In this document: positions 1-64,000 of the stretch, piece by piece
Position numbering within the stretch: the stretch's first letter is position 1
Layout of the letters: each line of letters starts with the position of its first letter
From: Nitrospira sp. ND1
Lineage (GTDB): Bacteria > Nitrospirota > Nitrospiria > Nitrospirales > Nitrospiraceae
Direction of reading: 5' to 3'
NCBI RefSeq assembly: GCF_900170025.1
Contig: NZ_FWEX01000006.1
Coordinates: 2,757,236 to 2,821,235, forward strand
DNA: 64,000 nucleotides
Program-made: the position numbers and the translations under genes
Notes under the pieces: model-generated
The model's input: the letters and a program-made list of their open reading frames with translations, nothing else
The model's database searches: none
Told to the model about the DNA's origin: nothing

Positions 1-560
1 CGCGGGAGGATTGAATGGTAGAGCCGCAGTACATTCGTGGCCGGAGATAGATGACGGTGGGAGTTATGTAGGGTTTGTGTGTTGGGAGTGCACGATGAGG
101 GCAACTGCCTGCCAGGGTCTGGAGGTAAATCCCACATGCCATCGAAGCACAGAATCAATCGTTTGGACACGCGACTTCTTTCTCCTAGGCGCACGAGAAG
201 CGGTTAGAGCTGTTCTTGTGATCCGCTTGCTTCGATAGGAAGAGAGCAGGCCCAAGCAGCGCTGTAGCCGCATTGCTCGCCCATGGGAGAGCAAACTTAA
301 TGCCATTATTGTTGGTGCCGGGGTGAGTTGGAATTGTGTCGATGCAGGTGATCGATAGCCATGTGAACAACTCAATCACTGCCTTTTCAGGCTGAATCCT
401 GAGGAAAGAGAGGAAATAAGGGTCTATCTCACGATAGACCTGTATCAAATGGGATACGGATTCGTATCCGAAAGCATACGTGCATATGTGACATGTGTGC
501 GTGAGTCGCGAGTCGAGGTGGAGTCGAGGCTGTGGCTCGAAGCAGATATGTCAGGAGAGT
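1..560. other. Left-edge stretch without a convincing gene
   Basis: Short open frames exist on both strands here, but none shows a ribosome binding site, a recognisable motif or sensible composition. No tRNA or clear hairpin terminator was seen. The first supported gene to the right ends at 561 on the minus strand, so part of this stretch is downstream of that gene. Confidence 0.5.
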
Positions 561-1124
561 TTACCGGTGAGTAGCCTTGATGACAAACTCGCGATCTTGT
601 TCAATCTGAGTGGCCAATTGGTGCAGGGCTTGGGCGGTGGCCTCGGCGATCGGCTCTTGATCCGATGCGGTAACCCATCTCACTGAGGAGCCAAGGGCTT
701 CACCTTCGGCTGCGTATGTCTTGAGGGGCGCTTCTCCGGAAAAGGCAAGGTCGGATTCCAAATGGACCCGGTAGAGGTAGCGGTCAGGCGCGCGAAGCAT
801 GAGCCAGGCTTTCACAACCAGGCGCATGTCACCGGCTTCTGTTCCGATAGATGTGAAGGTCTGGCGCTGAGTGAAATATTCGACAATCGTTTGTTGTAAG
901 TCTTTCGACGGCCATTCGAGGAGGGGAATACCTGGCATGTGATCCGCCCCTTCTATGGCGAGAAACGGTACCTCAAGCTGCACCGTCGCGGGGATCGGGG
1001 CCGCAGCCCTGTCGCTCGATGGTGAGGTGACGTGAATATGATGCACACACCCGGCCCCGACCAGATAGGTGCCAAGCAACATGATTGTGAGTCGGTACTT
1101 GAGACCCCGTGTGGGGCGACGCAT
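561..1124 (-). CDS. Uncharacterised lipoprotein
   Basis: About 187 residues with an N-terminal hydrophobic segment ending in a lipobox (VGAGC), so probably a lipid-anchored envelope protein. The mature part resembles a small periplasmic domain carrying a conserved-looking stretch with GEAPLKTY and ending with a helix. I do not recognise the family. The start chosen is the ATG at 1124, which has GGAG six bases upstream; an in-frame ATG at 1136 lacks one. It lies two bases after the stop of the minus-strand lipoprotein gene at 1139-1624, so the two are almost certainly co-transcribed and may work together at the outer membrane. The function is unknown. Confidence 0.7.
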   Translation of the reverse strand: MRRPTRGLKYRLTIMLLGTYLVGAGCVHHIHVTSPSSDRAAAPIPATVQLEVPFLAIEGADHMPGIPLLEWPSKDLQQTIVEYFTQRQTFTSIGTEAGDMRLVVKAWLMLRAPDRYLYRVHLESDLAFSGEAPLKTYAAEGEALGSSVRWVTASDQEPIAEATAQALHQLATQIEQDREFVIKATHR

Positions 1125-1138
1125 TCTGAACTCCATGG

Positions 1139-1624
1139 TTAGTGGGAGGAAGGGGGCGGGGTGAGGATGTCTAAGTCACGAATGGCTCGCGCCGCCTGCT
1201 CCCGATAGGTCCGCTCTGTCGTGCCGGTGTAGGTATCAATGACACGTTGGTAGGTTGCTCGGGATTGCGCATATTGCTTCTTGATCGAGAGATATTGTCC
1301 CAAGGCCAGCCAGTTCTGGGCGGCCGTCTCATTAGCGGTGCGAAGGTCGGTCCATTCGCGATCGACCTGGTTGGTTCCTGGACGATTGACACGCCGAGAG
1401 ATGATGTCGCCTAACTGGGATGAGAGGTGTTCGATCGCTTCATTCTCCCGGACGGCCGCTGCCACGCGATCATGTGTCAAGTGATCGTAGAAGGCTTCGA
1501 CATGATCCTTAACGGTGTCGGCCCGTTTCTCGTGGATGTCGTGGGAGCAGTGCGCGAGGGTGAGGCAGGCCGTGAGCAATACCAGCCCGTGCCACATCGA
1601 AGCTGTACGTGAGCGAATCGCCAT
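1139..1624 (-). CDS. Uncharacterised lipoprotein with TPR-like C-terminus
   Basis: The 161-residue product starts with a signal peptide and a lipobox-like LAHC, indicating a lipoprotein. The C-terminal third (YAQSRATYQRVIDTY, then an Arg/Ala helix) looks like a single tetratricopeptide-type helix pair. A good ribosome site (GAGGAGG) precedes the ATG at 1624. It sits about 100 bases downstream of glgB on the same strand and is followed after two bases by a second lipoprotein gene. I can name no specific function; a structural or assembly role in the envelope is a guess. Confidence 0.7.
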   Translation of the reverse strand: MAIRSRTASMWHGLVLLTACLTLAHCSHDIHEKRADTVKDHVEAFYDHLTHDRVAAAVRENEAIEHLSSQLGDIISRRVNRPGTNQVDREWTDLRTANETAAQNWLALGQYLSIKKQYAQSRATYQRVIDTYTGTTERTYREQAARAIRDLDILTPPPSSH

Positions 1625-1726
1625 CGTCGCCTCCTCGGTAAATCGGACGTTTGAGGTCCGATGTTTTTCGTCTCGTGTCGCGATCCTACCGTAGCTGGGC
1701 GTGGAAAGGCGAGCCTAGGGACGGCG

Positions 1727-3820
1727 CTAGGAGGGGGCCTTGAAGAACAGCACAGAGAGCGGGGGCAGCGTCATGGCCAACGAGTGCGTTCGATCATGGG
1801 CTGGAATGGGCTCAGCCGAGAGGCCGCCGAGATTTCCAAGGCCGGTGCCGCCATACATGGACGCGTCGCTGTTCAACAGTTCTTTCCAATAGCCGCCTTG
1901 TGGGACACCGACGCGATACTGCAGCCGTGGGACTGGCGTAAAATTACAGACGACGGCGATGTGTTGCTGTGGTGTCCGGCCGTGTCGCAAGAGACTGATG
2001 ACCCCGGCATCCACGTCCTGGCAGTCGATCCACTCGAACCCTCGCGGGTCGAAATCGAATTCATGCAGCGCCGGCTCTGTCCGGTAGAGGTGATTCAGGT
2101 CGGCGACCCACCGTTGCAGCCCTTGATGGGGCTGGTACTGGAGCAGGTTCCAATCGATGCTGTCGTCGTGGGCCCATTCGCGCCACTGGCCGATTTCACC
2201 ACCCATGAAAATCAGTTTTTTTGCAGCCTGGGCGTACATATAGCCGAACAGCGCACGGAGGTTGGCGAATTTCTGCCAGTCGTCGCCGGGCATTTTGCCC
2301 AGGAGCGAGCCTTTGCCATGGACGACTTCGTCATGGGACAGGGGAAGTAAAAAATTCTCTTGGAACGCGTAGAGCATGCGGAAAGTGAGGTTCCGGTGAT
2401 GATGCTTTCGGTACACGGGGTCCAGCGCCATGTACTCCAGCGTGTCATGCATCCATCCCATGTCCCATTTCATGCCGAAGCCCAATCCGCCCGCATACGT
2501 CGGGCGTGACACGGACGGCCAGGAGGTGGATTCTTCCGCAAAGGTCTGCACGTCCGGATGGCGGCGATAGATTTCTTCGTTGAGTTGCCGTAAGAAGGTG
2601 ATGGCCTCCAGGTTTTCCCGGCCGCCATGCCGGTTGGGAATCCACTCGCCTTCTTTTCGGGAATAATCCAGATACAGCATCGACGCGACGGCATCCACTC
2701 GCAGCCCGTCGGCATGGTATTGCTCCAGCCAGAAGAGGGCGCTGCTGATCAGAAAGCTGCGGACTTCGTTACGACTGTAGTTGAACACCGCCGTCCCCCA
2801 ATCGGGATGGAGGCCCTGGCGGGGGTCCGCATGTTCGAAGAGGTGGCTGCCGTCGAATCGACCGAGCCCGTGTTCATCGGTCGGAAAATGGGACGGCACC
2901 CAATCCAGAATGACTCCGATATCGTGCTGGTGGAGCTGGTCGATCAGGTACATGAGGTCCTGCGGCGTCCCATAGTTGCCGGAGGGGGCAAAGTACCCGG
3001 TGGTTTGATAGCCCCAGGAGCCAAAGAAGGGATGGTCCATCAGGGGCAGAAACTCCACATGAGTGAAGCCCAATCGCTGCACATACTCAATTAGTTTCGG
3101 GGCAGCTTCGCGATAGCTGAGGGAGCGGTTGCCTTCTCCGGGAACCCGCATCCATGAGCCGAGATGGACCTCGTAAATGCTGATCGGAGCATCCAGCGCA
3201 TTGTGCCGTGCACGAGTGTGCATCCAGTTGCTGTCCTGCCAGGTGTAATCGAGGTTCCAGACCACGGATGCGGATTTCGGCGGAATTTCGTTCAGTCGTG
3301 CGAACGGGTCTGTTTTGATGAGTACCGAGCCATGGTGCCGTGACCGGATGTGAAATTTGTACAGCGCGCCGACTCCCACACCGGGGACGAATCCTTCCCA
3401 AATGCCTGAAAATTGACAGGGGTGGAGTGGGTGGCGAGTGGGGTCCCAATGGTTGAACGTCCCGAAGACCGAGACCTGCTCGGCTTCCGGCGCCCACACC
3501 GCAAAGTACGTGCCCTCGACACCCTGCAAGGTCGCGGGATGCGCGCCGAGTTTATCGTACAGGTGGAAATGAGAACCTTCGTTAAAGAGGTAGAGGTCGT
3601 TCGCCGTGAGCAGACTCCGGCGCTCGTCCGTGAGTCTCGTTGCCGGCGTAGCCGGATCGAGATGTTCGCCGGCGCGATGATTGACAAGGGGGTCCACAGG
3701 TGCAGAGTACTGTGGTTGAGGGCAGATCGTCAATCGGCCGGCAATGGTTCCGATCGTGGGACTCTTCGGGATCTTGCTCCAGACTAGTGACACCTCTCGA
3801 TCAAGTATGGTATGAATCAA
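1727..3820 (-). CDS. glgB: 1,4-alpha-glucan branching enzyme
   Basis: GlgB cuts alpha-1,4-glucan and re-attaches the piece through an alpha-1,6 bond, producing branched cytoplasmic glycogen. The N-terminal CBM48 domain is seen around residues 95-190 ([17 protein letters not shown]). The GH13 barrel follows with its four regions: DWVPSHF, GLRVDAV (catalytic Asp), FAEEST (catalytic Glu) and [12 protein letters not shown]. The C-terminal beta domain ends the protein. At about 690 residues the length is normal for the family (E. coli 728). The start is uncertain: the outermost in-frame start is TTG at 3820, a GTG lies at 3793, and no ATG precedes the conserved region. No other glycogen gene is in the window. 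Two lipoprotein genes follow on the same strand. Confidence 0.95.
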
Positions 3821-3843
3821 CCCGCTCGTACGAAATTCTCTTC

Positions 3844-3921
3844 GTCCCCATCGTCTAGCCTGGCCTAGGACATTGCCCTTTCAAGGCAGTAACACGGGTT
3901 CAAATCCCGTTGGGGACACCA
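3844..3921 (+). tRNA. tRNA-Glu (anticodon UUC)
   Basis: A full cloverleaf can be drawn. The acceptor stem GTCCCCA (3844-3850) pairs with TGGGGAC (3911-3917). The anticodon loop CTTTCAA sits between TTGCC and GGCAG and carries TTC. The T-arm has GGTTCAAATCC. The discriminator A is followed by an encoded CCA at 3919-3921. It lies between divergent glgB (minus) and a histidine kinase gene (plus). Confidence 0.96.
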
Positions 3922-4166
3922 CACTTCTCCCGGTTATTCGTTGGCTCAACCTTGTCGGGAACATTCTTTCCAGACAGTACAGCCATCTCACATATAAAGC
4001 TTCTTGCGGCTTCATGGAGGATGGTTCTTGTCGTGGGAGAGGATCGCTGTAGGGCCGGCAGGTAGGATCGTCGCTGCCGCCGGGATCTCGACCACGAAGC
4101 TGCAGCTGTTACCCGCCTCATGATCCGGTGTCGTTACGCCTGAGTAACGTACGGAGTCGTTCTGTG

Positions 4167-6941
4167 ATGAGTGTAGCCGTGCGCTGGTTTCACGCCGTCC
4201 GGTCACCGCTGTATTCAGGCATGACCGAAAGGCAATGGTATGCCTGCTGTGCTGTCATCCTCGTGGTCACGGCGGCCATTGATGCGTACACGCCATTGGG
4301 GATTGCGGCCGGGGTGGGGTATCTGCTCGCCGTGGTCGTGGCCGGAATGGTATGCGAGGTACGATTTCCTTGGCGCGTGGCGGCTGTTTCGATCGGACTC
4401 ACCGTCCTGGGATTCTTTTGGTCTCCACCGGGTGGTGTCGTATGGATCGGGGCGACGAATCGCGTTGGCCTCGCCATGGCCATCCTCCTGACCGCCTGGA
4501 TCGTCTGGCAATGGAACATGGCGGTTCGCGGTCGCTCCCACGATCTCGCTGTTCGGTTGCAGTCCATCCTCACACATAGCCAGACAAGTATCTTCCTCAA
4601 AGACCTCCAGGGGCGATACCTGGAGGTGAGTGAACAGTTTCTGTCGCTGACCGGCTTCTCGGCCGAGATGGTGATCGGGAAAACTGATCGGGACATTTTC
4701 CCCCCTGAATTGGTCGCTATCTATCGGGAACATGATGCCCAGGTCATCAAGGCCGGTGCGGCCATGAATTTTGAAGAGACCGTGCCGCTGGGCGATGGCC
4801 TGCACTTAAATATCGTTTGCAGGTTTCCGTTGCGTGACGGGCAGGGATCGATTGTGGCCATCGGCGGGATTGCCACGGATATCACCGCCCGATTGCAGGC
4901 AGAGGCCGCTCGAAGCGAGGCTCAGGAACGTTTCGATCTCGTTGTGGCCGCGACACAGACTGGAATTTGGGACTGGGACCTGCACACCAACCGCATGTAT
5001 TACTGCCCGCTGTGGAAGGCGAGCCTGGGATATCAGGAGCACGAGATTTCCAACTCACCGACGGAGTGGGAGTCCCGATTGCATCCCGATGACAAAGCTC
5101 GTGCGTTTGCGCTTGTGGACGACTATTTGTCCGGGCGCATCGGCGCATACGAACTCGAGCACCGCCTGCGTCACAAGAACGGCAGCTACCGCTGGATTCA
5201 GACCTTTGCTCTGTTGCAGCGAGATGCCGACGGACGACCTCGCCGGATGACCGGGTCGCACGTGGATATTACCGAGCGGAAACGAGCCGAAGACGCGTTG
5301 ACCCAGAGTGAGTCCACGTTGAGAAGTTTCTTCAATAGCGGCGCGATGATGATGGGGATTGTGGAGCTGCTCGACGGCGATATTCTGCATGTCTCAGACA
5401 ACCGCTGTGTGGCGAGCTTCTTCGGCACAACTCCGGAATTGATGCAGGGGCGACTCGCGTCAGAGCTTGGCGCCCCACCGGACATCCTCGCTCTTTGGCA
5501 CCGATCGTACGAAGAGAGCGAACGGACGAAACAACCGGTGCGATTCGAATATGCCCACCCGCAAAAAGGCAGCGGGGTCGAACTGCGCCTTTCCGCCACC
5601 GTCTGCTGGATTGGAATAGGACCAAGCGGGCGGTCGCGGTATGCGTACGTGGTGGACGATGTCACGGAAGCACGATGCTTGGCAGAAGCGCTGGGCCAGA
5701 CGGCCGAGCGGTACCACGGGGTGGTGACTGCGCTGGCAGAAGGTGTCGTCCTGCATGATGAGCAGGGGAGGATTATCGCTTGTAATCCGAGCGCGGAGCG
5801 GATTCTTGGGCTCACGGCCGACCAGCTGATGGGGCGGACGCCGGTCGATCCGGGATGGCAGGCGATTCATGAGGATGGGAGCCACTTTGCTCCTGATCAA
5901 CGCCCGCCGATGGTCACGCTTCGGACCGGTCGCCCGTGCTCGAATGTGATTATGGGTCTCTCTCGACCGACCGGGGAACAGCGATGGATCTCAATCAATA
6001 CGCAGGCGATCCTGAGAGCCGGTGACGCGCGACCTTACGCCGTCGTCGGCTCTTTTCATGACATTACCGAGCGCCGTCGGGCGGAGCAGGCCTTGCTGGA
6101 GGTGCAGAGTCAGCTGGAGCAACGCGTGCGTGAGCGAACGGCGAGGATTCAGCAACTTGAATCCCAGCGGTCTCAGGCGGAAAAACTCGCGGCGCTGGGC
6201 CACCTCGCGGCTGATATCGCCCATGAAGTCAACAATCCCCTGGCAGGGATTACCAATGCGTTTCACCTGGTGAAGCAGGGAATCGGGAGCGAGCATCGAC
6301 ACTATCGATTCGTGGATCTCATCGATCGCGAAATTCAACGCCTTACCGCGATCGTGAAAAAGATGTACACCCTGTATCAAGGCCTCCCGGCGACCGAGCG
6401 GCAGGCCACCGACATAGCCGAATTGCTCCAGGACGTGGCCACGTTGCTGGAGCATAAGATGGCCGTGAAACGACTCCGGTTACACACAGAGGTGGATACC
6501 CCCCTTCAGGTAGTCCATGTGTCGCGTTCCGACCTGTTTCAGGTGTTGCTCAATCTCGTGCAGAACGCCATCGATGCCTCTCCCCCCCGCAGTGAAGTGG
6601 TGCTGAACGTGTCCGAGCGCGAGGGGCTGCTGCGATGGAGCGTGACCGATCGCGGGACGGGGATAGCTCCGGACGTACTTCCCCGTATGTTCGAGCCATT
6701 CTTTACGACAAAGCCTGGCGCCGGTTGGCAGGGACTCGGACTCGGGTTATCTGTGTCGCGCGGGCTGGTGCAAGCCATGGGGGGGAGGATCGAAGTCCAG
6801 ACTGAATTGCAACGGGGTTCGACGTTCACGGTGGTGTGCCCCTTGGAACAGCCGGATATGTCGGGGGAGCGAGCGGCAGGAGTGGATACAGACAAGGAGC
6901 AGAAAGATGACGATTATGCCACAACGCATTCTCATTGCTGA
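4167..6941 (+). CDS. Multi-PAS membrane sensor histidine kinase
   Basis: The product of about 924 residues has an N-terminal membrane region of about four hydrophobic segments and then at least four PAS/PAC modules. The PAC endings ATDITAR, HVDITERKRAE and FHDITERRRAE are visible. A coiled stretch leads to a HisKA domain whose H-box is AHEVNNPL, with phospho-acceptor His near residue 686. The ATPase has an N-box (LLNLVQNAIDAS), DRGTGIAP, an F-box-like FEPFFTTK and GLGLGLSVS. All catalytic motifs are intact. I chose ATG 4167, which has ACGGAG ten bases upstream, over GTG 4128. The stop overlaps the next gene by 35 bases, so the kinase and the response regulator probably form one unit. The signal is unknown. 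Confidence 0.9.
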   Translation: MSVAVRWFHAVRSPLYSGMTERQWYACCAVILVVTAAIDAYTPLGIAAGVGYLLAVVVAGMVCEVRFPWRVAAVSIGLTVLGFFWSPPGGVVWIGATNRVGLAMAILLTAWIVWQWNMAVRGRSHDLAVRLQSILTHSQTSIFLKDLQGRYLEVSEQFLSLTGFSAEMVIGKTDRDIFPPELVAIYREHDAQVIKAGAAMNFEETVPLGDGLHLNIVCRFPLRDGQGSIVAIGGIATDITARLQAEAARSEAQERFDLVVAATQTGIWDWDLHTNRMYYCPLWKASLGYQEHEISNSPTEWESRLHPDDKARAFALVDDYLSGRIGAYELEHRLRHKNGSYRWIQTFALLQRDADGRPRRMTGSHVDITERKRAEDALTQSESTLRSFFNSGAMMMGIVELLDGDILHVSDNRCVASFFGTTPELMQGRLASELGAPPDILALWHRSYEESERTKQPVRFEYAHPQKGSGVELRLSATVCWIGIGPSGRSRYAYVVDDVTEARCLAEALGQTAERYHGVVTALAEGVVLHDEQGRIIACNPSAERILGLTADQLMGRTPVDPGWQAIHEDGSHFAPDQRPPMVTLRTGRPCSNVIMGLSRPTGEQRWISINTQAILRAGDARPYAVVGSFHDITERRRAEQALLEVQSQLEQRVRERTARIQQLESQRSQAEKLAALGHLAADIAHEVNNPLAGITNAFHLVKQGIGSEHRHYRFVDLIDREIQRLTAIVKKMYTLYQGLPATERQATDIAELLQDVATLLEHKMAVKRLRLHTEVDTPLQVVHVSRSDLFQVLLNLVQNAIDASPPRSEVVLNVSEREGLLRWSVTDRGTGIAPDVLPRMFEPFFTTKPGAGWQGLGLGLSVSRGLVQAMGGRIEVQTELQRGSTFTVVCPLEQPDMSGERAAGVDTDKEQKDDDYATTHSHC

Positions 6942-7668
6942 TGACGAAGAGACGTTCCGGGAATCCACGGCGGAAATTCTCGCTGAGGCAGGATACGCGT
7001 GTAGTGTCGCCAGAGATTCGGCTGAGGCCGAGAGTCTGCTGGAAAACGGCTACGACTTGCTGCTGGCCGATGTCCGGATGCCGGGGAATGCTCACCTTGA
7101 GTTTCTTGAGAACGTGTCCAGGCGACATCCCGAGCTTCCCGTGGTGGTGATTACGGGGTATCCGACGGTCGGGACTGCCGTCGAATCGTTTCGCCTCTCC
7201 ATTGTGGACTACCTGATCAAACCGGTCGGCGTGGACGATCTGAAGCGGGCGGTGGAGCGCGGGCTTCGGCGAAGGACCCTTGCGCGTGCGGTAAAGGATG
7301 CCATGACCGAAACGGCCAAGGTGGCGGGAATTTTCGATCAACTGGGCCAGTCGATGAGAGAATTCGGGCGGGGAGAACCACAGGTGGAATGGAGCGCCCA
7401 TGAGTATATGGCCCAGGCCATGGGACACATCGCCCAGTTGTCGGCACTCGTCGCGCAAACGTTGGAAGCTTCGCGTGGGAGCAGGCCTCAAGCTCCCACG
7501 GACGTCTGTGCATTGATGCAGTGCCCCAGGTTGGATCGGTATGAGGCGGCCATTCAGGACGCCGTCGAGGTCATGGAGCGTACGCGCAGCTCGTTCAAGT
7601 CGAAGGAGATCGGCGCGTTGCGGCAGCGGCTGGAAACCCTCCTACGCGAGGGACGCAGGCAGAGCTGA
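6907..7668 (+). CDS. Response regulator without DNA-binding domain
   Basis: The 253-residue protein begins with a receiver domain (residues about 7-120): acidic pair IADDEE, phospho-acceptor Asp55 in LLADVRMPG, VITGYP, and the conserved Lys in YLIKPV. The remaining 130 residues are mostly helical and contain no AAA+, HTH, GGDEF or HD signature, so the output is not obvious. The ATG at 6907 has AAGGAG seven bases upstream and lies inside the 3' end of the kinase gene, implying translational coupling. It is probably the phosphorylation partner of that kinase and may act by protein-protein contact. Confidence 0.88.
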   Translation: MTIMPQRILIADDEETFRESTAEILAEAGYACSVARDSAEAESLLENGYDLLLADVRMPGNAHLEFLENVSRRHPELPVVVITGYPTVGTAVESFRLSIVDYLIKPVGVDDLKRAVERGLRRRTLARAVKDAMTETAKVAGIFDQLGQSMREFGRGEPQVEWSAHEYMAQAMGHIAQLSALVAQTLEASRGSRPQAPTDVCALMQCPRLDRYEAAIQDAVEVMERTRSSFKSKEIGALRQRLETLLREGRRQS

Positions 7669-7742
7669 CTCTGTGTGGCAAGTGCGAAGCGAGCCTTCCC
7701 GTTGCAGCCGTGGTCCTCAGGGCGGCCGGCAAGCTTAGGCGA

Positions 7743-8321
7743 TCATGATGCCGGTCGGCGAGTGCGAATGAGATCTGCGGTTGGAAAGCCGAGGCGCTTG
7801 GCCTGCTCGACGAGGCGCTGATAGGTAACCTCTTCCAGCTGAGGTGCTCGCGAGAGAATCCAGAGAAACCGACGATCAGGTGTGCCGACCAACGCGGTTC
7901 GGTATTCCGGATCAAGCGCAAGAATCCAATAGTTCCCATCCCGTGATGAACCGAAGAGCCGCGCGAAGAAGTTATCGAAGACCACGGTGAGCCGAGCATT
8001 GGTTTTAGGGTCGATCACCGTCGCCACACCCTCCGCCTGATCAACTCCGCCACTGTCGGTGAGACACTCATTGTGAACTCCGATCCTGCCGTCCGGACGG
8101 CTGGTATAAATGGCTTTCGAGTCAACGCAGTGCCGCTGAAACCACATCGGTAGCCGGGCGATCTCGTACCACGTTCCCGCGTAGCGGGCGAGATCTACCG
8201 AAGCCACTATCGGCAATGTGTCCTTGTGCTCCACGCCCGCACAGGCTGTGACGGTGAGGCAGAATGCCCAAACCGCCAACGACGCGCTCAATCGGATCCA
8301 GCTGTCTACCACGCCTTGCAT
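7743..8321 (-). CDS. Lipocalin family outer-membrane lipoprotein (Blc-like)
   Basis: After a signal peptide with a lipobox-like LTVTAC, the protein has the lipocalin signature GTWYEIARLP and later FDNFF, NYWILALD and LWILSR, the ordered strands of a bacterial lipocalin (Blc) barrel. Such proteins bind lysophospholipids or other lipophiles at the outer membrane. The C-terminal LVEQAKRLGFP is typical of the family. I use the ATG at 8321, which puts the signal peptide at the N-terminus. Open frame continues to 8408, and no good ribosome site separates the choices. It is convergent with the response regulator gene, separated by about 75 bases, and appears monocistronic. Confidence 0.88.
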   Translation of the reverse strand: MQGVVDSWIRLSASLAVWAFCLTVTACAGVEHKDTLPIVASVDLARYAGTWYEIARLPMWFQRHCVDSKAIYTSRPDGRIGVHNECLTDSGGVDQAEGVATVIDPKTNARLTVVFDNFFARLFGSSRDGNYWILALDPEYRTALVGTPDRRFLWILSRAPQLEEVTYQRLVEQAKRLGFPTADLIRTRRPAS

Positions 8322-8408
8322 CAGCAATTTATTAATCGGTGTGTACATAGTGTGCACTTGGGGTGTGTTGTAAAGATCGGGCTTCAGATCGTCAGCACGG
8401 GTCATCAC

Positions 8409-9304
8409 AGCCGTGGTTTTATCATAACAAGCACCAATGCCGCTGCGTAGCGAATGGGGGGGGAGGCAACGCCGGGTGCAGGAGGCTGCGCCGAGTGAAG
8501 AACCACGCCGTGCTTACCCCGTAGGCTCTTGGCACTGTTTCGGTTCGTTGTGTGCCATCGGTGTGATCGGAACCTCAACCCACTTTTCTCCGTCTTGACG
8601 CTCGAGTTTCTGAATGTAGGTCAGGCTAAAGCCGATTCGTCCATGGATAAGCTCGGGAGTAGCCTTCCAGACCATCACGCACCCGTCTTTTGTCAGGCCC
8701 ACGGTTCCCGCGTGCCGGCCTGGCAGGAGCTCCGTCGATTCAAAGCGAAGCAGAATCCCCTCGTGTTTGAGGAGGGGACTGATGAGAACACTGGAGGAAG
8801 TCCGCGAACGGGGCGGTAGGGTAAGCCCGTTGTCTGAGGACGTAAGTGCGTTCCCGGTGAGTCTACGAGCGGTAGATGGAACGCCCTGGCTGTGACAAGA
8901 GCCGGTCCGTCGCTGATACTGATTGTAGGGGAGAATCGCGATATCCATGTGGTGCCAAGCCCCATAATCTGCGACATGGTGGCATATGCATGTCTGCATC
9001 TTCTCCAACCCAGCGAATGATAGTGACACGTTCTGAATCGGAGAATTGGCGCAGTGTCACTCCTGGCGAGTCCGCATTTGTCCTACACGTTTTGGATTGT
9101 TCAGCCCTGCATTCTAACCTTCACTGCGTGGGGTAACCTCAATATACCTAGGGAAATGTATTGGCCTACCAAAGTTTTTGCCTCTGCCCAACCTCCGGGG
9201 AATAGTGCGCCGGGCAGTCTCGCCATAACATCGCCTCTGTCCTGCGAGAGTCCGGGCGACTTGCGAAGATTGCATCACGCTTAGTGAAATAAAGGAGGAG
9301 CAGC
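8409..9304. other. Mostly non-coding gap upstream of the RTX locus
   Basis: About 900 bases separate the lipocalin gene from the type I secretion locus. Only one doubtful minus-strand reading frame (8514-9029, listed separately) has protein-like composition. The last 270 bases before 9305 presumably carry the promoter of the secretion locus, but no clear -35/-10 or -24/-12 pair could be identified. The stretch holds no tRNA or obvious mobile element. Confidence 0.45.
8514..9029 (-). CDS. Doubtful ORF with protein-like C-terminus
   Basis: The open frame of 171 codons starts with GTG and has no clear ribosome site. The N-terminal half is Cys/His/Arg/Ser-rich and does not look like a normal protein. 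The C-terminal 60 residues (FSLTYIQKLE, GEKWVEVPI) look like a beta-rich domain of a real protein. It may be a small gene with a later start, or the remnant of a decayed gene whose 5' part has been lost. I do not recognise it. Confidence 0.3.
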   Translation of the reverse strand: MSLSFAGLEKMQTCICHHVADYGAWHHMDIAILPYNQYQRRTGSCHSQGVPSTARRLTGNALTSSDNGLTLPPRSRTSSSVLISPLLKHEGILLRFESTELLPGRHAGTVGLTKDGCVMVWKATPELIHGRIGFSLTYIQKLERQDGEKWVEVPITPMAHNEPKQCQEPTG

Positions 9305-9640
9305 ATGGCAGAAAGTCATCATCCTATGCAGCGTGGGGATAAATCGGTGGCCGTGAATGTTCGTCTTAAACCCGTTTCCCCATCGGATCAGCCGATTCTT
9401 GTGAACTACACTCATGTTGGTCTCTCGGACGGACTGGCATATGTCGATTTTGGGTTTTTAGAGCCTGCTTTGTTGAGCGCCGTCGCCACGCGTGCGAAGC
9501 AAGGCGAAGTCACACCGAAACAGGTTGAGGGAATCAGCGCGGCACGTGTTGCCTTACCTCTCGATTCCGTGGTGCGTCTCTACCAGCAACTTCAGCGGGT
9601 GCTGGTCAGTCTCCAACCTGCTAAGACCAAACAATCCTAA
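9305..9640 (+). CDS. Small conserved-looking protein heading the type I secretion locus
   Basis: The 111-residue product has no signal peptide. The order of a FxHVGLSDG-like strand, then YVDFGF, and a terminal VALPLDSVVRLYQQL helix resembles the DUF3467-type layout (small alpha/beta proteins of unknown function); I hold this loosely. The ribosome site AAAGGAGG before the ATG is the strongest in the area. It ends 23 bases before the ABC exporter gene and is on the same strand, so it is likely the first gene of the secretion operon. A regulatory or substrate-related role is possible, but nothing in the sequence proves it. Confidence 0.8.
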   Translation: MAESHHPMQRGDKSVAVNVRLKPVSPSDQPILVNYTHVGLSDGLAYVDFGFLEPALLSAVATRAKQGEVTPKQVEGISAARVALPLDSVVRLYQQLQRVLVSLQPAKTKQS

Positions 9641-9663
9641 CCTGTCGGACCGACATCTTCCCC

Positions 9664-11832
9664 ATGGATACGTTGACGTCAAATCCCGCGGATTGCTCTG
9701 TGCCAAGTCCCATAACAGATACGGGCTTGTTATGCCTGCTCATGGTCGCCAGGTTCCACGACCTGCCTGCTGATGGGGGACAGATTCAGCATCAGTTCGG
9801 ACAGTCGGGCAAGGTACTGGCGACACAGGAGTTGCTACGCGCAGCCAAACACATTGGGTTTCGAGTCGGACTTGTGACTGCTCGATGGGAGGAGCTTGCG
9901 ACAACGCCATTGCCGGCCATAGTCCAACGAATCGACGGGCGATACGTCGTCCTGGCCAAAGTGCAGGACGACAAGGTGCTCATCCATGATCCACTGGAGG
10001 CGCGATCACTGGTTCAATCGAGAGAGATGTTCGTCACAAATTGGAGTGGCAGGTTGCTACTCTGTGCGAAACGCGCGGGTCTCCGGGCGCAGGATCTTGC
10101 CTTCGACATCACTTGGTTCATTCCAGCGGTATTCAAGTATCGACGGCTGCTGGGCGAAGTGTTGTTGGCGTCCTTTTTTCTACAGCTCTTTGCACTGCTC
10201 ACTCCCCTGTTCACCCAGGTCGTTATCGATAAAGTTTTGGTTCACAAGGGCTTCACGACGCTGCATGTTATGGCTATCGGCATGCTGGCGCTGGCATTAT
10301 TCGACGGACTGCTCGGCGGGTTGCGTACCTATCTGTTTGCTCACACCACGAACCGGATCGATGTGAGTTTGGGGGCGCAACTGTTCCGGCACCTTTTGGC
10401 CCTCCCTCTCGCCTACTTTGAAGCACGCCGGGTTGGCGATGCGGTCGCACGTGTGCGCGAACTCGAACATATCCGTCAATTTCTCACCAGTAATTCGGTG
10501 ACAGTCGTGCTGGATGTCGTGTTCATCGCCGTGTTTCTCGCTGTGATGTGGCTCTACAGTTCGATGTTGACGCTGGTGGTGATGGCATCCCTGCCGCTCT
10601 ATGCCATTCTCTCGATTGCCATCACGCCGACGATTCGCACACGGCTCACTGAGAAGTTTAACCGTGGAGCGGAGAACCAATCATTTCTAGTCGAGGCCGT
10701 AGGCGGTATTCAGACGGTGAAGGCTCTGGCCGTCGAGCCACCGTTGCAGCGCCGCTGGGACGAACAATTGGCCGGATATGTGCAGGCCAGTTTCCGTGCG
10801 ACCAGTCTGATCACCATAGCCGGCCAGCTGGCGACTTTTATCCAAAAAACTACGACCATTGCCGTCATGTGGGGCGGTGCGTATCAGGTCATCGACGGAG
10901 CGCTGAGTATCGGCGAGTTGATCGCCTTCAACATGCTCTCCGGCCAAGTGACCGGACCCTTGTTGCGTATGGTGAACCTCTGGCAGGAGTTTCAACAGGT
11001 GGGCATTTCAATACAACGCTTGGGCGATGTGTTGAACACCCGGCCCGAACCTGCATATAGCCCGGCCCGCACAACGTTACCGCGGATCGCCGGGCAGATT
11101 ACGTTCGACGACGTCACCTTTCGCTATCGTCCAGATGGCCGCCCGGTTCTCCAGCAGGTCTCCTTCTCCCTACAGCCGGGCCAGGTTATTGGGATGGTGG
11201 GGCGATCCGGGTCGGGCAAAAGCACCATCGCGAAGCTGATGCAACGGTTGTATGTGCCGGAACGCGGCCGTGTGCTGGTTGATGGGGTAGATCTTGCGCA
11301 GGTCGATCCGGCCTGGTTGCGTCGGCAAGTCGCCGTGGTACTGCAGGAGAACTTTCTTTTCAATCGCTCCGTTCGAGACAACATCGCATTAACCGACCCG
11401 GGGCTCTCAATGGACCGTGTGATGCATGCGGCCAAACTGGCGGGTGCCCACGAGTTCATCCTGGAGCTTCCGGACGGATATGACACGATTGTGGGAGAGC
11501 ATGGCTGCGCCCTCTCCGGCGGGCAACGTCAGCGTATCGCCATTGCTCGTGCTCTCGTTGCGAATCCTCGCATTCTGATCCTTGACGAAGCCACTAGCGC
11601 TCTGGACTATGAATCCGAAGCGATCATTCAACAGAACATGGCGCAGATCTGCAAGGGGCGCACCGTCATCGTCATTGCACATCGCCTGAGCACGGTTCGC
11701 CCTGCCCACCGGATTTACGTCCTCGACAAGGGGCAGATTTTCGAGGACGGGACGCACGATGATCTGGTCAAGCGCAACGGGATGTATGCGCGACTTCATC
11801 GATATCAGGAAGGGCGATCCGCAGCAGCGTAA
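9664..11832 (+). CDS. Type I secretion ABC exporter, HlyB family
   Basis: The 722-residue inner-membrane ABC exporter would energise secretion of the RTX protein encoded downstream. Residues about 15-140 form a C39 peptidase-like domain: LLCLLMVARFHDLP aligns with the HlyB N-terminus, and the catalytic pattern of true C39 proteases is not seen, so it is probably a substrate-binding CLD. Six membrane helices follow (about 155-430). The nucleotide-binding domain has Walker A GRSGSGKST (about 513-521), signature LSGGQRQR, Walker B ILILDEATSALD and switch His in IAHRLST. The gene is followed by the HlyD-type adaptor. The TolC-type outer-membrane partner is not in the window. Confidence 0.94.
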   Translation: MDTLTSNPADCSVPSPITDTGLLCLLMVARFHDLPADGGQIQHQFGQSGKVLATQELLRAAKHIGFRVGLVTARWEELATTPLPAIVQRIDGRYVVLAKVQDDKVLIHDPLEARSLVQSREMFVTNWSGRLLLCAKRAGLRAQDLAFDITWFIPAVFKYRRLLGEVLLASFFLQLFALLTPLFTQVVIDKVLVHKGFTTLHVMAIGMLALALFDGLLGGLRTYLFAHTTNRIDVSLGAQLFRHLLALPLAYFEARRVGDAVARVRELEHIRQFLTSNSVTVVLDVVFIAVFLAVMWLYSSMLTLVVMASLPLYAILSIAITPTIRTRLTEKFNRGAENQSFLVEAVGGIQTVKALAVEPPLQRRWDEQLAGYVQASFRATSLITIAGQLATFIQKTTTIAVMWGGAYQVIDGALSIGELIAFNMLSGQVTGPLLRMVNLWQEFQQVGISIQRLGDVLNTRPEPAYSPARTTLPRIAGQITFDDVTFRYRPDGRPVLQQVSFSLQPGQVIGMVGRSGSGKSTIAKLMQRLYVPERGRVLVDGVDLAQVDPAWLRRQVAVVLQENFLFNRSVRDNIALTDPGLSMDRVMHAAKLAGAHEFILELPDGYDTIVGEHGCALSGGQRQRIAIARALVANPRILILDEATSALDYESEAIIQQNMAQICKGRTVIVIAHRLSTVRPAHRIYVLDKGQIFEDGTHDDLVKRNGMYARLHRYQEGRSAAA

Positions 11833-11854
11833 CGAGGCAGATGAGGAAGAGAGG

Positions 11855-13246
11855 ATGAAGACGTTATTGCGACATCTGGCGGTGTGGCGTGCGGCATGGC
11901 AAATTGAACGGACCATGCCCTCGGCCGTTGTTTCCGGCGGGAGTGCGGTGGAGTTTCTTCCTGCTGTGCTTGAAATTCAACATACGCCGCCTTCGCCGAT
12001 CGGCCGTGCCATTCTCTGGACCATCATGCTGGTGTTCACGACGGCGGCGGCCTGGTCCTCGCTCAGTCACATTGATATCGTCGCGGTGGCGCCTGGCAAG
12101 ATTATCCCCAGTGGTCATTCCAAAACCGTCCAGCCATTCGAAACCGGTGTCATTGCTTCCATTCACGTGCAAGACGGTCAAGCCGTTCGTCAGGGAGAGG
12201 TGCTGATCGAGATGGATGCGACGCAAAACGGCGCTGATCGGGATCGGGCGCTCAACGAATATCGAGCCGCGCTGGTCGAGGCTGCTCGTTTGCGCGCGTT
12301 GATTGCGGGGCACTCCACTTTCGATGCTCCGGAAGACGCTGATCCGCAATTCATGTTGCTGCAACAACAACTCTTGCGGGATCAAGTCGCGGAGCTTTCC
12401 GCCCGGGTTGATGCATCCCGGCACCTCATTAGTCAACGCCGGGCGGCGTTGGATGCGACGAAGGATAATATCCGGCGGCTAGAGGCAACTGTTCCGATTG
12501 AGGCTGAACGAGCTAAGGCCCATCGTTCTCTGTTAGCACAACAGTACGTGTCCAAGATGGATTATCTCCAATTCGAACAGCAACGCATCGATAGGGCGCA
12601 GGAGTTAGCTGGGCAAAAGAGCAAGTTGCGGCAAGATCAGGCTGCGCTGGCCGAGGCCGAGCAAAACTATCATGTCCTTCTTTCAGAGTTTCAACAGAGC
12701 AAACAGGCCGAGCTCTCGACCACCGAAACGAAGGTTACGTCACTGCTTCAAGAAGTGCGCAAGGCTGGACAGAAAACCGAGTTGCAGAGGCTGGTGTCGC
12801 CGATCGACGGGGTGGTGCAGCAGCTGGCGGTGCATACGGTGGGTGGTGTCGTCACGCCTGCGCAACCATTACTCATCGTCGTGCCTCAAGACTACCCCGT
12901 GGAAGTTGAAGCACAGTTCGAGAACAAGGACATCGGCTTTGTGAAGGAAGGGCAGCCAGTTGAAATCAAAGTCGAGACGTTTCCGTTCACCTTATATGGG
13001 ACGATTCCAGGAAAGGTGTTGACCGTCTCGGACGATGCGGTACCGTTAGACAAGGAGAAAGGCGGCCTGGTTTATGCGAGCCGGGTAAGTATGGATCGAG
13101 CCACGATGCAGGTGGAAGGAAAGCGCATCCATCTGTCGCCTGGGATGGCGGTTACCGTGGAGGTCAAGACCGGTCAGCGACAGGTGATCGACTATCTGCT
13201 GAGTCCCTTATTGAAGTCTATGCAGGAGAGTTTGAGGGAGCGTTAA
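11855..13246 (+). CDS. Type I secretion membrane fusion protein, HlyD family
   Basis: This periplasmic adaptor would link the ABC exporter to an outer-membrane channel. The 463-residue product has a short cytoplasmic N-terminus and one membrane helix (ILWTIMLVF region, about residues 50-70). A lipoyl/barrel-sandwich half follows (VQPFETGVIASIHVQDGQAVRQG), then a long coiled-coil hairpin (about 150-310), the second lipoyl half (LVSPIDGVVQQL) and a C-terminal beta domain. All HlyD-family parts are present and in order. I chose ATG 11855, 22 bases after the exporter's stop and preceded by an AGGAAGAGAGG ribosome site, rather than the upstream open frame that overlaps the exporter. Confidence 0.94.
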   Translation: MKTLLRHLAVWRAAWQIERTMPSAVVSGGSAVEFLPAVLEIQHTPPSPIGRAILWTIMLVFTTAAAWSSLSHIDIVAVAPGKIIPSGHSKTVQPFETGVIASIHVQDGQAVRQGEVLIEMDATQNGADRDRALNEYRAALVEAARLRALIAGHSTFDAPEDADPQFMLLQQQLLRDQVAELSARVDASRHLISQRRAALDATKDNIRRLEATVPIEAERAKAHRSLLAQQYVSKMDYLQFEQQRIDRAQELAGQKSKLRQDQAALAEAEQNYHVLLSEFQQSKQAELSTTETKVTSLLQEVRKAGQKTELQRLVSPIDGVVQQLAVHTVGGVVTPAQPLLIVVPQDYPVEVEAQFENKDIGFVKEGQPVEIKVETFPFTLYGTIPGKVLTVSDDAVPLDKEKGGLVYASRVSMDRATMQVEGKRIHLSPGMAVTVEVKTGQRQVIDYLLSPLLKSMQESLRER

Positions 13247-13300
13247 GAAATCTGAAAAGGAACTGTGTCGCGCAACAAACCTTCAGGAAGAGGGTTGGTC

Positions 13301-14266
13301 ATGAAGATGAGGTCTGATCAAATTGTCAGGGGCATTATCGTTGTAGGGTTGTTGCTTGTCACGATGATGGTAACCAGCGAGGCGGGGCTCTTGGGGAAAG
13401 AAGAGACGCCTGGAGAGCGATTTCGGAAGGCCATTGAGAAAGTCAGGCTAAGTTGTGAAAGCCGGAAGCTGGCTCCGGGGGAAGTGTGTGGAGCGGTGAC
13501 TAACCTCAAACCGGCTGATCCCTTGGCGACAGAGGAGGGCCGGTTCGCGCACTCAATCAGGATCCCTAATCCGGTACCGGAGGACAGCGGGTACAAGCCG
13601 GGAATGACCCCGGAGCAGTATTTTGAACACCTGTGCAAGACCGAAGCGGGGGAGTTCATCTACAAGACCGTGGAGAATGTAGAGGGACTGCTCCAACTGC
13701 GACCTCGCGAAAATCCCACAGACTATGAACTCGAACATCTCTATGCAGTGGAAGATCCCTATGGGCATTCTGTAGGGGTACGGGATCACCCTGAAGAGTA
13801 TTTTGTCCAACCTGCGATAGGCAAGTATCAGTTTCTCGAAATTCCTTTGCCTGAGAGATCCCGTGCGAGTGAAGAAAGAATGTACCTTCGCTTTTACCGA
13901 GACAAAAACGCGCGTGCGGGAAAAGATTACCAAACCGCGATCAATGGCAAATTCGTGCGGGTTCCCTACGTCGTGGGAAAAGTAAAGGTTCCTTCTTCCC
14001 AGAGCCGCTACGGATACACCTGGCGCGGGGTTGGCCGTCCGCACGATCGAAGGCTCGGAATAGCAGGAGGAGAACTGATCATCCTTGACCTCCGAACCAA
14101 CGAGGTGCTTGCTGTCAGGCGAGGTTTCGTCCGCAGTGGGTATATGCGAAATATGACCGGAGTTTGGTGGTTAACAGCACAGAAGTGTTCGAAGGAATCG
14201 TTGAAGACCGATGTGCAGTTTATTAATCAGGTGTTAAGGCCGGTACTGGGCGCGGAGGAGAGATAA
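13301..14266 (+). CDS. Unknown exported protein inside the RTX operon
   Basis: The 321-residue product has a signal peptide (hydrophobic IIVVGLLLVTMMV followed by small residues), so it should reach the periplasm or beyond. The mature part is charged, with three or so Cys residues and patches such as YLRFYRDK, GYTWRGVGRPHDRRLG and LIILDLRTNEVLAVRRGF; I do not recognise a family. The ATG at 13301 has AGGAAGAGGG upstream. It lies 54 bases after hlyD and its stop is one base before the start of the RTX gene, so it is surely translated from the same mRNA. Its place suggests an accessory factor for the RTX protein (chaperone, modifying or immunity-like), but that is inference. Confidence 0.8.
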   Translation: MKMRSDQIVRGIIVVGLLLVTMMVTSEAGLLGKEETPGERFRKAIEKVRLSCESRKLAPGEVCGAVTNLKPADPLATEEGRFAHSIRIPNPVPEDSGYKPGMTPEQYFEHLCKTEAGEFIYKTVENVEGLLQLRPRENPTDYELEHLYAVEDPYGHSVGVRDHPEEYFVQPAIGKYQFLEIPLPERSRASEERMYLRFYRDKNARAGKDYQTAINGKFVRVPYVVGKVKVPSSQSRYGYTWRGVGRPHDRRLGIAGGELIILDLRTNEVLAVRRGFVRSGYMRNMTGVWWLTAQKCSKESLKTDVQFINQVLRPVLGAEER

Positions 14267-14267
14267 A

Positions 14268-17200
14268 ATGAGTCAAGGTAGTATCTCGACTTGGTTGAAG
14301 TTTGCCCTGCAACAAATGGCAGCCGAGTCGTATCTCGATCAAATCCTATTGGGGCGACCTCTTCGAGAGATCCTGTTGGATGGCAACAATGACACAAGAT
14401 TTGTTGCGCCAGATGCTAACGGCGACCTGCCCGGTATGACGCGGTTTACGAATGCGCTGGCTGATCGGTTCCTCAGTGCCTATCAAATCGTCGATCATCA
14501 CGCCAACGATGCAACAGGGTTTAGTGCCACCCTGTTGTTTGACACTCAGACCAACAGCTACACGCTCTCATTCCGAAGCAGCGAGTATGCCGCTGACGTC
14601 AATGGTGGTGATCGTTCACGCGATATTGTGGGGGCGGATGCAGAAGTCAAGAATGCCGGCTTTGCGTTTGCCCAACTTGTCAGCATGACGCGATACTTTG
14701 AGGGCTTGCAACAGGGTAAGAAGAGCGATGGGACAATCGATCCGTCATTGGCTGCCTTCTTTGGCAATTCTCAGAACCAACTTAATGTCACTGGCTATTC
14801 CCTCGGAGGGCACCTAGCGACTGTATTCACAGAACTCTATGCGGATCGCGTGGCCCAAACGTACACCTTTAATGGGGCCGGGCGCGGTGAATTTGCCGGT
14901 TTACATTTCAACAGCGAGGTACAGGAAGCCGATCGCATACGGGAGATGCTTGCGAACCTTGATGCGCGGTTACGGGCAACTGATCCGTTAGGCTCGCTGT
15001 TTGCCAGTGGGGCGACGGCTGACATCTACACCGACGAACGGTATCTGGTCGCGTTGGATGACATTAGGGCGCGCTATCCCACGAGTGGAACTCAAAGTTT
15101 GCCTGGTCTGACCGGAGGGCTGACGAGAACCGATGGTGCTTTTGGAAAAATACAGCAGCTCTTTGGTCATGCCCAGACCGGTCAGGATGTTGAGGTGGTC
15201 GCCAATTCTGGGGTCCACGCAAAGGTGATCCCTGTTTTAGTCGAAGGGCAGCCACTCATTGAAGATGTGAATGTCCAGAATCCATGGGAATCTCAATATG
15301 GCAATAGCCACAGCGTCACTCTCCTTGTGGACTCCCTGGCCATCCAGGAACTATTTCAGAAGGCTGATCCGCAGTTACAGCAATCTCAGATAGAAAGCAT
15401 TCTGAAAGCCTCCTCAGATCAGATTGCCTCTCCCTATCCAGAACAAGGAACGCCTGTGCCCCCTGCCGAGGGAGACACGCTTGAAAAAGCGCTTGATGCA
15501 CTGGCCAAGGTGTTCCACGTTGAAGGACCTGCTACTCCTTACGGGCGACTGCCCGGAGATTTCGGCAGCGCAACGTATCGACAGCCGTTTTATGAGCGAC
15601 TTGACGCCGTTCGAGCGGCGATCGGTGACCAGGTCTTCAGCATTGCGCCATTGATAGGGAAGAGCGCTGAGGAGTTACAATCCTTGGCCTTACTGGAGGA
15701 TTCAACGAGTCTTGCTTATCGGTTCGCATTAAGGGAGTTAGCCCCATTTGCGGTCCTCGGGGCTAGCGCTTCCTCGACAGAGACACTCTATGCTAACCAC
15801 AACGAAGCCGGACAGTTGGCACTGCTCAACTCCGAAAGCGGAATGGGAGAATTGTCTCCACAGTACTTGAAGGATCGCGCCGCATTTCTGGTCGAGAAGA
15901 TCAATGTCAACAGTAACCCAATCGGGTTCCCCTCCATCACTCATTTTAAAGATTTCCAATCACTCTATGAGATTCGTTCGGTAGCACCACAAGGGCCTCA
16001 AGTCTTGTTTGGAGGCGAGGTCGGCGAAACTCTCGATGGAAGTGCGTTTTTTGGTGACCATCTCTATGGCGGCGAGGGAGACGATCATCTGTTTGGCTAT
16101 GGAGGCAAGGACTATCTGGAGGGGAATCCCGGCAACGACATCTTGGATGGCGGCAGTGGCGCCGATACGATGCTGGGAGGAACGGGAGACGACACGTATC
16201 TCGTCGACGATTCTGGCGATGTCGTCCGAGAGTATGCCAATAGCGGCATTGACGAAGTGCGCAGTTCAGTCACCTTCACCCTGGACTCCCAGATCGAGCA
16301 CCTCACGCTGACGGGGAGCAATGCGATTGATGGCATTGGCAACGAGCTAGGCAATATTCTCATCGGCAATAGCGCAAAAAATATGCTGAATGGTGGTGGT
16401 GGGCAGGACCATCTCGTCGGCAATGAGGGAAACGACACACTCATCGGCGGCGCTGGCGACAGCGACCTCCTCGAAGGCGGCGTTGGATTCGATACGTACA
16501 TCTATCGTTCTGGTGATGGGGTAGATCGAATTGAGGACAGTGATGCGCAGGGGCAGATCATTTTCGACGAGCACCTGTTGCAGGGAGGTATTCGGCGTGC
16601 CGGTGATGTCGCCAACAGTTATACGAGCCTGGATGGCCGAACCACTTACCTGATGTCCGGGACCGATCTGATCGTGAACGGTGTCCTCATCGTGAACGAG
16701 AATTTTCAGAGTGGCCAGATGGGAATTCAGTTGCGCGATGTCTCCCCTATTCCGTCTGATACAGGACTTCCCGCCGGACCTTTTGGGCATGTGTTGGTGG
16801 GAGACGGTGAGGATGAGACGCTCATTGCCACTCATCCGTATTCGTATGCCATGTATGGCAACGAAGGAAATGATGTCCTCACTTCTCAGGTGCCGTCAAC
16901 ACATGACTCGTTCTCCGATCTTCGTGATGGTGGGGCCGGTGATGACATCCTGGTCGGTGCTGGAGGGAATGATTATCTCGTTGGCGGTAGCGGTGATGAT
17001 TATGCCGATGTCTCCGATGGAGATATCTTTCTCGGTGGAGATGGCAATGACATTGCTGTGACTGATACCGAGATAGCCAATTACGCATGGACCCATATCG
17101 GCAGCGGCACACACTATATTGACGGGGGCGCCGGCAATGACGTGTTATTGGGCGCCCTTGGCGTTGATGTGTTGCTTGGTGGGGATGGTGAGGATGTTCT

Positions 17201-20200
17201 TAGGGGAGAAAACCGTCCGGTGGGTTGGATTGCAAAAGTGTATGACGTTGATCTCATCCCACAAAGTGTTTCTATGTTGGCATTTTCCTCGGCTCTAGGT
17301 GCAGACGACTACCTCGATGGCGGCGCCGGTAACGACCTGCTTGTCGGCGACGGAGGAAACGACATTCTCGTCGGCGGGGCGGGCGACGACTGGCTGTATG
17401 GGGAGTCAGATTTTACCCAGACTATTCCTGGCGATGATTGGTTGGATGGTGGTGAGGGCAATGACCGGCTATTCGGCGGCGCAGGAGCTGACTCGCTTTC
17501 CGGTGGGGATGGCGACGATCTTTTGATCGGGGACTTTTCAGAGGATCTCGGGTCTGAAGATATTCTCGATGGAGGCGCCGGAGCCGACGAACTGCAGGGT
17601 GGAGGGGGCGACGATATTCTCTATGGTGGCACTGGGATGGATCGGCTTGCCGGGTTCGCGGGAAACGATTTTCTCGATGGCGGTGCGGACAGCGACGAGC
17701 TACAGGGAGGGGCCGGCGACGACTCATTGTGGGGTGGACTTGGTCATGATCTTATGACCGGGCAGGAGGGAGATGACGAGCTCTTCGGGGATGATGGAAA
17801 CGATGAGCTGCATGGAGAGATTGGAAACGATACGCTTGTTGGTGGCGTCGGCAATGATGCGCTCTTTGGTCAGGATGATGACGACCTCCTTTCCGGCGAT
17901 GCCGGTGATGATTTACTGAATGGTGGACTCGGTAATGATCAGCTTGACGGCGGCGATGGGATCGACGATGTGCAGGGCCGAGAGGGAGACGATCTCATTG
18001 TTGGCGGCACCGGCGACGATTTTCTCTACGGTGATGGCAACGACCCCACTGTCCTGAATCTCCTCGGCGGCAACGATACTCTTGATGGCGAGGAGGGGGA
18101 TGACCAGTTGTGGGGTGGTGCGGGGCAGGATCAACTGTTCGGTGGCGAGGGAGCCGACCAGTTGGTGGGTGATGTGGGAGATGATGCCTTGTTCGGGGAT
18201 GCCGGTGATGACTCTCTCTTTGGAGACTCGCCGCTATTCGCGGGGCAGGCGGGGAATGATGTGCTCGACGGCGGTGATGGTCACGACGTCCTTCAGGCTG
18301 GTGGCGGGGAGGATGATTTGCACGGCGGGACAGGAAATGATCGTCTGATCGGCGGGGCCGGGAGTGACACCTATCGATTTAACCTGGGCGGCGGTGTTGA
18401 TTCTATCGAGGATGATGCAACGCAGAGTAATCGATTGATCTTTGGTGCTGGTATTACCGCTGAATCCTTGAGGTTGGACGTGGCAACCGGTGATTCTCTT
18501 GTCGTACGTGTCGTTAACAGTGAGGATGCGGTTCAGATCGTCGGCTTTGGGCTCAATTCACCCTCCGAGTTTCACACCATTAATCAGTTCGAGTTTGCCG
18601 ACGGCACGGTGCTGAGGGACGCCGGATTGCTCGCGCGAGGGTTTAACTTGTCCGCGCCAGTGGACGGAGGAACGGTGATCGGTACGTCCTTTGCCGACCA
18701 TATGCAAGGCAGTCAGGCTGCTGATTGGCTTCACGGACGTGATGGAAACGATGTCCTCATTGGCGGCGAGGGCGCTGATGTGTTGGAGGGTGAGGAGGGC
18801 GACGATCTATTAGAAGGCGACGCCGGTAATGACCGGCTCTATGGTGGCGCCGGGGTGAACGTATTACGCGGAGGCGAAGGAAGTGACCTGTTGGTGTCGA
18901 ACGCGGCCGCCGATCAGTTAATCGGTGGGACCGGTCACGATATCTATCACCTTGTCTCAGGACTTGCCACCGTGTCAGAGGACGCGAATGGAGGCATTGA
19001 TACCATCCAGCTAGCGCCCAGTGCTTCTCTTGCATTTCAAGCGCCTGACCAGGTGGAGAATGTTCAGATCCTGGACGATTTTTATTTGGAGCCGACCCAG
19101 CGAGTAGACCTGGTAGGAAATGTGCTGGACAACCAATTGTCCGGTCCCAACCAGCTTGACGGCCAAGGAGGAAACGACATTCTCATCGGGGTGGGCGACA
19201 ATACGTTCTTGTTTGACCGTGGGTATGGGCAAGACATCGTGCGGATGGGCATGCAGACGTATGCCCACACAGGGCTCGATCAGGTTCTGTTCGGAGCGGA
19301 GATCGCGCCGGGCGATCTCATACTCGAAAATCATGTCAACGATCTGGTCGTTAAGGTCAATGGGAGCACAGACCAATTGACGGTGGAGTCCTTTTTTGTC
19401 TCCCCGAGCAATCACGTGGACCAATTTGCGTTTTTCGATGGGACCGTGTGGGATTTGAGCGCGATCGAGAGTCGGGTGTTGACGTTTGTCGGCAGTGACG
19501 CCGACGACACGTTCTACGGCACCGATGGGGACAATCTCATTCGCGGGTTGGGGGGTAATGATCAAATCCGGGCTTCGCTGGGAGACGATACTCTCGATGG
19601 TGGCGCCGGAAACGACTTTCTGGAGGGGTATCTTGGCAATGATATCTATCTGTTTGGTCGAGGATATGGGCAGGACTCCATCGACGACCAAGGCGATTCA
19701 TCGGATGTCGACACGCTGCAACTCTTGGACGGAATTACCCCTGGCGATGTCACGTTGCGTGCGACGCCTGATTTTGGCGGCAGTGCAATTCTGACGATAA
19801 CCAATACTGCCGACCAACTCACTCTTGGCGGATTTTTCGAGTTTCAATCACTCCGTGTTGACCTGATTAAATTCGCAGACGGCACTATCTGGGATTACAA
19901 CGCGATGCTGGCTCACACTGAAGGCGTGAATCTTGTCGGCGGTGAGGGCGTCGATTACCTCTACGGCAATGTCACGAACGACATCCTTTCAGGGTTGGAT
20001 GGAGATGACAGCCTCTACGGTGGGGCCGGCAACGATCTATTGGACGGAGGAATTGGTGCGGACAGCCTGAGTGGCGGGTCAGGAAATGATCTTTACATGG
20101 TCGATGATGTCGGAGATAGAGTGACAGAACAGGCAGGCCAAGGAACGGATACGATTCAGAGCGGTGTCACGTATGCGCTGGGTGCGAACGTCGAAAATCT

Positions 20201-21608
20201 TGCGCTTATCGGCAATGCAGCCATTAACGGCACCGGAAACTCCCTCAACAATGTCTTGACGGGCAATGGCGCGGTCAATGTTCTCACTGGCGGCGCAGGA
20301 AACGATACGTATGTCGTTGGGGCGGGGGATACGATTGTCGAAGCCGCCGGCTCAGGGACTGACACCATCAGAACCGATATCAGCTGGACATTGGGAACCA
20401 ATGTGGAAAACCTTGTGTTGACGGGAACCGCCGCGGTCAATGGAAGCGGCAACAGCCTTGCCAATACTCTGACAGGGAATAGTGCCGCCAATATCCTCAA
20501 TGGAGGAACTGGCGCGGATAAGTTGATTGGCGGGCAGGGCGACGATACCTATGTTGCGGACAACGTTAACGATCAGATTACTGAATCGGCCAATCAAGGC
20601 CTCGACACCGTTCAGAGTTCGGTCACGTATACTCTGGCTGCCAATGTGGAGAATCTTACGCTGACTGGGACCGGAACGATCAATGGGACAGGAAACGGGT
20701 TGGACAATATTTTGACCGGGAATAATGCCGCCAATCGACTCACTGGCGGCGCCGGGAATGACACCTATGTGATCGGGGCCGGCGATAGTATCGTCGAATC
20801 GGTGAATGCCGGTATCGACTGGGTCCAGAGTTCTATCACGCATACGCTTGCCGCGAATGTCGAGAACCTGACGCTTACGGGAACTGCTATCATCAACGGC
20901 ACTGGAAATGGGCTCAATAACATCTTGATCGGCAATAGTGCGGTCAACACGTTGACCGGTGGCGCGGGGAACGACACGTATATTGTGGGAACAGGAGATA
21001 CTGTAGTCGAGGCGTTGAATGCCGGCACCGACACGGTCCAGAGCGCCGGAACTTGGAGTTTGGGCGCCAATGTGGAAAATCTGGTGCTGGTCGGATCTGC
21101 GGCGGTCAACGGGACGGGCAATACTCTGGCCAATGTGCTCACCGGCAATGCCGGTAACAATGCACTGGTCGGCGGTGACGGCAACGATACCATGGCAGGT
21201 GGACAAGGAAACGATGTGCTCAATGGCGGGACTGGAAATGATGTCTTTCAATTCGCTCGCGGGGATGGTCAGGATACTGTGACTGACACGAGCGGGAGCA
21301 GCGATCGGCTCAACTTCGGCTCCGGGATCAATCCTCTGGACATCATGTTGAGTCAAAGTGCCAATGATTTGCGCATCGCGCTCTACGGTTCGACCGATCA
21401 GGTGACGATTGCCAACTGGTATGGAGGCGCTACTAATCAGATTGAAACAGTCCAAGCCGGTAACGGTCAACAATTGATGAGTACTCAAGTGAACCAATTG
21501 ATCCAGGCGATGGCGGGATTCACGCAACAGACAGGGTTGAGTTGGGAGCAAGCTGTGGCCCAGCGCCCCCAGGATGTGCAGCAGGTTCTGGCTGCGAATT
21601 GGCACTAG
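14268..21608 (+). CDS. Giant RTX calcium-binding protein with lipase-like N-terminal domain
   Basis: This 2446-residue protein is the probable type I secretion substrate. Residues 1 to about 370 look like an alpha/beta-hydrolase lipase domain: GYSLGG puts a nucleophile at Ser178, and a His in NSHSVTLL (about 348) could complete the triad. An unassigned linker runs to about 580. From about 582 to 2330 there are dozens of GGxGxDxLx nonapeptides arranged in blocks, interrupted by beta-rich inserts (for example around 1390-1470 and 1600-1810). Five tandem VENLxLTG modules lie near the end, followed by a haemolysin-type C-terminal domain (GDGQDTVTD to YGGATNQIET) holding the expected C-terminal secretion signal. 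There is no signal peptide. The start has GGAGGAGAG upstream. Folding is expected outside the cell on Ca2+ binding. Confidence 0.95.
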   Translation: MSQGSISTWLKFALQQMAAESYLDQILLGRPLREILLDGNNDTRFVAPDANGDLPGMTRFTNALADRFLSAYQIVDHHANDATGFSATLLFDTQTNSYTLSFRSSEYAADVNGGDRSRDIVGADAEVKNAGFAFAQLVSMTRYFEGLQQGKKSDGTIDPSLAAFFGNSQNQLNVTGYSLGGHLATVFTELYADRVAQTYTFNGAGRGEFAGLHFNSEVQEADRIREMLANLDARLRATDPLGSLFASGATADIYTDERYLVALDDIRARYPTSGTQSLPGLTGGLTRTDGAFGKIQQLFGHAQTGQDVEVVANSGVHAKVIPVLVEGQPLIEDVNVQNPWESQYGNSHSVTLLVDSLAIQELFQKADPQLQQSQIESILKASSDQIASPYPEQGTPVPPAEGDTLEKALDALAKVFHVEGPATPYGRLPGDFGSATYRQPFYERLDAVRAAIGDQVFSIAPLIGKSAEELQSLALLEDSTSLAYRFALRELAPFAVLGASASSTETLYANHNEAGQLALLNSESGMGELSPQYLKDRAAFLVEKINVNSNPIGFPSITHFKDFQSLYEIRSVAPQGPQVLFGGEVGETLDGSAFFGDHLYGGEGDDHLFGYGGKDYLEGNPGNDILDGGSGADTMLGGTGDDTYLVDDSGDVVREYANSGIDEVRSSVTFTLDSQIEHLTLTGSNAIDGIGNELGNILIGNSAKNMLNGGGGQDHLVGNEGNDTLIGGAGDSDLLEGGVGFDTYIYRSGDGVDRIEDSDAQGQIIFDEHLLQGGIRRAGDVANSYTSLDGRTTYLMSGTDLIVNGVLIVNENFQSGQMGIQLRDVSPIPSDTGLPAGPFGHVLVGDGEDETLIATHPYSYAMYGNEGNDVLTSQVPSTHDSFSDLRDGGAGDDILVGAGGNDYLVGGSGDDYADVSDGDIFLGGDGNDIAVTDTEIANYAWTHIGSGTHYIDGGAGNDVLLGALGVDVLLGGDGEDVLRGENRPVGWIAKVYDVDLIPQSVSMLAFSSALGADDYLDGGAGNDLLVGDGGNDILVGGAGDDWLYGESDFTQTIPGDDWLDGGEGNDRLFGGAGADSLSGGDGDDLLIGDFSEDLGSEDILDGGAGADELQGGGGDDILYGGTGMDRLAGFAGNDFLDGGADSDELQGGAGDDSLWGGLGHDLMTGQEGDDELFGDDGNDELHGEIGNDTLVGGVGNDALFGQDDDDLLSGDAGDDLLNGGLGNDQLDGGDGIDDVQGREGDDLIVGGTGDDFLYGDGNDPTVLNLLGGNDTLDGEEGDDQLWGGAGQDQLFGGEGADQLVGDVGDDALFGDAGDDSLFGDSPLFAGQAGNDVLDGGDGHDVLQAGGGEDDLHGGTGNDRLIGGAGSDTYRFNLGGGVDSIEDDATQSNRLIFGAGITAESLRLDVATGDSLVVRVVNSEDAVQIVGFGLNSPSEFHTINQFEFADGTVLRDAGLLARGFNLSAPVDGGTVIGTSFADHMQGSQAADWLHGRDGNDVLIGGEGADVLEGEEGDDLLEGDAGNDRLYGGAGVNVLRGGEGSDLLVSNAAADQLIGGTGHDIYHLVSGLATVSEDANGGIDTIQLAPSASLAFQAPDQVENVQILDDFYLEPTQRVDLVGNVLDNQLSGPNQLDGQGGNDILIGVGDNTFLFDRGYGQDIVRMGMQTYAHTGLDQVLFGAEIAPGDLILENHVNDLVVKVNGSTDQLTVESFFVSPSNHVDQFAFFDGTVWDLSAIESRVLTFVGSDADDTFYGTDGDNLIRGLGGNDQIRASLGDDTLDGGAGNDFLEGYLGNDIYLFGRGYGQDSIDDQGDSSDVDTLQLLDGITPGDVTLRATPDFGGSAILTITNTADQLTLGGFFEFQSLRVDLIKFADGTIWDYNAMLAHTEGVNLVGGEGVDYLYGNVTNDILSGLDGDDSLYGGAGNDLLDGGIGADSLSGGSGNDLYMVDDVGDRVTEQAGQGTDTIQSGVTYALGANVENLALIGNAAINGTGNSLNNVLTGNGAVNVLTGGAGNDTYVVGAGDTIVEAAGSGTDTIRTDISWTLGTNVENLVLTGTAAVNGSGNSLANTLTGNSAANILNGGTGADKLIGGQGDDTYVADNVNDQITESANQGLDTVQSSVTYTLAANVENLTLTGTGTINGTGNGLDNILTGNNAANRLTGGAGNDTYVIGAGDSIVESVNAGIDWVQSSITHTLAANVENLTLTGTAIINGTGNGLNNILIGNSAVNTLTGGAGNDTYIVGTGDTVVEALNAGTDTVQSAGTWSLGANVENLVLVGSAAVNGTGNTLANVLTGNAGNNALVGGDGNDTMAGGQGNDVLNGGTGNDVFQFARGDGQDTVTDTSGSSDRLNFGSGINPLDIMLSQSANDLRIALYGSTDQVTIANWYGGATNQIETVQAGNGQQLMSTQVNQLIQAMAGFTQQTGLSWEQAVAQRPQDVQQVLAANWH
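20184..21278 (+). repeat. Tandem 213-base (71-residue) VENL/RTX modules
   Basis: Inside the RTX gene, the codons for (A/T)N VENL recur at 20184, 20397, 20640, 20853 and 21066. The spacing is 213, 243, 213 and 213 bases. Each module contains VENLxLxG, a GTGNxLxNxLTGN turn, an RTX turn GGAGNDTY and a VxAGDTIVE strand. One copy carries 10 extra residues. The similarity is clear at DNA level, so this is a likely recombination and copy-number hotspot. Confidence 0.85.
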
Positions 21609-21620
21609 CGGTATGTTTCG

Positions 21621-21655
21621 GTCGCTCCGCCTGTCCGGCGGGGCGACTCCCTCTT
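21621..21655 (+). terminator. Probable terminator of the RTX operon
   Basis: An 11-base stem (GTCGCTCCGCC at 21621 with GGCGGGGCGAC ending at 21647, one G-U pair) closes a TGTCC loop. It is followed by TCCCTCTT, a weak T-run. It lies 12 bases after the RTX stop codon. Confidence 0.6.
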
Positions 21656-21910
21656 GACCGCCTCGTTTTTCGCGCCCTGTCTTGGCATAGTCAGGGCCAA
21701 TCTCCGGCAGACCCTCCTTTTTCCTGCCGACCGTGTATGAATAGCCCGATATTGCGGAGAGTTGTGGTGTGCGGTTGGCCAGTACCGAAGAGGTACAGCC
21801 TCCGTGGAATGGCCGGACCCGGTTTGGGTGGTACAGTCAGGACATCAGCGTAAGGCATGAAACCCGAGTCACTATAGGCCGCCAACTTTTCCGCGTTTGC
21901 TAGGAGGTCA

Positions 21911-22405
21911 ATGATGTCGCACCGAACGGTTCTCTCTTTCGCCCTATTGGCAGTTCTCGTTGGTGGCATCCACGGGTGTACGACGATGCAGGCTGGGTCT
22001 GCTACCACGTTACCGAGTAGTGCGTTCTTCCCCGTTGATGTGAATGAGCTGAAGTCGCTTCAAACCATCGCCCATGCGCAGGATTCCCGCATGAAGAATT
22101 GTCACAAAGGTCCCGCCTGTGAGGATGCCTATTACACGCGTGGCTTGGTCGCGCTCTTTGAGAATCGTGCCGATGCGATTACGGTGTTTCAGGAGCTGCA
22201 CACAGCCATGCCGAACAGCCGCTATGAGGCGGCGACGACGGGCTGGTTAAATCTCTTGCAGGATACGGCGCCATCCTCCAAGCATCATCAGGCGTTAATG
22301 GTTCAGTTGAAGCAGGAAGTACTGCATAATCTCCTGGAGCGTTCTGATTTGACGGCGCTGCGGACTGTGAAGGACCACGACCGGCGGGTTGCGGAGCTCA
22401 AGTAA
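21911..22405 (+). CDS. Small lipoprotein with TPR-like helices
   Basis: The 164-residue product has a signal peptide ending in the lipobox GIHGC, followed by a flexible Ser/Thr segment. The mature part contains YYTRGLVALFENRADAITVFQEL, which has the shape of one tetratricopeptide pair, and a charged C-terminal helix. Two Cys residues (in KNCHKGPACED) may form a disulfide. The ribosome site TAGGAGG is three to six bases before the two adjacent ATGs (21911, 21914). It stands alone between the RTX terminator and its own strong terminator. Function unknown. Confidence 0.8.
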   Translation: MMSHRTVLSFALLAVLVGGIHGCTTMQAGSATTLPSSAFFPVDVNELKSLQTIAHAQDSRMKNCHKGPACEDAYYTRGLVALFENRADAITVFQELHTAMPNSRYEAATTGWLNLLQDTAPSSKHHQALMVQLKQEVLHNLLERSDLTALRTVKDHDRRVAELK

Positions 22406-22438
22406 TGAGCCAGTTATAGCTATGAGCCTGGTGTCCCG

Positions 22439-22479
22439 TTCGGCCGGCATGCGTCGCATGCCGGCCGAATCTGTTTCTG
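22439..22479 (+). terminator. Strong rho-independent terminator
   Basis: A perfect 14-base inverted repeat (TTCGGCCGGCATGC at 22439 and its complement ending at 22469) has a three-base spacer and is followed by TCTGTTTCTG. It lies 34 bases after the lipoprotein stop codon. Confidence 0.85.
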
Positions 22480-22671
22480 TATCTGTCCCCCCATAGTTGT
22501 TCTACGAAGTGTCGGGATAGATTGCAGGGGTTGCACGTCTCCGCCAGTTGAGTAAATCCCTCTCCAGTGCACGCTCCTTTACATGTAGTTGAGTTTGCAC
22601 AGACTCGCGGCTACACTTTGCCTGGGTAAAGTCGGGTTGTGTCTAGGTGTATCCATCGGTGAGAGGTGTAT

Positions 22672-23529
22672 ATGCGTCTGTTCAGTATGACCTTCGTGGT
22701 ATCCGTCATTCTGTTTGTCGGAGTCTGGTCGGTGCGAGCGGCCGAGCCACTGTCTGGGGCGGATGGCCAGGCCGGCGGGGCCGAGGCGATCACAGGGCAG
22801 GATGGTGCGCCGATGGTGTTGGTTCCGGCCGGGCCTTTTACGATGGGGAGCAACGATGGGCTTCCCGCCGAGCGCCCCGAACATGTGGTGATCCTCGACG
22901 CGTATGTCATCGATCGATATGAAGTGTCGCTGCAACTCTATCGAAAGTTTCTTCAGGCGGCGAGATATGATGCGCCGCCGACCTGGGATGATGAAGCGGC
23001 GGAGACGGTCAGCGATCGTCCGGCTGTCGGGATGAGTTGGGAGGATGCGGCGGCCTATTGTGCCTGGGCAGGGAAGCGACTCCCGACGGAAGCTGAATGG
23101 GAGAAGGCTGCGCGTGGAACCGATGGCCGTCGGTACCCGTGGGGCCCCATGCAGCCGTTCGTGGACATTGCCAACTACAATCGCGGCGTGTGGGTGAGCG
23201 AAGCCATTACGTTGGTGAGTGTGGCCGGTGGGGTGGAAGGGATGAATGTCCGCCACGGGCTGAAAGCCGGGGGGCGGAGTCCGTACGGCCTCCATCACAT
23301 GGCGGGGAATGCGGCCGAGTGGATAGCCGATTGGTACGATCGTACGTATTACGGCAAGAGTCCCGACAAAAATCCGACGGGTCCTGCTAATGGCGAGAAA
23401 CGGGTGATTCGTGGCGGGTCGTGGGCCGATTTGCCTGTGGCGTTAAGTGCGTCTGCGCGGGTCTCGGCGGAGCCTGGTTTTCAGGACCGCACCATTGGAT
23501 TTCGCTGCGCGATGGATGCCAAGAAATAG
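22672..23529 (+). CDS. FGE/SUMF1-domain exported protein
   Basis: The product of about 285 residues has a signal peptide and then a formylglycine-generating-enzyme (FGE-sulfatase) fold. Visible motifs are MVLVPAGPFTMGS, DRYEVS, KRLPTEAEWEKAARG, MAGNAAEWIADWYD, RVIRGGSW and IGFRCA. True FGE enzymes need a Cys pair near the C-terminal GGSW region. Here that stretch (GGSWADLPVALSASAR) has none, so sulfatase-activating chemistry is unlikely and a binding or structural role is more plausible. ATG 22672 has GAGAGG five bases upstream; a GTG at 22666 is less likely. A cytochrome c gene follows 48 bases later, suggesting a joint periplasmic role. Confidence 0.88.
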   Translation: MRLFSMTFVVSVILFVGVWSVRAAEPLSGADGQAGGAEAITGQDGAPMVLVPAGPFTMGSNDGLPAERPEHVVILDAYVIDRYEVSLQLYRKFLQAARYDAPPTWDDEAAETVSDRPAVGMSWEDAAAYCAWAGKRLPTEAEWEKAARGTDGRRYPWGPMQPFVDIANYNRGVWVSEAITLVSVAGGVEGMNVRHGLKAGGRSPYGLHHMAGNAAEWIADWYDRTYYGKSPDKNPTGPANGEKRVIRGGSWADLPVALSASARVSAEPGFQDRTIGFRCAMDAKK

Positions 23530-23577
23530 AGGCAGGGGTGAGCACTGAGGCCTTCGTAAGTTTCCTGGTTCCTGCCT

Positions 23578-24099
23578 ATGCTTGATTCAGGTGCCGCATC
23601 GTCTGTTCCACCGCCGAACCGAAAGCACAAGGCCGTTGCCGCGTTCGCGGCAGGGCTTGTGTTCCTGGTTGCGCTGGCGGGGATCCGCAATATCTCGCCT
23701 CCATCTGATTCAACCCCGGCTGTCCAGAATATTGACCCGAACATGGTGCCGTTGGTGACGGGGGATGAACCGATTCAGGAGCTCTTTGTCCGTGCCGGCT
23801 GTCCGGTTTGCCATCAGATTCCCGGCATTGCAGGAGCGAAGGGGCAGGTCGGTCCACCACTGTGGCTGGGGAAGACCGGGGCGAGTCGCCTGGCTGATCC
23901 ACAGTATAAAGGGCAGGCGCAGACGGTTCGTGAGTACATTGTGGAATCAGTGGTATCCCCGGGGACCTATGTGGTGCCAGGGTTTCCACCGGATACGATG
24001 CCGACGTGGTACGGACGGAAGCTGAGTGGGGCTGCATTGAGTAAAATCGCGTCGTATCTCGAACAGGCGGTGGAAGAGCCCCCCTCGGGACGCCCTTAA
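23578..24099 (+). CDS. Membrane-anchored class I-type cytochrome c
   Basis: The 173-residue product has a basic N-terminus, one hydrophobic anchor (AAFAAGLVFLVALAG) and a periplasmic domain with a single haem-binding CPVCH. A candidate distal Met ligand lies in PDTMPTWYG. The C-terminal LSKIASYLEQ helix is the usual last helix of small c-type cytochromes. It is likely to carry electrons on the periplasmic side of the inner membrane. No partner oxidase or reductase is in the window. It follows the FGE-domain gene closely on the same strand. No strong ribosome site is visible before the ATG at 23578. Confidence 0.9.
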   Translation: MLDSGAASSVPPPNRKHKAVAAFAAGLVFLVALAGIRNISPPSDSTPAVQNIDPNMVPLVTGDEPIQELFVRAGCPVCHQIPGIAGAKGQVGPPLWLGKTGASRLADPQYKGQAQTVREYIVESVVSPGTYVVPGFPPDTMPTWYGRKLSGAALSKIASYLEQAVEEPPSGRP

Positions 24100-24149
24100 G
24101 CGGGTGCGCCGATCAATTGCGTGGTGTGCGCTCGCGGAGGAATAGACCT

Positions 24150-24191
24150 TGAGGATCAGGGAGCAGCAATGCCCTGACCCTCAGCGCTTTT
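24150..24191 (+). terminator. Hairpin between convergent cytochrome c and pilU genes
   Basis: TGAGGATCAGGG (24150-24161) pairs with CCCTGACCCTCA (24172-24183) with one mismatch. On the plus strand GCGCTTTTT follows. The right arm includes the pilU stop codon, so the hairpin probably serves the plus-strand cytochrome operon. Confidence 0.5.
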
Positions 24192-25344
24192 TGCTCCCGC
24201 CCTGACCCAGTTGTCCTTGAATCTGGAACCCCTTCTCATCCCGGTCGCTCTTGTCCAGGAGGGCGGCCACTGCGTCATCGCCTTTCAACCCCGCCAGTTT
24301 AATTTTCAGACGGAGGTTGTTGGCGCTGTCGGCGTTGATCAAGGCTTGTTCAATGCTGATCTTCCCGGCCTTATAGAGTTGCAACAGCACGTGGTCGAAT
24401 GTCTGGCAGCCTTCGTCGATGCCCTGTTCCATCGCCTCTTTCAGGGTATCGATCTCAGAACGTTTGATGAGGTCCTTGATGCGCGGTGTATCCAGCATGA
24501 TTTCGAGTGCAGGCACGCGGCGGCCGTCGAGGGAGGGGATCAATCGTTGAGAGATGATGGCCCGCAGGTTCAATGAGAGCTGCAGATAGATCTGGGCGTG
24601 CCGTTCGACCGGGAAGAAGTTCATGATGCGCTCGATCGATTGATTCGCATTATTCGAGTGCAACGTTCCGAGGCAGAGGTGTCCGGTTTCAGCGAACGTG
24701 ATCGCGGCTTCCATGGTTTCCGTATCCCGGATTTCACCGATGAGAATGACGTCCGGTGCCTGACGCAGGGTATTTTTCAACGCGTGCCCGAAGGAATGGG
24801 TGTCGAAGCCGACTTCGCGCTGGGTGACGATCGATTTCTTGTGGTGATGGACAAATTCGATCGGGTCTTCCACGCTGATGATGTGGCCCGCATGCACCGT
24901 GTTGCGGTGGTCGATCATCGCGGCGAGGGACGTGGATTTTCCGGAGCCGGTCGCGCCGACCACCAACACCAGACCCCGCTTGGTCATAGCGATGTCTTTG
25001 ACGATGGGCGGCAGGTCTAGCTGTTCGACTGTCATGATCTCCGCTTTGATATGACGAAACACCAACCCGACGTTGCCCTTCTGTCGGAAGATGTTGACGC
25101 GAAAGCGGCCGAGGTCTTTGTAATAAAGGGCAAGGTTCATCTCCATTTTTTCTTCGAACTCACCTCGCTGCTGGCCTCGCATGAGGGCCAGCGCCAGCGA
25201 TTCGAGTTGCTCGTTCGTGAACGGCGGCGCATCGGTCCGATGTGTCGAGCCATGGATGCGATAAATGGGGGGCGCATCGACGGTGAGATACAGGTCCGAC
25301 GATTCCTGCTTGACCATCACTTCGAGAAGCGTGCGAACATCCAT
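24181..25344 (-). CDS. pilU: Type IV pilus retraction ATPase, PilU type
   Basis: This cytoplasmic hexameric ATPase is a PilT paralogue that assists pilus retraction. The 387-residue product has the N-terminal PAS-like domain (SSDLYLTV, RIHG), Walker A GATGSGKST at residues 130-138, Asp box VEDPIEFVH, Walker B ILIGEIRD and His box GHLCLGTLHSNNA. The C-terminal DSANNLRLKIKL followed by a Gly/Lys tail is typical of PilU rather than PilT. The gene lies 56 bases downstream of pilT on the same strand, the usual arrangement, so the two form an operon. No pilB or pilC is present here. Confidence 0.93.
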   Translation of the reverse strand: MDVRTLLEVMVKQESSDLYLTVDAPPIYRIHGSTHRTDAPPFTNEQLESLALALMRGQQRGEFEEKMEMNLALYYKDLGRFRVNIFRQKGNVGLVFRHIKAEIMTVEQLDLPPIVKDIAMTKRGLVLVVGATGSGKSTSLAAMIDHRNTVHAGHIISVEDPIEFVHHHKKSIVTQREVGFDTHSFGHALKNTLRQAPDVILIGEIRDTETMEAAITFAETGHLCLGTLHSNNANQSIERIMNFFPVERHAQIYLQLSLNLRAIISQRLIPSLDGRRVPALEIMLDTPRIKDLIKRSEIDTLKEAMEQGIDEGCQTFDHVLLQLYKAGKISIEQALINADSANNLRLKIKLAGLKGDDAVAALLDKSDRDEKGFQIQGQLGQGGSKKR

Positions 25345-25400
25345 GAAATGCCTCTTTCCAATGCCGTGGGAAACCCGTTTCGTTTGCGCCGAGTGCCCGT

Positions 25401-26462
25401 TTACGCGGCGCCTCCTGCAGCGGCGCTAAAGAGATTGGGATTCATGCTGCGCGATTGAGCTTCAGCTTTTGTCACCAGCCCTCGTGTGACCAGATCGACC
25501 AGGGCCATGTCCATGGTTTGCATCCCATCTTTTTGGCTGGCCTGCATGATGCCGGGAATTTGATGGAGTTTGCCTTCGCGGATGAGGTTCCGCACCGCTG
25601 TGGTACCGACCATGATTTCCACCGCCGCAATCCGGCCACCACTCTTCTTCTTCAGGAGCGTCTGGGTCAAGACTGCCTCCAGCGTTTCCGAGAGCTGTGC
25701 GCGGACTTGGGCCTGTTGGTTCGGAGGGAAGGCGTCGATGATGCGGTCGATGGTTTTCGGGGCGCTGGACGTGTGCAGGGTCGCAAAGACCAAGTGTCCG
25801 GTTTCGGCAGCGGTCAACGCCAGCTGGATCGTATCCAGGTCTCGCATTTCGCCGACGAGAATGATGTCGGGGTCTTCGCGGAGTGCGGCGCGGAGGGCGT
25901 TGGCGAACGACAGCGTGTGGACGCCCAGTTCCCGCTGGTTGACCAGGCATTTTTTGGATTTGTGAACAAACTCGACCGGATCTTCGATCGTGAGAATGTG
26001 TCCTTCGAAGGTGTTGTTGAGATAGTCGATCATGCCCGCGAGTGTGGTGGATTTCCCGGACCCGGTTGGGCCGGTCACCAGGATCAGGCCTTTTTCGCGG
26101 TCGCAGAGCTGTCGGAGGATCGGCGGCATGCCGAGTTTTTCCAGGGGAAGAATCTCCGTCGGAATGGTCCGGAACACGGCGCCTAAGCCGCGCCCTTGCA
26201 CAAAGACGTTGACGCGGAATCGGGCGATGTCGCCCAGGTCGAAGGAGAAGTCACACTCCCGGTGTTCTTCGAAATTCTTCCGTTGCGCGTCACTCATCAT
26301 GTCGTAGATAAGCGCGTGAGTTTCATCCTGGGTCAGGGGAGGATGGTCGAGTTTCTTGAGATCGCCATGCAGGCGGATCATCGGTGGTTCACCGGCGCTG
26401 ATGTGGCAGTCCGAGGCGCCCTGTTGGACGCCAAAGGTCAACAGTTTGGAGATATCAATCAT
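25401..26462 (-). CDS. pilT: Type IV pilus retraction ATPase PilT
   Basis: PilT powers pilus depolymerisation for twitching motility. The 353-residue length is normal. Walker A GPTGSGKST is at about residues 131-139, with Asp box IEDPVEFVH, Walker B IILVGEMRD and His box GHLVFATLHTSSA. The PilT-specific C-terminal stretch AVRNLIREGK is also present. It is the first gene of a pilT-pilU pair on the minus strand, with a free 178-base region upstream for a promoter. The pilin genes at 38-39 kb are the likely substrate filament. Confidence 0.95.
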   Translation of the reverse strand: MIDISKLLTFGVQQGASDCHISAGEPPMIRLHGDLKKLDHPPLTQDETHALIYDMMSDAQRKNFEEHRECDFSFDLGDIARFRVNVFVQGRGLGAVFRTIPTEILPLEKLGMPPILRQLCDREKGLILVTGPTGSGKSTTLAGMIDYLNNTFEGHILTIEDPVEFVHKSKKCLVNQRELGVHTLSFANALRAALREDPDIILVGEMRDLDTIQLALTAAETGHLVFATLHTSSAPKTIDRIIDAFPPNQQAQVRAQLSETLEAVLTQTLLKKKSGGRIAAVEIMVGTTAVRNLIREGKLHQIPGIMQASQKDGMQTMDMALVDLVTRGLVTKAEAQSRSMNPNLFSAAAGGAA

Positions 26463-26640
26463 CGGATCACTCCATGCAGTGAGAGAATGTATGGATAAAC
26501 GAGCGTCGCTATGAGTAGAGGATCATGGCTCGTCAGGTTGATTCGATCATGCCATAGGAAGGTGAGAAAGCAAGAAAATACCCAGAAGAGACGAGGGCGA
26601 AACGGTGGCCGGCGGCCGCTCTGCAAAGGGCGATTGGTGC

Positions 26641-27801
26641 TTAGATCATGTTGAGCGTGCGACCTGCCTGTGCGAGTGCCGTCAGCGCCTGGTCGATGTG
26701 CTCATCGGTGTGATCGGCGGTGATCGTGAAGCGAATCCGGCTCGTGGACGCCGGCACCGTCGGTGGGCGAATGGCGGGGGCATAGACTCCCAGTGAGAGC
26801 AGTGTGTGGGCGAGGTTCATTGCGCGATCGGGATCGCCGACGATGACCGGAAGAATGGGGCTCTCCGAAGCGGCGAGCCGGAAGCCGAGGCCGCTGAGTC
26901 CTTGCGCAAGGCGATGGCGATTCCGCCACAATCTGGCTCGCCGCTCAGGCTCTTGCCGGATCACGCGGAGCGCCGCCGTGGCGGCCGCGGCGGCGGCCGG
27001 TGTGGGGGCGGTTGTATAGGTGAAGGCGCGGCAGGTATTTACGAGATAGGCCACGAATTCCGCTGATCCAGCCAGGTAACCTCCGGAGCTCCCGATCGCT
27101 TTGCTCAAGGTGCCCATGTGATAGGGGATGCGCGTTTCGACATCGCAATGTTCGAGGGTGCCTCGCCCTGTTTCCCCAAGGATTCCCGTGCCGTGCGCAT
27201 CGTCGACATAGACGGCGGCGCCATACCGTTCCGCCAATAGGGCGATGTCCCTCATCGGTGCGATGTCCCCATCCATGCTGAAGACGCCGTCGGTCACGAT
27301 CAGGGTGGGTTTGTTGGAGGTCCGGCGGGTAAGGAGTTGCTCCAGGTGATTCATGTCCCGGTGGTGGTAGACGCGAAATGTGGCGCCGCTTAAGCGGCAG
27401 CCGTCGATCAGACTTGCGTGGCAGAGGCGGTCGGCGAGGATGAGCCCGTCTTTTCCAATCAGCGCCGGAACGGCGCTGATATTCGCCAGATAGCCGGCTG
27501 CGAAGGTGAGTGTGGCTTCAGTGTCATTGAACCGGGCGAGTGCCGTTTCGAGTTCTTCGTGGGGCGTAAGGGTGCCGCAGACGAGACGCGAGGCCCCGGA
27601 TCCCGCCCCGTATTGACGCGTCGCTTCGACGGCCGCTTCTACGACGGCTGGGTGGGTGGCCAGGCCCAGGTAATTATTGGAGGAAAGCAGGATCACGGTG
27701 TGCCCGTCGAGCCTGACCGTCGGCCCCGTGGAGGAGGCGATGGTGCGCAGCCGACGGAGTAGGTGCTGGTCCTGCAATTTTTGAAGATATTCCTTGAACA
27801 T
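26641..27801 (-). CDS. bioF: 8-amino-7-oxononanoate synthase
   Basis: BioF condenses pimeloyl-ACP/CoA with L-alanine, using PLP, in biotin synthesis. The 386-residue product shows SSNNYLGLA, GAGSGASRLVCGT, VTDGVFSMDGD, VDDAHGTGI, the PLP lysine in TLSKAIGSSGGY and the substrate loop PPTVPASTSRIR. The last motif favours BioF over the related glycine C-acetyltransferase. I use ATG 27801; the frame extends six codons to a TTG. It is the only biotin gene in the window and is divergent from the TPR protein gene at 27923. Confidence 0.92.
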   Translation of the reverse strand: MFKEYLQKLQDQHLLRRLRTIASSTGPTVRLDGHTVILLSSNNYLGLATHPAVVEAAVEATRQYGAGSGASRLVCGTLTPHEELETALARFNDTEATLTFAAGYLANISAVPALIGKDGLILADRLCHASLIDGCRLSGATFRVYHHRDMNHLEQLLTRRTSNKPTLIVTDGVFSMDGDIAPMRDIALLAERYGAAVYVDDAHGTGILGETGRGTLEHCDVETRIPYHMGTLSKAIGSSGGYLAGSAEFVAYLVNTCRAFTYTTAPTPAAAAAATAALRVIRQEPERRARLWRNRHRLAQGLSGLGFRLAASESPILPVIVGDPDRAMNLAHTLLSLGVYAPAIRPPTVPASTSRIRFTITADHTDEHIDQALTALAQAGRTLNMI

Positions 27802-27922
27802 GGTGTCCCGTACTCGCAAAGGGCTTGAATATTTGACAAGGCTGACTGCTCCCTAGTATAAGGCGCGAGTCGCTCGGAAACGACCGCTTCTTTTACTGCG
27901 CCTAGAGAATGATTGAGAGAGC

Positions 27923-28756
27923 ATGAGTTATCGAATCAAAGTTCCCGCAAAGGTCGATCCGCTCGATGAAGCTCATTTGTTGACCGGAGTGGAGCGGTTT
28001 TTGCTCGTCTTGCAGGAACAGCGGCGGGCGGTTCTGGTCGGACTGGGAGTCTTGCTCGTTGCCGCGGCGGTGGTTGCCGGGGTCATTTGGTATGACTACC
28101 AGACCACGCTGAAAGCACGTGAACTCGATCAGGAAGCGACGCTGCACTATCTCAATCGACCGGCTGACGATCCGAAAAAATCTCACGAACAGCTTGCGCA
28201 GGCCATCAATCTCTACAAGCAGGTAGTGGATCAATATCCACGGAGCCCCGTTGCTCCCCTGGCCCTGTTCCATTTAGGGAATGCTCAGGTGCTGGCTAAT
28301 GAGGTTGATGCAGGGATCGAAACCTACAAACGATTCATGTTGCTCCATGGTTCCAATACCTCGCTCCTGGGGCTTGTCCAGCAGCGGATGGCCTACGCCT
28401 ATCTGGTGAAGGGGGATCGTGATCAGGCGGTGAAGGCGTTTACCGGCATCCTTGAGATCCCCGGTGCGCTGAATAAAGACCACGTGCTCTTCGAGCTGGC
28501 AAAATTGGAAGAATCGCAGTCCCGTCCTGAGGGAGCCCTCGCGCACTACCAGGATTTGATGAAGAATTATCCTAACTCGCCCTTCACCAGTGAAGCGGCC
28601 GTGCGAGTGAAGGTGCTGGAAGTGAAGAAGTCTCCGGAGAGTCCGGCGGCGGCTGCTACACCTGCTCCGGCCGTGACTGCGCCCGCTCCCCAGCCTGAGG
28701 CGCCTGCTAAGTCTTCAGGCAAGTCTGCCGCGGCGTCCTCCAAGAAAAAACCGTAA
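27923..28756 (+). CDS. YfgM-like TPR protein with one membrane anchor
   Basis: The 277-residue product has an N-terminal cytoplasmic segment, one transmembrane helix (VLVGLGVLLVAAAVVAGVIW, about 38-58) and then periplasmic tetratricopeptide repeats (residues about 80-235). It ends in an Ala/Pro/Lys-rich low-complexity tail. The layout matches the YfgM/BamD-like 'tetratricopeptide repeat protein' group that works with the Sec translocon and periplasmic chaperones. The exact role here is inferred only from that layout. The gene is convergent with the mltD-like gene (about 40 bases between stops). Confidence 0.82.
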   Translation: MSYRIKVPAKVDPLDEAHLLTGVERFLLVLQEQRRAVLVGLGVLLVAAAVVAGVIWYDYQTTLKARELDQEATLHYLNRPADDPKKSHEQLAQAINLYKQVVDQYPRSPVAPLALFHLGNAQVLANEVDAGIETYKRFMLLHGSNTSLLGLVQQRMAYAYLVKGDRDQAVKAFTGILEIPGALNKDHVLFELAKLEESQSRPEGALAHYQDLMKNYPNSPFTSEAAVRVKVLEVKKSPESPAAAATPAPAVTAPAPQPEAPAKSSGKSAAASSKKKP

Positions 28757-28796
28757 CGGCTCCCTTAGTAGAATGACGCGGTGAGGGGTGGTCGCG

Positions 28797-30200
28797 TTAG
28801 TTCGCGATGACCAGGCGGCTTCCTACCTTGATGGTGGGACCTGTCAGGTTATTGTTGGACTTGAGGGTTTTGACGGAGATGTTGAATCGCTTGGCGATTC
28901 TTTCTAGAGAGTCGCCTACGCGCACCCGATACCAGTGGCCGGATTCCGGCTCAGGCTTGACGTGCCGGACCCTGACGGGGACCGGGAGCGGTGCGAATTT
29001 GTGAGTCGGGGCCCGATCCAACAATTGTTCGACCTTCTCCCTGGTCCCGACCGGAACCTTCAGGTGATATTCGGCATCGTCCGGGGGCGTGGCATCGCGC
29101 CGTAACTCCGGGTTCAGTACCTTCAGTTCCTGGTACGAAATGCCCGTCACATTGGCAATCGCTTTAAAGTGGATGGGGCGCTTCACGACCACTTCTTCAA
29201 ACTGGTGAGGCCGCACGTCGTTCTGCGGGAAGCCATAGCGGTCCGGATTCTTGGCGATGATGGTTGCGGCCATGAATCGGGGGACGTATTCTTTCGTTTC
29301 CCGCCGGATCAGCCGTGTTTTTGCAATGTCTGAAAAGCTCTCCGCTTGCGCCGTATGGAGGGCTCGCATCACCTTGCCCTCACCGGCGTTGTAGGCGGCC
29401 ATGGCCAAAGGCCAGGTGCCGAACAAATCGTACAGGTCCCGCAGGTAGCGCGCAGCCGCGACGGTCGACTTCACAGGGTCTCGCCGTTCATCCACATAAC
29501 TATCCACACGCAGCCCATAGACTTTGGCGGTCCCCTTCATAAATTGCCATGGACCGGCCGCACGGGCGCGGGAATAAGCGTGGGGGTTAAATCCGCTTTC
29601 AACCAGAGACAGATAGATGAGATCGCTGGGGAGCTGGAATTCAGAGAAGATGCTGTCGACCAGCGGGCGATAGTGACTCAGGCGGATGAGCCACTGTTCA
29701 AATCGATTGCGGATAGAGACGTTGAAAAAACGAATATGGCCTTGAACGGATGGGTCGAGCACAATCGGCACGTTGTAGGCCGTGGCTTCATCCGATTCCT
29801 GGTCCTGCGCAGAAGCCTCTTCCTGAACCACCTCTGCGGGTGGTGTCAGCAGATCCGTGAATCGAGCGGTGGTGCCATTGAGGGGCTTGAGTTGAAGGAG
29901 CGCTTCGGCCGGCGGGACTTCCGTCGACGGTTCGCTGGCAATAGGGGCCGGGGGCTCAACGGCTTCGAGTTCCGCGGCAGTGGCGTGATCTTCCTCATCC
30001 AACGAGTATTCCGGTTCCTGAATGGATGGTTGAATGTCTTCCGGCGTAGTCTCCGTAGTCGCGGGTGTGTCGGCGTGGGATGGGGTGGGCGACTCCGCTC
30101 CTGCGAGGGCCGGCCACGCGAGAGAGACCAGGCAGAACGAGACAACCGGCAGAGCGCGAACACCTGTGCCCAGGAAACGTGCATGCATAAGGGTACCCAT
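28797..30200 (-). CDS. mltD: Membrane-bound lytic murein transglycosylase, MltD-like
   Basis: The enzyme cleaves peptidoglycan glycan strands with formation of 1,6-anhydro ends. The 467-residue product starts with a signal peptide (FCLVSLAWPALAGA) and a Pro/Glu/Thr-rich linker to about residue 120. The SLT domain follows, with catalytic Glu in YLSLVESGFNP and the motifs AAGPWQFM and AMAAYNAGEGKV. After a spacer there is a C-terminal LysM module (WYRVRVGDSLERIAKRFNIS) for glycan binding. An in-frame ATG at 30188 is an alternative start. It is divergent from the serine biosynthesis operon. Confidence 0.92.
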   Translation of the reverse strand: MGTLMHARFLGTGVRALPVVSFCLVSLAWPALAGAESPTPSHADTPATTETTPEDIQPSIQEPEYSLDEEDHATAAELEAVEPPAPIASEPSTEVPPAEALLQLKPLNGTTARFTDLLTPPAEVVQEEASAQDQESDEATAYNVPIVLDPSVQGHIRFFNVSIRNRFEQWLIRLSHYRPLVDSIFSEFQLPSDLIYLSLVESGFNPHAYSRARAAGPWQFMKGTAKVYGLRVDSYVDERRDPVKSTVAAARYLRDLYDLFGTWPLAMAAYNAGEGKVMRALHTAQAESFSDIAKTRLIRRETKEYVPRFMAATIIAKNPDRYGFPQNDVRPHQFEEVVVKRPIHFKAIANVTGISYQELKVLNPELRRDATPPDDAEYHLKVPVGTREKVEQLLDRAPTHKFAPLPVPVRVRHVKPEPESGHWYRVRVGDSLERIAKRFNISVKTLKSNNNLTGPTIKVGSRLVIAN

Positions 30201-30408
30201 CAGACTGTTCAGGAAATGTGAGAACGCTGACTCTCGAAGGGTAGCCTATCGAGGAGGGTACAACTTGTCAAGAAATTGAGGGAGTTGAGTCGTCATCGCG
30301 TTTACAGGGAGAAAACAGTGCGCAGGAGATCGCGCTGCGTCTCTGAAAGAAATCTTGCGCGATGCAGTGAAGTCGCTGAAAAGATAAGCATCTTCACGGT
30401 TCGTTACC

Positions 30409-30437
30409 TTGACACCTCAGAGGGGCTATGGTAGCGT
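30409..30437 (+). promoter_or_regulatory. Candidate sigma-70 promoter for the aminotransferase-serA operon
   Basis: A perfect -35 hexamer TTGACA (30409-30414) is followed after 17 bases by TAGCGT (30432-30437), which matches the -10 consensus at three positions including both ends. The predicted start site is about 50 bases before the ATG at 30494. Confidence 0.45.
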
Positions 30438-30493
30438 ACGCCCCTTCTAAATCCCTGACATCGTTCGATCTGCACAGTGAGGAGGTTCGTCCC

Positions 30494-31639
30494 ATGCTCA
30501 AACGGTATTTGCTAGCTCCCGGTCCCACCCCCGTTCCTCCGGAGGTGTTACTGGCCATGGCCAGACCCATGATTCATCACCGGGCGCCCGAATTCGATAA
30601 ACTGTTTGCCGAGGTCCGTGAGGACCTGAAGTGGCTGTTTCAGACCAGGAACGATGTGTTGATTCTCGCGTCTTCCGGCACCGGAGGGATGGAGGGCTCG
30701 GTTTCGAATTTCTTGTCCCCGGGGGATAAGGCCCTCACGATCAACGGCGGCAAGTTCGGCGAGCGTTGGACGAAGCTGTGTAAGACGTTCGGAGCGCAGG
30801 TCACTGAGTTAAAGGTCGAGTGGGGCCGTGCGGTGGATCCGCAGGCCGTCGCCGATGCCTTGAAGAAGGATCCGTCGATCAAGGCCGTCTATGTGCAGGC
30901 GAGCGAGACCTCCACGGCTGTGGCGCATGACGTCAAAGCCTTGGCCGATATCGTCAAAGGGTACGAGGAGACGATTTTGGTCGTGGATGCGATTACCGCC
31001 CTGGGAGTCCTCGATCTCAAGACCGATGCCTGGGGCCTCGACGTAGTCATCACCGGGTCGCAGAAAGCCTTAATGTTGCCGCCGGGCTTAGCCTTTGCCA
31101 GCGTGAGTGAAAAGGCCTGGCGATTGGCCGACAAAGCGAAGAACGCGGCGTTCTATTTCAATTTTAAGCGCGAGCGTGAGAATCAGCAGAAGAGCACGAC
31201 GGCCTATACGCCGGCTGTGTCCCTGATTCTGGGCCTCAAAGAAGTAATGAACATGTTGAAAGCCGAGGGGCTGGAAGCCGTCTTTGCCCGTCACGCGATG
31301 TTGGCGACGGCGATGCGAGAAGGCGTCAAGGCCGCAGGGCTCTCCATCTTCCCTCAAGAGCGTCCGAGCGACGCGTTAACCGCGATTTCGGCGCCTGAAG
31401 GTGTGGACGGACAGGCCGTCTATAAGAATTTGCGGACCCAATATGGAATGACGGCGGCGGGTGGCCAGGATCACCTGAAGGGCAAAATCTTCCGTATTTC
31501 TCACATGGGGTATATCGATAGTTTTGACGTCATCACGGCCCTGGCGGCGGTGGAGATGGTCATCAAGGGGCTGGGCTATCCCATAAAACTCGGTAGCGGG
31601 GTGGCAAAGGCTCAAGAAATTATTATGGGCAAGTCTTAG
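30494..31639 (+). CDS. Class V aminotransferase (alanine/serine-glyoxylate or phosphoserine type)
   Basis: This 381-residue PLP enzyme of the serine-pyruvate/alanine-glyoxylate aminotransferase group begins with the typical LLAPGPTPVPPEV and HHRAPEF. It has the phosphate-cup SSGTGGMEG, VVDAITALG, and the PLP lysine in TGSQKALMLPPG. The ATG at 30494 has GGAGG eight bases upstream. It is directly followed (28 bases) by serA. From that linkage I infer it supplies the phosphoserine aminotransferase step instead of a classical SerC, as reported for a related archaeal enzyme of Methanocaldococcus. Specificity cannot be read from sequence alone. Confidence 0.88.
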   Translation: MLKRYLLAPGPTPVPPEVLLAMARPMIHHRAPEFDKLFAEVREDLKWLFQTRNDVLILASSGTGGMEGSVSNFLSPGDKALTINGGKFGERWTKLCKTFGAQVTELKVEWGRAVDPQAVADALKKDPSIKAVYVQASETSTAVAHDVKALADIVKGYEETILVVDAITALGVLDLKTDAWGLDVVITGSQKALMLPPGLAFASVSEKAWRLADKAKNAAFYFNFKRERENQQKSTTAYTPAVSLILGLKEVMNMLKAEGLEAVFARHAMLATAMREGVKAAGLSIFPQERPSDALTAISAPEGVDGQAVYKNLRTQYGMTAAGGQDHLKGKIFRISHMGYIDSFDVITALAAVEMVIKGLGYPIKLGSGVAKAQEIIMGKS

Positions 31640-31667
31640 ACTCACCGTCAGGTAAGGCGTCACGACA

Positions 31668-33260
31668 ATGAAAATTTTGGTCAGCGATAGTCTCTCGAAG
31701 CAGGGTGTCGAGGTATTGGAGAAGGCCGGCTTTACGGTGGTGGTGAAAACCAAACTGCCGAAAGAAGAGCTGCTGAAGGAAATCAAGGACGCGGACGGAC
31801 TGATCGTCCGCTCCGGGACGAAAGTCACCGCGGAAGTCATCGCGGCCGCCAGCCAGCTGAAGGTCGTCGGTCGAGCCGGTTCCGGCTTGGACAATGTCGA
31901 TACCCCGGCCGCCACGCGCCGCGGCATCGTCGTCATGAATACACCCGGTGGCAACACCGTGACGACTGCCGAGCATACGATGGCCATGATTTTCTCGATG
32001 TCGCGCCGCATCCCGCAAGCGACCGCCTCGACAAAGGGTGGGAAGTGGGAAAAAGAAAAGTTCATGGGCGTGGAGTTGTACAATAAAGTGCTCGGCATTG
32101 TCGGCGTCGGCCAAATCGGCGGGTATCTCACCAAGCTTGCACAGGGAGTGGGGATGCAGGTGATGGCCTACGATCCCTATCTGGCCCCGGAGCGTGCGGA
32201 AAAAATGGGTGTGACCATCGTCGAGTTGGACGAGCTGTTCCGCCGAGCCGATGTCATTTCCGTGCATACTCCGCTGACCCCGGAAACCAAAGCCCTGATC
32301 AATGCGCAAGCCATTGCCAAGATGAAAACCGGCGTCATGATTGCCAACTGTGCGCGTGGTGGAATCGTGCACGAGGGAGATTTGTGCGAGGCGCTCAAAT
32401 CCAAGAAGGTTGCCGCCGCGGCATTCGACGTGTTCGAGGATGAGCCGGTCAAGCCGGACAATCCGCTCCTGGCGTTGGATAATTTTATCTGCTCGCCGCA
32501 CATCGGCGCCTCCACTACGGAAGCGCAGGAAAATGTGGCGATCGGCATTGCCGAGCAGATCGTGGAATACTTCACCAAAGGGATTGCCCGGGGGGCGGTC
32601 AATATTCCCTCGGTCTCACCGGAGCTCTTACCGAAACTCCAGCCGTATCTTTCGCTTGGGGAGCGTGTCGGCCTCTTGCAGGCGCAATTGTTGGAAGGCG
32701 GGCTGGAGCGGTTGACCGTCGAGTATAGCGGAGAAGTGGCGGGTTTGAACGTGGCGCCATTGACGATCGCGGTTCTGAAGGGACTCCTGACCCCCATTCT
32801 TGAAGACCCGGTCAACTATGTGAATGCGCCGGTCGTCGCCAAGGAACGTGGCATCGAAGTCAAAGAGGTGAAGATCAGCGATGCCGGAGACTTTGCCAGT
32901 GTGATCCGTGTGCGGGTTGAGGCCGGGAAGAAATCTCATCAAGTCGCCGGGACCCTCTACCATCGCAAGGACCCGCGGATCATTGAGATCGATCAGTTCA
33001 AGGTGGAAGTGGTGCCGGACAACCATCTCCTGCTGATCCAGAACGAGGATCGTCCGGGGGTGATCGGCACGGTGGGGCATATCCTTGGCGATCACAACAT
33101 CAATATTGCGCGCATGCAGTGTTCACGGGAAGAGCGTGGCGGCAAAGCCCTGCAAATTTTCGGGCTCGATGCGCCGCTTCCTAAGTCAGTCCTCGATCAG
33201 ATTACGAACAGCAAGCACATCCTTTCCGTGAAGGTCGCCGACCTGTCGAAAGGGTTGTAG
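31668..33260 (+). CDS. serA: D-3-phosphoglycerate dehydrogenase
   Basis: SerA oxidises 3-phosphoglycerate to 3-phosphohydroxypyruvate with NAD+, the first step of serine synthesis. The 530-residue product is the long form. It has a substrate/NAD domain with GIVGVGQIGGYL, catalytic Arg in NCARGGIV, and Glu/His in the EDEPV and SPHIGAST segments. An intervening ASB domain (about 320-450) and a C-terminal ACT domain (LIQNEDRPGVIGTVG) follow, the latter likely to sense serine. It sits between the class V aminotransferase gene and hisZ in one transcription unit. Confidence 0.96.
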   Translation: MKILVSDSLSKQGVEVLEKAGFTVVVKTKLPKEELLKEIKDADGLIVRSGTKVTAEVIAAASQLKVVGRAGSGLDNVDTPAATRRGIVVMNTPGGNTVTTAEHTMAMIFSMSRRIPQATASTKGGKWEKEKFMGVELYNKVLGIVGVGQIGGYLTKLAQGVGMQVMAYDPYLAPERAEKMGVTIVELDELFRRADVISVHTPLTPETKALINAQAIAKMKTGVMIANCARGGIVHEGDLCEALKSKKVAAAAFDVFEDEPVKPDNPLLALDNFICSPHIGASTTEAQENVAIGIAEQIVEYFTKGIARGAVNIPSVSPELLPKLQPYLSLGERVGLLQAQLLEGGLERLTVEYSGEVAGLNVAPLTIAVLKGLLTPILEDPVNYVNAPVVAKERGIEVKEVKISDAGDFASVIRVRVEAGKKSHQVAGTLYHRKDPRIIEIDQFKVEVVPDNHLLLIQNEDRPGVIGTVGHILGDHNINIARMQCSREERGGKALQIFGLDAPLPKSVLDQITNSKHILSVKVADLSKGL

Positions 33261-33278
33261 ATTGCCCGGCAGTCGACC

Positions 33279-34403
33279 ATGGGCGCTCTTTCGTTGAAGG
33301 CTTCCTCTTCCTCCTCGCCTCTGGTGGCAGGTCGGGAACGGTCGCTCATTCCCGTTGGAATGAGCACCATTCTTCCTGACGCCGCTCGACGTATCCGACA
33401 GCTCGAGCAGACGCTGCTGGCCGTGCTCGCTCGCGCGGGTTACGAAGAAATCATCCTGCCGATGTTCGAGTATCTGGACGTCCTCGCGCCAGGCCTGGAG
33501 TCCGAACTTATCGAGAAATGTTATCAGCTGGTCGATCGGACGACGGGCCGGTTGATGCTGCTGCGTCCGGATGCCACGGCACAGATTGCCAGAACGGTCG
33601 CCATGGGTATGATGGGCGAGCGGCTTCCGCTGCGGTTGTGTTATCGCACCTCTGTGTTCCGGTATGAGCGTGAGCATGCGGGCCGCGACCGCGAGATTTT
33701 TCAAGTCGGAGCGGAACTCATCGGCGTGGACGGGGTTACGGGAGATGCCGAGGTGTTGACGCTCCTACTGGAATGTTTGGCACAGGTCGGGTTGTCTTCA
33801 TTCAAGGTTGCTGTCGGCCACGTCGGATTTTTTACGGCCCTGCTGGTCAAGGCCGGCTTATCGCAGGACGGCCAGAAGCGTGTGGAGCAGGCTGCCGCGC
33901 GGAAAGACATGCCGCTGCTTGAGGAACTGCTGACGCGGGAGGGCGTGTCCCGATCGACGGGGCGGGTCATTCTTGAAGCGCTGGAACTGTGCGGTGGGCC
34001 TGAGGTCTTGGTGCGCGGGAGAAAGTTGGTGGGGCGCGACCGGACCCTCTTGAGACCACTCGATCGCCTTGCGCAGGTCTATGAGCGATTGGTGTTGCCC
34101 GGGCAGCAGGCGGTGTTGCTCGATTTGGGCGAGTTCCGCGGGTTTGAATATTATGACGGGATAGTCTTCGACGTCTTTGCACCGGGTATCGGGGCGGAGC
34201 TGGGAGGCGGGGGCCGATACGACCATTTGATGGGCCGGTTCGGTCGGACCGCGGCTTCTACCGGGTTTGGTCTCGATGTCGATCGTCTGTTTCGAGCCCT
34301 CGATGCTTCCGGTGTGGTGACGCCGCCTCACTCCGGTCCCTCTACAACCGCTGGCTCCAAGCCGGTTGCGGCAGAACTGCGACGGCGCAGGAGCCGGGTA
34401 TGA
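33279..34403 (+). CDS. hisZ: ATP phosphoribosyltransferase regulatory subunit
   Basis: HisZ is a catalytically inactive HisRS-like protein that forms a complex with short-form HisG and gives histidine feedback control. The 374-residue product has class II synthetase-like motifs: PVGMSTILPDAARR, motif 2-like YRTSVFRYEREHAGRDREIFQVGAELIG, and a C-terminal GGGGRYDHLMGRFG with GFGLDVDRL. It lacks the anticodon-binding domain of true HisRS. Its stop overlaps the dnaB start (ATGA), so the two are translationally linked. hisG is not in the window, but its short form is implied. Confidence 0.92.
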   Translation: MGALSLKASSSSSPLVAGRERSLIPVGMSTILPDAARRIRQLEQTLLAVLARAGYEEIILPMFEYLDVLAPGLESELIEKCYQLVDRTTGRLMLLRPDATAQIARTVAMGMMGERLPLRLCYRTSVFRYEREHAGRDREIFQVGAELIGVDGVTGDAEVLTLLLECLAQVGLSSFKVAVGHVGFFTALLVKAGLSQDGQKRVEQAAARKDMPLLEELLTREGVSRSTGRVILEALELCGGPEVLVRGRKLVGRDRTLLRPLDRLAQVYERLVLPGQQAVLLDLGEFRGFEYYDGIVFDVFAPGIGAELGGGGRYDHLMGRFGRTAASTGFGLDVDRLFRALDASGVVTPPHSGPSTTAGSKPVAAELRRRRSRV

Positions 34404-35755
34404 AGCCGCTCTCCGCGGTTGATCTCACCTCCCCCAAATTGCCGCCACAGAACGTCGAGGCCGAACAGTCGGTGCTCGGCGCGATCTTGTTGGATAACAC
34501 GGCGATGGCCAAGGTGATGGAGCTGCTGACGGACGAGGAGTTTTACCGGACTGCGCATCGCAAGATTTATCAGGCCATGCTGGAGCTGTCCGATCGCGGC
34601 GAAGTCATCGATCAGATTACGCTCACGGAATGCTTGAAGGCGCGCTCTGAGCTCGAAGCGGTCGGAGGATCCGCCTATCTAGCCGAGCTCGTTCAGGTGG
34701 TGCCGACGGCGGCCAATGTCCGCTATCACAGCAAGATCGTTCGGGACAAAGCGCTGTTGCGAGGGCTCATTCAGACCTCGACAGAGGTCGTGACGCGCGG
34801 GTATGACGGGACGGTGGCAGTCGATGAGCTGTTGGATTTTGCCGAGCGTTCGGTCTTCAGCCTTGCTCAGGGAAAGCTGGATCGTTCCTTTACTCCGGTC
34901 AATCAGATCATCAAAGAGAGTCTCGATGTCGTCGACAAGCTGTCCAAGCGCAAGGAACGTGTCACGGGCGTACCGACCGGCTTTATCGATCTGGATGACC
35001 TGACCGCCGGATTACAGCCTTCGGACTTGATCGTCATTGCCGGCCGTCCGAGTATGGGCAAGACCAGTCTGGCGCTTGGGATGGCGCAGCATGCCGCGCT
35101 GCATGCCGGCACCGTCGTCGGCATTTTCAGCCTCGAAATGTCGAAGCCGCAACTCGTGCTCCGCATGTTGAGTTCCGAGGCCCGCGTCGATTCGCATGCG
35201 CTCCGGACCGGTCGGTTGCAAAAGGAAGACTGGTGGCGCCTTGCGGAAGCGGCCGGGAAGCTGGAGCAGGCGCCGATCTATATCGACGACTCCGGCGCCG
35301 TGACGGTGCAGCAGATGCGCGGGAAAGCGAGGCGGCTCAAGGCTGAGCGTGGCCTCGATCTGTTGATTGTCGACTATCTCCAGCTCATGCAAGGGAAGAG
35401 CGACTCCGAGTCACGGCAGCAGGAAATTTCCGACATTTCCCGTTCCTTAAAGACCTTGGCGAAAGAGCTGAATGTGCCGGTCATCGCGCTTTCACAGTTG
35501 AGTCGTGCAGTGGAAGCCCGGAAGCCGCCGGTTCCCATGTTGGCCGATTTGCGGGAAAGCGGCGCGATCGAGCAGGACGCCGATGTCGTGATGTTTATCT
35601 ATCGTGAAGAAGTCTACGAACCGGCGACGGAGAGAAAAGGCATCGCCGAAATTCTGGTCAGTAAGCATCGTAACGGACCGATCGGGAAACGGGACTTATT
35701 CTTTCACGACCGGTTTGCCAAGTTCGAGAATCTCGAGAGTCGCGAGGTCGTTTGA
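34400..35755 (+). CDS. dnaB: Replicative DNA helicase
   Basis: DnaB is the hexameric 5'-3' helicase at the replication fork. The 451-residue product has the N-terminal domain (PPQNVEAEQSVLGAILLD, about 15-115), a linker and the RecA-like motor. Walker A AGRPSMGKTS starts near residue 214, Walker B is LLIVDYLQLM, and the C-terminal segment contains LADLRESGAIEQDADVVMFIYR. No intein is present. The start overlaps the hisZ stop by four bases. This is a housekeeping gene, which argues that the region is core chromosome. Confidence 0.97.
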   Translation: MKPLSAVDLTSPKLPPQNVEAEQSVLGAILLDNTAMAKVMELLTDEEFYRTAHRKIYQAMLELSDRGEVIDQITLTECLKARSELEAVGGSAYLAELVQVVPTAANVRYHSKIVRDKALLRGLIQTSTEVVTRGYDGTVAVDELLDFAERSVFSLAQGKLDRSFTPVNQIIKESLDVVDKLSKRKERVTGVPTGFIDLDDLTAGLQPSDLIVIAGRPSMGKTSLALGMAQHAALHAGTVVGIFSLEMSKPQLVLRMLSSEARVDSHALRTGRLQKEDWWRLAEAAGKLEQAPIYIDDSGAVTVQQMRGKARRLKAERGLDLLIVDYLQLMQGKSDSESRQQEISDISRSLKTLAKELNVPVIALSQLSRAVEARKPPVPMLADLRESGAIEQDADVVMFIYREEVYEPATERKGIAEILVSKHRNGPIGKRDLFFHDRFAKFENLESREVV

Positions 35756-35828
35756 CGCGTTCTTTCTCGGGCCGGTATAATTCCCGTCAGTCACTGTCCT
35801 TCGAATATTCCCCCTGCAAGTTGAGCGG

Positions 35829-37700
35829 ATGATTGTGCAACGATTGTGTGAAGAGTGCCCGCAGCCACCCGCCCGAAGGGGTTCTGCGAATGTCAGAACG
35901 GTAGCTCTTCTACTTGCGGCTATGGCCTGTGTCACCGCCGCCTGCCAGAGCACGCCGCCTGCCCGTCCCGCTCCTGCTGCGGTCCCATCCGCCGTGCCGG
36001 TGGCTCCTCGTGCCATGCCCTCATCCTCAGATTCCCGCGCGTCCTATCACTTTCTCCTCGGGTACCAGGCCGAGTTGGATCAGGAAACGGAACTGGCGAT
36101 CAAGGAATATCAACTCGCGCTGCAAACAGATCCCGCCTCCAATTATCTCAAAGCCAGGCTGGCCGTGCTCTACTTCACCGCGGGGGATGTGCCGTCGGCG
36201 GTACGCTTTGCGGATGAAGTGGCCGACGTGCCGGGGCTGGATGCGCAGATGCTGGGGCAAATCGGCGGCATGTATGCGGCAGCAGGAAAGCCCGACAAGG
36301 CGTTGAGATTGTTCAATCGTGCCATTGAGCAGGAACCTCAGCGTAGCGAGCATTTCTTTGCCAAGGGGCTGTTGCAAGCCAATCAGAAACAATATGTTGA
36401 AGCCGAAGACACGATTCGCGCTGGAATCAAGATCAGCCCGGACTCGGCAGTCGGGTACTACTATTTAGGTCGGATCGGGGTCGAAGCCAGAGATTTTGAC
36501 AAGGCGACGACTCACTTCGAGCAGGCGGTGGCACTGAATCCAGCCTTCGAGCCCGCTTATGTGGCCCTAGGGTCTGTCTATGAAGCCAAGCAGGATCGGG
36601 ACAAGGCGATCGGGATCTATCGTCGCTACCTGCAGGGTGTGAATCCGAAAAATCGTGACATCCGGCATCATCTTATTCGTCTGCAGGTGTCGGCGAAGCA
36701 GTACGACGAAGCCCTGCGTGAATTGCAGGAAATGTTATCTGAAGATCCGTCAGACCTCGATGCTCAGCTTCGGATGGGGCTTGTTTATGGGGAGCAGAAA
36801 GACTACCCCAAAGCCATTCAGCAGTTGAAACAAATCCTCACGGTGCGCCCGACGGAACTGAAAGTCCGTGACTACCTGGGGTATTTGTACGAAGAGACCA
36901 AGGATTACGCCAATGCGATGGAGGCCTATCGTTACAATCTGACGCTGGAGCCTTCGTATTTCGAGGGACATCTGCATTTGGGTGTCCTGCAGTACCGGAC
37001 CAAGCAGTATGCCGAATCCATTCAGCACCTTCGCGAAGCCAGCCGGTTGAATCCCAAGCAGCCGGAGGCCCATATCGTCCTGGGGTTGTCGCACTTTCAA
37101 GTCGAACAGTACGAGCCTTCCCTCCAGGCGTTTCAGGAAGGGATTCGGCACAATCCGGACAATGCGGACCTGCATTTTAATGCGGGAACTGCGTATGACA
37201 AGCTGAATCGATTCGACGATGTGGTGAAGTCGATGCAGACGACGCTCGCCTTGGATCCGCACCACGCCGATGCTATGAACTACCTAGGGTATAGCTATGC
37301 AGAACGCGGCGTGAAGATCGAAGAGGCGATTGCGCTGACCAAGCAGGCCGTCGCACTTCGACCGACCAACGGGTATTACGTCGATAGTCTGGCCTGGGCG
37401 TTCTTCAAGAAGGGCCTGCTGGCTGAAGCGCTGGCGGAGATGAAGCGGGCGGTCGCACTGGTTGGCGACGATCCCGTGATTTATGAACATCTCGGCGAAA
37501 TCTACTTAAAGCAGCAACATCTCTCGGATGGTCGGGAAGCGCTCCTGCATTCGCTGGAACTGGATCCTTCCAATGACAAGCTGATGCAGCGATTCCGTGA
37601 ACTGGGCTTGGGCGATCCAGCCAAAGAAGAACGTATTCGCCAGGCGCTTCGGCGCGTCTCAGATCGCAAGGGTGCCACTCCGGCTCCCGCTCAGCAGTAA
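35829..37700 (+). CDS. Large TPR lipoprotein
   Basis: The 623-residue product has a basic leader of about 25 residues, a hydrophobic segment and a lipobox-like VTAAC, then an Ala/Pro linker and at least 13 tetratricopeptide repeats filling residues 70-600. Examples are AIKEYQLALQTDP, ALRLFNRAIEQEP and FEQAVALNP. Such proteins are scaffolds for protein complexes; in the periplasm they often serve cell-envelope or secretion systems. It follows dnaB after 73 bases on the same strand and precedes the pilin region by about 400 bases. The partner is unknown. Confidence 0.87.
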   Translation: MIVQRLCEECPQPPARRGSANVRTVALLLAAMACVTAACQSTPPARPAPAAVPSAVPVAPRAMPSSSDSRASYHFLLGYQAELDQETELAIKEYQLALQTDPASNYLKARLAVLYFTAGDVPSAVRFADEVADVPGLDAQMLGQIGGMYAAAGKPDKALRLFNRAIEQEPQRSEHFFAKGLLQANQKQYVEAEDTIRAGIKISPDSAVGYYYLGRIGVEARDFDKATTHFEQAVALNPAFEPAYVALGSVYEAKQDRDKAIGIYRRYLQGVNPKNRDIRHHLIRLQVSAKQYDEALRELQEMLSEDPSDLDAQLRMGLVYGEQKDYPKAIQQLKQILTVRPTELKVRDYLGYLYEETKDYANAMEAYRYNLTLEPSYFEGHLHLGVLQYRTKQYAESIQHLREASRLNPKQPEAHIVLGLSHFQVEQYEPSLQAFQEGIRHNPDNADLHFNAGTAYDKLNRFDDVVKSMQTTLALDPHHADAMNYLGYSYAERGVKIEEAIALTKQAVALRPTNGYYVDSLAWAFFKKGLLAEALAEMKRAVALVGDDPVIYEHLGEIYLKQQHLSDGREALLHSLELDPSNDKLMQRFRELGLGDPAKEERIRQALRRVSDRKGATPAPAQQ

Positions 37701-38002
37701 TCCCTCCATCTTTTTCGCTCCATCGGGCATCCGCGAACCGGGCTGCATCGCCTGCGGCCTTTCCACACCCCGAACAGATCTTCTCCGTCGGGTTTCACTT
37801 TACCAGCCCAGAATCGTTGGGACCGGCTGTCCCCGTTCCCTAAGAGTGGGAGCCGTGACTGTTCGATTCCGTCAATTTTTGGCACTTTCTCCTATGAATT
37901 CAGGTCCGCGGGGGACTGTCGGACGGCAATCGCTGTGAAATCGGAGAGAAAAGATCAATGTTGACGTGATCTTATCAATCTTCCCGGCACTCGGCGGTTT
38001 CG
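37701..38002. other. Intergenic stretch before the pilin promoter
   Basis: No credible gene is seen between the TPR lipoprotein gene and the sigma-54-like box. The sequence contains short GC-rich imperfect inverted repeats but no hairpin followed by a T-run. It could hold upstream activator sites for an NtrC/PilR-type regulator; none could be named. Confidence 0.4.
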
Positions 38003-38018
38003 TGGCATAAGGCCTGCT
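38003..38018 (+). promoter_or_regulatory. Sigma-54-like promoter of the first pilin gene
   Basis: TGGCAT-N5-CTGCT matches the -24/-12 consensus (TGGCAC-N5-TTGCW) at nearly all key positions, including the invariant GG and GC with correct spacing. It ends 78 bases before the pilin ATG. A very similar box precedes the second pilin gene at 38761. Pilin genes are RpoN-dependent in several bacteria. Confidence 0.65.
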
Positions 38019-38096
38019 TATGGAAGGCCTGGCTGCAGGGCGCGTGTGGCAAGGGAGCATATGAATGGGTGTCCTCAAGATCTGTGATTGCACCTC

Positions 38097-38624
38097 ATGG
38101 TGACTACATCGAAGCAACAAGGGTTCACGCTGATCGAATTGATGGTCGTGGTGGTGATTGTGGGAATTCTCGCTGCCTTTGCCATACCCAACTTTCTTCG
38201 ATACCGGGCGCAGGCGATGCAGGCTGAGGCACGATCGAATTTGGCGGGTATCTTCGTGGCCGAGACCTCGTTCTTCAGTGAGCGGAAAGAATATGGGAAT
38301 TTTACAGATGTGGGCTTTGCCATCGCCGAAGGCGGGACGAACCGCTACACCTATCGATCCGGCCTGGGAATTGGATCCGGGATGGGACCGAACGGGGGCA
38401 ATCTCTGCGGGTCATCCGGTAGCTGTGACACGATTCAGACGGCGTCTCCGATGGCGGGGGCAATGACTTATACGGGAGCGGTTGGTAGCGCGACGACATC
38501 AGCCTCTGGATTTACGGCCACAGCCGCGGCGGATCTTGATGGAGATGCTACGCATGACGGCTGGTATGTGAACGATGCGAAGCAGGGATTGAATGGGGCG
38601 GAGCCCAATGATGTGTCGAGTTAG
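38097..38624 (+). CDS. pilA: Type IV pilin, first copy
   Basis: The 175-residue prepilin has a short basic leader, prepilin peptidase site [10 protein letters not shown] (cleavage between residues 9 and 10) and Glu5 of the mature chain. A hydrophobic assembly helix (VVVVIVGILAAFAIPNFL) follows, then a globular domain with Gly/Ser/Thr-rich loops and a Cys pair (LCGSSGSCD). The chain ends in DGWYVNDAKQGL and an acidic C-terminus. I use ATG 38097; the open frame begins nine bases earlier at a TTG. No strong ribosome site is visible. A paralogue follows 253 bases downstream with its own similar promoter. Confidence 0.93.
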   Translation: MVTTSKQQGFTLIELMVVVVIVGILAAFAIPNFLRYRAQAMQAEARSNLAGIFVAETSFFSERKEYGNFTDVGFAIAEGGTNRYTYRSGLGIGSGMGPNGGNLCGSSGSCDTIQTASPMAGAMTYTGAVGSATTSASGFTATAAADLDGDATHDGWYVNDAKQGLNGAEPNDVSS

Positions 38625-38760
38625 TGAGAGCGCAAAACTTGTCAAAAGATGACGGAAAATGGAATGGGGTTCAAGCGGCGGGACCAGAAGTTGAGGGCAT
38701 AATGGATCTAAGTAACTGGAAAATAGAAGAAATGACAAGGAACTACAGGAAGGAGGCGTT

Positions 38761-38776
38761 GGGCATAGAATCTGCT
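38761..38776 (+). promoter_or_regulatory. Sigma-54-like promoter of the second pilin gene
   Basis: GGGCAT-N5-CTGCT has the invariant GG and GC ten bases apart and shares GGCATA and CTGCT with the box before the first pilin gene. It ends about 100 bases before the ATG at 38878. Confidence 0.6.
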
Positions 38777-38877
38777 ATTCCCAAGATCTGCTAGGCTTGA
38801 AAAAAGCTGTGTCGTACGAAGAGGCAAGAGAGAAGAACGTGTCGGATGAAGTGGCAACAATAGGAAAGGGAGGAAGT

Positions 38878-39411
38878 ATGTTGAAGCAAATCAAGGGGCA
38901 AAAAGGTTTTACGTTGATCGAGTTGATGATCGTTGTGGCGATCATCGGTATCTTGGCGGCGATCGCCATTCCGAACTTCTTGCGCTACCAGGCCAAGTCC
39001 AGACAGTCGGAAGCCAAGACCAACCTGGGCGCGATCTTCGTGGCGGAGACGGCTTATCTCAGCGAAAATTCACGGTATGGAAGCTTCTCTGAGATCGGCT
39101 ATGCCCTTGCCGGATCGACCAACCGATACACCTACCGAAGTCCGTTGGCCGGTGGTAATGCGGCGTCCGGAGGCAATGCGTTCCCGGCCGCCAACTATGA
39201 CCAGATTCCGTGCGGTGCTCCTGCGGGGTGTACAGTTCAGACTGACGCAGCTCCAGCAGTGCCGTCAAACGCCAGCACGACGGCGGGTGCGGTCGGCTTC
39301 ACCGCGTCAGCGGTGGCCAGCATCGACAATGACGCGACCATTGACGGGTGGTCGGTCAATGACGTCAAGGGTGGTTTGACTCAGGCGGTTCCTGACGACG
39401 TGATCAGCTAA
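38878..39411 (+). CDS. pilA: Type IV pilin, second copy
   Basis: The 177-residue prepilin has leader [10 protein letters not shown], cleavage before FTLIELM, mature Glu5 and the helix [17 protein letters not shown]. The globular domain keeps the same framework as the first copy ([29 protein letters not shown]). Its loops are different and more Ala/Pro-rich, and a Cys pair lies in [11 protein letters not shown] 38878 has GGGAGGA upstream; the open frame extends further without a better start. It is followed by a strong terminator. The two copies could be alternative major pilins or a major/minor pair. Confidence 0.94.
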
Positions 39412-39436
39412 CGATCAGTCGGAGGGTGTTTCAGAG

Positions 39437-39468
39437 ACGGGGGAGGAACCACGTTCCTCCCCCGTTTT
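39437..39468 (+). terminator. Strong rho-independent terminator after the pilins
   Basis: A 13-base perfect stem (ACGGGGGAGGAAC with its complement ending at 39465) has a three-base CAC loop and runs into TTTT. It lies 25 bases after the second pilin stop codon and separates the pilin transcripts from the next operon. Confidence 0.9.
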
Positions 39469-39628
39469 CATTCCGGCTGACCTATCGACCAATTCCTCGA
39501 TCAATTCGCCGACAGGCGTTCTTCCCGTTACGGCCTGCCGCGCCACAGTATTCAAATTCACTTTGCCAAATTGGGCTTGTCTGATAAAGCAGGAGATATC
39601 CGCTTCGGCAAGTGACCAAGACATAGCT

Positions 39629-41626
39629 ATGAACATTCTGTCTCCCATTTCGCTGCTGCTGGTCAGCGCACTCGTGATCTTCTCGCCCCTGCAGGAGGGC
39701 GGCACGACTCATCCCGCGCAAATGATCATCAGGCTGTTGATTGTGACGTGGCTGGGAATCGTGCTGGCGGCCGGCATTCGAGCAGGGCGGCTCGCCATTC
39801 CTGTGCTGACGATGAGGTACGTCGTGCTGGCGTTTGTCGGACTGGCTCTAGCGGCGACCATCCTTTCGCCCTACCCTCATCCGAGCCGGCAATGGCTGAT
39901 CATGATCGCAGGGTACGCGACGTTATTCTATTTACTTGTCTCCTTCGTGGACCGGTGGGAGCATATTCGTATGCTGACTCTTGTGATCGTGCTGATGGGC
40001 GTGGGCGAAGCAGGCTGGGCCATCATGCAAGGGTTGGCATGGAATGTTGTGAGACCTGCCGGCACCTTCTTCAACCCCAATTTTCTCGCCGGATATCTCA
40101 CGGTAACCTGGACGATTCTGGTGAGCGGCGCCATCTATGGCTATCGACAGATCCCGGCCTTTTCACGACCGTGGATGTCGCCCGTCCTGTGGTGGCTTGG
40201 GTTTGTCACGGCATTGGGCATGCTGTTCTTGGCGGTGTTGTTCACCCAGTCTCGCGGGGGCATGATCGTATGTCTGGTCGGGACGGGCTTTGTGCTGACA
40301 GCCCGGTACGGTTGGAAATTAGCCGGCAGCTGCGTGGCAGCCGTAGTGTTGCTCGGGCTCTTTGTCCCCACGCCGATCCGTGATCGAGTGTTGACGGAGC
40401 ATCAACAGAATCCTGTTTCTTATGCCCGTTGGCAGATGTGGCAGGGCGCGGTCGCACAGATGGTTGACCATCCGTTTGGGATCGGGTTGGGACTCTATCA
40501 ATACACCTATCCTCTCTATGCGTTTCCGATTGATGGTGAAATTTCCCGGTTTGGAAAAGTAGCACAGACCCCGCACAACGATTATCTCCAAATGGGCGTC
40601 GAGATGGGGCCTGGAGCGATCCTTGTATTCGGGATCGGGGTTGTACTGCTGATCCGCGAACTGAGACAGGTACTTCAGTCGCGACTGCGGCGGTGGCAGC
40701 GAAGTCTCATTGTGGGCATAGGCGGTGGCGTGATGGCGCTCCTGACGCACGCCGCGTTGGATTCGAGTTTGCGCGAGTCGGCCCTCGCGATCATGTTGGC
40801 GCTCTGTAGTGCAATGATTGTGTCGGCTGCCCGGCTCACCCGCAGGGGGGCCGATGCGGTCTATGTCATTCCGATTCATTCACGGTGGACCTGGGGAATC
40901 GGTGTGGCATGCCTGGTATTGGTGGTCGGTGTGGAGGTGACTCGACTGGGGGTGGCCTGGATGAAGTTTGATGCGGCATCTCGTCGAGCCATAGCTGGAG
41001 ACACCGATGCGGCCATCGAAGGATTGAAAGCGGCAGTCTCATTGGATCCAGGCAAGGCGCTGTACCATCACGGCCTGGGATCAGTCTATGCGAGGGCCTT
41101 CGAAGCGTCCCGCGACAAGCAGGCGTTCCAACTGGCCTATGCGGAGTTTAAGCAGGCGATTGAACTGAATCCGCTCGATAGCAGACTGCTTGGCTTACTG
41201 GGGCAACTGTATCTATCGGCGGCGAGAGTCTCACTTTCTCCCGCGTCGCTCGACGACCAACAAAAAGTCTGGTTGCATGCTGCCGTTCAAGTCTATGAAC
41301 GAGCTATCCAACTCTCGCCATTCTCCGCCATGTATCGATACGAACAGGCCCGGCTTTACTGGATGCTCGGAGAGCGGAGCGACGCTGAGCGTCGAGGAAA
41401 AGAGGCAGAAAATCTGGAACCGAATTTTCTGCCTGCCCGCGCGTTATTGGCCCGTTTGTGGATTGAGGTGGGACAGGTCGATCAGGCAAGGGGGCAGGTC
41501 CGGGAAATTCTCGCGCGGCAGGCTCGCTATAAAGAGCGAAGCATGAATAGTCTTGATCATGCGTTTATGAATGTCGATGTCGGCCCTCTTCTTGTCGCAG
41601 TCGGAGAAACGGCGGTCGCGGGATGA
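39629..41626 (+). CDS. O-antigen ligase / O-oligosaccharyltransferase-like protein with TPR domain
   Basis: The product of about 665 residues has some 11 membrane helices. The central Wzy_C/WaaL-type region includes the periplasmic loop motif TRSRGG-like TQSRGGMIV and FGIGLGLYQY...HNDYLQMGVEMG. A C-terminal soluble part has tetratricopeptide repeats (about residues 440-640). The family transfers lipid-linked glycans to lipid A core (WaaL) or to proteins such as pilins (PglL/PilO). Its position right after two pilin genes makes pilin glycosylation an attractive inference. ATG 39629 is used because the frame upstream is not membrane-like. Its stop overlaps the next start (ATGA). Confidence 0.85.
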   Translation: MNILSPISLLLVSALVIFSPLQEGGTTHPAQMIIRLLIVTWLGIVLAAGIRAGRLAIPVLTMRYVVLAFVGLALAATILSPYPHPSRQWLIMIAGYATLFYLLVSFVDRWEHIRMLTLVIVLMGVGEAGWAIMQGLAWNVVRPAGTFFNPNFLAGYLTVTWTILVSGAIYGYRQIPAFSRPWMSPVLWWLGFVTALGMLFLAVLFTQSRGGMIVCLVGTGFVLTARYGWKLAGSCVAAVVLLGLFVPTPIRDRVLTEHQQNPVSYARWQMWQGAVAQMVDHPFGIGLGLYQYTYPLYAFPIDGEISRFGKVAQTPHNDYLQMGVEMGPGAILVFGIGVVLLIRELRQVLQSRLRRWQRSLIVGIGGGVMALLTHAALDSSLRESALAIMLALCSAMIVSAARLTRRGADAVYVIPIHSRWTWGIGVACLVLVVGVEVTRLGVAWMKFDAASRRAIAGDTDAAIEGLKAAVSLDPGKALYHHGLGSVYARAFEASRDKQAFQLAYAEFKQAIELNPLDSRLLGLLGQLYLSAARVSLSPASLDDQQKVWLHAAVQVYERAIQLSPFSAMYRYEQARLYWMLGERSDAERRGKEAENLEPNFLPARALLARLWIEVGQVDQARGQVREILARQARYKERSMNSLDHAFMNVDVGPLLVAVGETAVAG

Positions 41627-42570
41627 ATCTCTTTCAATCCGTATCAAGCCTGAAGCAGGGACTTGCTCAGGTGCTCTTTGGGCTGATGCTCCTTGCAGGT
41701 TCCTCGGTGCTGCTCCATCTCCTGGATGGTCAACGGACTGCGGTTGCGCGAGCCGAGCAGTTGGCTTATCTCCCGAAGGGGGACTATCTGAAATTGGCCG
41801 TGCTTGGATATCGGCAGGTCGTGGCAGACCTGATCTGGCTGCAGGCGGTTCAGCATATCGGTGCAAAGCGTGATACACAGCGTGGATACAGCTGGACCTA
41901 TCATGCCGTGGATGTCCTGACGGACCTGGATCCCACGTTCGTTCCGCCGTACCAGGCTACCGGTCTTTTTCTCGGAGTGTTAGCCGGTCGTCAGGAAGAA
42001 GGCCTGGCAATCCTGAACAAGGGAAGTCGCCACAATCCATTGATTTGGCAACTGCCGTTCCTGGCCGGCTATATCTCCTATTACGAGCGTTGTGATGCGG
42101 CTGCGGCGGGGGAGTATTTTCGAGTGGCGGCGCAGGTTCCCGGCGCCCCTGCCTACCTGCCTCAATTGGCCGCCCGCATGACGGTGGAAAGTGGAGATTC
42201 CACGGCGGCGCTCGAATTCCTGGACCGTTTTTCACGCAGCGTCACGGATGAACGGCTTCGCGAGTCCTTGTTGCGACGAATGAAAGAAATCGTTCAGGAG
42301 CAGGATCTTCGTTTCCTCGAGGCAAGCATCAGACGTTACCGGGCTAGGTATGGACAGGGGCCGGCTAAGCTTGAGGATCTGATGTTGCATGGCATCATTT
42401 CACAGCTACCGGAAGATCCGTTAGGCGGGCATTACGAGATCGACTTTCTGCGTGGGACGGTCAGTGCGTCATCAAAGCGGGAACGGCTTCGTATTCACGA
42501 GAAAGTGGCGTGTCAGGTGGGAGCCGGAGCAAAGACCTGGGCGGGGACGAGTTCAGTCGACACGCAATGA
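41623..42570 (+). CDS. TPR-like membrane protein (PilG position)
   Basis: The 315-residue product has one N-terminal membrane helix (VLFGLMLLAGSSVLLHLL) and a helical repeat domain (residues about 80-260: DLDPTFVPPYQATGLFLG, AILNKGSRHNP, YFRVAAQVPGAP). Its C-terminus (LEDLMLHGIISQLPEDPLGGHYEID) recalls the pseudopilin-type 'PxDPxGxxY' ending. It overlaps the ligase-like gene by four bases and is followed by an ABC ATPase/permease pair. In Myxococcus, pilA is followed by pilG, pilH and pilI, with PilH/PilI an ABC transporter needed for piliation; by position this could be the PilG counterpart. Sequence homology to PilG could not be tested. Confidence 0.78.
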   Translation: MNLFQSVSSLKQGLAQVLFGLMLLAGSSVLLHLLDGQRTAVARAEQLAYLPKGDYLKLAVLGYRQVVADLIWLQAVQHIGAKRDTQRGYSWTYHAVDVLTDLDPTFVPPYQATGLFLGVLAGRQEEGLAILNKGSRHNPLIWQLPFLAGYISYYERCDAAAAGEYFRVAAQVPGAPAYLPQLAARMTVESGDSTAALEFLDRFSRSVTDERLRESLLRRMKEIVQEQDLRFLEASIRRYRARYGQGPAKLEDLMLHGIISQLPEDPLGGHYEIDFLRGTVSASSKRERLRIHEKVACQVGAGAKTWAGTSSVDTQ

Positions 42571-42600
42571 CCCGCAGGACAGTGAGGATGGAGGAGTGTC

Positions 42601-43560
42601 GTGGACGATATCGTCACAGAAAATCTGACCAAATCGTACGCATCGGGTTGGCCAGGTCGACCGCCGTTCGTCGCGTTGGATGGCCTCTCCCTGCGCGTCG
42701 GCCGCGGAGAAATATTCGGATTTCTTGGCCCGAACGGGGCTGGAAAAACCACCACCTTGAAGATTTTATTAGGGCTTGTCCGAGCTACGAGCGGGAAAGC
42801 CTTTTTGTTGGGACAACCGGCTGGTGATGTGGCAACACGAGGCCGTATCGGCTTCCTGCCGGAGTCGCCCTACTTTTACGACTATCTGACTGCCGAAGAG
42901 TTTCTCGGGTTCTACGGGCAGTTGGCCGGCCTGGATCGCGCGGCGATCAGTCAGCGGGTGACGGATCTGTTGAAACTCGTCGGGCTTGTGGATGCACGCA
43001 CCAGGCAATTGCGGAAATTCTCCAAGGGCATGCTGCAACGGATCGGACTGGCCCAGGCGCTGATTCACGACCCTGAACTGATCATCCTTGACGAGCCAAT
43101 GACCGGTTTGGATCCGATCGGGAGAAAACAGGTCCGTGATCTGATTTTAAGTCTTCGGGATCAGGGCAAGACGGTCTTTTTCAGCACGCACATTCTGCAT
43201 GACGTCGAGATGATCTGCGATCGTGTCGGGATCGTGCTGAAAGGGCGTCTCTTCGCCAGCGGGCGGGTCGACGAACTGGTACGACAGGACCATACCCACT
43301 CCGTCGAGATCGTCTGTCAGCAGGTCAAGACAGAGGGCAATACGCTCATCCACTCGCTCGCCGCGCGGGTGCTTCAACAGGGAAAGCAATGCCTCATTGT
43401 ATTGCCAAATCCTGATGCGGTGGACGCAATCGTGGGAGAGATTCGTCGCCAGGGAGGACGGCTGCTCTCCGTGACTCCTCATAAGGCGTCGCTGGAGGAT
43501 CTGTTTTTTCAAGAGGCCGCGCGGGCATTGCCGCATATGACCAGTGGGAGGGCGTCCTGA
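42601..43560 (+). CDS. ABC transporter ATPase (PilH/NatA-like)
   Basis: The 319-residue ATPase has Walker A GPNGAGKTTT, Q-loop region GFLPESPYFYDYLTAEE, signature FSKGMLQRIGLAQAL, Walker B LIILDEPMTGLD and switch His in FSTHILHD. An extra 100-residue C-terminal domain is typical of the CcmA/NatA subfamily that works with ABC-2 permeases. It starts with GTG, preceded by GGAGGAG. The permease gene begins two bases after its stop. With the preceding TPR protein it mirrors pilGHI, which in Myxococcus lies next to pilA. Confidence 0.93.
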   Translation: MDDIVTENLTKSYASGWPGRPPFVALDGLSLRVGRGEIFGFLGPNGAGKTTTLKILLGLVRATSGKAFLLGQPAGDVATRGRIGFLPESPYFYDYLTAEEFLGFYGQLAGLDRAAISQRVTDLLKLVGLVDARTRQLRKFSKGMLQRIGLAQALIHDPELIILDEPMTGLDPIGRKQVRDLILSLRDQGKTVFFSTHILHDVEMICDRVGIVLKGRLFASGRVDELVRQDHTHSVEIVCQQVKTEGNTLIHSLAARVLQQGKQCLIVLPNPDAVDAIVGEIRRQGGRLLSVTPHKASLEDLFFQEAARALPHMTSGRAS

Positions 43561-43561
43561 T

Positions 43562-44326
43562 ATGGGTGCGATCGGGGTCATTGCCTTGAATGCGTTCCGT
43601 GAGAGCCTACGGGACAAGATTTTGTACAACCTCGTTCTGTTCGCGGGGTTGCTGATCGGGTTGTCGGTGCTGCTGGCAGACCTTTCCATTACGGAACATC
43701 ACAAAGTAATTACCGACATGGGCCTGGCAGCGATCAACCTGATCGGTGTCATCATCGCCATTTTCGTCGGCATCAGTTTGGTCAATAAGGAAATCGAACG
43801 GCGCACGATCTACACGATCATGGCCCGGCCGATCAGCCGAACGTTTTTTATTCTAGGGAAGTATCTCGGTCTGGCCCTGACGCTGTTCGTCAATATGGCC
43901 ATTATGATGGCCGTATTTCTCGCCACCCTCTGGCTCTATCACGTCCCCATCGAGCGGTCGCTGTTTCAAGCGGTGGAACTGATTTTTGTAGAGATTCTTG
44001 TTGTCACGGCCATCGCCCTCTTTTTTTCGACATTCACCTCCACAACATTGAGCGCCATCTTTACCCTGGGGCTCTATGTCATCGGGCATCTGACGGCGGA
44101 CTTGAGGAGTGTGGTGGCGAATAGTGAGAGCGGAGGAGTGAAGACCGTCGTGGACCTGTTGTATTACCTCTGTCCGAACCTGGAGATGCTCAATATCAAG
44201 GGACAGGCTGCCGTGGGGATTCTCGTGGCACCGGAATATCTATTGCTCTCGTCGCTATACGGAGTGATGTACGCCGGTGTGCTGCTTACCAGTGCATGCC
44301 TGGTGTTCCAAAAACGGGATTTCTGA
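43562..44326 (+). CDS. ABC-2 type permease (PilI/NatB-like)
   Basis: The 254-residue product has about six membrane helices arranged as in ABC-2 permeases. Notable stretches are FRESLRDKILYNLVLF, VGISLVNKEIERRTIYTIMARPISR and ALFFSTFTSTTLSAIFTLGLY. The cytoplasmic coupling segment KEIERRT is typical. The ATG at 43562 follows the ATPase stop with GGGAGGGCG upstream. It forms the membrane part of the transporter with the ATPase at 42601. The substrate is unknown; a link to pilus assembly is inferred from gene order. Confidence 0.91.
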   Translation: MGAIGVIALNAFRESLRDKILYNLVLFAGLLIGLSVLLADLSITEHHKVITDMGLAAINLIGVIIAIFVGISLVNKEIERRTIYTIMARPISRTFFILGKYLGLALTLFVNMAIMMAVFLATLWLYHVPIERSLFQAVELIFVEILVVTAIALFFSTFTSTTLSAIFTLGLYVIGHLTADLRSVVANSESGGVKTVVDLLYYLCPNLEMLNIKGQAAVGILVAPEYLLLSSLYGVMYAGVLLTSACLVFQKRDF

Positions 44327-44423
44327 GCCGAGAGAATTCTCTTCCTGATGGAAGGTCAATCGTTCAGAGCCGGCTGTCAAATTGGATGTAATTGCGCGGC
44401 CGGTAGGAATTGAAGAAAGTCTT

Positions 44424-45233
44424 ATGCAGGCACCATCTGTCCCATTAACGCACGAGACTAAAACGCGCGATGTGTATTGGGAGCACCTATGGGATCTTGT
44501 AGTGATCCTGACCCAGAAGGAAATTAAAGCCCGCTACAAAAATAGCGCACTGGGATATGTGTGGTCTGTTGCCAACCCTCTGCTGTTTGCGGTCATTTAT
44601 TACATCGTGTTTGGGCAGATCATGAAGGTCCCCATCGAGAATTATTCACTGTTTTTGATGGCGGCGCTCTTGCCTTGGCATTGGTTGGCCAACTCCGTCA
44701 TTGCCGCACCCAACGTGTTTCTTGCCAACGCGACTCTGATTAAAAAAGTGCGTTTCCCTCGGAATGTCCTGGTCGTATCCTATGTACTGAATGAGGGCAT
44801 TCACTTCGTCTTATCAATCCCGGTCATTGCTGGTTTCCTGCTGGTGAATCACATGACCCCCACGATGACCTGGCTGACCGGCATTCCGGTTCTGCTCGTA
44901 GCACAATTCCTGATCGTGTATGGCATTGCGATCACGTTGGCGTCTCTAAACCTCTTTTTCAGAGATTTGGAGCGACTGACAGCACTTTTTGTAACGGTGT
45001 TGTTCTTTTTAACTCCGATTACCTATTCGAGTGCGATGGTGCCAGACTCATATCGCACACTCCTGTATGCCAACCCGGTTGCTCCGTTGATAGAGAGTTG
45101 GCGTGAACTATTTATGCACGGACAGCTGAGTTGGCTGGTGGTTGGTACCTGCTATCTCAGTGCGTTTGGCACACTTCTAGTCGGCAGCCTTGTGTATTGG
45201 CGAATGTCGTCCAAGTTTGCCGAGGTGGTATGA
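44424..45233 (+). CDS. wzm: Polysaccharide ABC exporter permease (Wzm/TagG type)
   Basis: This inner-membrane permease exports undecaprenyl-linked polysaccharide. The product of about 269 residues has six membrane helices and the family features KEIKARYKNSALGYVWSVANPLL and VKKVRFPRNVLV-type (LIKKVRFPRN), with the C-terminal FLTPITYSSAMVP and NPVAPLIESWRELF. I use ATG 44424; the open frame reaches a TTG at 44382. Its stop overlaps the ATPase start (ATGA). It opens the polysaccharide locus that runs to 55.2 kb. Confidence 0.92.
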   Translation: MQAPSVPLTHETKTRDVYWEHLWDLVVILTQKEIKARYKNSALGYVWSVANPLLFAVIYYIVFGQIMKVPIENYSLFLMAALLPWHWLANSVIAAPNVFLANATLIKKVRFPRNVLVVSYVLNEGIHFVLSIPVIAGFLLVNHMTPTMTWLTGIPVLLVAQFLIVYGIAITLASLNLFFRDLERLTALFVTVLFFLTPITYSSAMVPDSYRTLLYANPVAPLIESWRELFMHGQLSWLVVGTCYLSAFGTLLVGSLVYWRMSSKFAEVV

Positions 45234-46000
45234 CCGCGATCTGTTTTGACCACGTGTCCAAGTGGTACCCGAGGTACCAATCCTTATCCTATGGAATCAA
45301 ATCCTCTTTGTTGCATTTGTCTGAGACGTTTCGTTCTCTAAAGCGTGAGCGAGTCAGGGTTCTGGAAGATGTGTCGTTCCGAATCGGAAAGGGAGAAACT
45401 GTCGGTCTCATCGGTCCTAATGGCGCAGGCAAGAGCACAAGCCTGGCTTTGATGGCCGGTGTCGTGGAGGCCGAGACAGGGAACGTCGCTGTCGCCGGCC
45501 GTGTCTCCCCCTTGCTTGAACTCGGAGCTGGTTTTCATTTTGATTTGACGGGGGCCGAGAACATTGTCCTGCATGGCGTGCTTCTTGGCCTGACGCGCCG
45601 AGAAGTCTCCTCGAAAATGAAGGCAATCATCGACTTCAGTGAACTGGAGGCCTGTATCCATCATCCGTTGCGTACGTATTCCAGCGGAATGATTGCGCGG
45701 CTCGCATTTGCCATCGCCTCCCATCTTGACCCCGAGATTCTCCTGATTGATGAGATCCTGTCGGTGGGTGACTTGGCATTTCAACTCAAATGCAACGCGA
45801 AGATCGATGAGTTTAAACGACAGCAAGTCACCATGGTGCTTGTTTCGCACGCAATGGATCATGTGCAAAGACTTTGTGATCGAGTCATTTGGTTAGAGAA
45901 GGGGCGAATAGTGGGCGAGGGGGCACCTAGCCTGATTGTGGCTGAGTATGAAAAGTCGGCGCAGTTGAGGCATGTTGAGATTCGCCCCTCTGCTGCCTGA
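45230..46000 (+). CDS. wzt: Polysaccharide ABC exporter ATPase (Wzt/TagH type)
   Basis: The 256-residue ATPase starts FDHVSKWYPRYQ and has Walker A GPNGAGKSTSLALMAG, the family motif VSPLLELGAGFHFDLTGAENI, the signature YSSGMIARLAFAIA and Walker B ILLIDEILSVGD. The protein stops right after the ATPase core, so the C-terminal glycan-binding domain of O9a-type Wzt is missing. Export should therefore not depend on a non-reducing terminal cap bound by Wzt. It overlaps wzm by four bases. Confidence 0.93.
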   Translation: MTAICFDHVSKWYPRYQSLSYGIKSSLLHLSETFRSLKRERVRVLEDVSFRIGKGETVGLIGPNGAGKSTSLALMAGVVEAETGNVAVAGRVSPLLELGAGFHFDLTGAENIVLHGVLLGLTRREVSSKMKAIIDFSELEACIHHPLRTYSSGMIARLAFAIASHLDPEILLIDEILSVGDLAFQLKCNAKIDEFKRQQVTMVLVSHAMDHVQRLCDRVIWLEKGRIVGEGAPSLIVAEYEKSAQLRHVEIRPSAA

Positions 46001-46116
46001 GTGGTATCTCGCCGGCGACGACGAGGGCATGTTCACAAGAGCGGTAGAACCGCCTGTCCCTATGTGGCACGAAGGGACGTAACTCAAGCAATTGCAGAGC
46101 CGACGATAGAGGGAAA

Positions 46117-47730
46117 ATGGCTTCAATACCGCGTATCGATCAAAACAAGATTGCCGACGTTTCTGAAGATCGCCTCTCCCACCCATACACCTGCGAGTAC
46201 TACAAGTCCAGTCTTGGGCCTGTCCCGTATAGCCGCTATGAAGGGAAATGGCTGCAATTTTTTGGTTTGGTTGCGGATCATATCGTTAAGCAAATTAGAC
46301 CTCGGAAAGTCTTGGACGCCGGGTGCGCGAAAGGGTTTCTGGTTGAGGCGCTTCGAGATCGAGGGGTTGAGGCGTACGGAATTGATCTATCCGAGTATGC
46401 GATTAGTGAAGTGCGACGGGATATCAGACCCTATTGCCGAGTGGCTTCGTTAGTTGATCCGATTCATGAGCGGTTTGACCTTATCGTGTGCATTGAAGTC
46501 CTCGAACATATTCCGGAAGAGATCGCTCCGCGAGTCATTGCGAACCTCTGTCGAAGCACAGACGATATCCTGTTCTCCTCGACTCCCGATGACTTTGCCG
46601 AACCCACGCATGTGAATGTGCGGCTGCGATCCTATTGGAATGCCCTATTTTCAGAGCAAGGGTTCGATTTAGACGTTGAGTTCGATGCGTCCCGTATCGC
46701 CCCGCATGCGATGCGATTTGTCAAAAGACCCGTGCGCTGTTGCGTGATCGATGCGTTGCTGAAACAACGCGAGCAATTACGGCACACATTCGAGCGCACC
46801 GATGAAGAGCAGCGGAAATTGATTCAGGAGTTGGAACGCCGTTTGGAAAAAATCGAACAATCGGTCGGCTGGAAGGCAGTTATTCTTTTAAAACGGCTTC
46901 GTGAGAGAGTGTGCCCTCTTCATAGCGGGAGGCAATCGGTCTATTTGGCGCTCCGATCGACGCTCCTCACACTCATGAACGGGGAGTGGCGTTCGCTTCT
47001 GAATGGTTCGCCTCAAGCCGGTCAGTCCTCAACCATCGAGTCTAATGCGGCAGCCGCAAAACCGGCGCCAATTCCAATCTCGCCAGAATCCGCCTTGGCC
47101 CACTCGCTACTGGATGGATTGAAAGGTCTCGAGATTGGGCCGGCGACTCACAATCCGTTCGGACTGAATACTCGGAATGTTGAATTGCCTGCGGCGCATG
47201 AATTCTATGCTGAGGAACAGCGGCGCCTTTCCGGTCTCGAACCACCACGGGTCGATCTGTGGGCTGCCGCCGACAATATCCCCGTCCCAAATCAGAGTGA
47301 AGGATTTATTCTCACCAGCCATATTCTCGAGCATTTGCCCAACGTCGTTGGGGCATTGATGGAATGGGACCGCATCGTCATCGATGGCGGATATGTGTTC
47401 ATGATCGTTCCTCACAAGTGGGCATTTGCGCCTGATGCGAGCCGAGAACTGACTTCCTTCGAGCATTTTATCGACGACTATGTTCAGAAAGCCTCGCTTG
47501 AGAGTCATTCGCTTGAAGGGGTGCCGGGCGGGAAAATGGGACACTATCACACATTTACACCTGACTCGGTATTACAAGTCGTTGAGTGGATGTGCCGCAA
47601 CAAACTCTGCGATTGGACGCTTGTCGCGCGTGAGGATATCGATACCAAAGTGGGAAACGGATTTACCCTGGCGTTTATGGTACGCCACCAAGACCGAGTG
47701 GGTTTCCGTGACGGAGAGGCGTTATCGTGA
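46117..47730 (+). CDS. Two-domain SAM-dependent methyltransferase
   Basis: The 537-residue product has an N-terminal class I methyltransferase (VLDAGCAKGFLVEAL, GIDLSEYAI, VCIEVLEHIPEE, about residues 50-200). A coiled-coil and basic linker follows (about 215-330). The C-terminal domain has its own LEIGPATHNPF, a TSHILEHLPN motif and VIDGGYVFMIVPH, another methyltransferase-like fold. It lies inside the polysaccharide locus and is followed by a glycosyltransferase gene with a four-base overlap (GTGA). Methylation of sugars in the exported glycan is the likely role; the coiled coil between the domains could set spacing as in chain-length-controlling methyltransferases. Confidence 0.85.
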   Translation: MASIPRIDQNKIADVSEDRLSHPYTCEYYKSSLGPVPYSRYEGKWLQFFGLVADHIVKQIRPRKVLDAGCAKGFLVEALRDRGVEAYGIDLSEYAISEVRRDIRPYCRVASLVDPIHERFDLIVCIEVLEHIPEEIAPRVIANLCRSTDDILFSSTPDDFAEPTHVNVRLRSYWNALFSEQGFDLDVEFDASRIAPHAMRFVKRPVRCCVIDALLKQREQLRHTFERTDEEQRKLIQELERRLEKIEQSVGWKAVILLKRLRERVCPLHSGRQSVYLALRSTLLTLMNGEWRSLLNGSPQAGQSSTIESNAAAAKPAPIPISPESALAHSLLDGLKGLEIGPATHNPFGLNTRNVELPAAHEFYAEEQRRLSGLEPPRVDLWAAADNIPVPNQSEGFILTSHILEHLPNVVGALMEWDRIVIDGGYVFMIVPHKWAFAPDASRELTSFEHFIDDYVQKASLESHSLEGVPGGKMGHYHTFTPDSVLQVVEWMCRNKLCDWTLVAREDIDTKVGNGFTLAFMVRHQDRVGFRDGEALS

Positions 47731-49079
47731 GTAAGGTGCTCCTCATCAGCAATGATGTCATCGGCATGCAGATGGCTGGACCCGGTATTCGGACCTGGGA
47801 GCTCGCAAAGCTGCTTGCGACTGAGCACACGGTGACGTTATTAACTCCAACCCGAACCGATCTTCAACATCCGAGAATATCCACGCAGGTGTCGACGCAG
47901 GATTGCGTGCGAGCCTGTGCCGACATGCATGACGTCGTGATTGGCCAAGGACAAATACTCAGTCGATATCCATTCTTGCTGGGCCATTCGATTGTAAAAG
48001 TCGTCGATTTATACGATCCGTCGCCGGTCGGATACTTAGAGACAACTCAGCCTCATACGATCAAGGGTCAGCTGGAAAGTCACCATGCGTTGGTCCGGGA
48101 GCATTACAATTATTTGCGTGCCGGTGATGTCTTTCTCTGCGCAAGCGAGAGGCAATGGGATTTTTGGGCCGGCATGCTGATGGCGGCCGGAAGAATTAAT
48201 CCAGTCGTCTATCGAAGCGATCGGATGCTTCGTAGCCTGTTGATAGTGGCGCCTTTCGGTGTTCCTGCTCGGGCTCCTGGGCATCGGCGGCGAGTTCTAA
48301 AAGGTGTGTGGCCGGGAATCGATCCTGATGATGTCGTCCTGTTGTGGGGAGGAGGACTCTGGGAATGGTTTGATCCCATGATGGCAGTGGAGGCGATGAG
48401 CATCGTCGGTCGCCGGCGAACCGACATCAAGCTGTTCTTTATGGGAGTCAAGCGACCGAATGCCAGCGTGACGACCTCTCATACTGCCGATCAAACCATC
48501 GCGTTAGCCGAACAGTTAGGCGTTGCGAATCGTCTGGTGTTTTTCAACGATTGGGTGGCATACGAGGATAGGGAAAATTTTCTGCTGGAAGCCGATCTGG
48601 GATTGAATATCCATCGGGACAACCTGGAGACTCGATTTTCGTTTCGGACACGCATGATGGATTACTTCTGGGCAGGACTTCCCATCATTACTACAGAAGG
48701 CGATCCGCTGAGTGACCTGGTGAAGCAAAACCAGCTTGGGTTGACCGTGCCTTGCGGAGATGCCGAGGCGCTTGCTCATGCGATTCTGCGCGCAGCAGAT
48801 GACCAGGCAACCAGGCAAACGTGGAAACTCAATTGCCTCGCGACAGCGAAAGAGTTTTCTTGGGACCGCGTATTTGAACCCGTCGTCGCCTGGTGTCGTT
48901 CACCGATCCAGGCACGAGATAAAGAATACACGGACGTATGGAATTCCTGTGTGGGCGACTCCGGAAGCTGGCCGAAGCATGCGTGGGAGTATTACCTGCA
49001 ACGAGCCCTTCATCATTACCGTGTGACTGGAATGAGAGGTCTCGCGACTCGTGTCATTTCATGGTCGTGTGGAAGATGA
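47727..49079 (+). CDS. Glycosyltransferase (GT-B fold)
   Basis: The 450-residue product has two Rossmann-like halves. The N-terminal LLISNDVIGMQMAGPGIRTWELAKLL is typical of GT-B enzymes, and the C-terminal half has VLLWGGGLWEWFDPMMAVEA, NRLVFFNDWVAYEDR, ADLGLNIHRDN and FRTRMMDYFWAGLPIITTEGD. The start is GTG, overlapping the stop of the double methyltransferase by four bases. It probably adds a sugar to the lipid-linked glycan on the cytoplasmic face. Donor and acceptor are not predictable. A 260-base gap follows, so the next genes may have their own promoter. Confidence 0.87.
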   Translation: MSKVLLISNDVIGMQMAGPGIRTWELAKLLATEHTVTLLTPTRTDLQHPRISTQVSTQDCVRACADMHDVVIGQGQILSRYPFLLGHSIVKVVDLYDPSPVGYLETTQPHTIKGQLESHHALVREHYNYLRAGDVFLCASERQWDFWAGMLMAAGRINPVVYRSDRMLRSLLIVAPFGVPARAPGHRRRVLKGVWPGIDPDDVVLLWGGGLWEWFDPMMAVEAMSIVGRRRTDIKLFFMGVKRPNASVTTSHTADQTIALAEQLGVANRLVFFNDWVAYEDRENFLLEADLGLNIHRDNLETRFSFRTRMMDYFWAGLPIITTEGDPLSDLVKQNQLGLTVPCGDAEALAHAILRAADDQATRQTWKLNCLATAKEFSWDRVFEPVVAWCRSPIQARDKEYTDVWNSCVGDSGSWPKHAWEYYLQRALHHYRVTGMRGLATRVISWSCGR

Positions 49080-49338
49080 CGGACGCGGTCATGAGTGGCG
49101 TTTGCCAATGTCTCGATGGCAGGCCTCAAGGTGCAAGATGTTTCCGCCATGAGATAGCCTGGCCCTAACTGTCCCGTCCTCCAGGTAGCGGGTTTTCACC
49201 CCTAGCGAGTCTTCCCCTCCCCCCGTCAAAAACAACGAAAAACCTATCCTTGCAAGAGAACTCCGGTACTATTTGAGCAGTCGGTTGTGCGTGCGCAACC
49301 GGCGGATATTTCAACACAACAGGGCAGAAACACGTGCA

Positions 49339-50478
49339 ATGACGGTCACGTATTTCTCGAAAAGCTCCATCATCGGCCCCAGCAGTCGCTACCGCGTCTT
49401 TCAATTCCTGCCTCATTTCCAAGCGGCAGGGATCGACTGTCACGTGGATGCCCTGTTTGGAGAGACCTACTTCTCGATTCTTAAAGTGCGATCGTGCGCG
49501 CTGCGGACCCTGCTGAAGATTCCCTATGCGCTCGTATGTTTTCTTCAACGACTTTGGACGTTGTTGACCCTGGGCAGGCGGGACTTGATCGTGATCGAGG
49601 GGCAGCTCTTTCCTTATGCGCCTCCTCTCGCTGAACGGCTGCTGCGCTGGTGCCGATATCGAGTGGCGATCGAAATGGATGATGCGATTTATCTGACGCC
49701 CGGGCATGAGCAGAAGTTGCCCGCGCTGCTCTCAATGGCCACAGGCGCCATCGTCGGGAATGCCCGGCTGGCCGCCTATGCGACGCAGTTTTCGTCGCGA
49801 GTCTGTGTCGTTCCCACAGTCGTCGATACCGAACGATTCAAGCCGGATTCGACAAGATCCATCGGTTCATCTGCACAGAACTCCGAGGCCATCACGATCG
49901 TGTGGATAGGCCTGGCATATAACCTGAAATATCTGGATGTGCTGGCGCCGGCCCTCCGCGCGTTGCAACCAACGTTTCACCTGACACTCCGTGTGGTCTG
50001 TTCACAGCCGCCGTACATGCCGGGTGTCGAGATTGATTTCAGGTCTTGGGATTTTCAGCGGGAGGTGGCAGATCTGCAAGATGCCACGATCGGCGTGATG
50101 CCGCTTGAGGACACCGAGTGGGCCCGGGGCAAGTGCGGCTTGAAGCTCCTACAGTACCTTGCGGTGGGGGTGCCCGCGGTGGCCTCACCCGTCGGAGTGA
50201 ATCGCGACATCATTGTGAACGGAGAGAACGGGTTTCTTGCCTCCACCGAGCAAGACTGGTATGAGCGCCTCGACGCACTCTGCCGGCAACCGCAGTTGCG
50301 CGCTCGAATGGGGCAGGCCGGACGTCGGACCGTGGAGGAGCGGTACTCCCTCGCGGTGTGGGGGCCCCGGCTTGCCGAGGTGTACCGGACATTGGCAGAG
50401 AATGAGCATTTGAATGTGGTGCCCCAGGCAGTTTACAGCCCTGTGCCCGGCCACGATCGCTCGACAGGAACTCGATGA
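49339..50478 (+). CDS. Glycosyltransferase, GT4-like
   Basis: The 379-residue product begins TYFSKSSIIGPSSRYRVFQFLPHF and has the C-terminal GT-B signature KLLQYLAVGVPAVASPVGVN with NGENGFLA. The usual donor-site E-x7-E is represented by LEDTEWARGKCGLKLLQYLA. The segment IEMDDAIYLTPGHEQK lies in the acceptor half. ATG 49339 is used; the frame opens earlier in non-protein-like sequence. Its stop overlaps the start of the WecA-type gene (ATGA), so both belong to one unit. Confidence 0.88.
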   Translation: MTVTYFSKSSIIGPSSRYRVFQFLPHFQAAGIDCHVDALFGETYFSILKVRSCALRTLLKIPYALVCFLQRLWTLLTLGRRDLIVIEGQLFPYAPPLAERLLRWCRYRVAIEMDDAIYLTPGHEQKLPALLSMATGAIVGNARLAAYATQFSSRVCVVPTVVDTERFKPDSTRSIGSSAQNSEAITIVWIGLAYNLKYLDVLAPALRALQPTFHLTLRVVCSQPPYMPGVEIDFRSWDFQREVADLQDATIGVMPLEDTEWARGKCGLKLLQYLAVGVPAVASPVGVNRDIIVNGENGFLASTEQDWYERLDALCRQPQLRARMGQAGRRTVEERYSLAVWGPRLAEVYRTLAENEHLNVVPQAVYSPVPGHDRSTGTR

Positions 50479-51533
50479 TTCTGCTCACGCTGACATTTGT
50501 GGTCGCGATGCTCCTCTCGATCTACGGCGTGCCGATCGCGCGTCTCGCGGCCCTGAAATTCGGAATCGTCGACAACCCGGACGGCCGGCTGAAGCATCAG
50601 CGCGAGCCGGTTCCTTATCTGGGTGGGCTGGCCATCTATCTCGCGTTTCTCGTGAGCCTGGCCTTTACCTTCGAGTTCAGGCAGGACGTGCTCGGTATCG
50701 TGCTCTCCGGGACGCTGATCGTCATGCTGGGGCTGATCGACGATTTCGGGGTGCTGTCGCCGGGAACCAAACTCGCGGGCCAGTTCCTGGCGGTGTTTGT
50801 GTTGATCAAGAGCGGCATCCGCATCGAAATCGCATCTTTGCCGGATTGGGTCGATATCGTGCTGACGGTGTTCTGGATGATCGGCATCATCAATGCGTTC
50901 AACCTGCTGGATATCATGGACGGGTTGTCGGCCGGTGTGGGCGTCATCAGTGCCGCCTTTCTGTGCGTGGTGGCGATTCTGAATGGCGATCAGGCGATCG
51001 CGTTCATGCTGGCGGCGCTCATGGGGAGCCTGCTCGGCTTCCTTCGATACAACTGGCGACCGGCTTCGATTTATATGGGCGATTCCGGTGCGATGTTCAT
51101 CGGTCTGATGCTGGGCGCCCTGTCGATGATCGGCAAATACACCACCGGCCATTCCGTCTCGCTGCTGACCCCGGTGTTGATCCTGGGCATGCCCATTTTC
51201 GATACCCTGTTCGTCATGTACATCCGGTTCTTGCGCGGGCTGCCGGTGTTTCTCGGCAGTCCTGATCATCTTGCGATTCGTTTGCGGCATTGGGGGCTTT
51301 CGGTGACGCAGGTCGTCCTGCTCAGTTATCTCGGCGCGGCGTTATTGGGGGGGATCGGTCTGCTGGTCATGGCGGTGCCGCAGGATCTTGCCGTAGTGCT
51401 CAGCGGTGTCACGGTGTTGTGCCTGGCCGTGGCCGCCGTGGCCCTGACGCGTGTGAATGTCTCGACGGGAACCGTCGCCGTGAGTACCGAGGCGGTCCCG
51501 GCACGTTCGACAGAAAGGACCGGCGTAGTATGA
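50475..51533 (+). CDS. wecA: Undecaprenyl-phosphate sugar-1-phosphate transferase (WecA/TagO type)
   Basis: This enzyme starts glycan synthesis by moving a HexNAc-1-phosphate to undecaprenyl phosphate. The 352-residue product has about 11 membrane helices. Family motifs are present: IVDNPDGRLKHQREPVPYLGG, the Mg-binding LGLIDDFG, NAFNLLDIMDGLSAG and MGDSGAMFIG, and the basic DHLAIRLRHWG loop. It provides the lipid primer for the glycan exported by Wzm/Wzt. Both neighbours overlap it with ATGA junctions. Confidence 0.94.
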   Translation: MILLTLTFVVAMLLSIYGVPIARLAALKFGIVDNPDGRLKHQREPVPYLGGLAIYLAFLVSLAFTFEFRQDVLGIVLSGTLIVMLGLIDDFGVLSPGTKLAGQFLAVFVLIKSGIRIEIASLPDWVDIVLTVFWMIGIINAFNLLDIMDGLSAGVGVISAAFLCVVAILNGDQAIAFMLAALMGSLLGFLRYNWRPASIYMGDSGAMFIGLMLGALSMIGKYTTGHSVSLLTPVLILGMPIFDTLFVMYIRFLRGLPVFLGSPDHLAIRLRHWGLSVTQVVLLSYLGAALLGGIGLLVMAVPQDLAVVLSGVTVLCLAVAAVALTRVNVSTGTVAVSTEAVPARSTERTGVV

Positions 51534-52840
51534 TTTTAATCGTCGGGGCTGGATTGGCGGGGCTCAGCGCGGCCTATCACCTGCGCGGGATGCCCTACAA
51601 GATTCTGGAGCGGGAGCGTGAGGTCGGAGGGCTCTGCCGTTCGTACGTGAAAGACGGTTTCACCTTCGACTATACGGGACACCTGCTTCACTTCCGGCAG
51701 ACCGCAATCAAGGCGCTGGTCGAGAGCCTGCTCCCGGACCAACTTCAGCGGCATGCCCGTAAATCCTACGTCTATTCCCATGACACCTATACCGAGTATC
51801 CGTTTCAGGTGAATACGCATGGCCTCCCGCCGGAGGTGGTGCGGGAATGTCTCTTGGGGTTCATCGCCACGCTGTCGAATCCGTCGTCCAAGTCTCCGGC
51901 GGAGAGCCGGTCGTTCAAACAATGGATCGTCGAGAGCCTGGGCGAGGGTATTGCGAAACATTTCATGGTCCCCTTTAACGAGAAGCTCTGGCAGGTGCCG
52001 CTGGATGAGCTCACGTCCGACTGGGTGTCGTGGCTGGTGCCCAAGCCGGATGTGAAGGATGTCGTCAATGGCGCCTTGGGAATCAAGGACAAGGCCTTCG
52101 GCTACAATCCGTCGTTTCAGTATCCCGCCACCGGCGGCATCAAAGTTCTGCCGGAAGCCTTTCTCCCGTCGGTCGAGAACTTATCGTACGATTCGGAATT
52201 GGTAGAAATCGAGACGGGCAGGCGGCGAGCGGTATTTCGCAGCGCACAGGGCGAATGGACGGAAGCCTATGACCGGATCGTGTCGACGGTCCCCCTGCCT
52301 GATCTGGTGCGGCGTTGTGTGGATCTCCCGGCATCGCTGCGGGAATTGGCTGCGTCGCTGCGATGGGTCTCGGTGTATAACGTGAATCTGGCCGTCGCCC
52401 GTGAGCGCATTTCCGATAAGCATTGGATCTATTTTCCTGAGCACCGCTATTCGTTCTATCGCGCCGGGTTTCCGATGAATTTTTCTCAGTCCATGGGGCA
52501 ACCCGGGTGCAGTTCCCTCTACGTGGAAATCTCGCACCAGCCGACCGAGCGGGAATCCGACGCCGCGCTCATCGAGCGAGTCCGGCGGGGGTTGGAGCAG
52601 GCGGGGGTGCTCCAGCGGAGCGACGAGGTGGTGATGTCGGATGTGAAGGATCTCTATTACGCGTATGTCTTGTTCGACCGGTATCGGGGCCGTGCGGTGC
52701 AAGAGCTGCTGGCCGAGTTGGAGCGACGCGGGATCTCGTCGATCGGGCGGTACGGATTGTGGGAACATACGTCGATGGAGGACGCGATTGCCCAGGGGCA
52801 ACAGGCGGCTGCGCGGTTACGGATGAAGGCCGCGGCCTGA
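51530..52840 (+). CDS. FAD-dependent oxidoreductase, UDP-galactopyranose mutase-like
   Basis: The 436-residue flavoprotein has the dinucleotide motif IVGAGLAGLSAAYHL and the partner LEREREVGGLCRSY. FDYTGHLLHF follows, then a central MVPFNEKLWQVPLDELTSDW segment seen in UGM-like and protoporphyrinogen-oxidase-like proteins of polysaccharide loci. The C-terminal part ends with GLWEHTSMEDAIAQGQ, closing the FAD site. ATG 51530 overlaps the wecA stop. The reaction is not certain: conversion of a nucleotide sugar to its furanose form, or another redox step on a sugar, would both fit the context. Confidence 0.85.
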   Translation: MILIVGAGLAGLSAAYHLRGMPYKILEREREVGGLCRSYVKDGFTFDYTGHLLHFRQTAIKALVESLLPDQLQRHARKSYVYSHDTYTEYPFQVNTHGLPPEVVRECLLGFIATLSNPSSKSPAESRSFKQWIVESLGEGIAKHFMVPFNEKLWQVPLDELTSDWVSWLVPKPDVKDVVNGALGIKDKAFGYNPSFQYPATGGIKVLPEAFLPSVENLSYDSELVEIETGRRRAVFRSAQGEWTEAYDRIVSTVPLPDLVRRCVDLPASLRELAASLRWVSVYNVNLAVARERISDKHWIYFPEHRYSFYRAGFPMNFSQSMGQPGCSSLYVEISHQPTERESDAALIERVRRGLEQAGVLQRSDEVVMSDVKDLYYAYVLFDRYRGRAVQELLAELERRGISSIGRYGLWEHTSMEDAIAQGQQAAARLRMKAAA

Positions 52841-52844
52841 GCGG

Positions 52845-54044
52845 ATGAATGGCATGCATGTAGTCTGTCACGTCATTACGAAACTGGAGTTGGGCGGCGC
52901 GCAGGAAGTGGCGATGCAGGTCGTGTCGGGCCTGGACCGGAGACGATTTCGGCCGGTGCTTCTTGCAGGGCCGGGTGGGCTGCTGACCGACGAGGCGCAT
53001 GCGCTGGAAGGTGTCGAGGTTCGCACGATCCCGTCGCTCCTTCGTGAGATTCGTCCCCTCCATGACGTGCGCGCCCTATGGGAACTGGTCGGGACGTTTC
53101 GACGCCTCAGGCCAAAGATTGTGCACACCCACAGTTCAAAAGCTGGTATCCTAGGGCGGTTAGCCGCCTGGCTCGCCGGTGTCCCCTGCATCCTGCACAC
53201 GATACACGGGTACGGCGTGACGCCCGCGCAGCCGTTCTGGCAACAAAAAGCATTGATCGCACTGGAACGGATGGTCGGTCGGATTACCACCCATTGGGTT
53301 GCGGTGTCGCAGGCCGACCGCCGGCAAGGCATCGAGTGGGGTCTCTTTACCGCGTCCAAGGTCTCGGTGGTGAGGCCGGGAATCGATCCGACAGCCTTTG
53401 CGGCTCGTATTGAATCGCCGGAACGTGACCGTCTTCGGGCCATGCTGGGAGTGGCCCCTGATCAGCTACTGGTGGGAACGGTCTCGTGCTTGAAACCGCA
53501 AAAATCTCCCGAGGACTTTGTCCGCGTTGCTGCGCTGGTGTGTCAGCGTGTTCCCGCAGCTCGTTGTGTGCTCGTCGGCGACGGAGCCTTGCGGCCGAAA
53601 GTCGAAGCGTTGTTGCTGGAACAGGGGCTTCAGGATCGTGTGACCCTGCTTGGCTGGCGCCGCGATGTGGCTGCGTTGCTGAAAGCCTTCGATGTGTTCG
53701 TCCTGACGTCTCAATGGGAAGGGTTGCCCTGTGCCATCCTGGAGGCCAGAGCCAGCCGGATTCCGATCGTGGCCACGCGAGTAGGCGGCGCCGCTGAGGC
53801 GATCGTCGAGGGCATTCAAGGGACGCTCTGTCCGGCCGGCGACGTGCGGGCTATGGCTGAACGGGTCTGTCAGATTTTGGAAGACGAGCGCTTTCGCGTC
53901 GACCTCCGGACGGGTACGCAGGAACTCCCGGAGGAGTTTACGATTCAAGAGACGCTCAAACAGTACCAGTCGCTCTATGCCTATCTTCTGCATGCCACGC
54001 GTCCGAGTGAAGATGTCATGAAGTTGCAGCCCAATCGACTGTAG
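52845..54044 (+). CDS. Glycosyltransferase family 4
   Basis: The 399-residue GT-B enzyme starts with VITKLELGGAQEVAMQV and has the acceptor-side VHTHSSKAGILGRLAA. The donor-side motifs are VGTVSCLKPQKSPEDF, the strand LVGDGALRPKVEALL, and DVFVLTSQWEGLPCAILEARASRIPIVATRVGGAAE, the E-x7-E of retaining GT4 enzymes. It is four bases downstream of the flavoprotein gene. Close relatives act on lipid-linked glycans or teichuronic-type polymers. The sugar is unknown. Confidence 0.92.
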   Translation: MNGMHVVCHVITKLELGGAQEVAMQVVSGLDRRRFRPVLLAGPGGLLTDEAHALEGVEVRTIPSLLREIRPLHDVRALWELVGTFRRLRPKIVHTHSSKAGILGRLAAWLAGVPCILHTIHGYGVTPAQPFWQQKALIALERMVGRITTHWVAVSQADRRQGIEWGLFTASKVSVVRPGIDPTAFAARIESPERDRLRAMLGVAPDQLLVGTVSCLKPQKSPEDFVRVAALVCQRVPAARCVLVGDGALRPKVEALLLEQGLQDRVTLLGWRRDVAALLKAFDVFVLTSQWEGLPCAILEARASRIPIVATRVGGAAEAIVEGIQGTLCPAGDVRAMAERVCQILEDERFRVDLRTGTQELPEEFTIQETLKQYQSLYAYLLHATRPSEDVMKLQPNRL

Positions 54045-54065
54045 GAAGGGGAACCGGGGGATACG

Positions 54066-55184
54066 ATGAACATTCCGCTGCTTGATCTCAAAGCCCAATA
54101 TCAATCGATGCGCAGTGAAATCCTGGCGGCGATTGAGGCCACCTGTGACGAGCAGGGCTTTATTCTCGGCCCGCGGGTGGTGGCGCTGGAACAAGCGGTG
54201 GCGACCTATACCGGCAGTGCTCATGGCGTCGGAGTCGCCTCCGGCAGCGATGCGCTGTTGCTGGCGCTGATGGCCTTGGGGGTGAAAGCCGGCGATGAAG
54301 TGGTCACGGTGCCCTTTACCTTCTTTGCGACGGCGGGGGCGATTTCCAGGCTTGGGGCCAAGCCGGTGTTCATCGATATTCGCCCTGATGATTTCAATAT
54401 GGATCCGGCGCTGTTGGAGCGGGCCATTACGAAACGGACCAAGGCGATCATTCCCGTGCACCTCTTCGGTCAATGCGCCGAGATGGATGCGATCAATGAG
54501 ATCGCCCGACGACACAAGATCGGCGTGATCGAGGATGCCTGCCAGGCCATCGGTGCCCGTCAGAATGGACGGCATGCCGGTGTGTTGGGCGATGTGGCCT
54601 GCTTCAGTTTTTTCCCGTCAAAGAACCTCGGAGGGTTCGGGGACGCCGGCATGGTGACCACCAACGACAAGGCGCTGGCGGAGTCCATCGCGATGTTGCG
54701 GGTTCATGGGAGCCGGGTGCGCTATGTGCACGAAGCGATCGGCATCAACAGCCGATTGGATGCGTTGCAAGCGGCGGTCTTGTTGGTGAAGCTGAAACGT
54801 CTGGATGAGTGGGCGGAAGGCCGTCGCCGGAATGCTGCGCGCTATGTGCAGTTGTTCACGGAGGCGAAACTGACAGACCGGATCGCCTTGCCCGTCGTGG
54901 GGGCCAACAACTTTCACGTCTTTAATCAATTCACGATTCGAGTTCACAAGCGTGACGAGTTGCGGAGTTATCTGAAAGACCAGGGCGTGGGTTCAGAGGT
55001 CTATTATCCCCTGCCCCTGCATTTGCAAAATTGTTATCGTGATCTGGGGTATCAGAAGGGCGCGTTCCCGCAATCGGAACGTGCGGCCGAAGAAGTGCTC
55101 TCGCTTCCCATCTATGCTGAACTTTCCGACGAACAGCTTCAATACGTCGTGCAGGCGATCGCCTCGTTCTACCGCAAACGCTAA
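54066..55184 (+). CDS. DegT/DnrJ/EryC1/StrS sugar aminotransferase
   Basis: This PLP enzyme transaminates keto-sugar nucleotides. The 372-residue product shows [45 protein letters not shown], the PLP lysine in [14 protein letters not shown] and [14 protein letters not shown]. The combination resembles WlbE/QdtB-type 3-amino sugar enzymes more than ArnB. It sits at the end of the polysaccharide locus, 21 bases after the GT4 gene, and is followed by a strong terminator. The dehydrogenase half of the fusion protein at 58.7 kb could supply a keto-sugar in the same pathway. Confidence 0.93.
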
Positions 55185-55195
55185 CATTCGCGTTG

Positions 55196-55237
55196 CCGTC
55201 CGGCGCCGGTTTCCTTCCGGGCCGGACGGTTCTTTTT
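55196..55237 (+). terminator. Terminator of the polysaccharide locus
   Basis: CCGTCCGGCGCCGG (from 55196) pairs with CCGGGCCGGACGG (ending 55229) with one bulged base and a TTTCCTT loop, then TTCTTTTT. It lies 12 bases after the aminotransferase stop. Confidence 0.85.
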
Positions 55238-55718
55238 CACATCCTGATAGCCGACAGTTTCACAGTCCTCCGCCGGAGAAGCAGTGCCTCCTGGCGTGTC
55301 GCCCTGTGACTGTCGTTGCCTGTTGCACGTTGTGACGCCGCCGCCGACGGCGCCTCCTCCGGCTTGACTGACCGCATGTGTGCCTCCCTTCCGGTCATCG
55401 AATCGACGACAAGCGCTCCCGTAGCCTGGCGTTCAAGTCTGAACAACCATGAGGCGGTGACGTACACCAGGGCCCACTGTGGGGCATGGGCTTGCGCTGA
55501 ATGGAATTCCTACGACGCCGACGTTGGGCTCAATATGAGAACCGGTCGCAGCCTGGACAATCCTGGCAAGCGGCACCGGTCAAGGCTTGGCCGCCTATCA
55601 TCAGATCTTGGTTGCCAAGTGAGGTCTGTTTCCCCGTGCGATTGGCGGGTGGATGTGGCGCCGGAGGCATAGGGATTGCTCATATGGATGATGAGGGAGA
55701 CGCCGCGTCGTTGTACGT
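55238..55718. other. Non-coding gap upstream of the second histidine kinase
   Basis: About 480 bases between the terminator and the kinase gene. Short open frames are present on both strands but have Arg/Ser/Cys-rich, unlikely translations and no ribosome sites. No tRNA or repeat is seen. It presumably contains the kinase promoter. Confidence 0.5.
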
Positions 55719-57551
55719 ATGACAATACCTGCATCATTCTTTCTCGGCATGTCGCGGAGCAGCTACTCCAGGTTGGGAGTGGCCCTGGCGTTGATTGCGG
55801 TGATCGGCGCGATTGACTGGTGGTTGCCCCTGGGATTGACCATCACCACGCTCTACGTAGTGCCGGTTCTCATCGCCTCCCGGATCCCTCACCCCCGTCT
55901 TACGTTCTGGGTGGCCGCCCTCGCGTCTCTGGTGACGATTCTCGATATGTTCGATCGGCCGCTCTTTGCATTGACCTGGGTCAGCGCCATGAATCGGGCC
56001 TTTGCGCTCATGGTGATTTGGGTGACCGCGCTGTTGTGTTTGCGGCGGCAGCGCGACGAGGCCGAATTGTTGCGTATCAATGAAGATATCGAGCAACAGG
56101 TGCAGGAGCGCACGGCGGATCTGGCTGCCGCCAATCAGGAACTTGAAGTGCTGCGAGCGGAAGCGGTGTCTGAACTGGTCGCGATCGTCAAATCATCGGA
56201 CGACGCCATTGTAGGCATGACGCTGAACGGCATGATTCAAAGTTGGAATCGCGGAGCGGAACGGGTCTACGGGTATCGCGCCGAGGAGGTGCTCGGTCGG
56301 CCCATCTCTGTGCTCTGTCCCTCGAATCGATTGGATGAGGTGCCGACGATGCTCGACCGGATCGCCCGGGGAGAGCACGTGCGCAATGTGGAGATGGTGC
56401 AGCGCCGGAAACAGGGGGAGCGCATCGATGTGTCGTTGACGATCTCGCCGGTGAAAGATGCGGATGGGTGTGTCATGGGCGCGTCGGCTATCGCGCGCGA
56501 TGTCACGGTGAAGCGGCGCATCGAAGCGGCTTTGCGGGAAAGCGAGGCCCGGTTTCGCATGATGGCGGACACAGCGCCGGTGATGGTGTGGATGGCCGGA
56601 CCGGACACGCACATCACCTTCATCAATAAACGCTGGCTGGAATTTACCGGGCGCACTGTGCAGGAAGAGATCGGCGACAACTGGTTTACAGGCATTCACG
56701 CCGACGACCTGGATCGCTGCCGGAAGTCGTATCTGCAGGCGTTCAAGTCGGAGCAGCCGTTCTTTCTGGAATACCGGCTCCGGCGTCACGACGGCGAGTA
56801 CCGGTGGATCATGGATACGGGAGTGCCCTTGTTCGACGAGGAGGGACAGTTCGGCGGGTACATCGGTACCTGCATGGACCTGACCGAGCGCAAGGACATG
56901 GAAGACCAGCTACGCCGGATGTTGAAGGAAAAAGAAAGTCTGCTGCGGGAAGTGCACCATCGGGTCAAGAACAACCTGCAGGTCATTTCCAGCCTGTTGA
57001 ATTTACAATCGGCCTCCATCAAGGACCCGGTCGTCAACCAGCTGTTCCGAGAATGTCAGGTGCGGATCACTTCGATCGCGCTGCTTCACGAAACGTTGCA
57101 CCGGTCGCACGATCTTTCGCGAATCAAAATGGGCGACTATATCCGCACCCTGACCGGCCATCTGTTTCGTTCATACGGGGTCGATCCGAACCTCATTTCG
57201 CTGGAGCTGAACGTGGACGATGTCGAGTTCGATATCGACACGGGGCTGACCTGCGGGTTGATCATCGATGAGCTGGTCTCCAATTGTTTGAAGCACGCGT
57301 TTATCGACGACAGCGGTGGAACGGTGCACATCGATCTGCTCGATCATGTCGACGGCACGTTTACCCTGTGCGTGAGCGACAACGGCATCGGGATTCCCAA
57401 GGACGGCGTGCTGAACAATCCCGATTCACTGGGGCTGGAACTTGTGGCGCTGCTGGCGGAGAAGCTGGACGGCAGCACGGAACTCCGCAGCGGCGCCGGC
57501 ACGGAATGGCAGATCCGCTTTCAGCAACTGCAATATTCAGAAAGGGTATGA
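55719..57551 (+). CDS. Membrane PAS sensor kinase, HisKA_2 family
   Basis: The 610-residue product has four or so membrane helices in the first 110 residues and a coiled coil (QQVQERTADLAAANQELE). Two PAS domains follow (SSDDAIVGMTLNGMIQSWNRGAERVYGY; MADTAPVMVWMAGPDTHITFINKRWLEFTG), then a HisKA_2 dimerisation domain EVHHRVKNNLQVISSLLNLQ with the phospho-accepting His at 413/414. The ATPase domain has DELVSNCLKHAF, SDNGIGIP and SLGLELVALLAEKL. This family often pairs with REC proteins of non-DNA-binding output. Its stop overlaps the next gene's start (ATGA), so the regulator at 57548 is the expected partner. Confidence 0.92.
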   Translation: MTIPASFFLGMSRSSYSRLGVALALIAVIGAIDWWLPLGLTITTLYVVPVLIASRIPHPRLTFWVAALASLVTILDMFDRPLFALTWVSAMNRAFALMVIWVTALLCLRRQRDEAELLRINEDIEQQVQERTADLAAANQELEVLRAEAVSELVAIVKSSDDAIVGMTLNGMIQSWNRGAERVYGYRAEEVLGRPISVLCPSNRLDEVPTMLDRIARGEHVRNVEMVQRRKQGERIDVSLTISPVKDADGCVMGASAIARDVTVKRRIEAALRESEARFRMMADTAPVMVWMAGPDTHITFINKRWLEFTGRTVQEEIGDNWFTGIHADDLDRCRKSYLQAFKSEQPFFLEYRLRRHDGEYRWIMDTGVPLFDEEGQFGGYIGTCMDLTERKDMEDQLRRMLKEKESLLREVHHRVKNNLQVISSLLNLQSASIKDPVVNQLFRECQVRITSIALLHETLHRSHDLSRIKMGDYIRTLTGHLFRSYGVDPNLISLELNVDDVEFDIDTGLTCGLIIDELVSNCLKHAFIDDSGGTVHIDLLDHVDGTFTLCVSDNGIGIPKDGVLNNPDSLGLELVALLAEKLDGSTELRSGAGTEWQIRFQQLQYSERV

Positions 57552-58552
57552 ACGCCATGGAACCAGCCAGCATCTTGATCGTGGAAGATGAACCCGTTGT
57601 GGCGAAGGACATTCAGCTGAGCCTGCAACGGCTGGGGTATCGCGTGCCGGCTACGGCGACCTCCGGCGAAGAGGCGATCCGCAAGGCGAGCGACATGCAT
57701 CCTGACCTGATTTTGATGGATATCGTCTTGAAGGGGAAAATGGACGGAGTGGAAACCGCCCTCCAGATTCAGCGAAAACAGGATGTGCCGGTCATCTACC
57801 TCACGGCCTATGCCGACAACCACACGCTGGAGCGCGCGAAGGTCACGTCTCCGGCCGGTTATATGCTCAAGCCCTATCAAGCGAACGAACTCCGGACCAC
57901 GATTGAGCTGGCGCTGCATCGCGCCCAGCATGAGCGGCACATGCGCGAGCGCTTGCGGTGGATTGCCACGACCATGCGTTGCATCGGCGACGGCATCGTG
58001 ACGACCGATCGCGGCGGGCGAGTGGCCTATATGAATCCCGCCGCCGAGAGCCTGACGGGGTGGAGTCAGGACGATGCGGCAGGCATGGGCGTGACGGCGC
58101 TCCTGGGTTTTCACGAAGCCGGGCCGGGATATGAATCGGAGAGTCCGGTACAGCAAGCGATGACGCAAGTGCGCATAGTGGCGATCGAGGAAGCCCTGCT
58201 GATCTCCAAGCAGGGTGGACGTCGAACCATTCGCGGCAGCGTCGCGCCGGTCGCCGACGATGGAGGGAACGTGCTCGGCGCCGTGCTGGTGTTTCACGAG
58301 ACCGCATCCGGTGAACGGGGCCTCCAGGCCTCTGATAGGCAGGGGGACACGCTCTGGAAGATGGATGCGCAGCTCGGACGTCCGCAGGGAATTATCAATT
58401 TGTGTTCCTGGTGCAAGCGTGTGCCGGACGAGTCCGGCGAATGGTATGACCTGGCCACGTTTATCGCCGAGCGATCGGCGATACAGTTCAACGGCGGGCT
58501 CTGCCCGGAATGTATGGATCAATGTTTTCCCTGCGACGAAAGGCATAAGTAG
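57548..58552 (+). CDS. Response regulator: REC-PAS with C-terminal Cys-rich motif
   Basis: The 334-residue product has a receiver domain (ILIVEDEPVVAKDI, phospho-acceptor Asp58 in LILMDIVLKG, YLTAYAD, LKPYQ). A PAS domain follows (residues about 140-260: GDGIVTTDRGGRVAYMNPAAESLTGW). The C-terminus has Cys286-x2-Cys289, WYDLATFIAE and Cys319-x2-Cys322, with more Cys at 326 and 329. This CSWC...CPEC ending recurs in PAS-type regulators, looks like a metal-binding site and takes the place of a DNA-binding domain. ATG 57548 overlaps the kinase stop. Confidence 0.88.
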   Translation: MNAMEPASILIVEDEPVVAKDIQLSLQRLGYRVPATATSGEEAIRKASDMHPDLILMDIVLKGKMDGVETALQIQRKQDVPVIYLTAYADNHTLERAKVTSPAGYMLKPYQANELRTTIELALHRAQHERHMRERLRWIATTMRCIGDGIVTTDRGGRVAYMNPAAESLTGWSQDDAAGMGVTALLGFHEAGPGYESESPVQQAMTQVRIVAIEEALLISKQGGRRTIRGSVAPVADDGGNVLGAVLVFHETASGERGLQASDRQGDTLWKMDAQLGRPQGIINLCSWCKRVPDESGEWYDLATFIAERSAIQFNGGLCPECMDQCFPCDERHK

Positions 58553-58698
58553 TTCAAGATGTGTGTGGACCTGTTCACACGAGGTCCCTCGCACGTTGCG
58601 CCCACCGCCGCAGTCTTCCTCCCTGCGCTAATTTTCGAGAAGGCTTCAAGAATGAGTGAGAATAGACTATAGTAGCGCTGCACACTCAAACAGGACTT

Positions 58699-60714
58699 GT
58701 GGCCAACTCTACTCTGACAACTCCAGACTCGCGCCCGTTACGGATCGCGCTCATCGGTGCCGGCCGTCATGCCCAGCACCATGCCCGCGCTATTTTGCGC
58801 TGCCCCGGCGTGCAACTGGTGGCGGTGGCCGACCCGTCCGACGCGGCTCAAGCGGCGATGCGCGATATTGTTCCAGGCATCGGCTGTTTCAAGACGCCGG
58901 AGGAGCTGTTTGCCTCCGAACGTCTCAATGTGGTGCACATCATTACTCCGCCGGCCTCCCATGCTCCGTTGGCCAGGATGGCGATCAAGGCCGGATGCCA
59001 CATCTATGTAGAGAAGCCCTTCACCGAGTCGGTGGAGGACGCCCAGCAGATCCTGGATGAGGCGAGCGCAAAAGGTCTTCGTGTCTGTGCCGGCCATCAG
59101 CTGTTGTATGAACCGCCCACCCGGGTATTAACCCAGTACTTGCCGTCAATTGGGCGCGTCGTGCACGTCGAGAGCTACTTTTCCTTCCGGACCGTGCGTC
59201 ATGCGCCGGGTGGCCGCAAGGTGCTACGCGCCGACCACCAGTTACTCGATATTCTGCCGCATCCGGTTTATCTGTTGCTCCAGGTGTTGGAGCAAGCCGG
59301 GGAGGGCCGTACCGAGCTGTTGTCCTTGGAAGTGAGTCAGGCCGGGACGGTGCATGCGTTGGTGCGACGCGGCGGCGTGACCGGCACGTTGATCGTGACG
59401 CTCGAAGGGCGCCCGGTGGAGAGTTATCTGCGAGTCGTCGGGAAGAACGGGTCGTTGTTCGCCGACTATGTTCGCAGCACCACGCAGCGCGCCATCGGTC
59501 CCGGGTCGTCCGGCATCGATAAGTTATTCGCGCCTTACCGGCAGGCCTGGCAATTGCTGATCGGCACGACCTCCGCGATGGCGAACCGATTTCTCAAGAG
59601 TCAGCGAAGTTATCCCGGGCTGGCCGAACTGTTTACCGCTTTCTATGAGTCTGCGCGGACGGGCGGGCCGTCGCCCTTGTCGCCGGAGAGTTTACTGGAG
59701 ACCGTGCGCATCTGTGAGCGCGTGGCGAAGGCCCTGAAGGTCGGCGAGGCCAAGGCTCTGGCTGACGCTGCGCCGAAGCCGGTCGAGAGCCGGGGCGTGC
59801 TGGTCACCGGGGGAACCGGGTTTCTGGGAAAAGAAATCGTGCGGACGCTGCTGTCGCGCGGCCGCCCTGTTCGTGTGGTGGCGCGACGTGAGCCGTCCCC
59901 CTGGGAGCGGATTGCGGGTGCCGAATATGTGGTGGCCGATGTGGCCACGGGAGCCGCTGCGCAGCTGTTCAAGGGGGTGGATACCGTCATTCATGCCGCG
60001 GCAGAAACCGCCGGTGGGTGGCCGGAGCATCAGCGTAACTCGTTGGATGCCACCGAGCAGATGGTTCGCGGGGCCGATGCGGCGGGGATTACGCATTTCG
60101 TCCATGTCAGCAGTCTTGCCGTATTGGCGCAGGGCAACGGCCGGCCCATCGGCGACGACCATCCGTTGGAGCCGGACAGCAAGGGGTCCGGTCCCTATGT
60201 CTGGGGAAAGTTGGAATCCGAACGGTTGGCGGTCCAACTCGGCAAGGAACTCGGCCTATCCGTGAAAGTGATTCGTCCCGGGGCATTGGTCGACTATCGC
60301 GATTTCGACCCGCCTGGCCGGCTCGGTAAGCGATTGGGGAATATCTTCGTGGCTGTCGGTTCGCCGGGCGATCGTCTGGGGGTGGTAGATGTCGGATTTG
60401 CCGGCCGCTTCCTTGGCTGGATGACGGACGCGTGGGACAACGTGCCGAGCCCCTTGAACCTCCTCGATCCTGTTTCCCCGACCAAGCAGGAACTGTTGGA
60501 TCGTCTCCGGCAAGCCAACCCGGATCTCACGGTGCTCTGGCTGCCGAGGTTTGTCTTGGTTCCCCTCTCCTGGCTGGCGACTCTCGCGCAGAAAATCCTG
60601 CGTCCCGGGAAGCCGGCTATCGATATCGCCAAGGTGTTCAGCGTCCTCCCCTACGATACTTCCGGGATTGCGAAGCTTGCCCCTCAGGTCGATCACGCCT
60701 CCGAGAAACGATAA
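58699..60714 (+). CDS. Fused Gfo/Idh/MocA oxidoreductase - NAD-dependent epimerase
   Basis: The 671-residue product joins two enzymes. Residues about 14-340 are a Gfo/Idh/MocA dehydrogenase (IALIGAGRHAQHHARA, ITPPASHAPLA, the signature EKPFTESVEDA, then the beta-sheet domain). Residues about 366-640 are an extended short-chain dehydrogenase/epimerase (VLVTGGTGFLGKEI, VHVSSLAVL, catalytic Tyr500 and Lys504 in YVWGK). Both active-site sets look intact. The start is GTG with AGGA close upstream. Linked oxidation and epimerisation of a nucleotide sugar would fit the neighbouring polysaccharide genes. Its own terminator is not evident. Confidence 0.9.
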   Translation: MANSTLTTPDSRPLRIALIGAGRHAQHHARAILRCPGVQLVAVADPSDAAQAAMRDIVPGIGCFKTPEELFASERLNVVHIITPPASHAPLARMAIKAGCHIYVEKPFTESVEDAQQILDEASAKGLRVCAGHQLLYEPPTRVLTQYLPSIGRVVHVESYFSFRTVRHAPGGRKVLRADHQLLDILPHPVYLLLQVLEQAGEGRTELLSLEVSQAGTVHALVRRGGVTGTLIVTLEGRPVESYLRVVGKNGSLFADYVRSTTQRAIGPGSSGIDKLFAPYRQAWQLLIGTTSAMANRFLKSQRSYPGLAELFTAFYESARTGGPSPLSPESLLETVRICERVAKALKVGEAKALADAAPKPVESRGVLVTGGTGFLGKEIVRTLLSRGRPVRVVARREPSPWERIAGAEYVVADVATGAAAQLFKGVDTVIHAAAETAGGWPEHQRNSLDATEQMVRGADAAGITHFVHVSSLAVLAQGNGRPIGDDHPLEPDSKGSGPYVWGKLESERLAVQLGKELGLSVKVIRPGALVDYRDFDPPGRLGKRLGNIFVAVGSPGDRLGVVDVGFAGRFLGWMTDAWDNVPSPLNLLDPVSPTKQELLDRLRQANPDLTVLWLPRFVLVPLSWLATLAQKILRPGKPAIDIAKVFSVLPYDTSGIAKLAPQVDHASEKR

Positions 60715-60954
60715 CCGTCTCTCCCGCATGGTCCGGTTCCTTATTAATCATCGGCATGGGGCCGTTTCATCCTCTGTGGTCGAAATGTGTGCATTAGGGG
60801 AAGTGGTTGAAAAATATAGCGATGCCGAAGGGATCGAAAAAGTTGTCCTCGTGGGGTTGATTTGAGGCGTCAGAGGGGGTAAGTCTTAGGAGTATTCTAC
60901 GAGCAAGGCCAGTCCCCAAACGGCAACCGTCTCACCACCGAAGAGTTGATCATC

Positions 60955-62217
60955 ATGAACATTGGATTGAATGCGCGTGTGCTTACCATCGGTCTGGCCT
61001 TTCTGGGCGTCGTCTCAGGATGCGCGGTAGACCAGCGCTGGCGTTCAGCCATGCAGGAAGGTAATCACGCCCTGCGTTCCGGCGACTACACGCATGCGGA
61101 GGAATCCTTTGTGGCTGCTCGCAAGGAAGCAGAGGTGCTCGATCCACAAGGGAAACGTTTGGCCGAGACGTTGAGTCAGCTGGGCGAAGTGAATCGTGAG
61201 TTGGGGCGGTTTCCACGCGCGGAGGCACTCTTTCAGGAGGCCCTGGCGATCAGGGAGCGCGTGTATGGGCCGGCCCATGCCGAGACGGCTGCCAGCCTGA
61301 CCGACTTGGGCGAACTCTACCGCCTACAGGGACTCTACACGCAGTCCGAAGCGCTTCATCAACGGGCACGGGAAATCCGCGAGCAGGTGTTCGGCGCGGA
61401 CCATAGCAAGACAGCCGAGAGTTTGAACAATATTGCTGTGGTCTATCAGGATCAACGACGCTTCGCCGACGCCGAGCCCGTCTTGCAGCGCGCACTTGGG
61501 ATTCTTGAAAAACAACTCGGGCCGGAACACAGCACGACGGCCATCACGCGCGACAACCTGGCGAAGATGTATCAGGCGCAGGGGCAGCATGCTCGCGCCA
61601 TGCCGTTGTATCAGCGCGCTTTGACGATTCATGAAAAGGCCTTCGGTCCCAACCATCCGATCGTGGCCAGGAATCTTGAGAATCTTGCGGATACGTACCG
61701 GGCCCAAAATCAATACCCTCAAGCCGAAGTGCTGTATCAACGCGCAGTCAGCATTTTTAAAAAGTCTCTCGGCAACGACCATGTCGATACCGCCGAGGCG
61801 ATGAGTCGCTTGGGACAACTCTATGAGTTGCAGGGACTCTACTCCCAGGCGGAGCCGCTCTTTCAGCAGGCGATTGCAATCCGGGAAAAGCAGCAGGGCG
61901 CAGAGAGCCCTCACGTTGCGGGTGAACTCAAGAATCTGGCGGGACTCTATCAATCGCAGAATAAGTTGGAACAGTCCGAGGATCTCTATAAACAGTCGCT
62001 GGTCATCTACGAACAGTCCGTCGGGTATGATCGCGAGGCCTACGTGAAGGCCTTGAAGAGTTATGCGTCCCTGTTGAGGCGTCGGCAGCGGTCCGGCGAA
62101 GCCGAGCGTCTGGAGGAGCGAGCCAAGGCGGTCTTGAAGCGTCTCTCACTGGAGAGTCAGAGCCAAGGGAAAACTGCTGCGGATGTTCCACTTGCTCCGG
62201 TTTCGCCGTTGCCATAG
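60955..62217 (+). CDS. TPR lipoprotein (kinesin light chain-type repeats)
   Basis: The product of about 420 residues has a signal peptide with lipobox VSGC and then about eight 42-residue TPR_12 repeats. Each has the pattern A-E-x-L-x-Q-R-A-L-x-I-x-E-K-x-x-G-x-x-H, for example ALFQEALAIRERVYGPAHAETA, ALGILEKQLGPEHSTTA and ALTIHEKAFGPNHPIVA. It ends in a Pro/Ala tail. ATG 60955 is preferred to TTG 60946. It is probably a lipid-anchored scaffold in the envelope; the partner is unknown. Confidence 0.88.
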   Translation: MNIGLNARVLTIGLAFLGVVSGCAVDQRWRSAMQEGNHALRSGDYTHAEESFVAARKEAEVLDPQGKRLAETLSQLGEVNRELGRFPRAEALFQEALAIRERVYGPAHAETAASLTDLGELYRLQGLYTQSEALHQRAREIREQVFGADHSKTAESLNNIAVVYQDQRRFADAEPVLQRALGILEKQLGPEHSTTAITRDNLAKMYQAQGQHARAMPLYQRALTIHEKAFGPNHPIVARNLENLADTYRAQNQYPQAEVLYQRAVSIFKKSLGNDHVDTAEAMSRLGQLYELQGLYSQAEPLFQQAIAIREKQQGAESPHVAGELKNLAGLYQSQNKLEQSEDLYKQSLVIYEQSVGYDREAYVKALKSYASLLRRRQRSGEAERLEERAKAVLKRLSLESQSQGKTAADVPLAPVSPLP

Positions 62218-62619
62218 GAGGGACACTGCGCTGCTCGTTTCTGCCGCTTCCCAGTGCTGAAAACTTCTGCTCCGTATAACCCCTGAACGTTCGTCCCATA
62301 CTCGATCTATCGCTCAGCTCTCGTATTGAGGATCAGGCCAAGGCTGATACCCGCCTGAAGTATGGCACTAGGGAGTACGCCTAATCCCCGGACATTGTGG
62401 CCGTGAACTGCTCAGCTAATTTCCCCAAAGACACCTCTTCGAATCGTATTTCGCACGGCGCAGTTTGTGCGGAAGCGCTCAATCTCGATGCGAGAATGGC
62501 ACAATCCCGCAGGAAGTTCAGAATTGCGGTAGGCGTATGGATTGCATTGCAGGGATGCGTACTGATTCGAGGATGCCTAACTCGGCAAGCGTGCGCCCAC
62601 TTCATCAAGCCAATCGAAT
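62218..62619. other. Intergenic gap without a supported gene
   Basis: About 400 bases follow the TPR lipoprotein gene. One open frame (62397-62729, plus) overlaps the start of the next gene and has a Cys/Arg-rich translation without motif; I do not support it. No clear terminator or promoter was found. Confidence 0.45.
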
Positions 62620-63723
62620 ATGGCAACAGGGTCTCGATTTTTCACTTCAATCAGCTGCCTGCTACTCCTACTGATTTCGATCGTCGCTCTATGCGTCGGA
62701 CTTTTGTGGATATGGGAAATCGAGCTTGATCGAGCACATGATCGGGAGTGGACAGAGAAGTCCAAGCAGACCCAACCCTATTATTGGTGGCAATTCCTGA
62801 CCCATGATGGTCACGATATCGGCTATGAGCATAAAGGTCCGTTGAAACTAGCCTTGCACCCCTATGCCGTGTATTCCAACTTCCCTAACCAGTTGTCGGA
62901 TCACTTTTCCATCGATAAGCGGGGGTTTCGGTCTAACGGCCAGGGGCCTCAGCGTGAGGGAAAAAAGCGCGTGTTGTTGGTGGGAGGCTCAACGGCGTTC
63001 GGGACCGGCCTGGAAAGTGATAGGGAGACTGTCGCCGCGCAACTTTCACGGCTTTTGGACGTGGAGGTTATCAACGCTGCGGTCATCGGCCACGGTTCCG
63101 GGCAAGAGCTCACTTATCTGTTGACGGAGTTGGTGGATCTTCGGCCCGATGTGGTTCTGGCGCTGGATGGCTGGAATGATTATTATAAGAGGCTGGAATT
63201 GCACGATCCGCGGCTGCTTGGCATGAATGGGTTTGATGAGATCGAGTCACAACTCGTCGCTTTGGCGGGATTGGCAGATCCGTCCTTACTGAAACGCCTC
63301 ACCAATTTGCCCCGGCTTTTGTTCCCACGCATCAGCCATCGGGTGAAATATTCCAGGATCGGGCTCTGGGCGGGATGGCTGGATCGGAGGGAAGCGCCCC
63401 CGCCCTCCATCGATCTTGCCGCCCATCATTATGTGGACAACCTCACCAAAATGCAGAAAGTCGGAACCGCGTTCCATTACCGCTTTCTCGTTGCCATGCA
63501 GCCGGATGTAGATCATTCTAGCGACTATCGGCATTTTCGAGAAACAGCCGTGTCCGCATTGAGACGCGGGGGCATACGAGTTCTTGACCTGGGTGCGCGC
63601 AAGGAATTCGCCCCGCACATGTTCATGGATCAAATGCATCTCAATGCCGACGGGCATCGCGTGATGGCGGAGATTATTGCCGAGGTGATCAGGGAGGCGC
63701 ACCTGCTTGCCCAGTGGCAGTAG
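62620..63723 (+). CDS. SGNH/GDSL-type hydrolase with membrane anchor
   Basis: The 367-residue product has one N-terminal membrane helix (LLLLLISIVALCVGLLW) and a periplasmic SGNH-hydrolase domain. Block I is VLLVGGSTAFGTG with the nucleophile Ser. Block II Gly lies in IGHGSGQEL, block III is LDGWNDY, and the last block has Asp and His in DQMHLNADGH. All four blocks are present, so an active esterase or O-acetyl transfer/removal enzyme is likely. Near a polysaccharide locus, de-acetylation of an exported glycan is possible. The ATG at 62620 is used. Confidence 0.88.
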   Translation: MATGSRFFTSISCLLLLLISIVALCVGLLWIWEIELDRAHDREWTEKSKQTQPYYWWQFLTHDGHDIGYEHKGPLKLALHPYAVYSNFPNQLSDHFSIDKRGFRSNGQGPQREGKKRVLLVGGSTAFGTGLESDRETVAAQLSRLLDVEVINAAVIGHGSGQELTYLLTELVDLRPDVVLALDGWNDYYKRLELHDPRLLGMNGFDEIESQLVALAGLADPSLLKRLTNLPRLLFPRISHRVKYSRIGLWAGWLDRREAPPPSIDLAAHHYVDNLTKMQKVGTAFHYRFLVAMQPDVDHSSDYRHFRETAVSALRRGGIRVLDLGARKEFAPHMFMDQMHLNADGHRVMAEIIAEVIREAHLLAQWQ

Positions 63724-63749
63724 TCATACACGAAAGGGAATGAGCAGGC

Positions 63750-64000
63750 ATGCATCGTATCGTGATTCTGATCGTTGGGTTGTGCCTTTTCGGTGTCGTT
63801 GGTTGTGCAGGAAAATCTCCGAAGAAACAGTTTCAGCGCCTGGCGGGTGAATTTGTCTCTCCGGTTCACATCACGAAGCCGGTCGATCAGCAGAGTGCGG
63901 TTCTCGGGATCACGATCAAGAGTCCGGCCTGGGTACCCAACACCGAAGATCGGTTGTATTTGGTGAAGGTCGAGAACGAGCGTGATCTCTTCGAAGGTTC
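63750..64000 (+). CDS. Partial lipoprotein gene at the right edge
   Basis: An ATG at 63750, preceded by GAAAGGGA, opens a frame that runs off the window end. The first 84 codons give a signal peptide with lipobox VVGC and a mature chain continuing FVSPVHITKPVDQQSAVLG. It is 26 bases after the SGNH hydrolase gene, so co-transcription is likely. The family cannot be named from the visible part. Confidence 0.75.
   Translation, partial: MHRIVILIVGLCLFGVVGCAGKSPKKQFQRLAGEFVSPVHITKPVDQQSAVLGITIKSPAWVPNTEDRLYLVKVENERDLFEG

Follow-up and report, generated by a model that had tools for sequence, protein, structure and literature searches.

Nitrospira species are key nitrifiers, and their pili seem little studied. 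In the window, the 64,000-nucleotide stretch of the Nitrospira sp. ND1 genome analysed here (C6:2757236–2821235), a gene for an O-antigen-ligase-like protein (hereafter LIG) directly follows two type IV pilin genes, which raises the question of whether its product glycosylates the pilins or serves the surface polysaccharides of the cell. We consider it likely that LIG encodes a pilin-dedicated O-oligosaccharyltransferase working like Pseudomonas TfpO. The computed support comprises the domain, the predicted fold, the conserved residues, the gene order, and the co-occurrence with a WecA–flavoprotein–glycosyltransferase (GT) trio and with a pilin type; we infer the catalytic steps, the acceptor, the donor and the role of the tetratricopeptide repeat (TPR) domain.

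The ligase gene and its surroundings

The following features surround the gene in the window.

34400–35755, +: dnaB, conserved left border (55–100% identity where found; used for the flanking-gene tree)
35829–37700, +: TPR-repeat protein with a lipoprotein-like N-terminus, conserved 5′ neighbour in ligase-bearing and most ligase-less Nitrospirota loci
38088–38624, +: type IV pilin 1, C-terminus ...EPNDVSS (N_methyl PF07963, E 4.8e-10)
38878–39411, +: type IV pilin 2, C-terminus ...VPDDVIS (N_methyl PF07963, E 3.8e-10)
39437–39465, +: strong hairpin followed by a T-rich run, terminator-like, between pilin 2 and LIG (fold z −6.2)
39629–41626, +: LIG, O-antigen-ligase-fold protein with a TPR domain predicted to be periplasmic (PF04932; pLDDT 88.8; 7tpg_B Z 27.7)
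41623–42570, +: pilG-like gene, named from gene order; its profile finds relatives beside pilins in two phyla
42601–43560, +: pilH-like ABC transporter ATPase (PF00005, E 3.5e-28)
43544–44326, +: pilI-like ABC-2 permease (PF12679, E 5.3e-11)
44382–45233, +: Wzm-like polysaccharide ABC permease, start of the variable cluster (PF01061; NF050109 below cut-off)
45230–46000, +: Wzt-like ATPase (PF00005; NF010065/NF050108 below cut-off)
46117–47730, +: methyltransferase, variable cluster (PF13489)
47727–49079, +: glycosyltransferase, variable cluster (PF13692)
49339–50478, +: glycosyltransferase, variable cluster (PF13692)
50475–51533, +: WecA/MraY-family polyprenyl-phosphate sugar-1-phosphate transferase, trio gene 1 (PF00953, E 6.5e-35)
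51530–52840, +: FAD amine-oxidase-family protein (flavoprotein), PRK07208-like and weakly UDP-Galp-mutase-like, trio gene 2 (PF01593)
52845–54044, +: GT4-type glycosyltransferase, trio gene 3 (PF00534)
54066–55184, +: DegT aminotransferase, right border (PF01041)

The reading frame of pilin 2 opens at TTG 38797, with the ATG preceding MLKQ at 38878, and that of the Wzt-like ATPase opens at TTG 45131, with the ATG preceding TAIC at 45230. For pilins 1 and 2 the best NCBIfam model was typeIV_PilA_Myxo (NF041775; E 2.3e-27 and 9.9e-33, both below the cut-off). A standard terminator scan of the window reported no terminator, the hairpin at 39437–39465 included. The pilG-like gene overlaps the stop codon of LIG, and its 315-aa product has no Pfam family over the cut-off; the names pilG-, pilH- and pilI-like were given because of the gene order behind a Myxococcus-type pilin and the type of the ABC transporter. 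A glycan locus 3′ of LIG, as the original prediction held, is indeed present, but these three genes, which it did not mention, lie in between. The trio genes are adjacent to one another.

LIG starts at ATG, with an earlier in-frame TTG at 39563 as an option, and encodes 665 aa. Residues 196–334 matched Pfam Wzy_C (PF04932; E 4e-19; 69.3 bits over a curated cut-off of 31.7), all 51 relatives matched PF04932 at E ≤ 1, and Pfam TPR models covered the C-terminus (residues ~449–632). An AlphaFold2 model built on 51 sequences reached a mean pLDDT of 88.8 and a pTM of 0.86. VIA-align placed 7tpg_B, a WaaL O-antigen ligase, at the top (Z 27.7 over 372 residues; rmsd 4.1 at 16% identity), with the runner-up among the listed non-TPR rows at Z 15.1, and Foldseek likewise placed 7tpg_B first; no PglL structure stood among the VIA-align rows shown, which are uninformative on PglL's own fold. 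The comparison of full-length LIG with solved structures was dominated by TPR proteins; the profile of the ligase part was therefore searched alone, and 7tpg was its sole match at E ≤ 0.01 (2.3e-10). The description of an O-antigen ligase-like protein adjoining pilins is thus borne out by the domain, the predicted fold and the two pilins directly 5′.

Thirteen membrane helices were counted on the model. The mean K+R content was 1.0–2.6 in six inter-helix cytoplasmic loops versus 0–0.3 in three short periplasmic loops, a pattern that is imperfect because the periplasmic loops with the FFNPN and SRG motifs carry 1.5 and 1.1. The N-terminus is predicted to lie in the cytoplasm, and the large H316-bearing loop, like the TPR domain that follows helix 13, in the periplasm; model and loop charges agree on the placement of the TPR domain. 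LIG combines the WaaL-type fold with conserved R, R and H: R209 and R267 were invariant in 51 LIG-family sequences and H316 was kept in at least 90%, the regions around all three aligned with 7tpg in the profile alignment, and the HN motif at H316 recurs at H338 of E. coli WaaL. The available text of PMC3643930 names R215, R288 and H338 as important in E. coli WaaL.

Conserved placement and apparent exchange of the block

Across 148 genomes of the phylum, the window genome and 16 others had an ortholog of LIG, with scores from 244 bits upward, and the best match after these reached 53.5 bits. The order pilin–LIG–pilG–pilH–pilI was kept in 16/16 orthologs at 28–94% identity. Scanning named genomes yielded 59 Nitrospirota-type loci, which overlap in part with the phylum-sample genomes and include two pieces of one genome (L081 and L102). 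The chromosome of N. defluvii has the locus as well (L069). A pilin ended within 500 nt 5′ of LIG in 53 of the 54 loci testable within their contigs, and pilG began within 250 nt 3′ in 55 of 56; the exceptions were L121, where the distance to the pilin is 584 nt, and L107, where the ligase is read as two pieces. The placement is far beyond chance, because it was kept in orthologs of such divergence and in nearly all testable named loci, and LIG is in both sets encoded beside a pilin, as TfpO and TfpM are. A pilin also lies directly 5′ of the ligase in two loci truncated at contig ends, L127 (Deltaproteobacteria) and L128 (Schekmanbacteria).

Outside the phylum, the pilG profile matched 72 of 247 genomes, some weakly, in the phylum group of G153 (Desulfobulbaceae record). 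Among the 32 loci examined there, the ligase stood between pilin and pilG in two, L250 and L253 (151 and 165 bits); L248, where the Wzy_C match beside pilI is weak (46 bits), was left out of the count. The order in L253 is pilin, ligase, pilG, pilH, pilI, WecA-like, flavoprotein, GT, PilM and PilP-like protein, and in L250 two pilins, ligase, pilG, pilH, pilI, WecA-like, flavoprotein, GT and prepilin peptidase. No Wzm/Wzt exporter matched in the stretches searched (16.5 and 19.5 kb), and no flippase was recognised beside these compact loci, in which one glycosyltransferase was recognised. WecA and the flavoprotein had no match in the other 30 loci of that phylum, several of them short, and the ligase was not found at any of seven more distant Nitrospirota pilG loci (L265–L271). 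The pilus-linked role that the original prediction had drawn from location is strengthened by this order, which recurs throughout Nitrospirota and in two genomes from a different phylum.

In a tree of 75 Wzy_C proteins, L127, L250 and L253 grouped with 14 Nitrospirota pilin-linked ligases and with L126, a neighbour without pilin linkage (SH-aLRT 94, unstarred). The four PglL controls formed a separate group (96, starred), and E. coli WaaL and the other paralogs also stood apart; the grouping is provisional because of long branches. The compact clusters of L250 and L253, which belong to a different phylum, are evidence for a shared function that is independent of the apparent block exchange in Nitrospiraceae.

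Such an exchange is suggested by 15 Nitrospiraceae genomes of two genera with the same locus but no ligase. Their order is dnaB (where covered), TPR protein, a different and longer pilin (188–200 aa mature; [DE]C-containing tail in 10/15) and pilG–pilH–pilI, with DegT directly 3′ of pilI in 8/15. No match to the window genes from Wzm to GT4 was found in these 15 loci (4.0–7.9 kb each), and each of 16 ligase loci had at least one gene similar to this set within 6.9 kb. On a flanking-gene tree of DnaB and the TPR protein (75 loci; loci without a long dnaB match left out), ligase presence changed six times, all forced by starred branches, against a shuffled mean of 16.5. Pilin type switched with the ligase in five of six independent pairs and never against it, the sixth pair showing no difference (p 0.0625; L114, whose full pilin was not recognised, omitted). 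Pilin type, ligase and glycan cluster have switched together about five times within Nitrospiraceae. In the pair L105/L237, hisZ, dnaB and the TPR protein were 98.5, 99.8 and 94.8% identical, pilG, pilH and pilI 46, 53 and 50%, and the ligase was present on one side only, which probably reflects a recent exchange of the block. On the same tree, two loci titled Nitrosospira grouped among Nitrospira.

In Nitrospiraceae everything between pilin and DegT appears to have been exchanged as one piece, and linkage, partly hitchhiking, can therefore account for the joint switching of pilin, ligase and trio; with the genes adjacent, it shows a shared block and not by itself a shared function. The trio was searched in 41 genomes, namely 17 Nitrospirota and three other genomes with the ligase and 21 without it; the ligase-less loci L265–L271 lay outside these searches. 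A WecA-like relative of at least 267 bits was present in 17/17 and 3/3 ligase genomes, with one stop in the G149 relative, and in 0/21 ligase-less genomes (none above 141 bits). The flavoprotein was found in 17/17 Nitrospirota ligase genomes (at least 410 bits) and in two of the three others, with none in the fragmented G149, and in 0/21 ligase-less genomes (none above 151 bits). It lay on the contig of LIG in all 17 Nitrospirota genomes, ~9–31 kb away, and the trio therefore closes the variable cluster that opens behind pilI. The window flavoprotein is 33% identical to that of L253 and 38% to that of L250, and the GT4 is 43% identical to the GT of L253.

Relation to known ligase classes and competing explanations

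The nearest known scheme is the pilin-accessory cassette of P. aeruginosa, in which a glycosyltransferase gene is part of groups I and IV and no accessory gene is part of group II (PMC11841053, available text). Like LIG, TfpO/PilO of the group I pilins and TfpM are Wzy_C-family ligases encoded directly 3′ of a pilin and free of PglL_A and Wzy_C_2, and TfpO/PilO likewise accompanies certain pilin types but not others at a single locus (PMC11841053, PMC12645811). The LIG cluster differs in containing pilG–pilH–pilI and the trio, and a C-terminal Ser/Thr is not general among LIG-linked pilins, unlike the TfpO/TfpM acceptors. LIG also has an extra membrane helix and the predicted periplasmic TPR domain, which to our knowledge TfpO lacks.

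PglL and PglS of Neisseria and Acinetobacter share the Wzy_C fold and often adjoin pilins (PMC3643930). The suggested PglL-type membership of LIG was not supported: neither PglL_A (PF15864) nor Wzy_C_2 matched LIG at E ≤ 1 or stood among the best 25 of 66 families found for 51 LIG relatives, and the PglL motif set is only partial. LIG has GTFFNPN for GxxxQ[PR]N and HAxxD for HSxxE[YF]P of the PglL controls, N151 of FFNPN pairing with N180 of QPN and H374 with H400. Of the PglL-specific residues Q178, N180, G316, G318, H400, E404 and P406 given in the available text of PMC3643930, LIG has by motif position the equivalents of N180, G-x-G and H400, with N149 for Q178, D378 for E404 and no equivalent of P406. 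Both motifs occurred in 6/6 ligases, in 4/4 PglL_A-bearing controls and in one (L315) of 30 other Nitrospiraceae Wzy_C proteins, 16 of the 46 Nitrospiraceae matches being left out for want of a locus; among 12 further Wzy_C relatives of other Nitrospirota, two had both and eight had the second, alone or with the first. E. coli WaaL is without the pair.

The comparison of PglL and WaaL profiles that had been proposed as a check gave matches on both sides, at E 7.7e-14 to four PglL proteins and 2.3e-19 to four WaaL-like paralogs of LIG plus E. coli WaaL, and did not separate the classes. LIG fits neither cleanly, because the PglL motifs are partly kept but the profiles are no closer to PglL. It resembles WaaL (7tpg, E. 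coli) in fold and in the aligned regions of the catalytic residues, and differs in the TPR domain, in the distance from lipid A-core genes and in its 13 helices by model; WaaL has 12 membrane helices. In Myxococcus, the gene order is pilA-pilG-pilH-pilI-pilD, and the window resembles it in a Myxo-type pilin followed by pilGHI-like genes, as does L250 in the prepilin peptidase at the cluster end. The LIG locus differs in the ligase and the trio inside it, and we know of neither in the Myxococcus pil cluster. The Geobacter xap cluster is a lead for comparison. The best reading is that LIG is a variant beside the TfpO/TfpM, PglL and WaaL classes and not a member of any of them. Several results count against a pilin-dedicated role: the block-wise exchange, the NDV-ending pilins in ligase-less genomes, the profile match to WaaL-like paralogs, the unmatched PglL_A and Wzy_C_2, the tree neighbour L126 without pilin linkage, and the lack of a neighbouring ligase at most pilG loci of other lineages.

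Among the alternatives, the one that survives best, although we regard it as unlikely, is that LIG is the WaaL of the cell, which joins the polysaccharide of the downstream ABC exporter to lipid A-core and came to lie near the pilins through insertion of a glycan locus. It would account for the best solved fold, for the high profile similarity to WaaL-like paralogs, for the joint presence or absence of ligase and trio in the Nitrospirota genomes tested, and for a Wzm gene that stands no more than 3.5 kb from pilI in 12 of the 16 ligase loci but was not found in the 15 ligase-less Nitrospiraceae loci. It does not sit well with L250 and L253, in which the ligase adjoins type IV pilus genes with no exporter in the stretches searched, nor with the LIG motifs, which are absent from E. 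coli WaaL and from 29/30 other Nitrospiraceae Wzy_C proteins tested. E. coli waaL adjoins waaC. In the window genome, the sole KDO transferase match (C6:3236355) lies ~439 kb from LIG (C6:2796864), and another Wzy_C gene lies ~22 kb from that transferase; apart from LIG, Wzy_C matched five times in this genome, once below the cut-off. The clustering with lipid A core genes that the original prediction had named as counter-evidence was thus not seen around LIG.

We think it very improbable that LIG is a general PglL-like O-glycosylation enzyme for many envelope proteins with the pilin as one substrate, a role that the agreement of GTFFNPN and HAxxD with the motif positions of the four PglL_A-bearing controls would suit. 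Pilin linkage does not exclude it, because 21 of 31 PglL candidates adjoin pilins (PMC3643930), but the linkage is near-invariant here, whereas close linkage is not a widespread feature of PglL enzymes according to the available text of PMC12645811. The unmatched PglL_A and Wzy_C_2 families also stand against such a general enzyme.

A Wzy-type polymerase joining the repeat units of the adjacent cluster is very doubtful: PF04932 includes polymerases as well as ligases and a WecA-like initiator is encoded nearby, but the exporter encoded close by belongs to the Wzm/Wzt type and needs no Wzy, one glycosyltransferase and no flippase were recognised at the compact loci, and the closest solved fold is the WaaL ligase.

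Proposed pathway and candidate acceptor sites

If LIG is a pilin-dedicated O-oligosaccharyltransferase, the pathway could run as follows. The WecA-like enzyme would put the first sugar phosphate on the polyprenyl carrier, and the glycan would be built or modified by the GT4 and the flavoprotein, joined in Nitrospira by the variable cluster. The reducing-end sugar of TfpO and PglL donors is an acetamido sugar, for PglL also galactose (PMC12645811, available text); an acetamido reducing end would suit a WecA-type start if the WecA-like enzyme uses HexNAc. A putative exporter, Wzm–Wzt in most Nitrospira, would carry the glycan to the periplasmic face, where the 13-helix LIG may transfer it through R209, R267 and H316 to Ser/Thr of the membrane-held pilin, whose globular domain would share the periplasmic side with the TPR domain of LIG, for which the original prediction suggested acceptor binding. 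The glycosylated pilin would then be assembled into the pilus.

More tentatively, and with more doubt than confidence, the results can be read jointly as a pilin glycosylation system of a new class that spans at least two phyla, with a TPR ligase and a WecA–flavoprotein–GT core encoded together with pilus assembly genes. A short glycan would be added by the compact form. In Nitrospira an O-antigen-like cassette that varies between strains would be inserted between pilI and WecA, so that the pili would be 'serotyped'; the alleles of pilGHI would be swapped as a block with the pilin, the ligase and the sugar genes, perhaps under phage pressure. The pilH–pilI ABC transporter could be the glycan flippase in the compact loci, an idea that arises because no other exporter was seen near them. 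Among the matches listed, judged by title or abstract opening and with subscription journals mostly uncovered, no prior description of Nitrospira pilin glycosylation was found, nor, by title or abstract opening, one of an O-antigen ligase with TPR and pilin glycosylation, the sole match being an S-layer review. A dedicated swappable cassette, if true, would extend the Pseudomonas scheme to a distant phylum and offer a testable reason for pilin types and surface-sugar genes travelling together; its ligase would carry a periplasmic TPR domain of its own, and the part that this domain plays in choosing the acceptor is directly testable.

The acceptor of LIG would not by rule be C-terminal, and two conserved Thr columns are candidates. 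A C-terminal Ser was rejected as the acceptor. The two window pilins do end in Ser, yet this is not general, since Ser/Thr is missing from the end of every pilin in 18 of 54 ligase loci and from the final five residues of every pilin in seven of 54. This count leaves out L081, L094, L099, L114, L115 and L118, in which the pilin was not recognised, and the frame-broken pilin of L083. The C-terminal acceptor of TfpO (Ser) and TfpM (Ser/Thr) is hence not a shared feature of LIG-linked pilins. The internal columns are T75 and T132 of mature pilin 2, corresponding to T76 and T131 of mature pilin 1. The first and second columns held Ser/Thr in 79/87 and 87/87 ligase-linked pilins, in 0/15 and 1/15 unlinked pilins, and in 1/8 and 3/8 pilins of family f13; they are only candidate acceptors, because structural conservation would look alike.

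Two further marks of the ligase were rejected. The [ND]DV pilin tail is not a ligase signature, as four ligase-less genomes of family f13 carry NDV-ending pilins too. A hairpin 3′ of the pilin, reported as a ligase-cassette mark for Pseudomonas, was present in 26 of the 35 ligase loci tried (4.6 expected) versus 10 of 21 ligase-less loci (2.9 expected), the expectations being taken from mononucleotide shuffles; the hairpin belongs to the pilin, because it is found in ligase-less loci as well.

Likely right border of the apparently exchanged block, and possibly disrupted gene copies

In the ligase-less Nitrospiraceae loci L229, L231, L232 and L235–L239, the aminotransferase gene DegT was located about 100–130 nt after the pilI match, and its position behind pilI likely marks the right end of the block that was apparently exchanged as one piece. 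Among the relatives, pilin 1 of L044 and L080, pilin 2 of L083 and the ligase of L107 appeared as two pieces or finished in an unrelated tail, and these single copies may therefore be broken or misassembled; intact copies of the same genes were present in other genomes.

C-terminal part of the pilG-like protein

In the profile search, positions about 211–264 of the pilG-like profile (gene 41623–42570), in its C-terminal part, weakly matched many short ORFs elsewhere in the genomes, mostly of 110–250 aa. Judging from their motif, these ORFs presumably resemble GspG-type pseudopilins, and the pilG-like protein may thus have a pseudopilin-like domain at its C-terminus.

Additional Wzy_C, putative PilT-like and possible secretion genes

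L052:4410–6128 (−): second Wzy_C gene of genome G022, 573 aa, weak TPR match
Window 24181–26462 (−): two adjoining putative PilT-like ATPase genes, identified by eye
Window 9664–21608: ABC exporter, HlyD-like adaptor and 2446-aa repeat protein

The second Wzy_C gene lies directly behind pilI in G022, which also carries the pilin-linked ligase. The PilT-like pair stands apart from the pilin locus. The third region resembles a locus for type I secretion of a large RTX protein, judging from its motifs; the 2446-aa protein contains many GGxGxDxLxGG-type repeats and has a putative lipase-like N-terminus.
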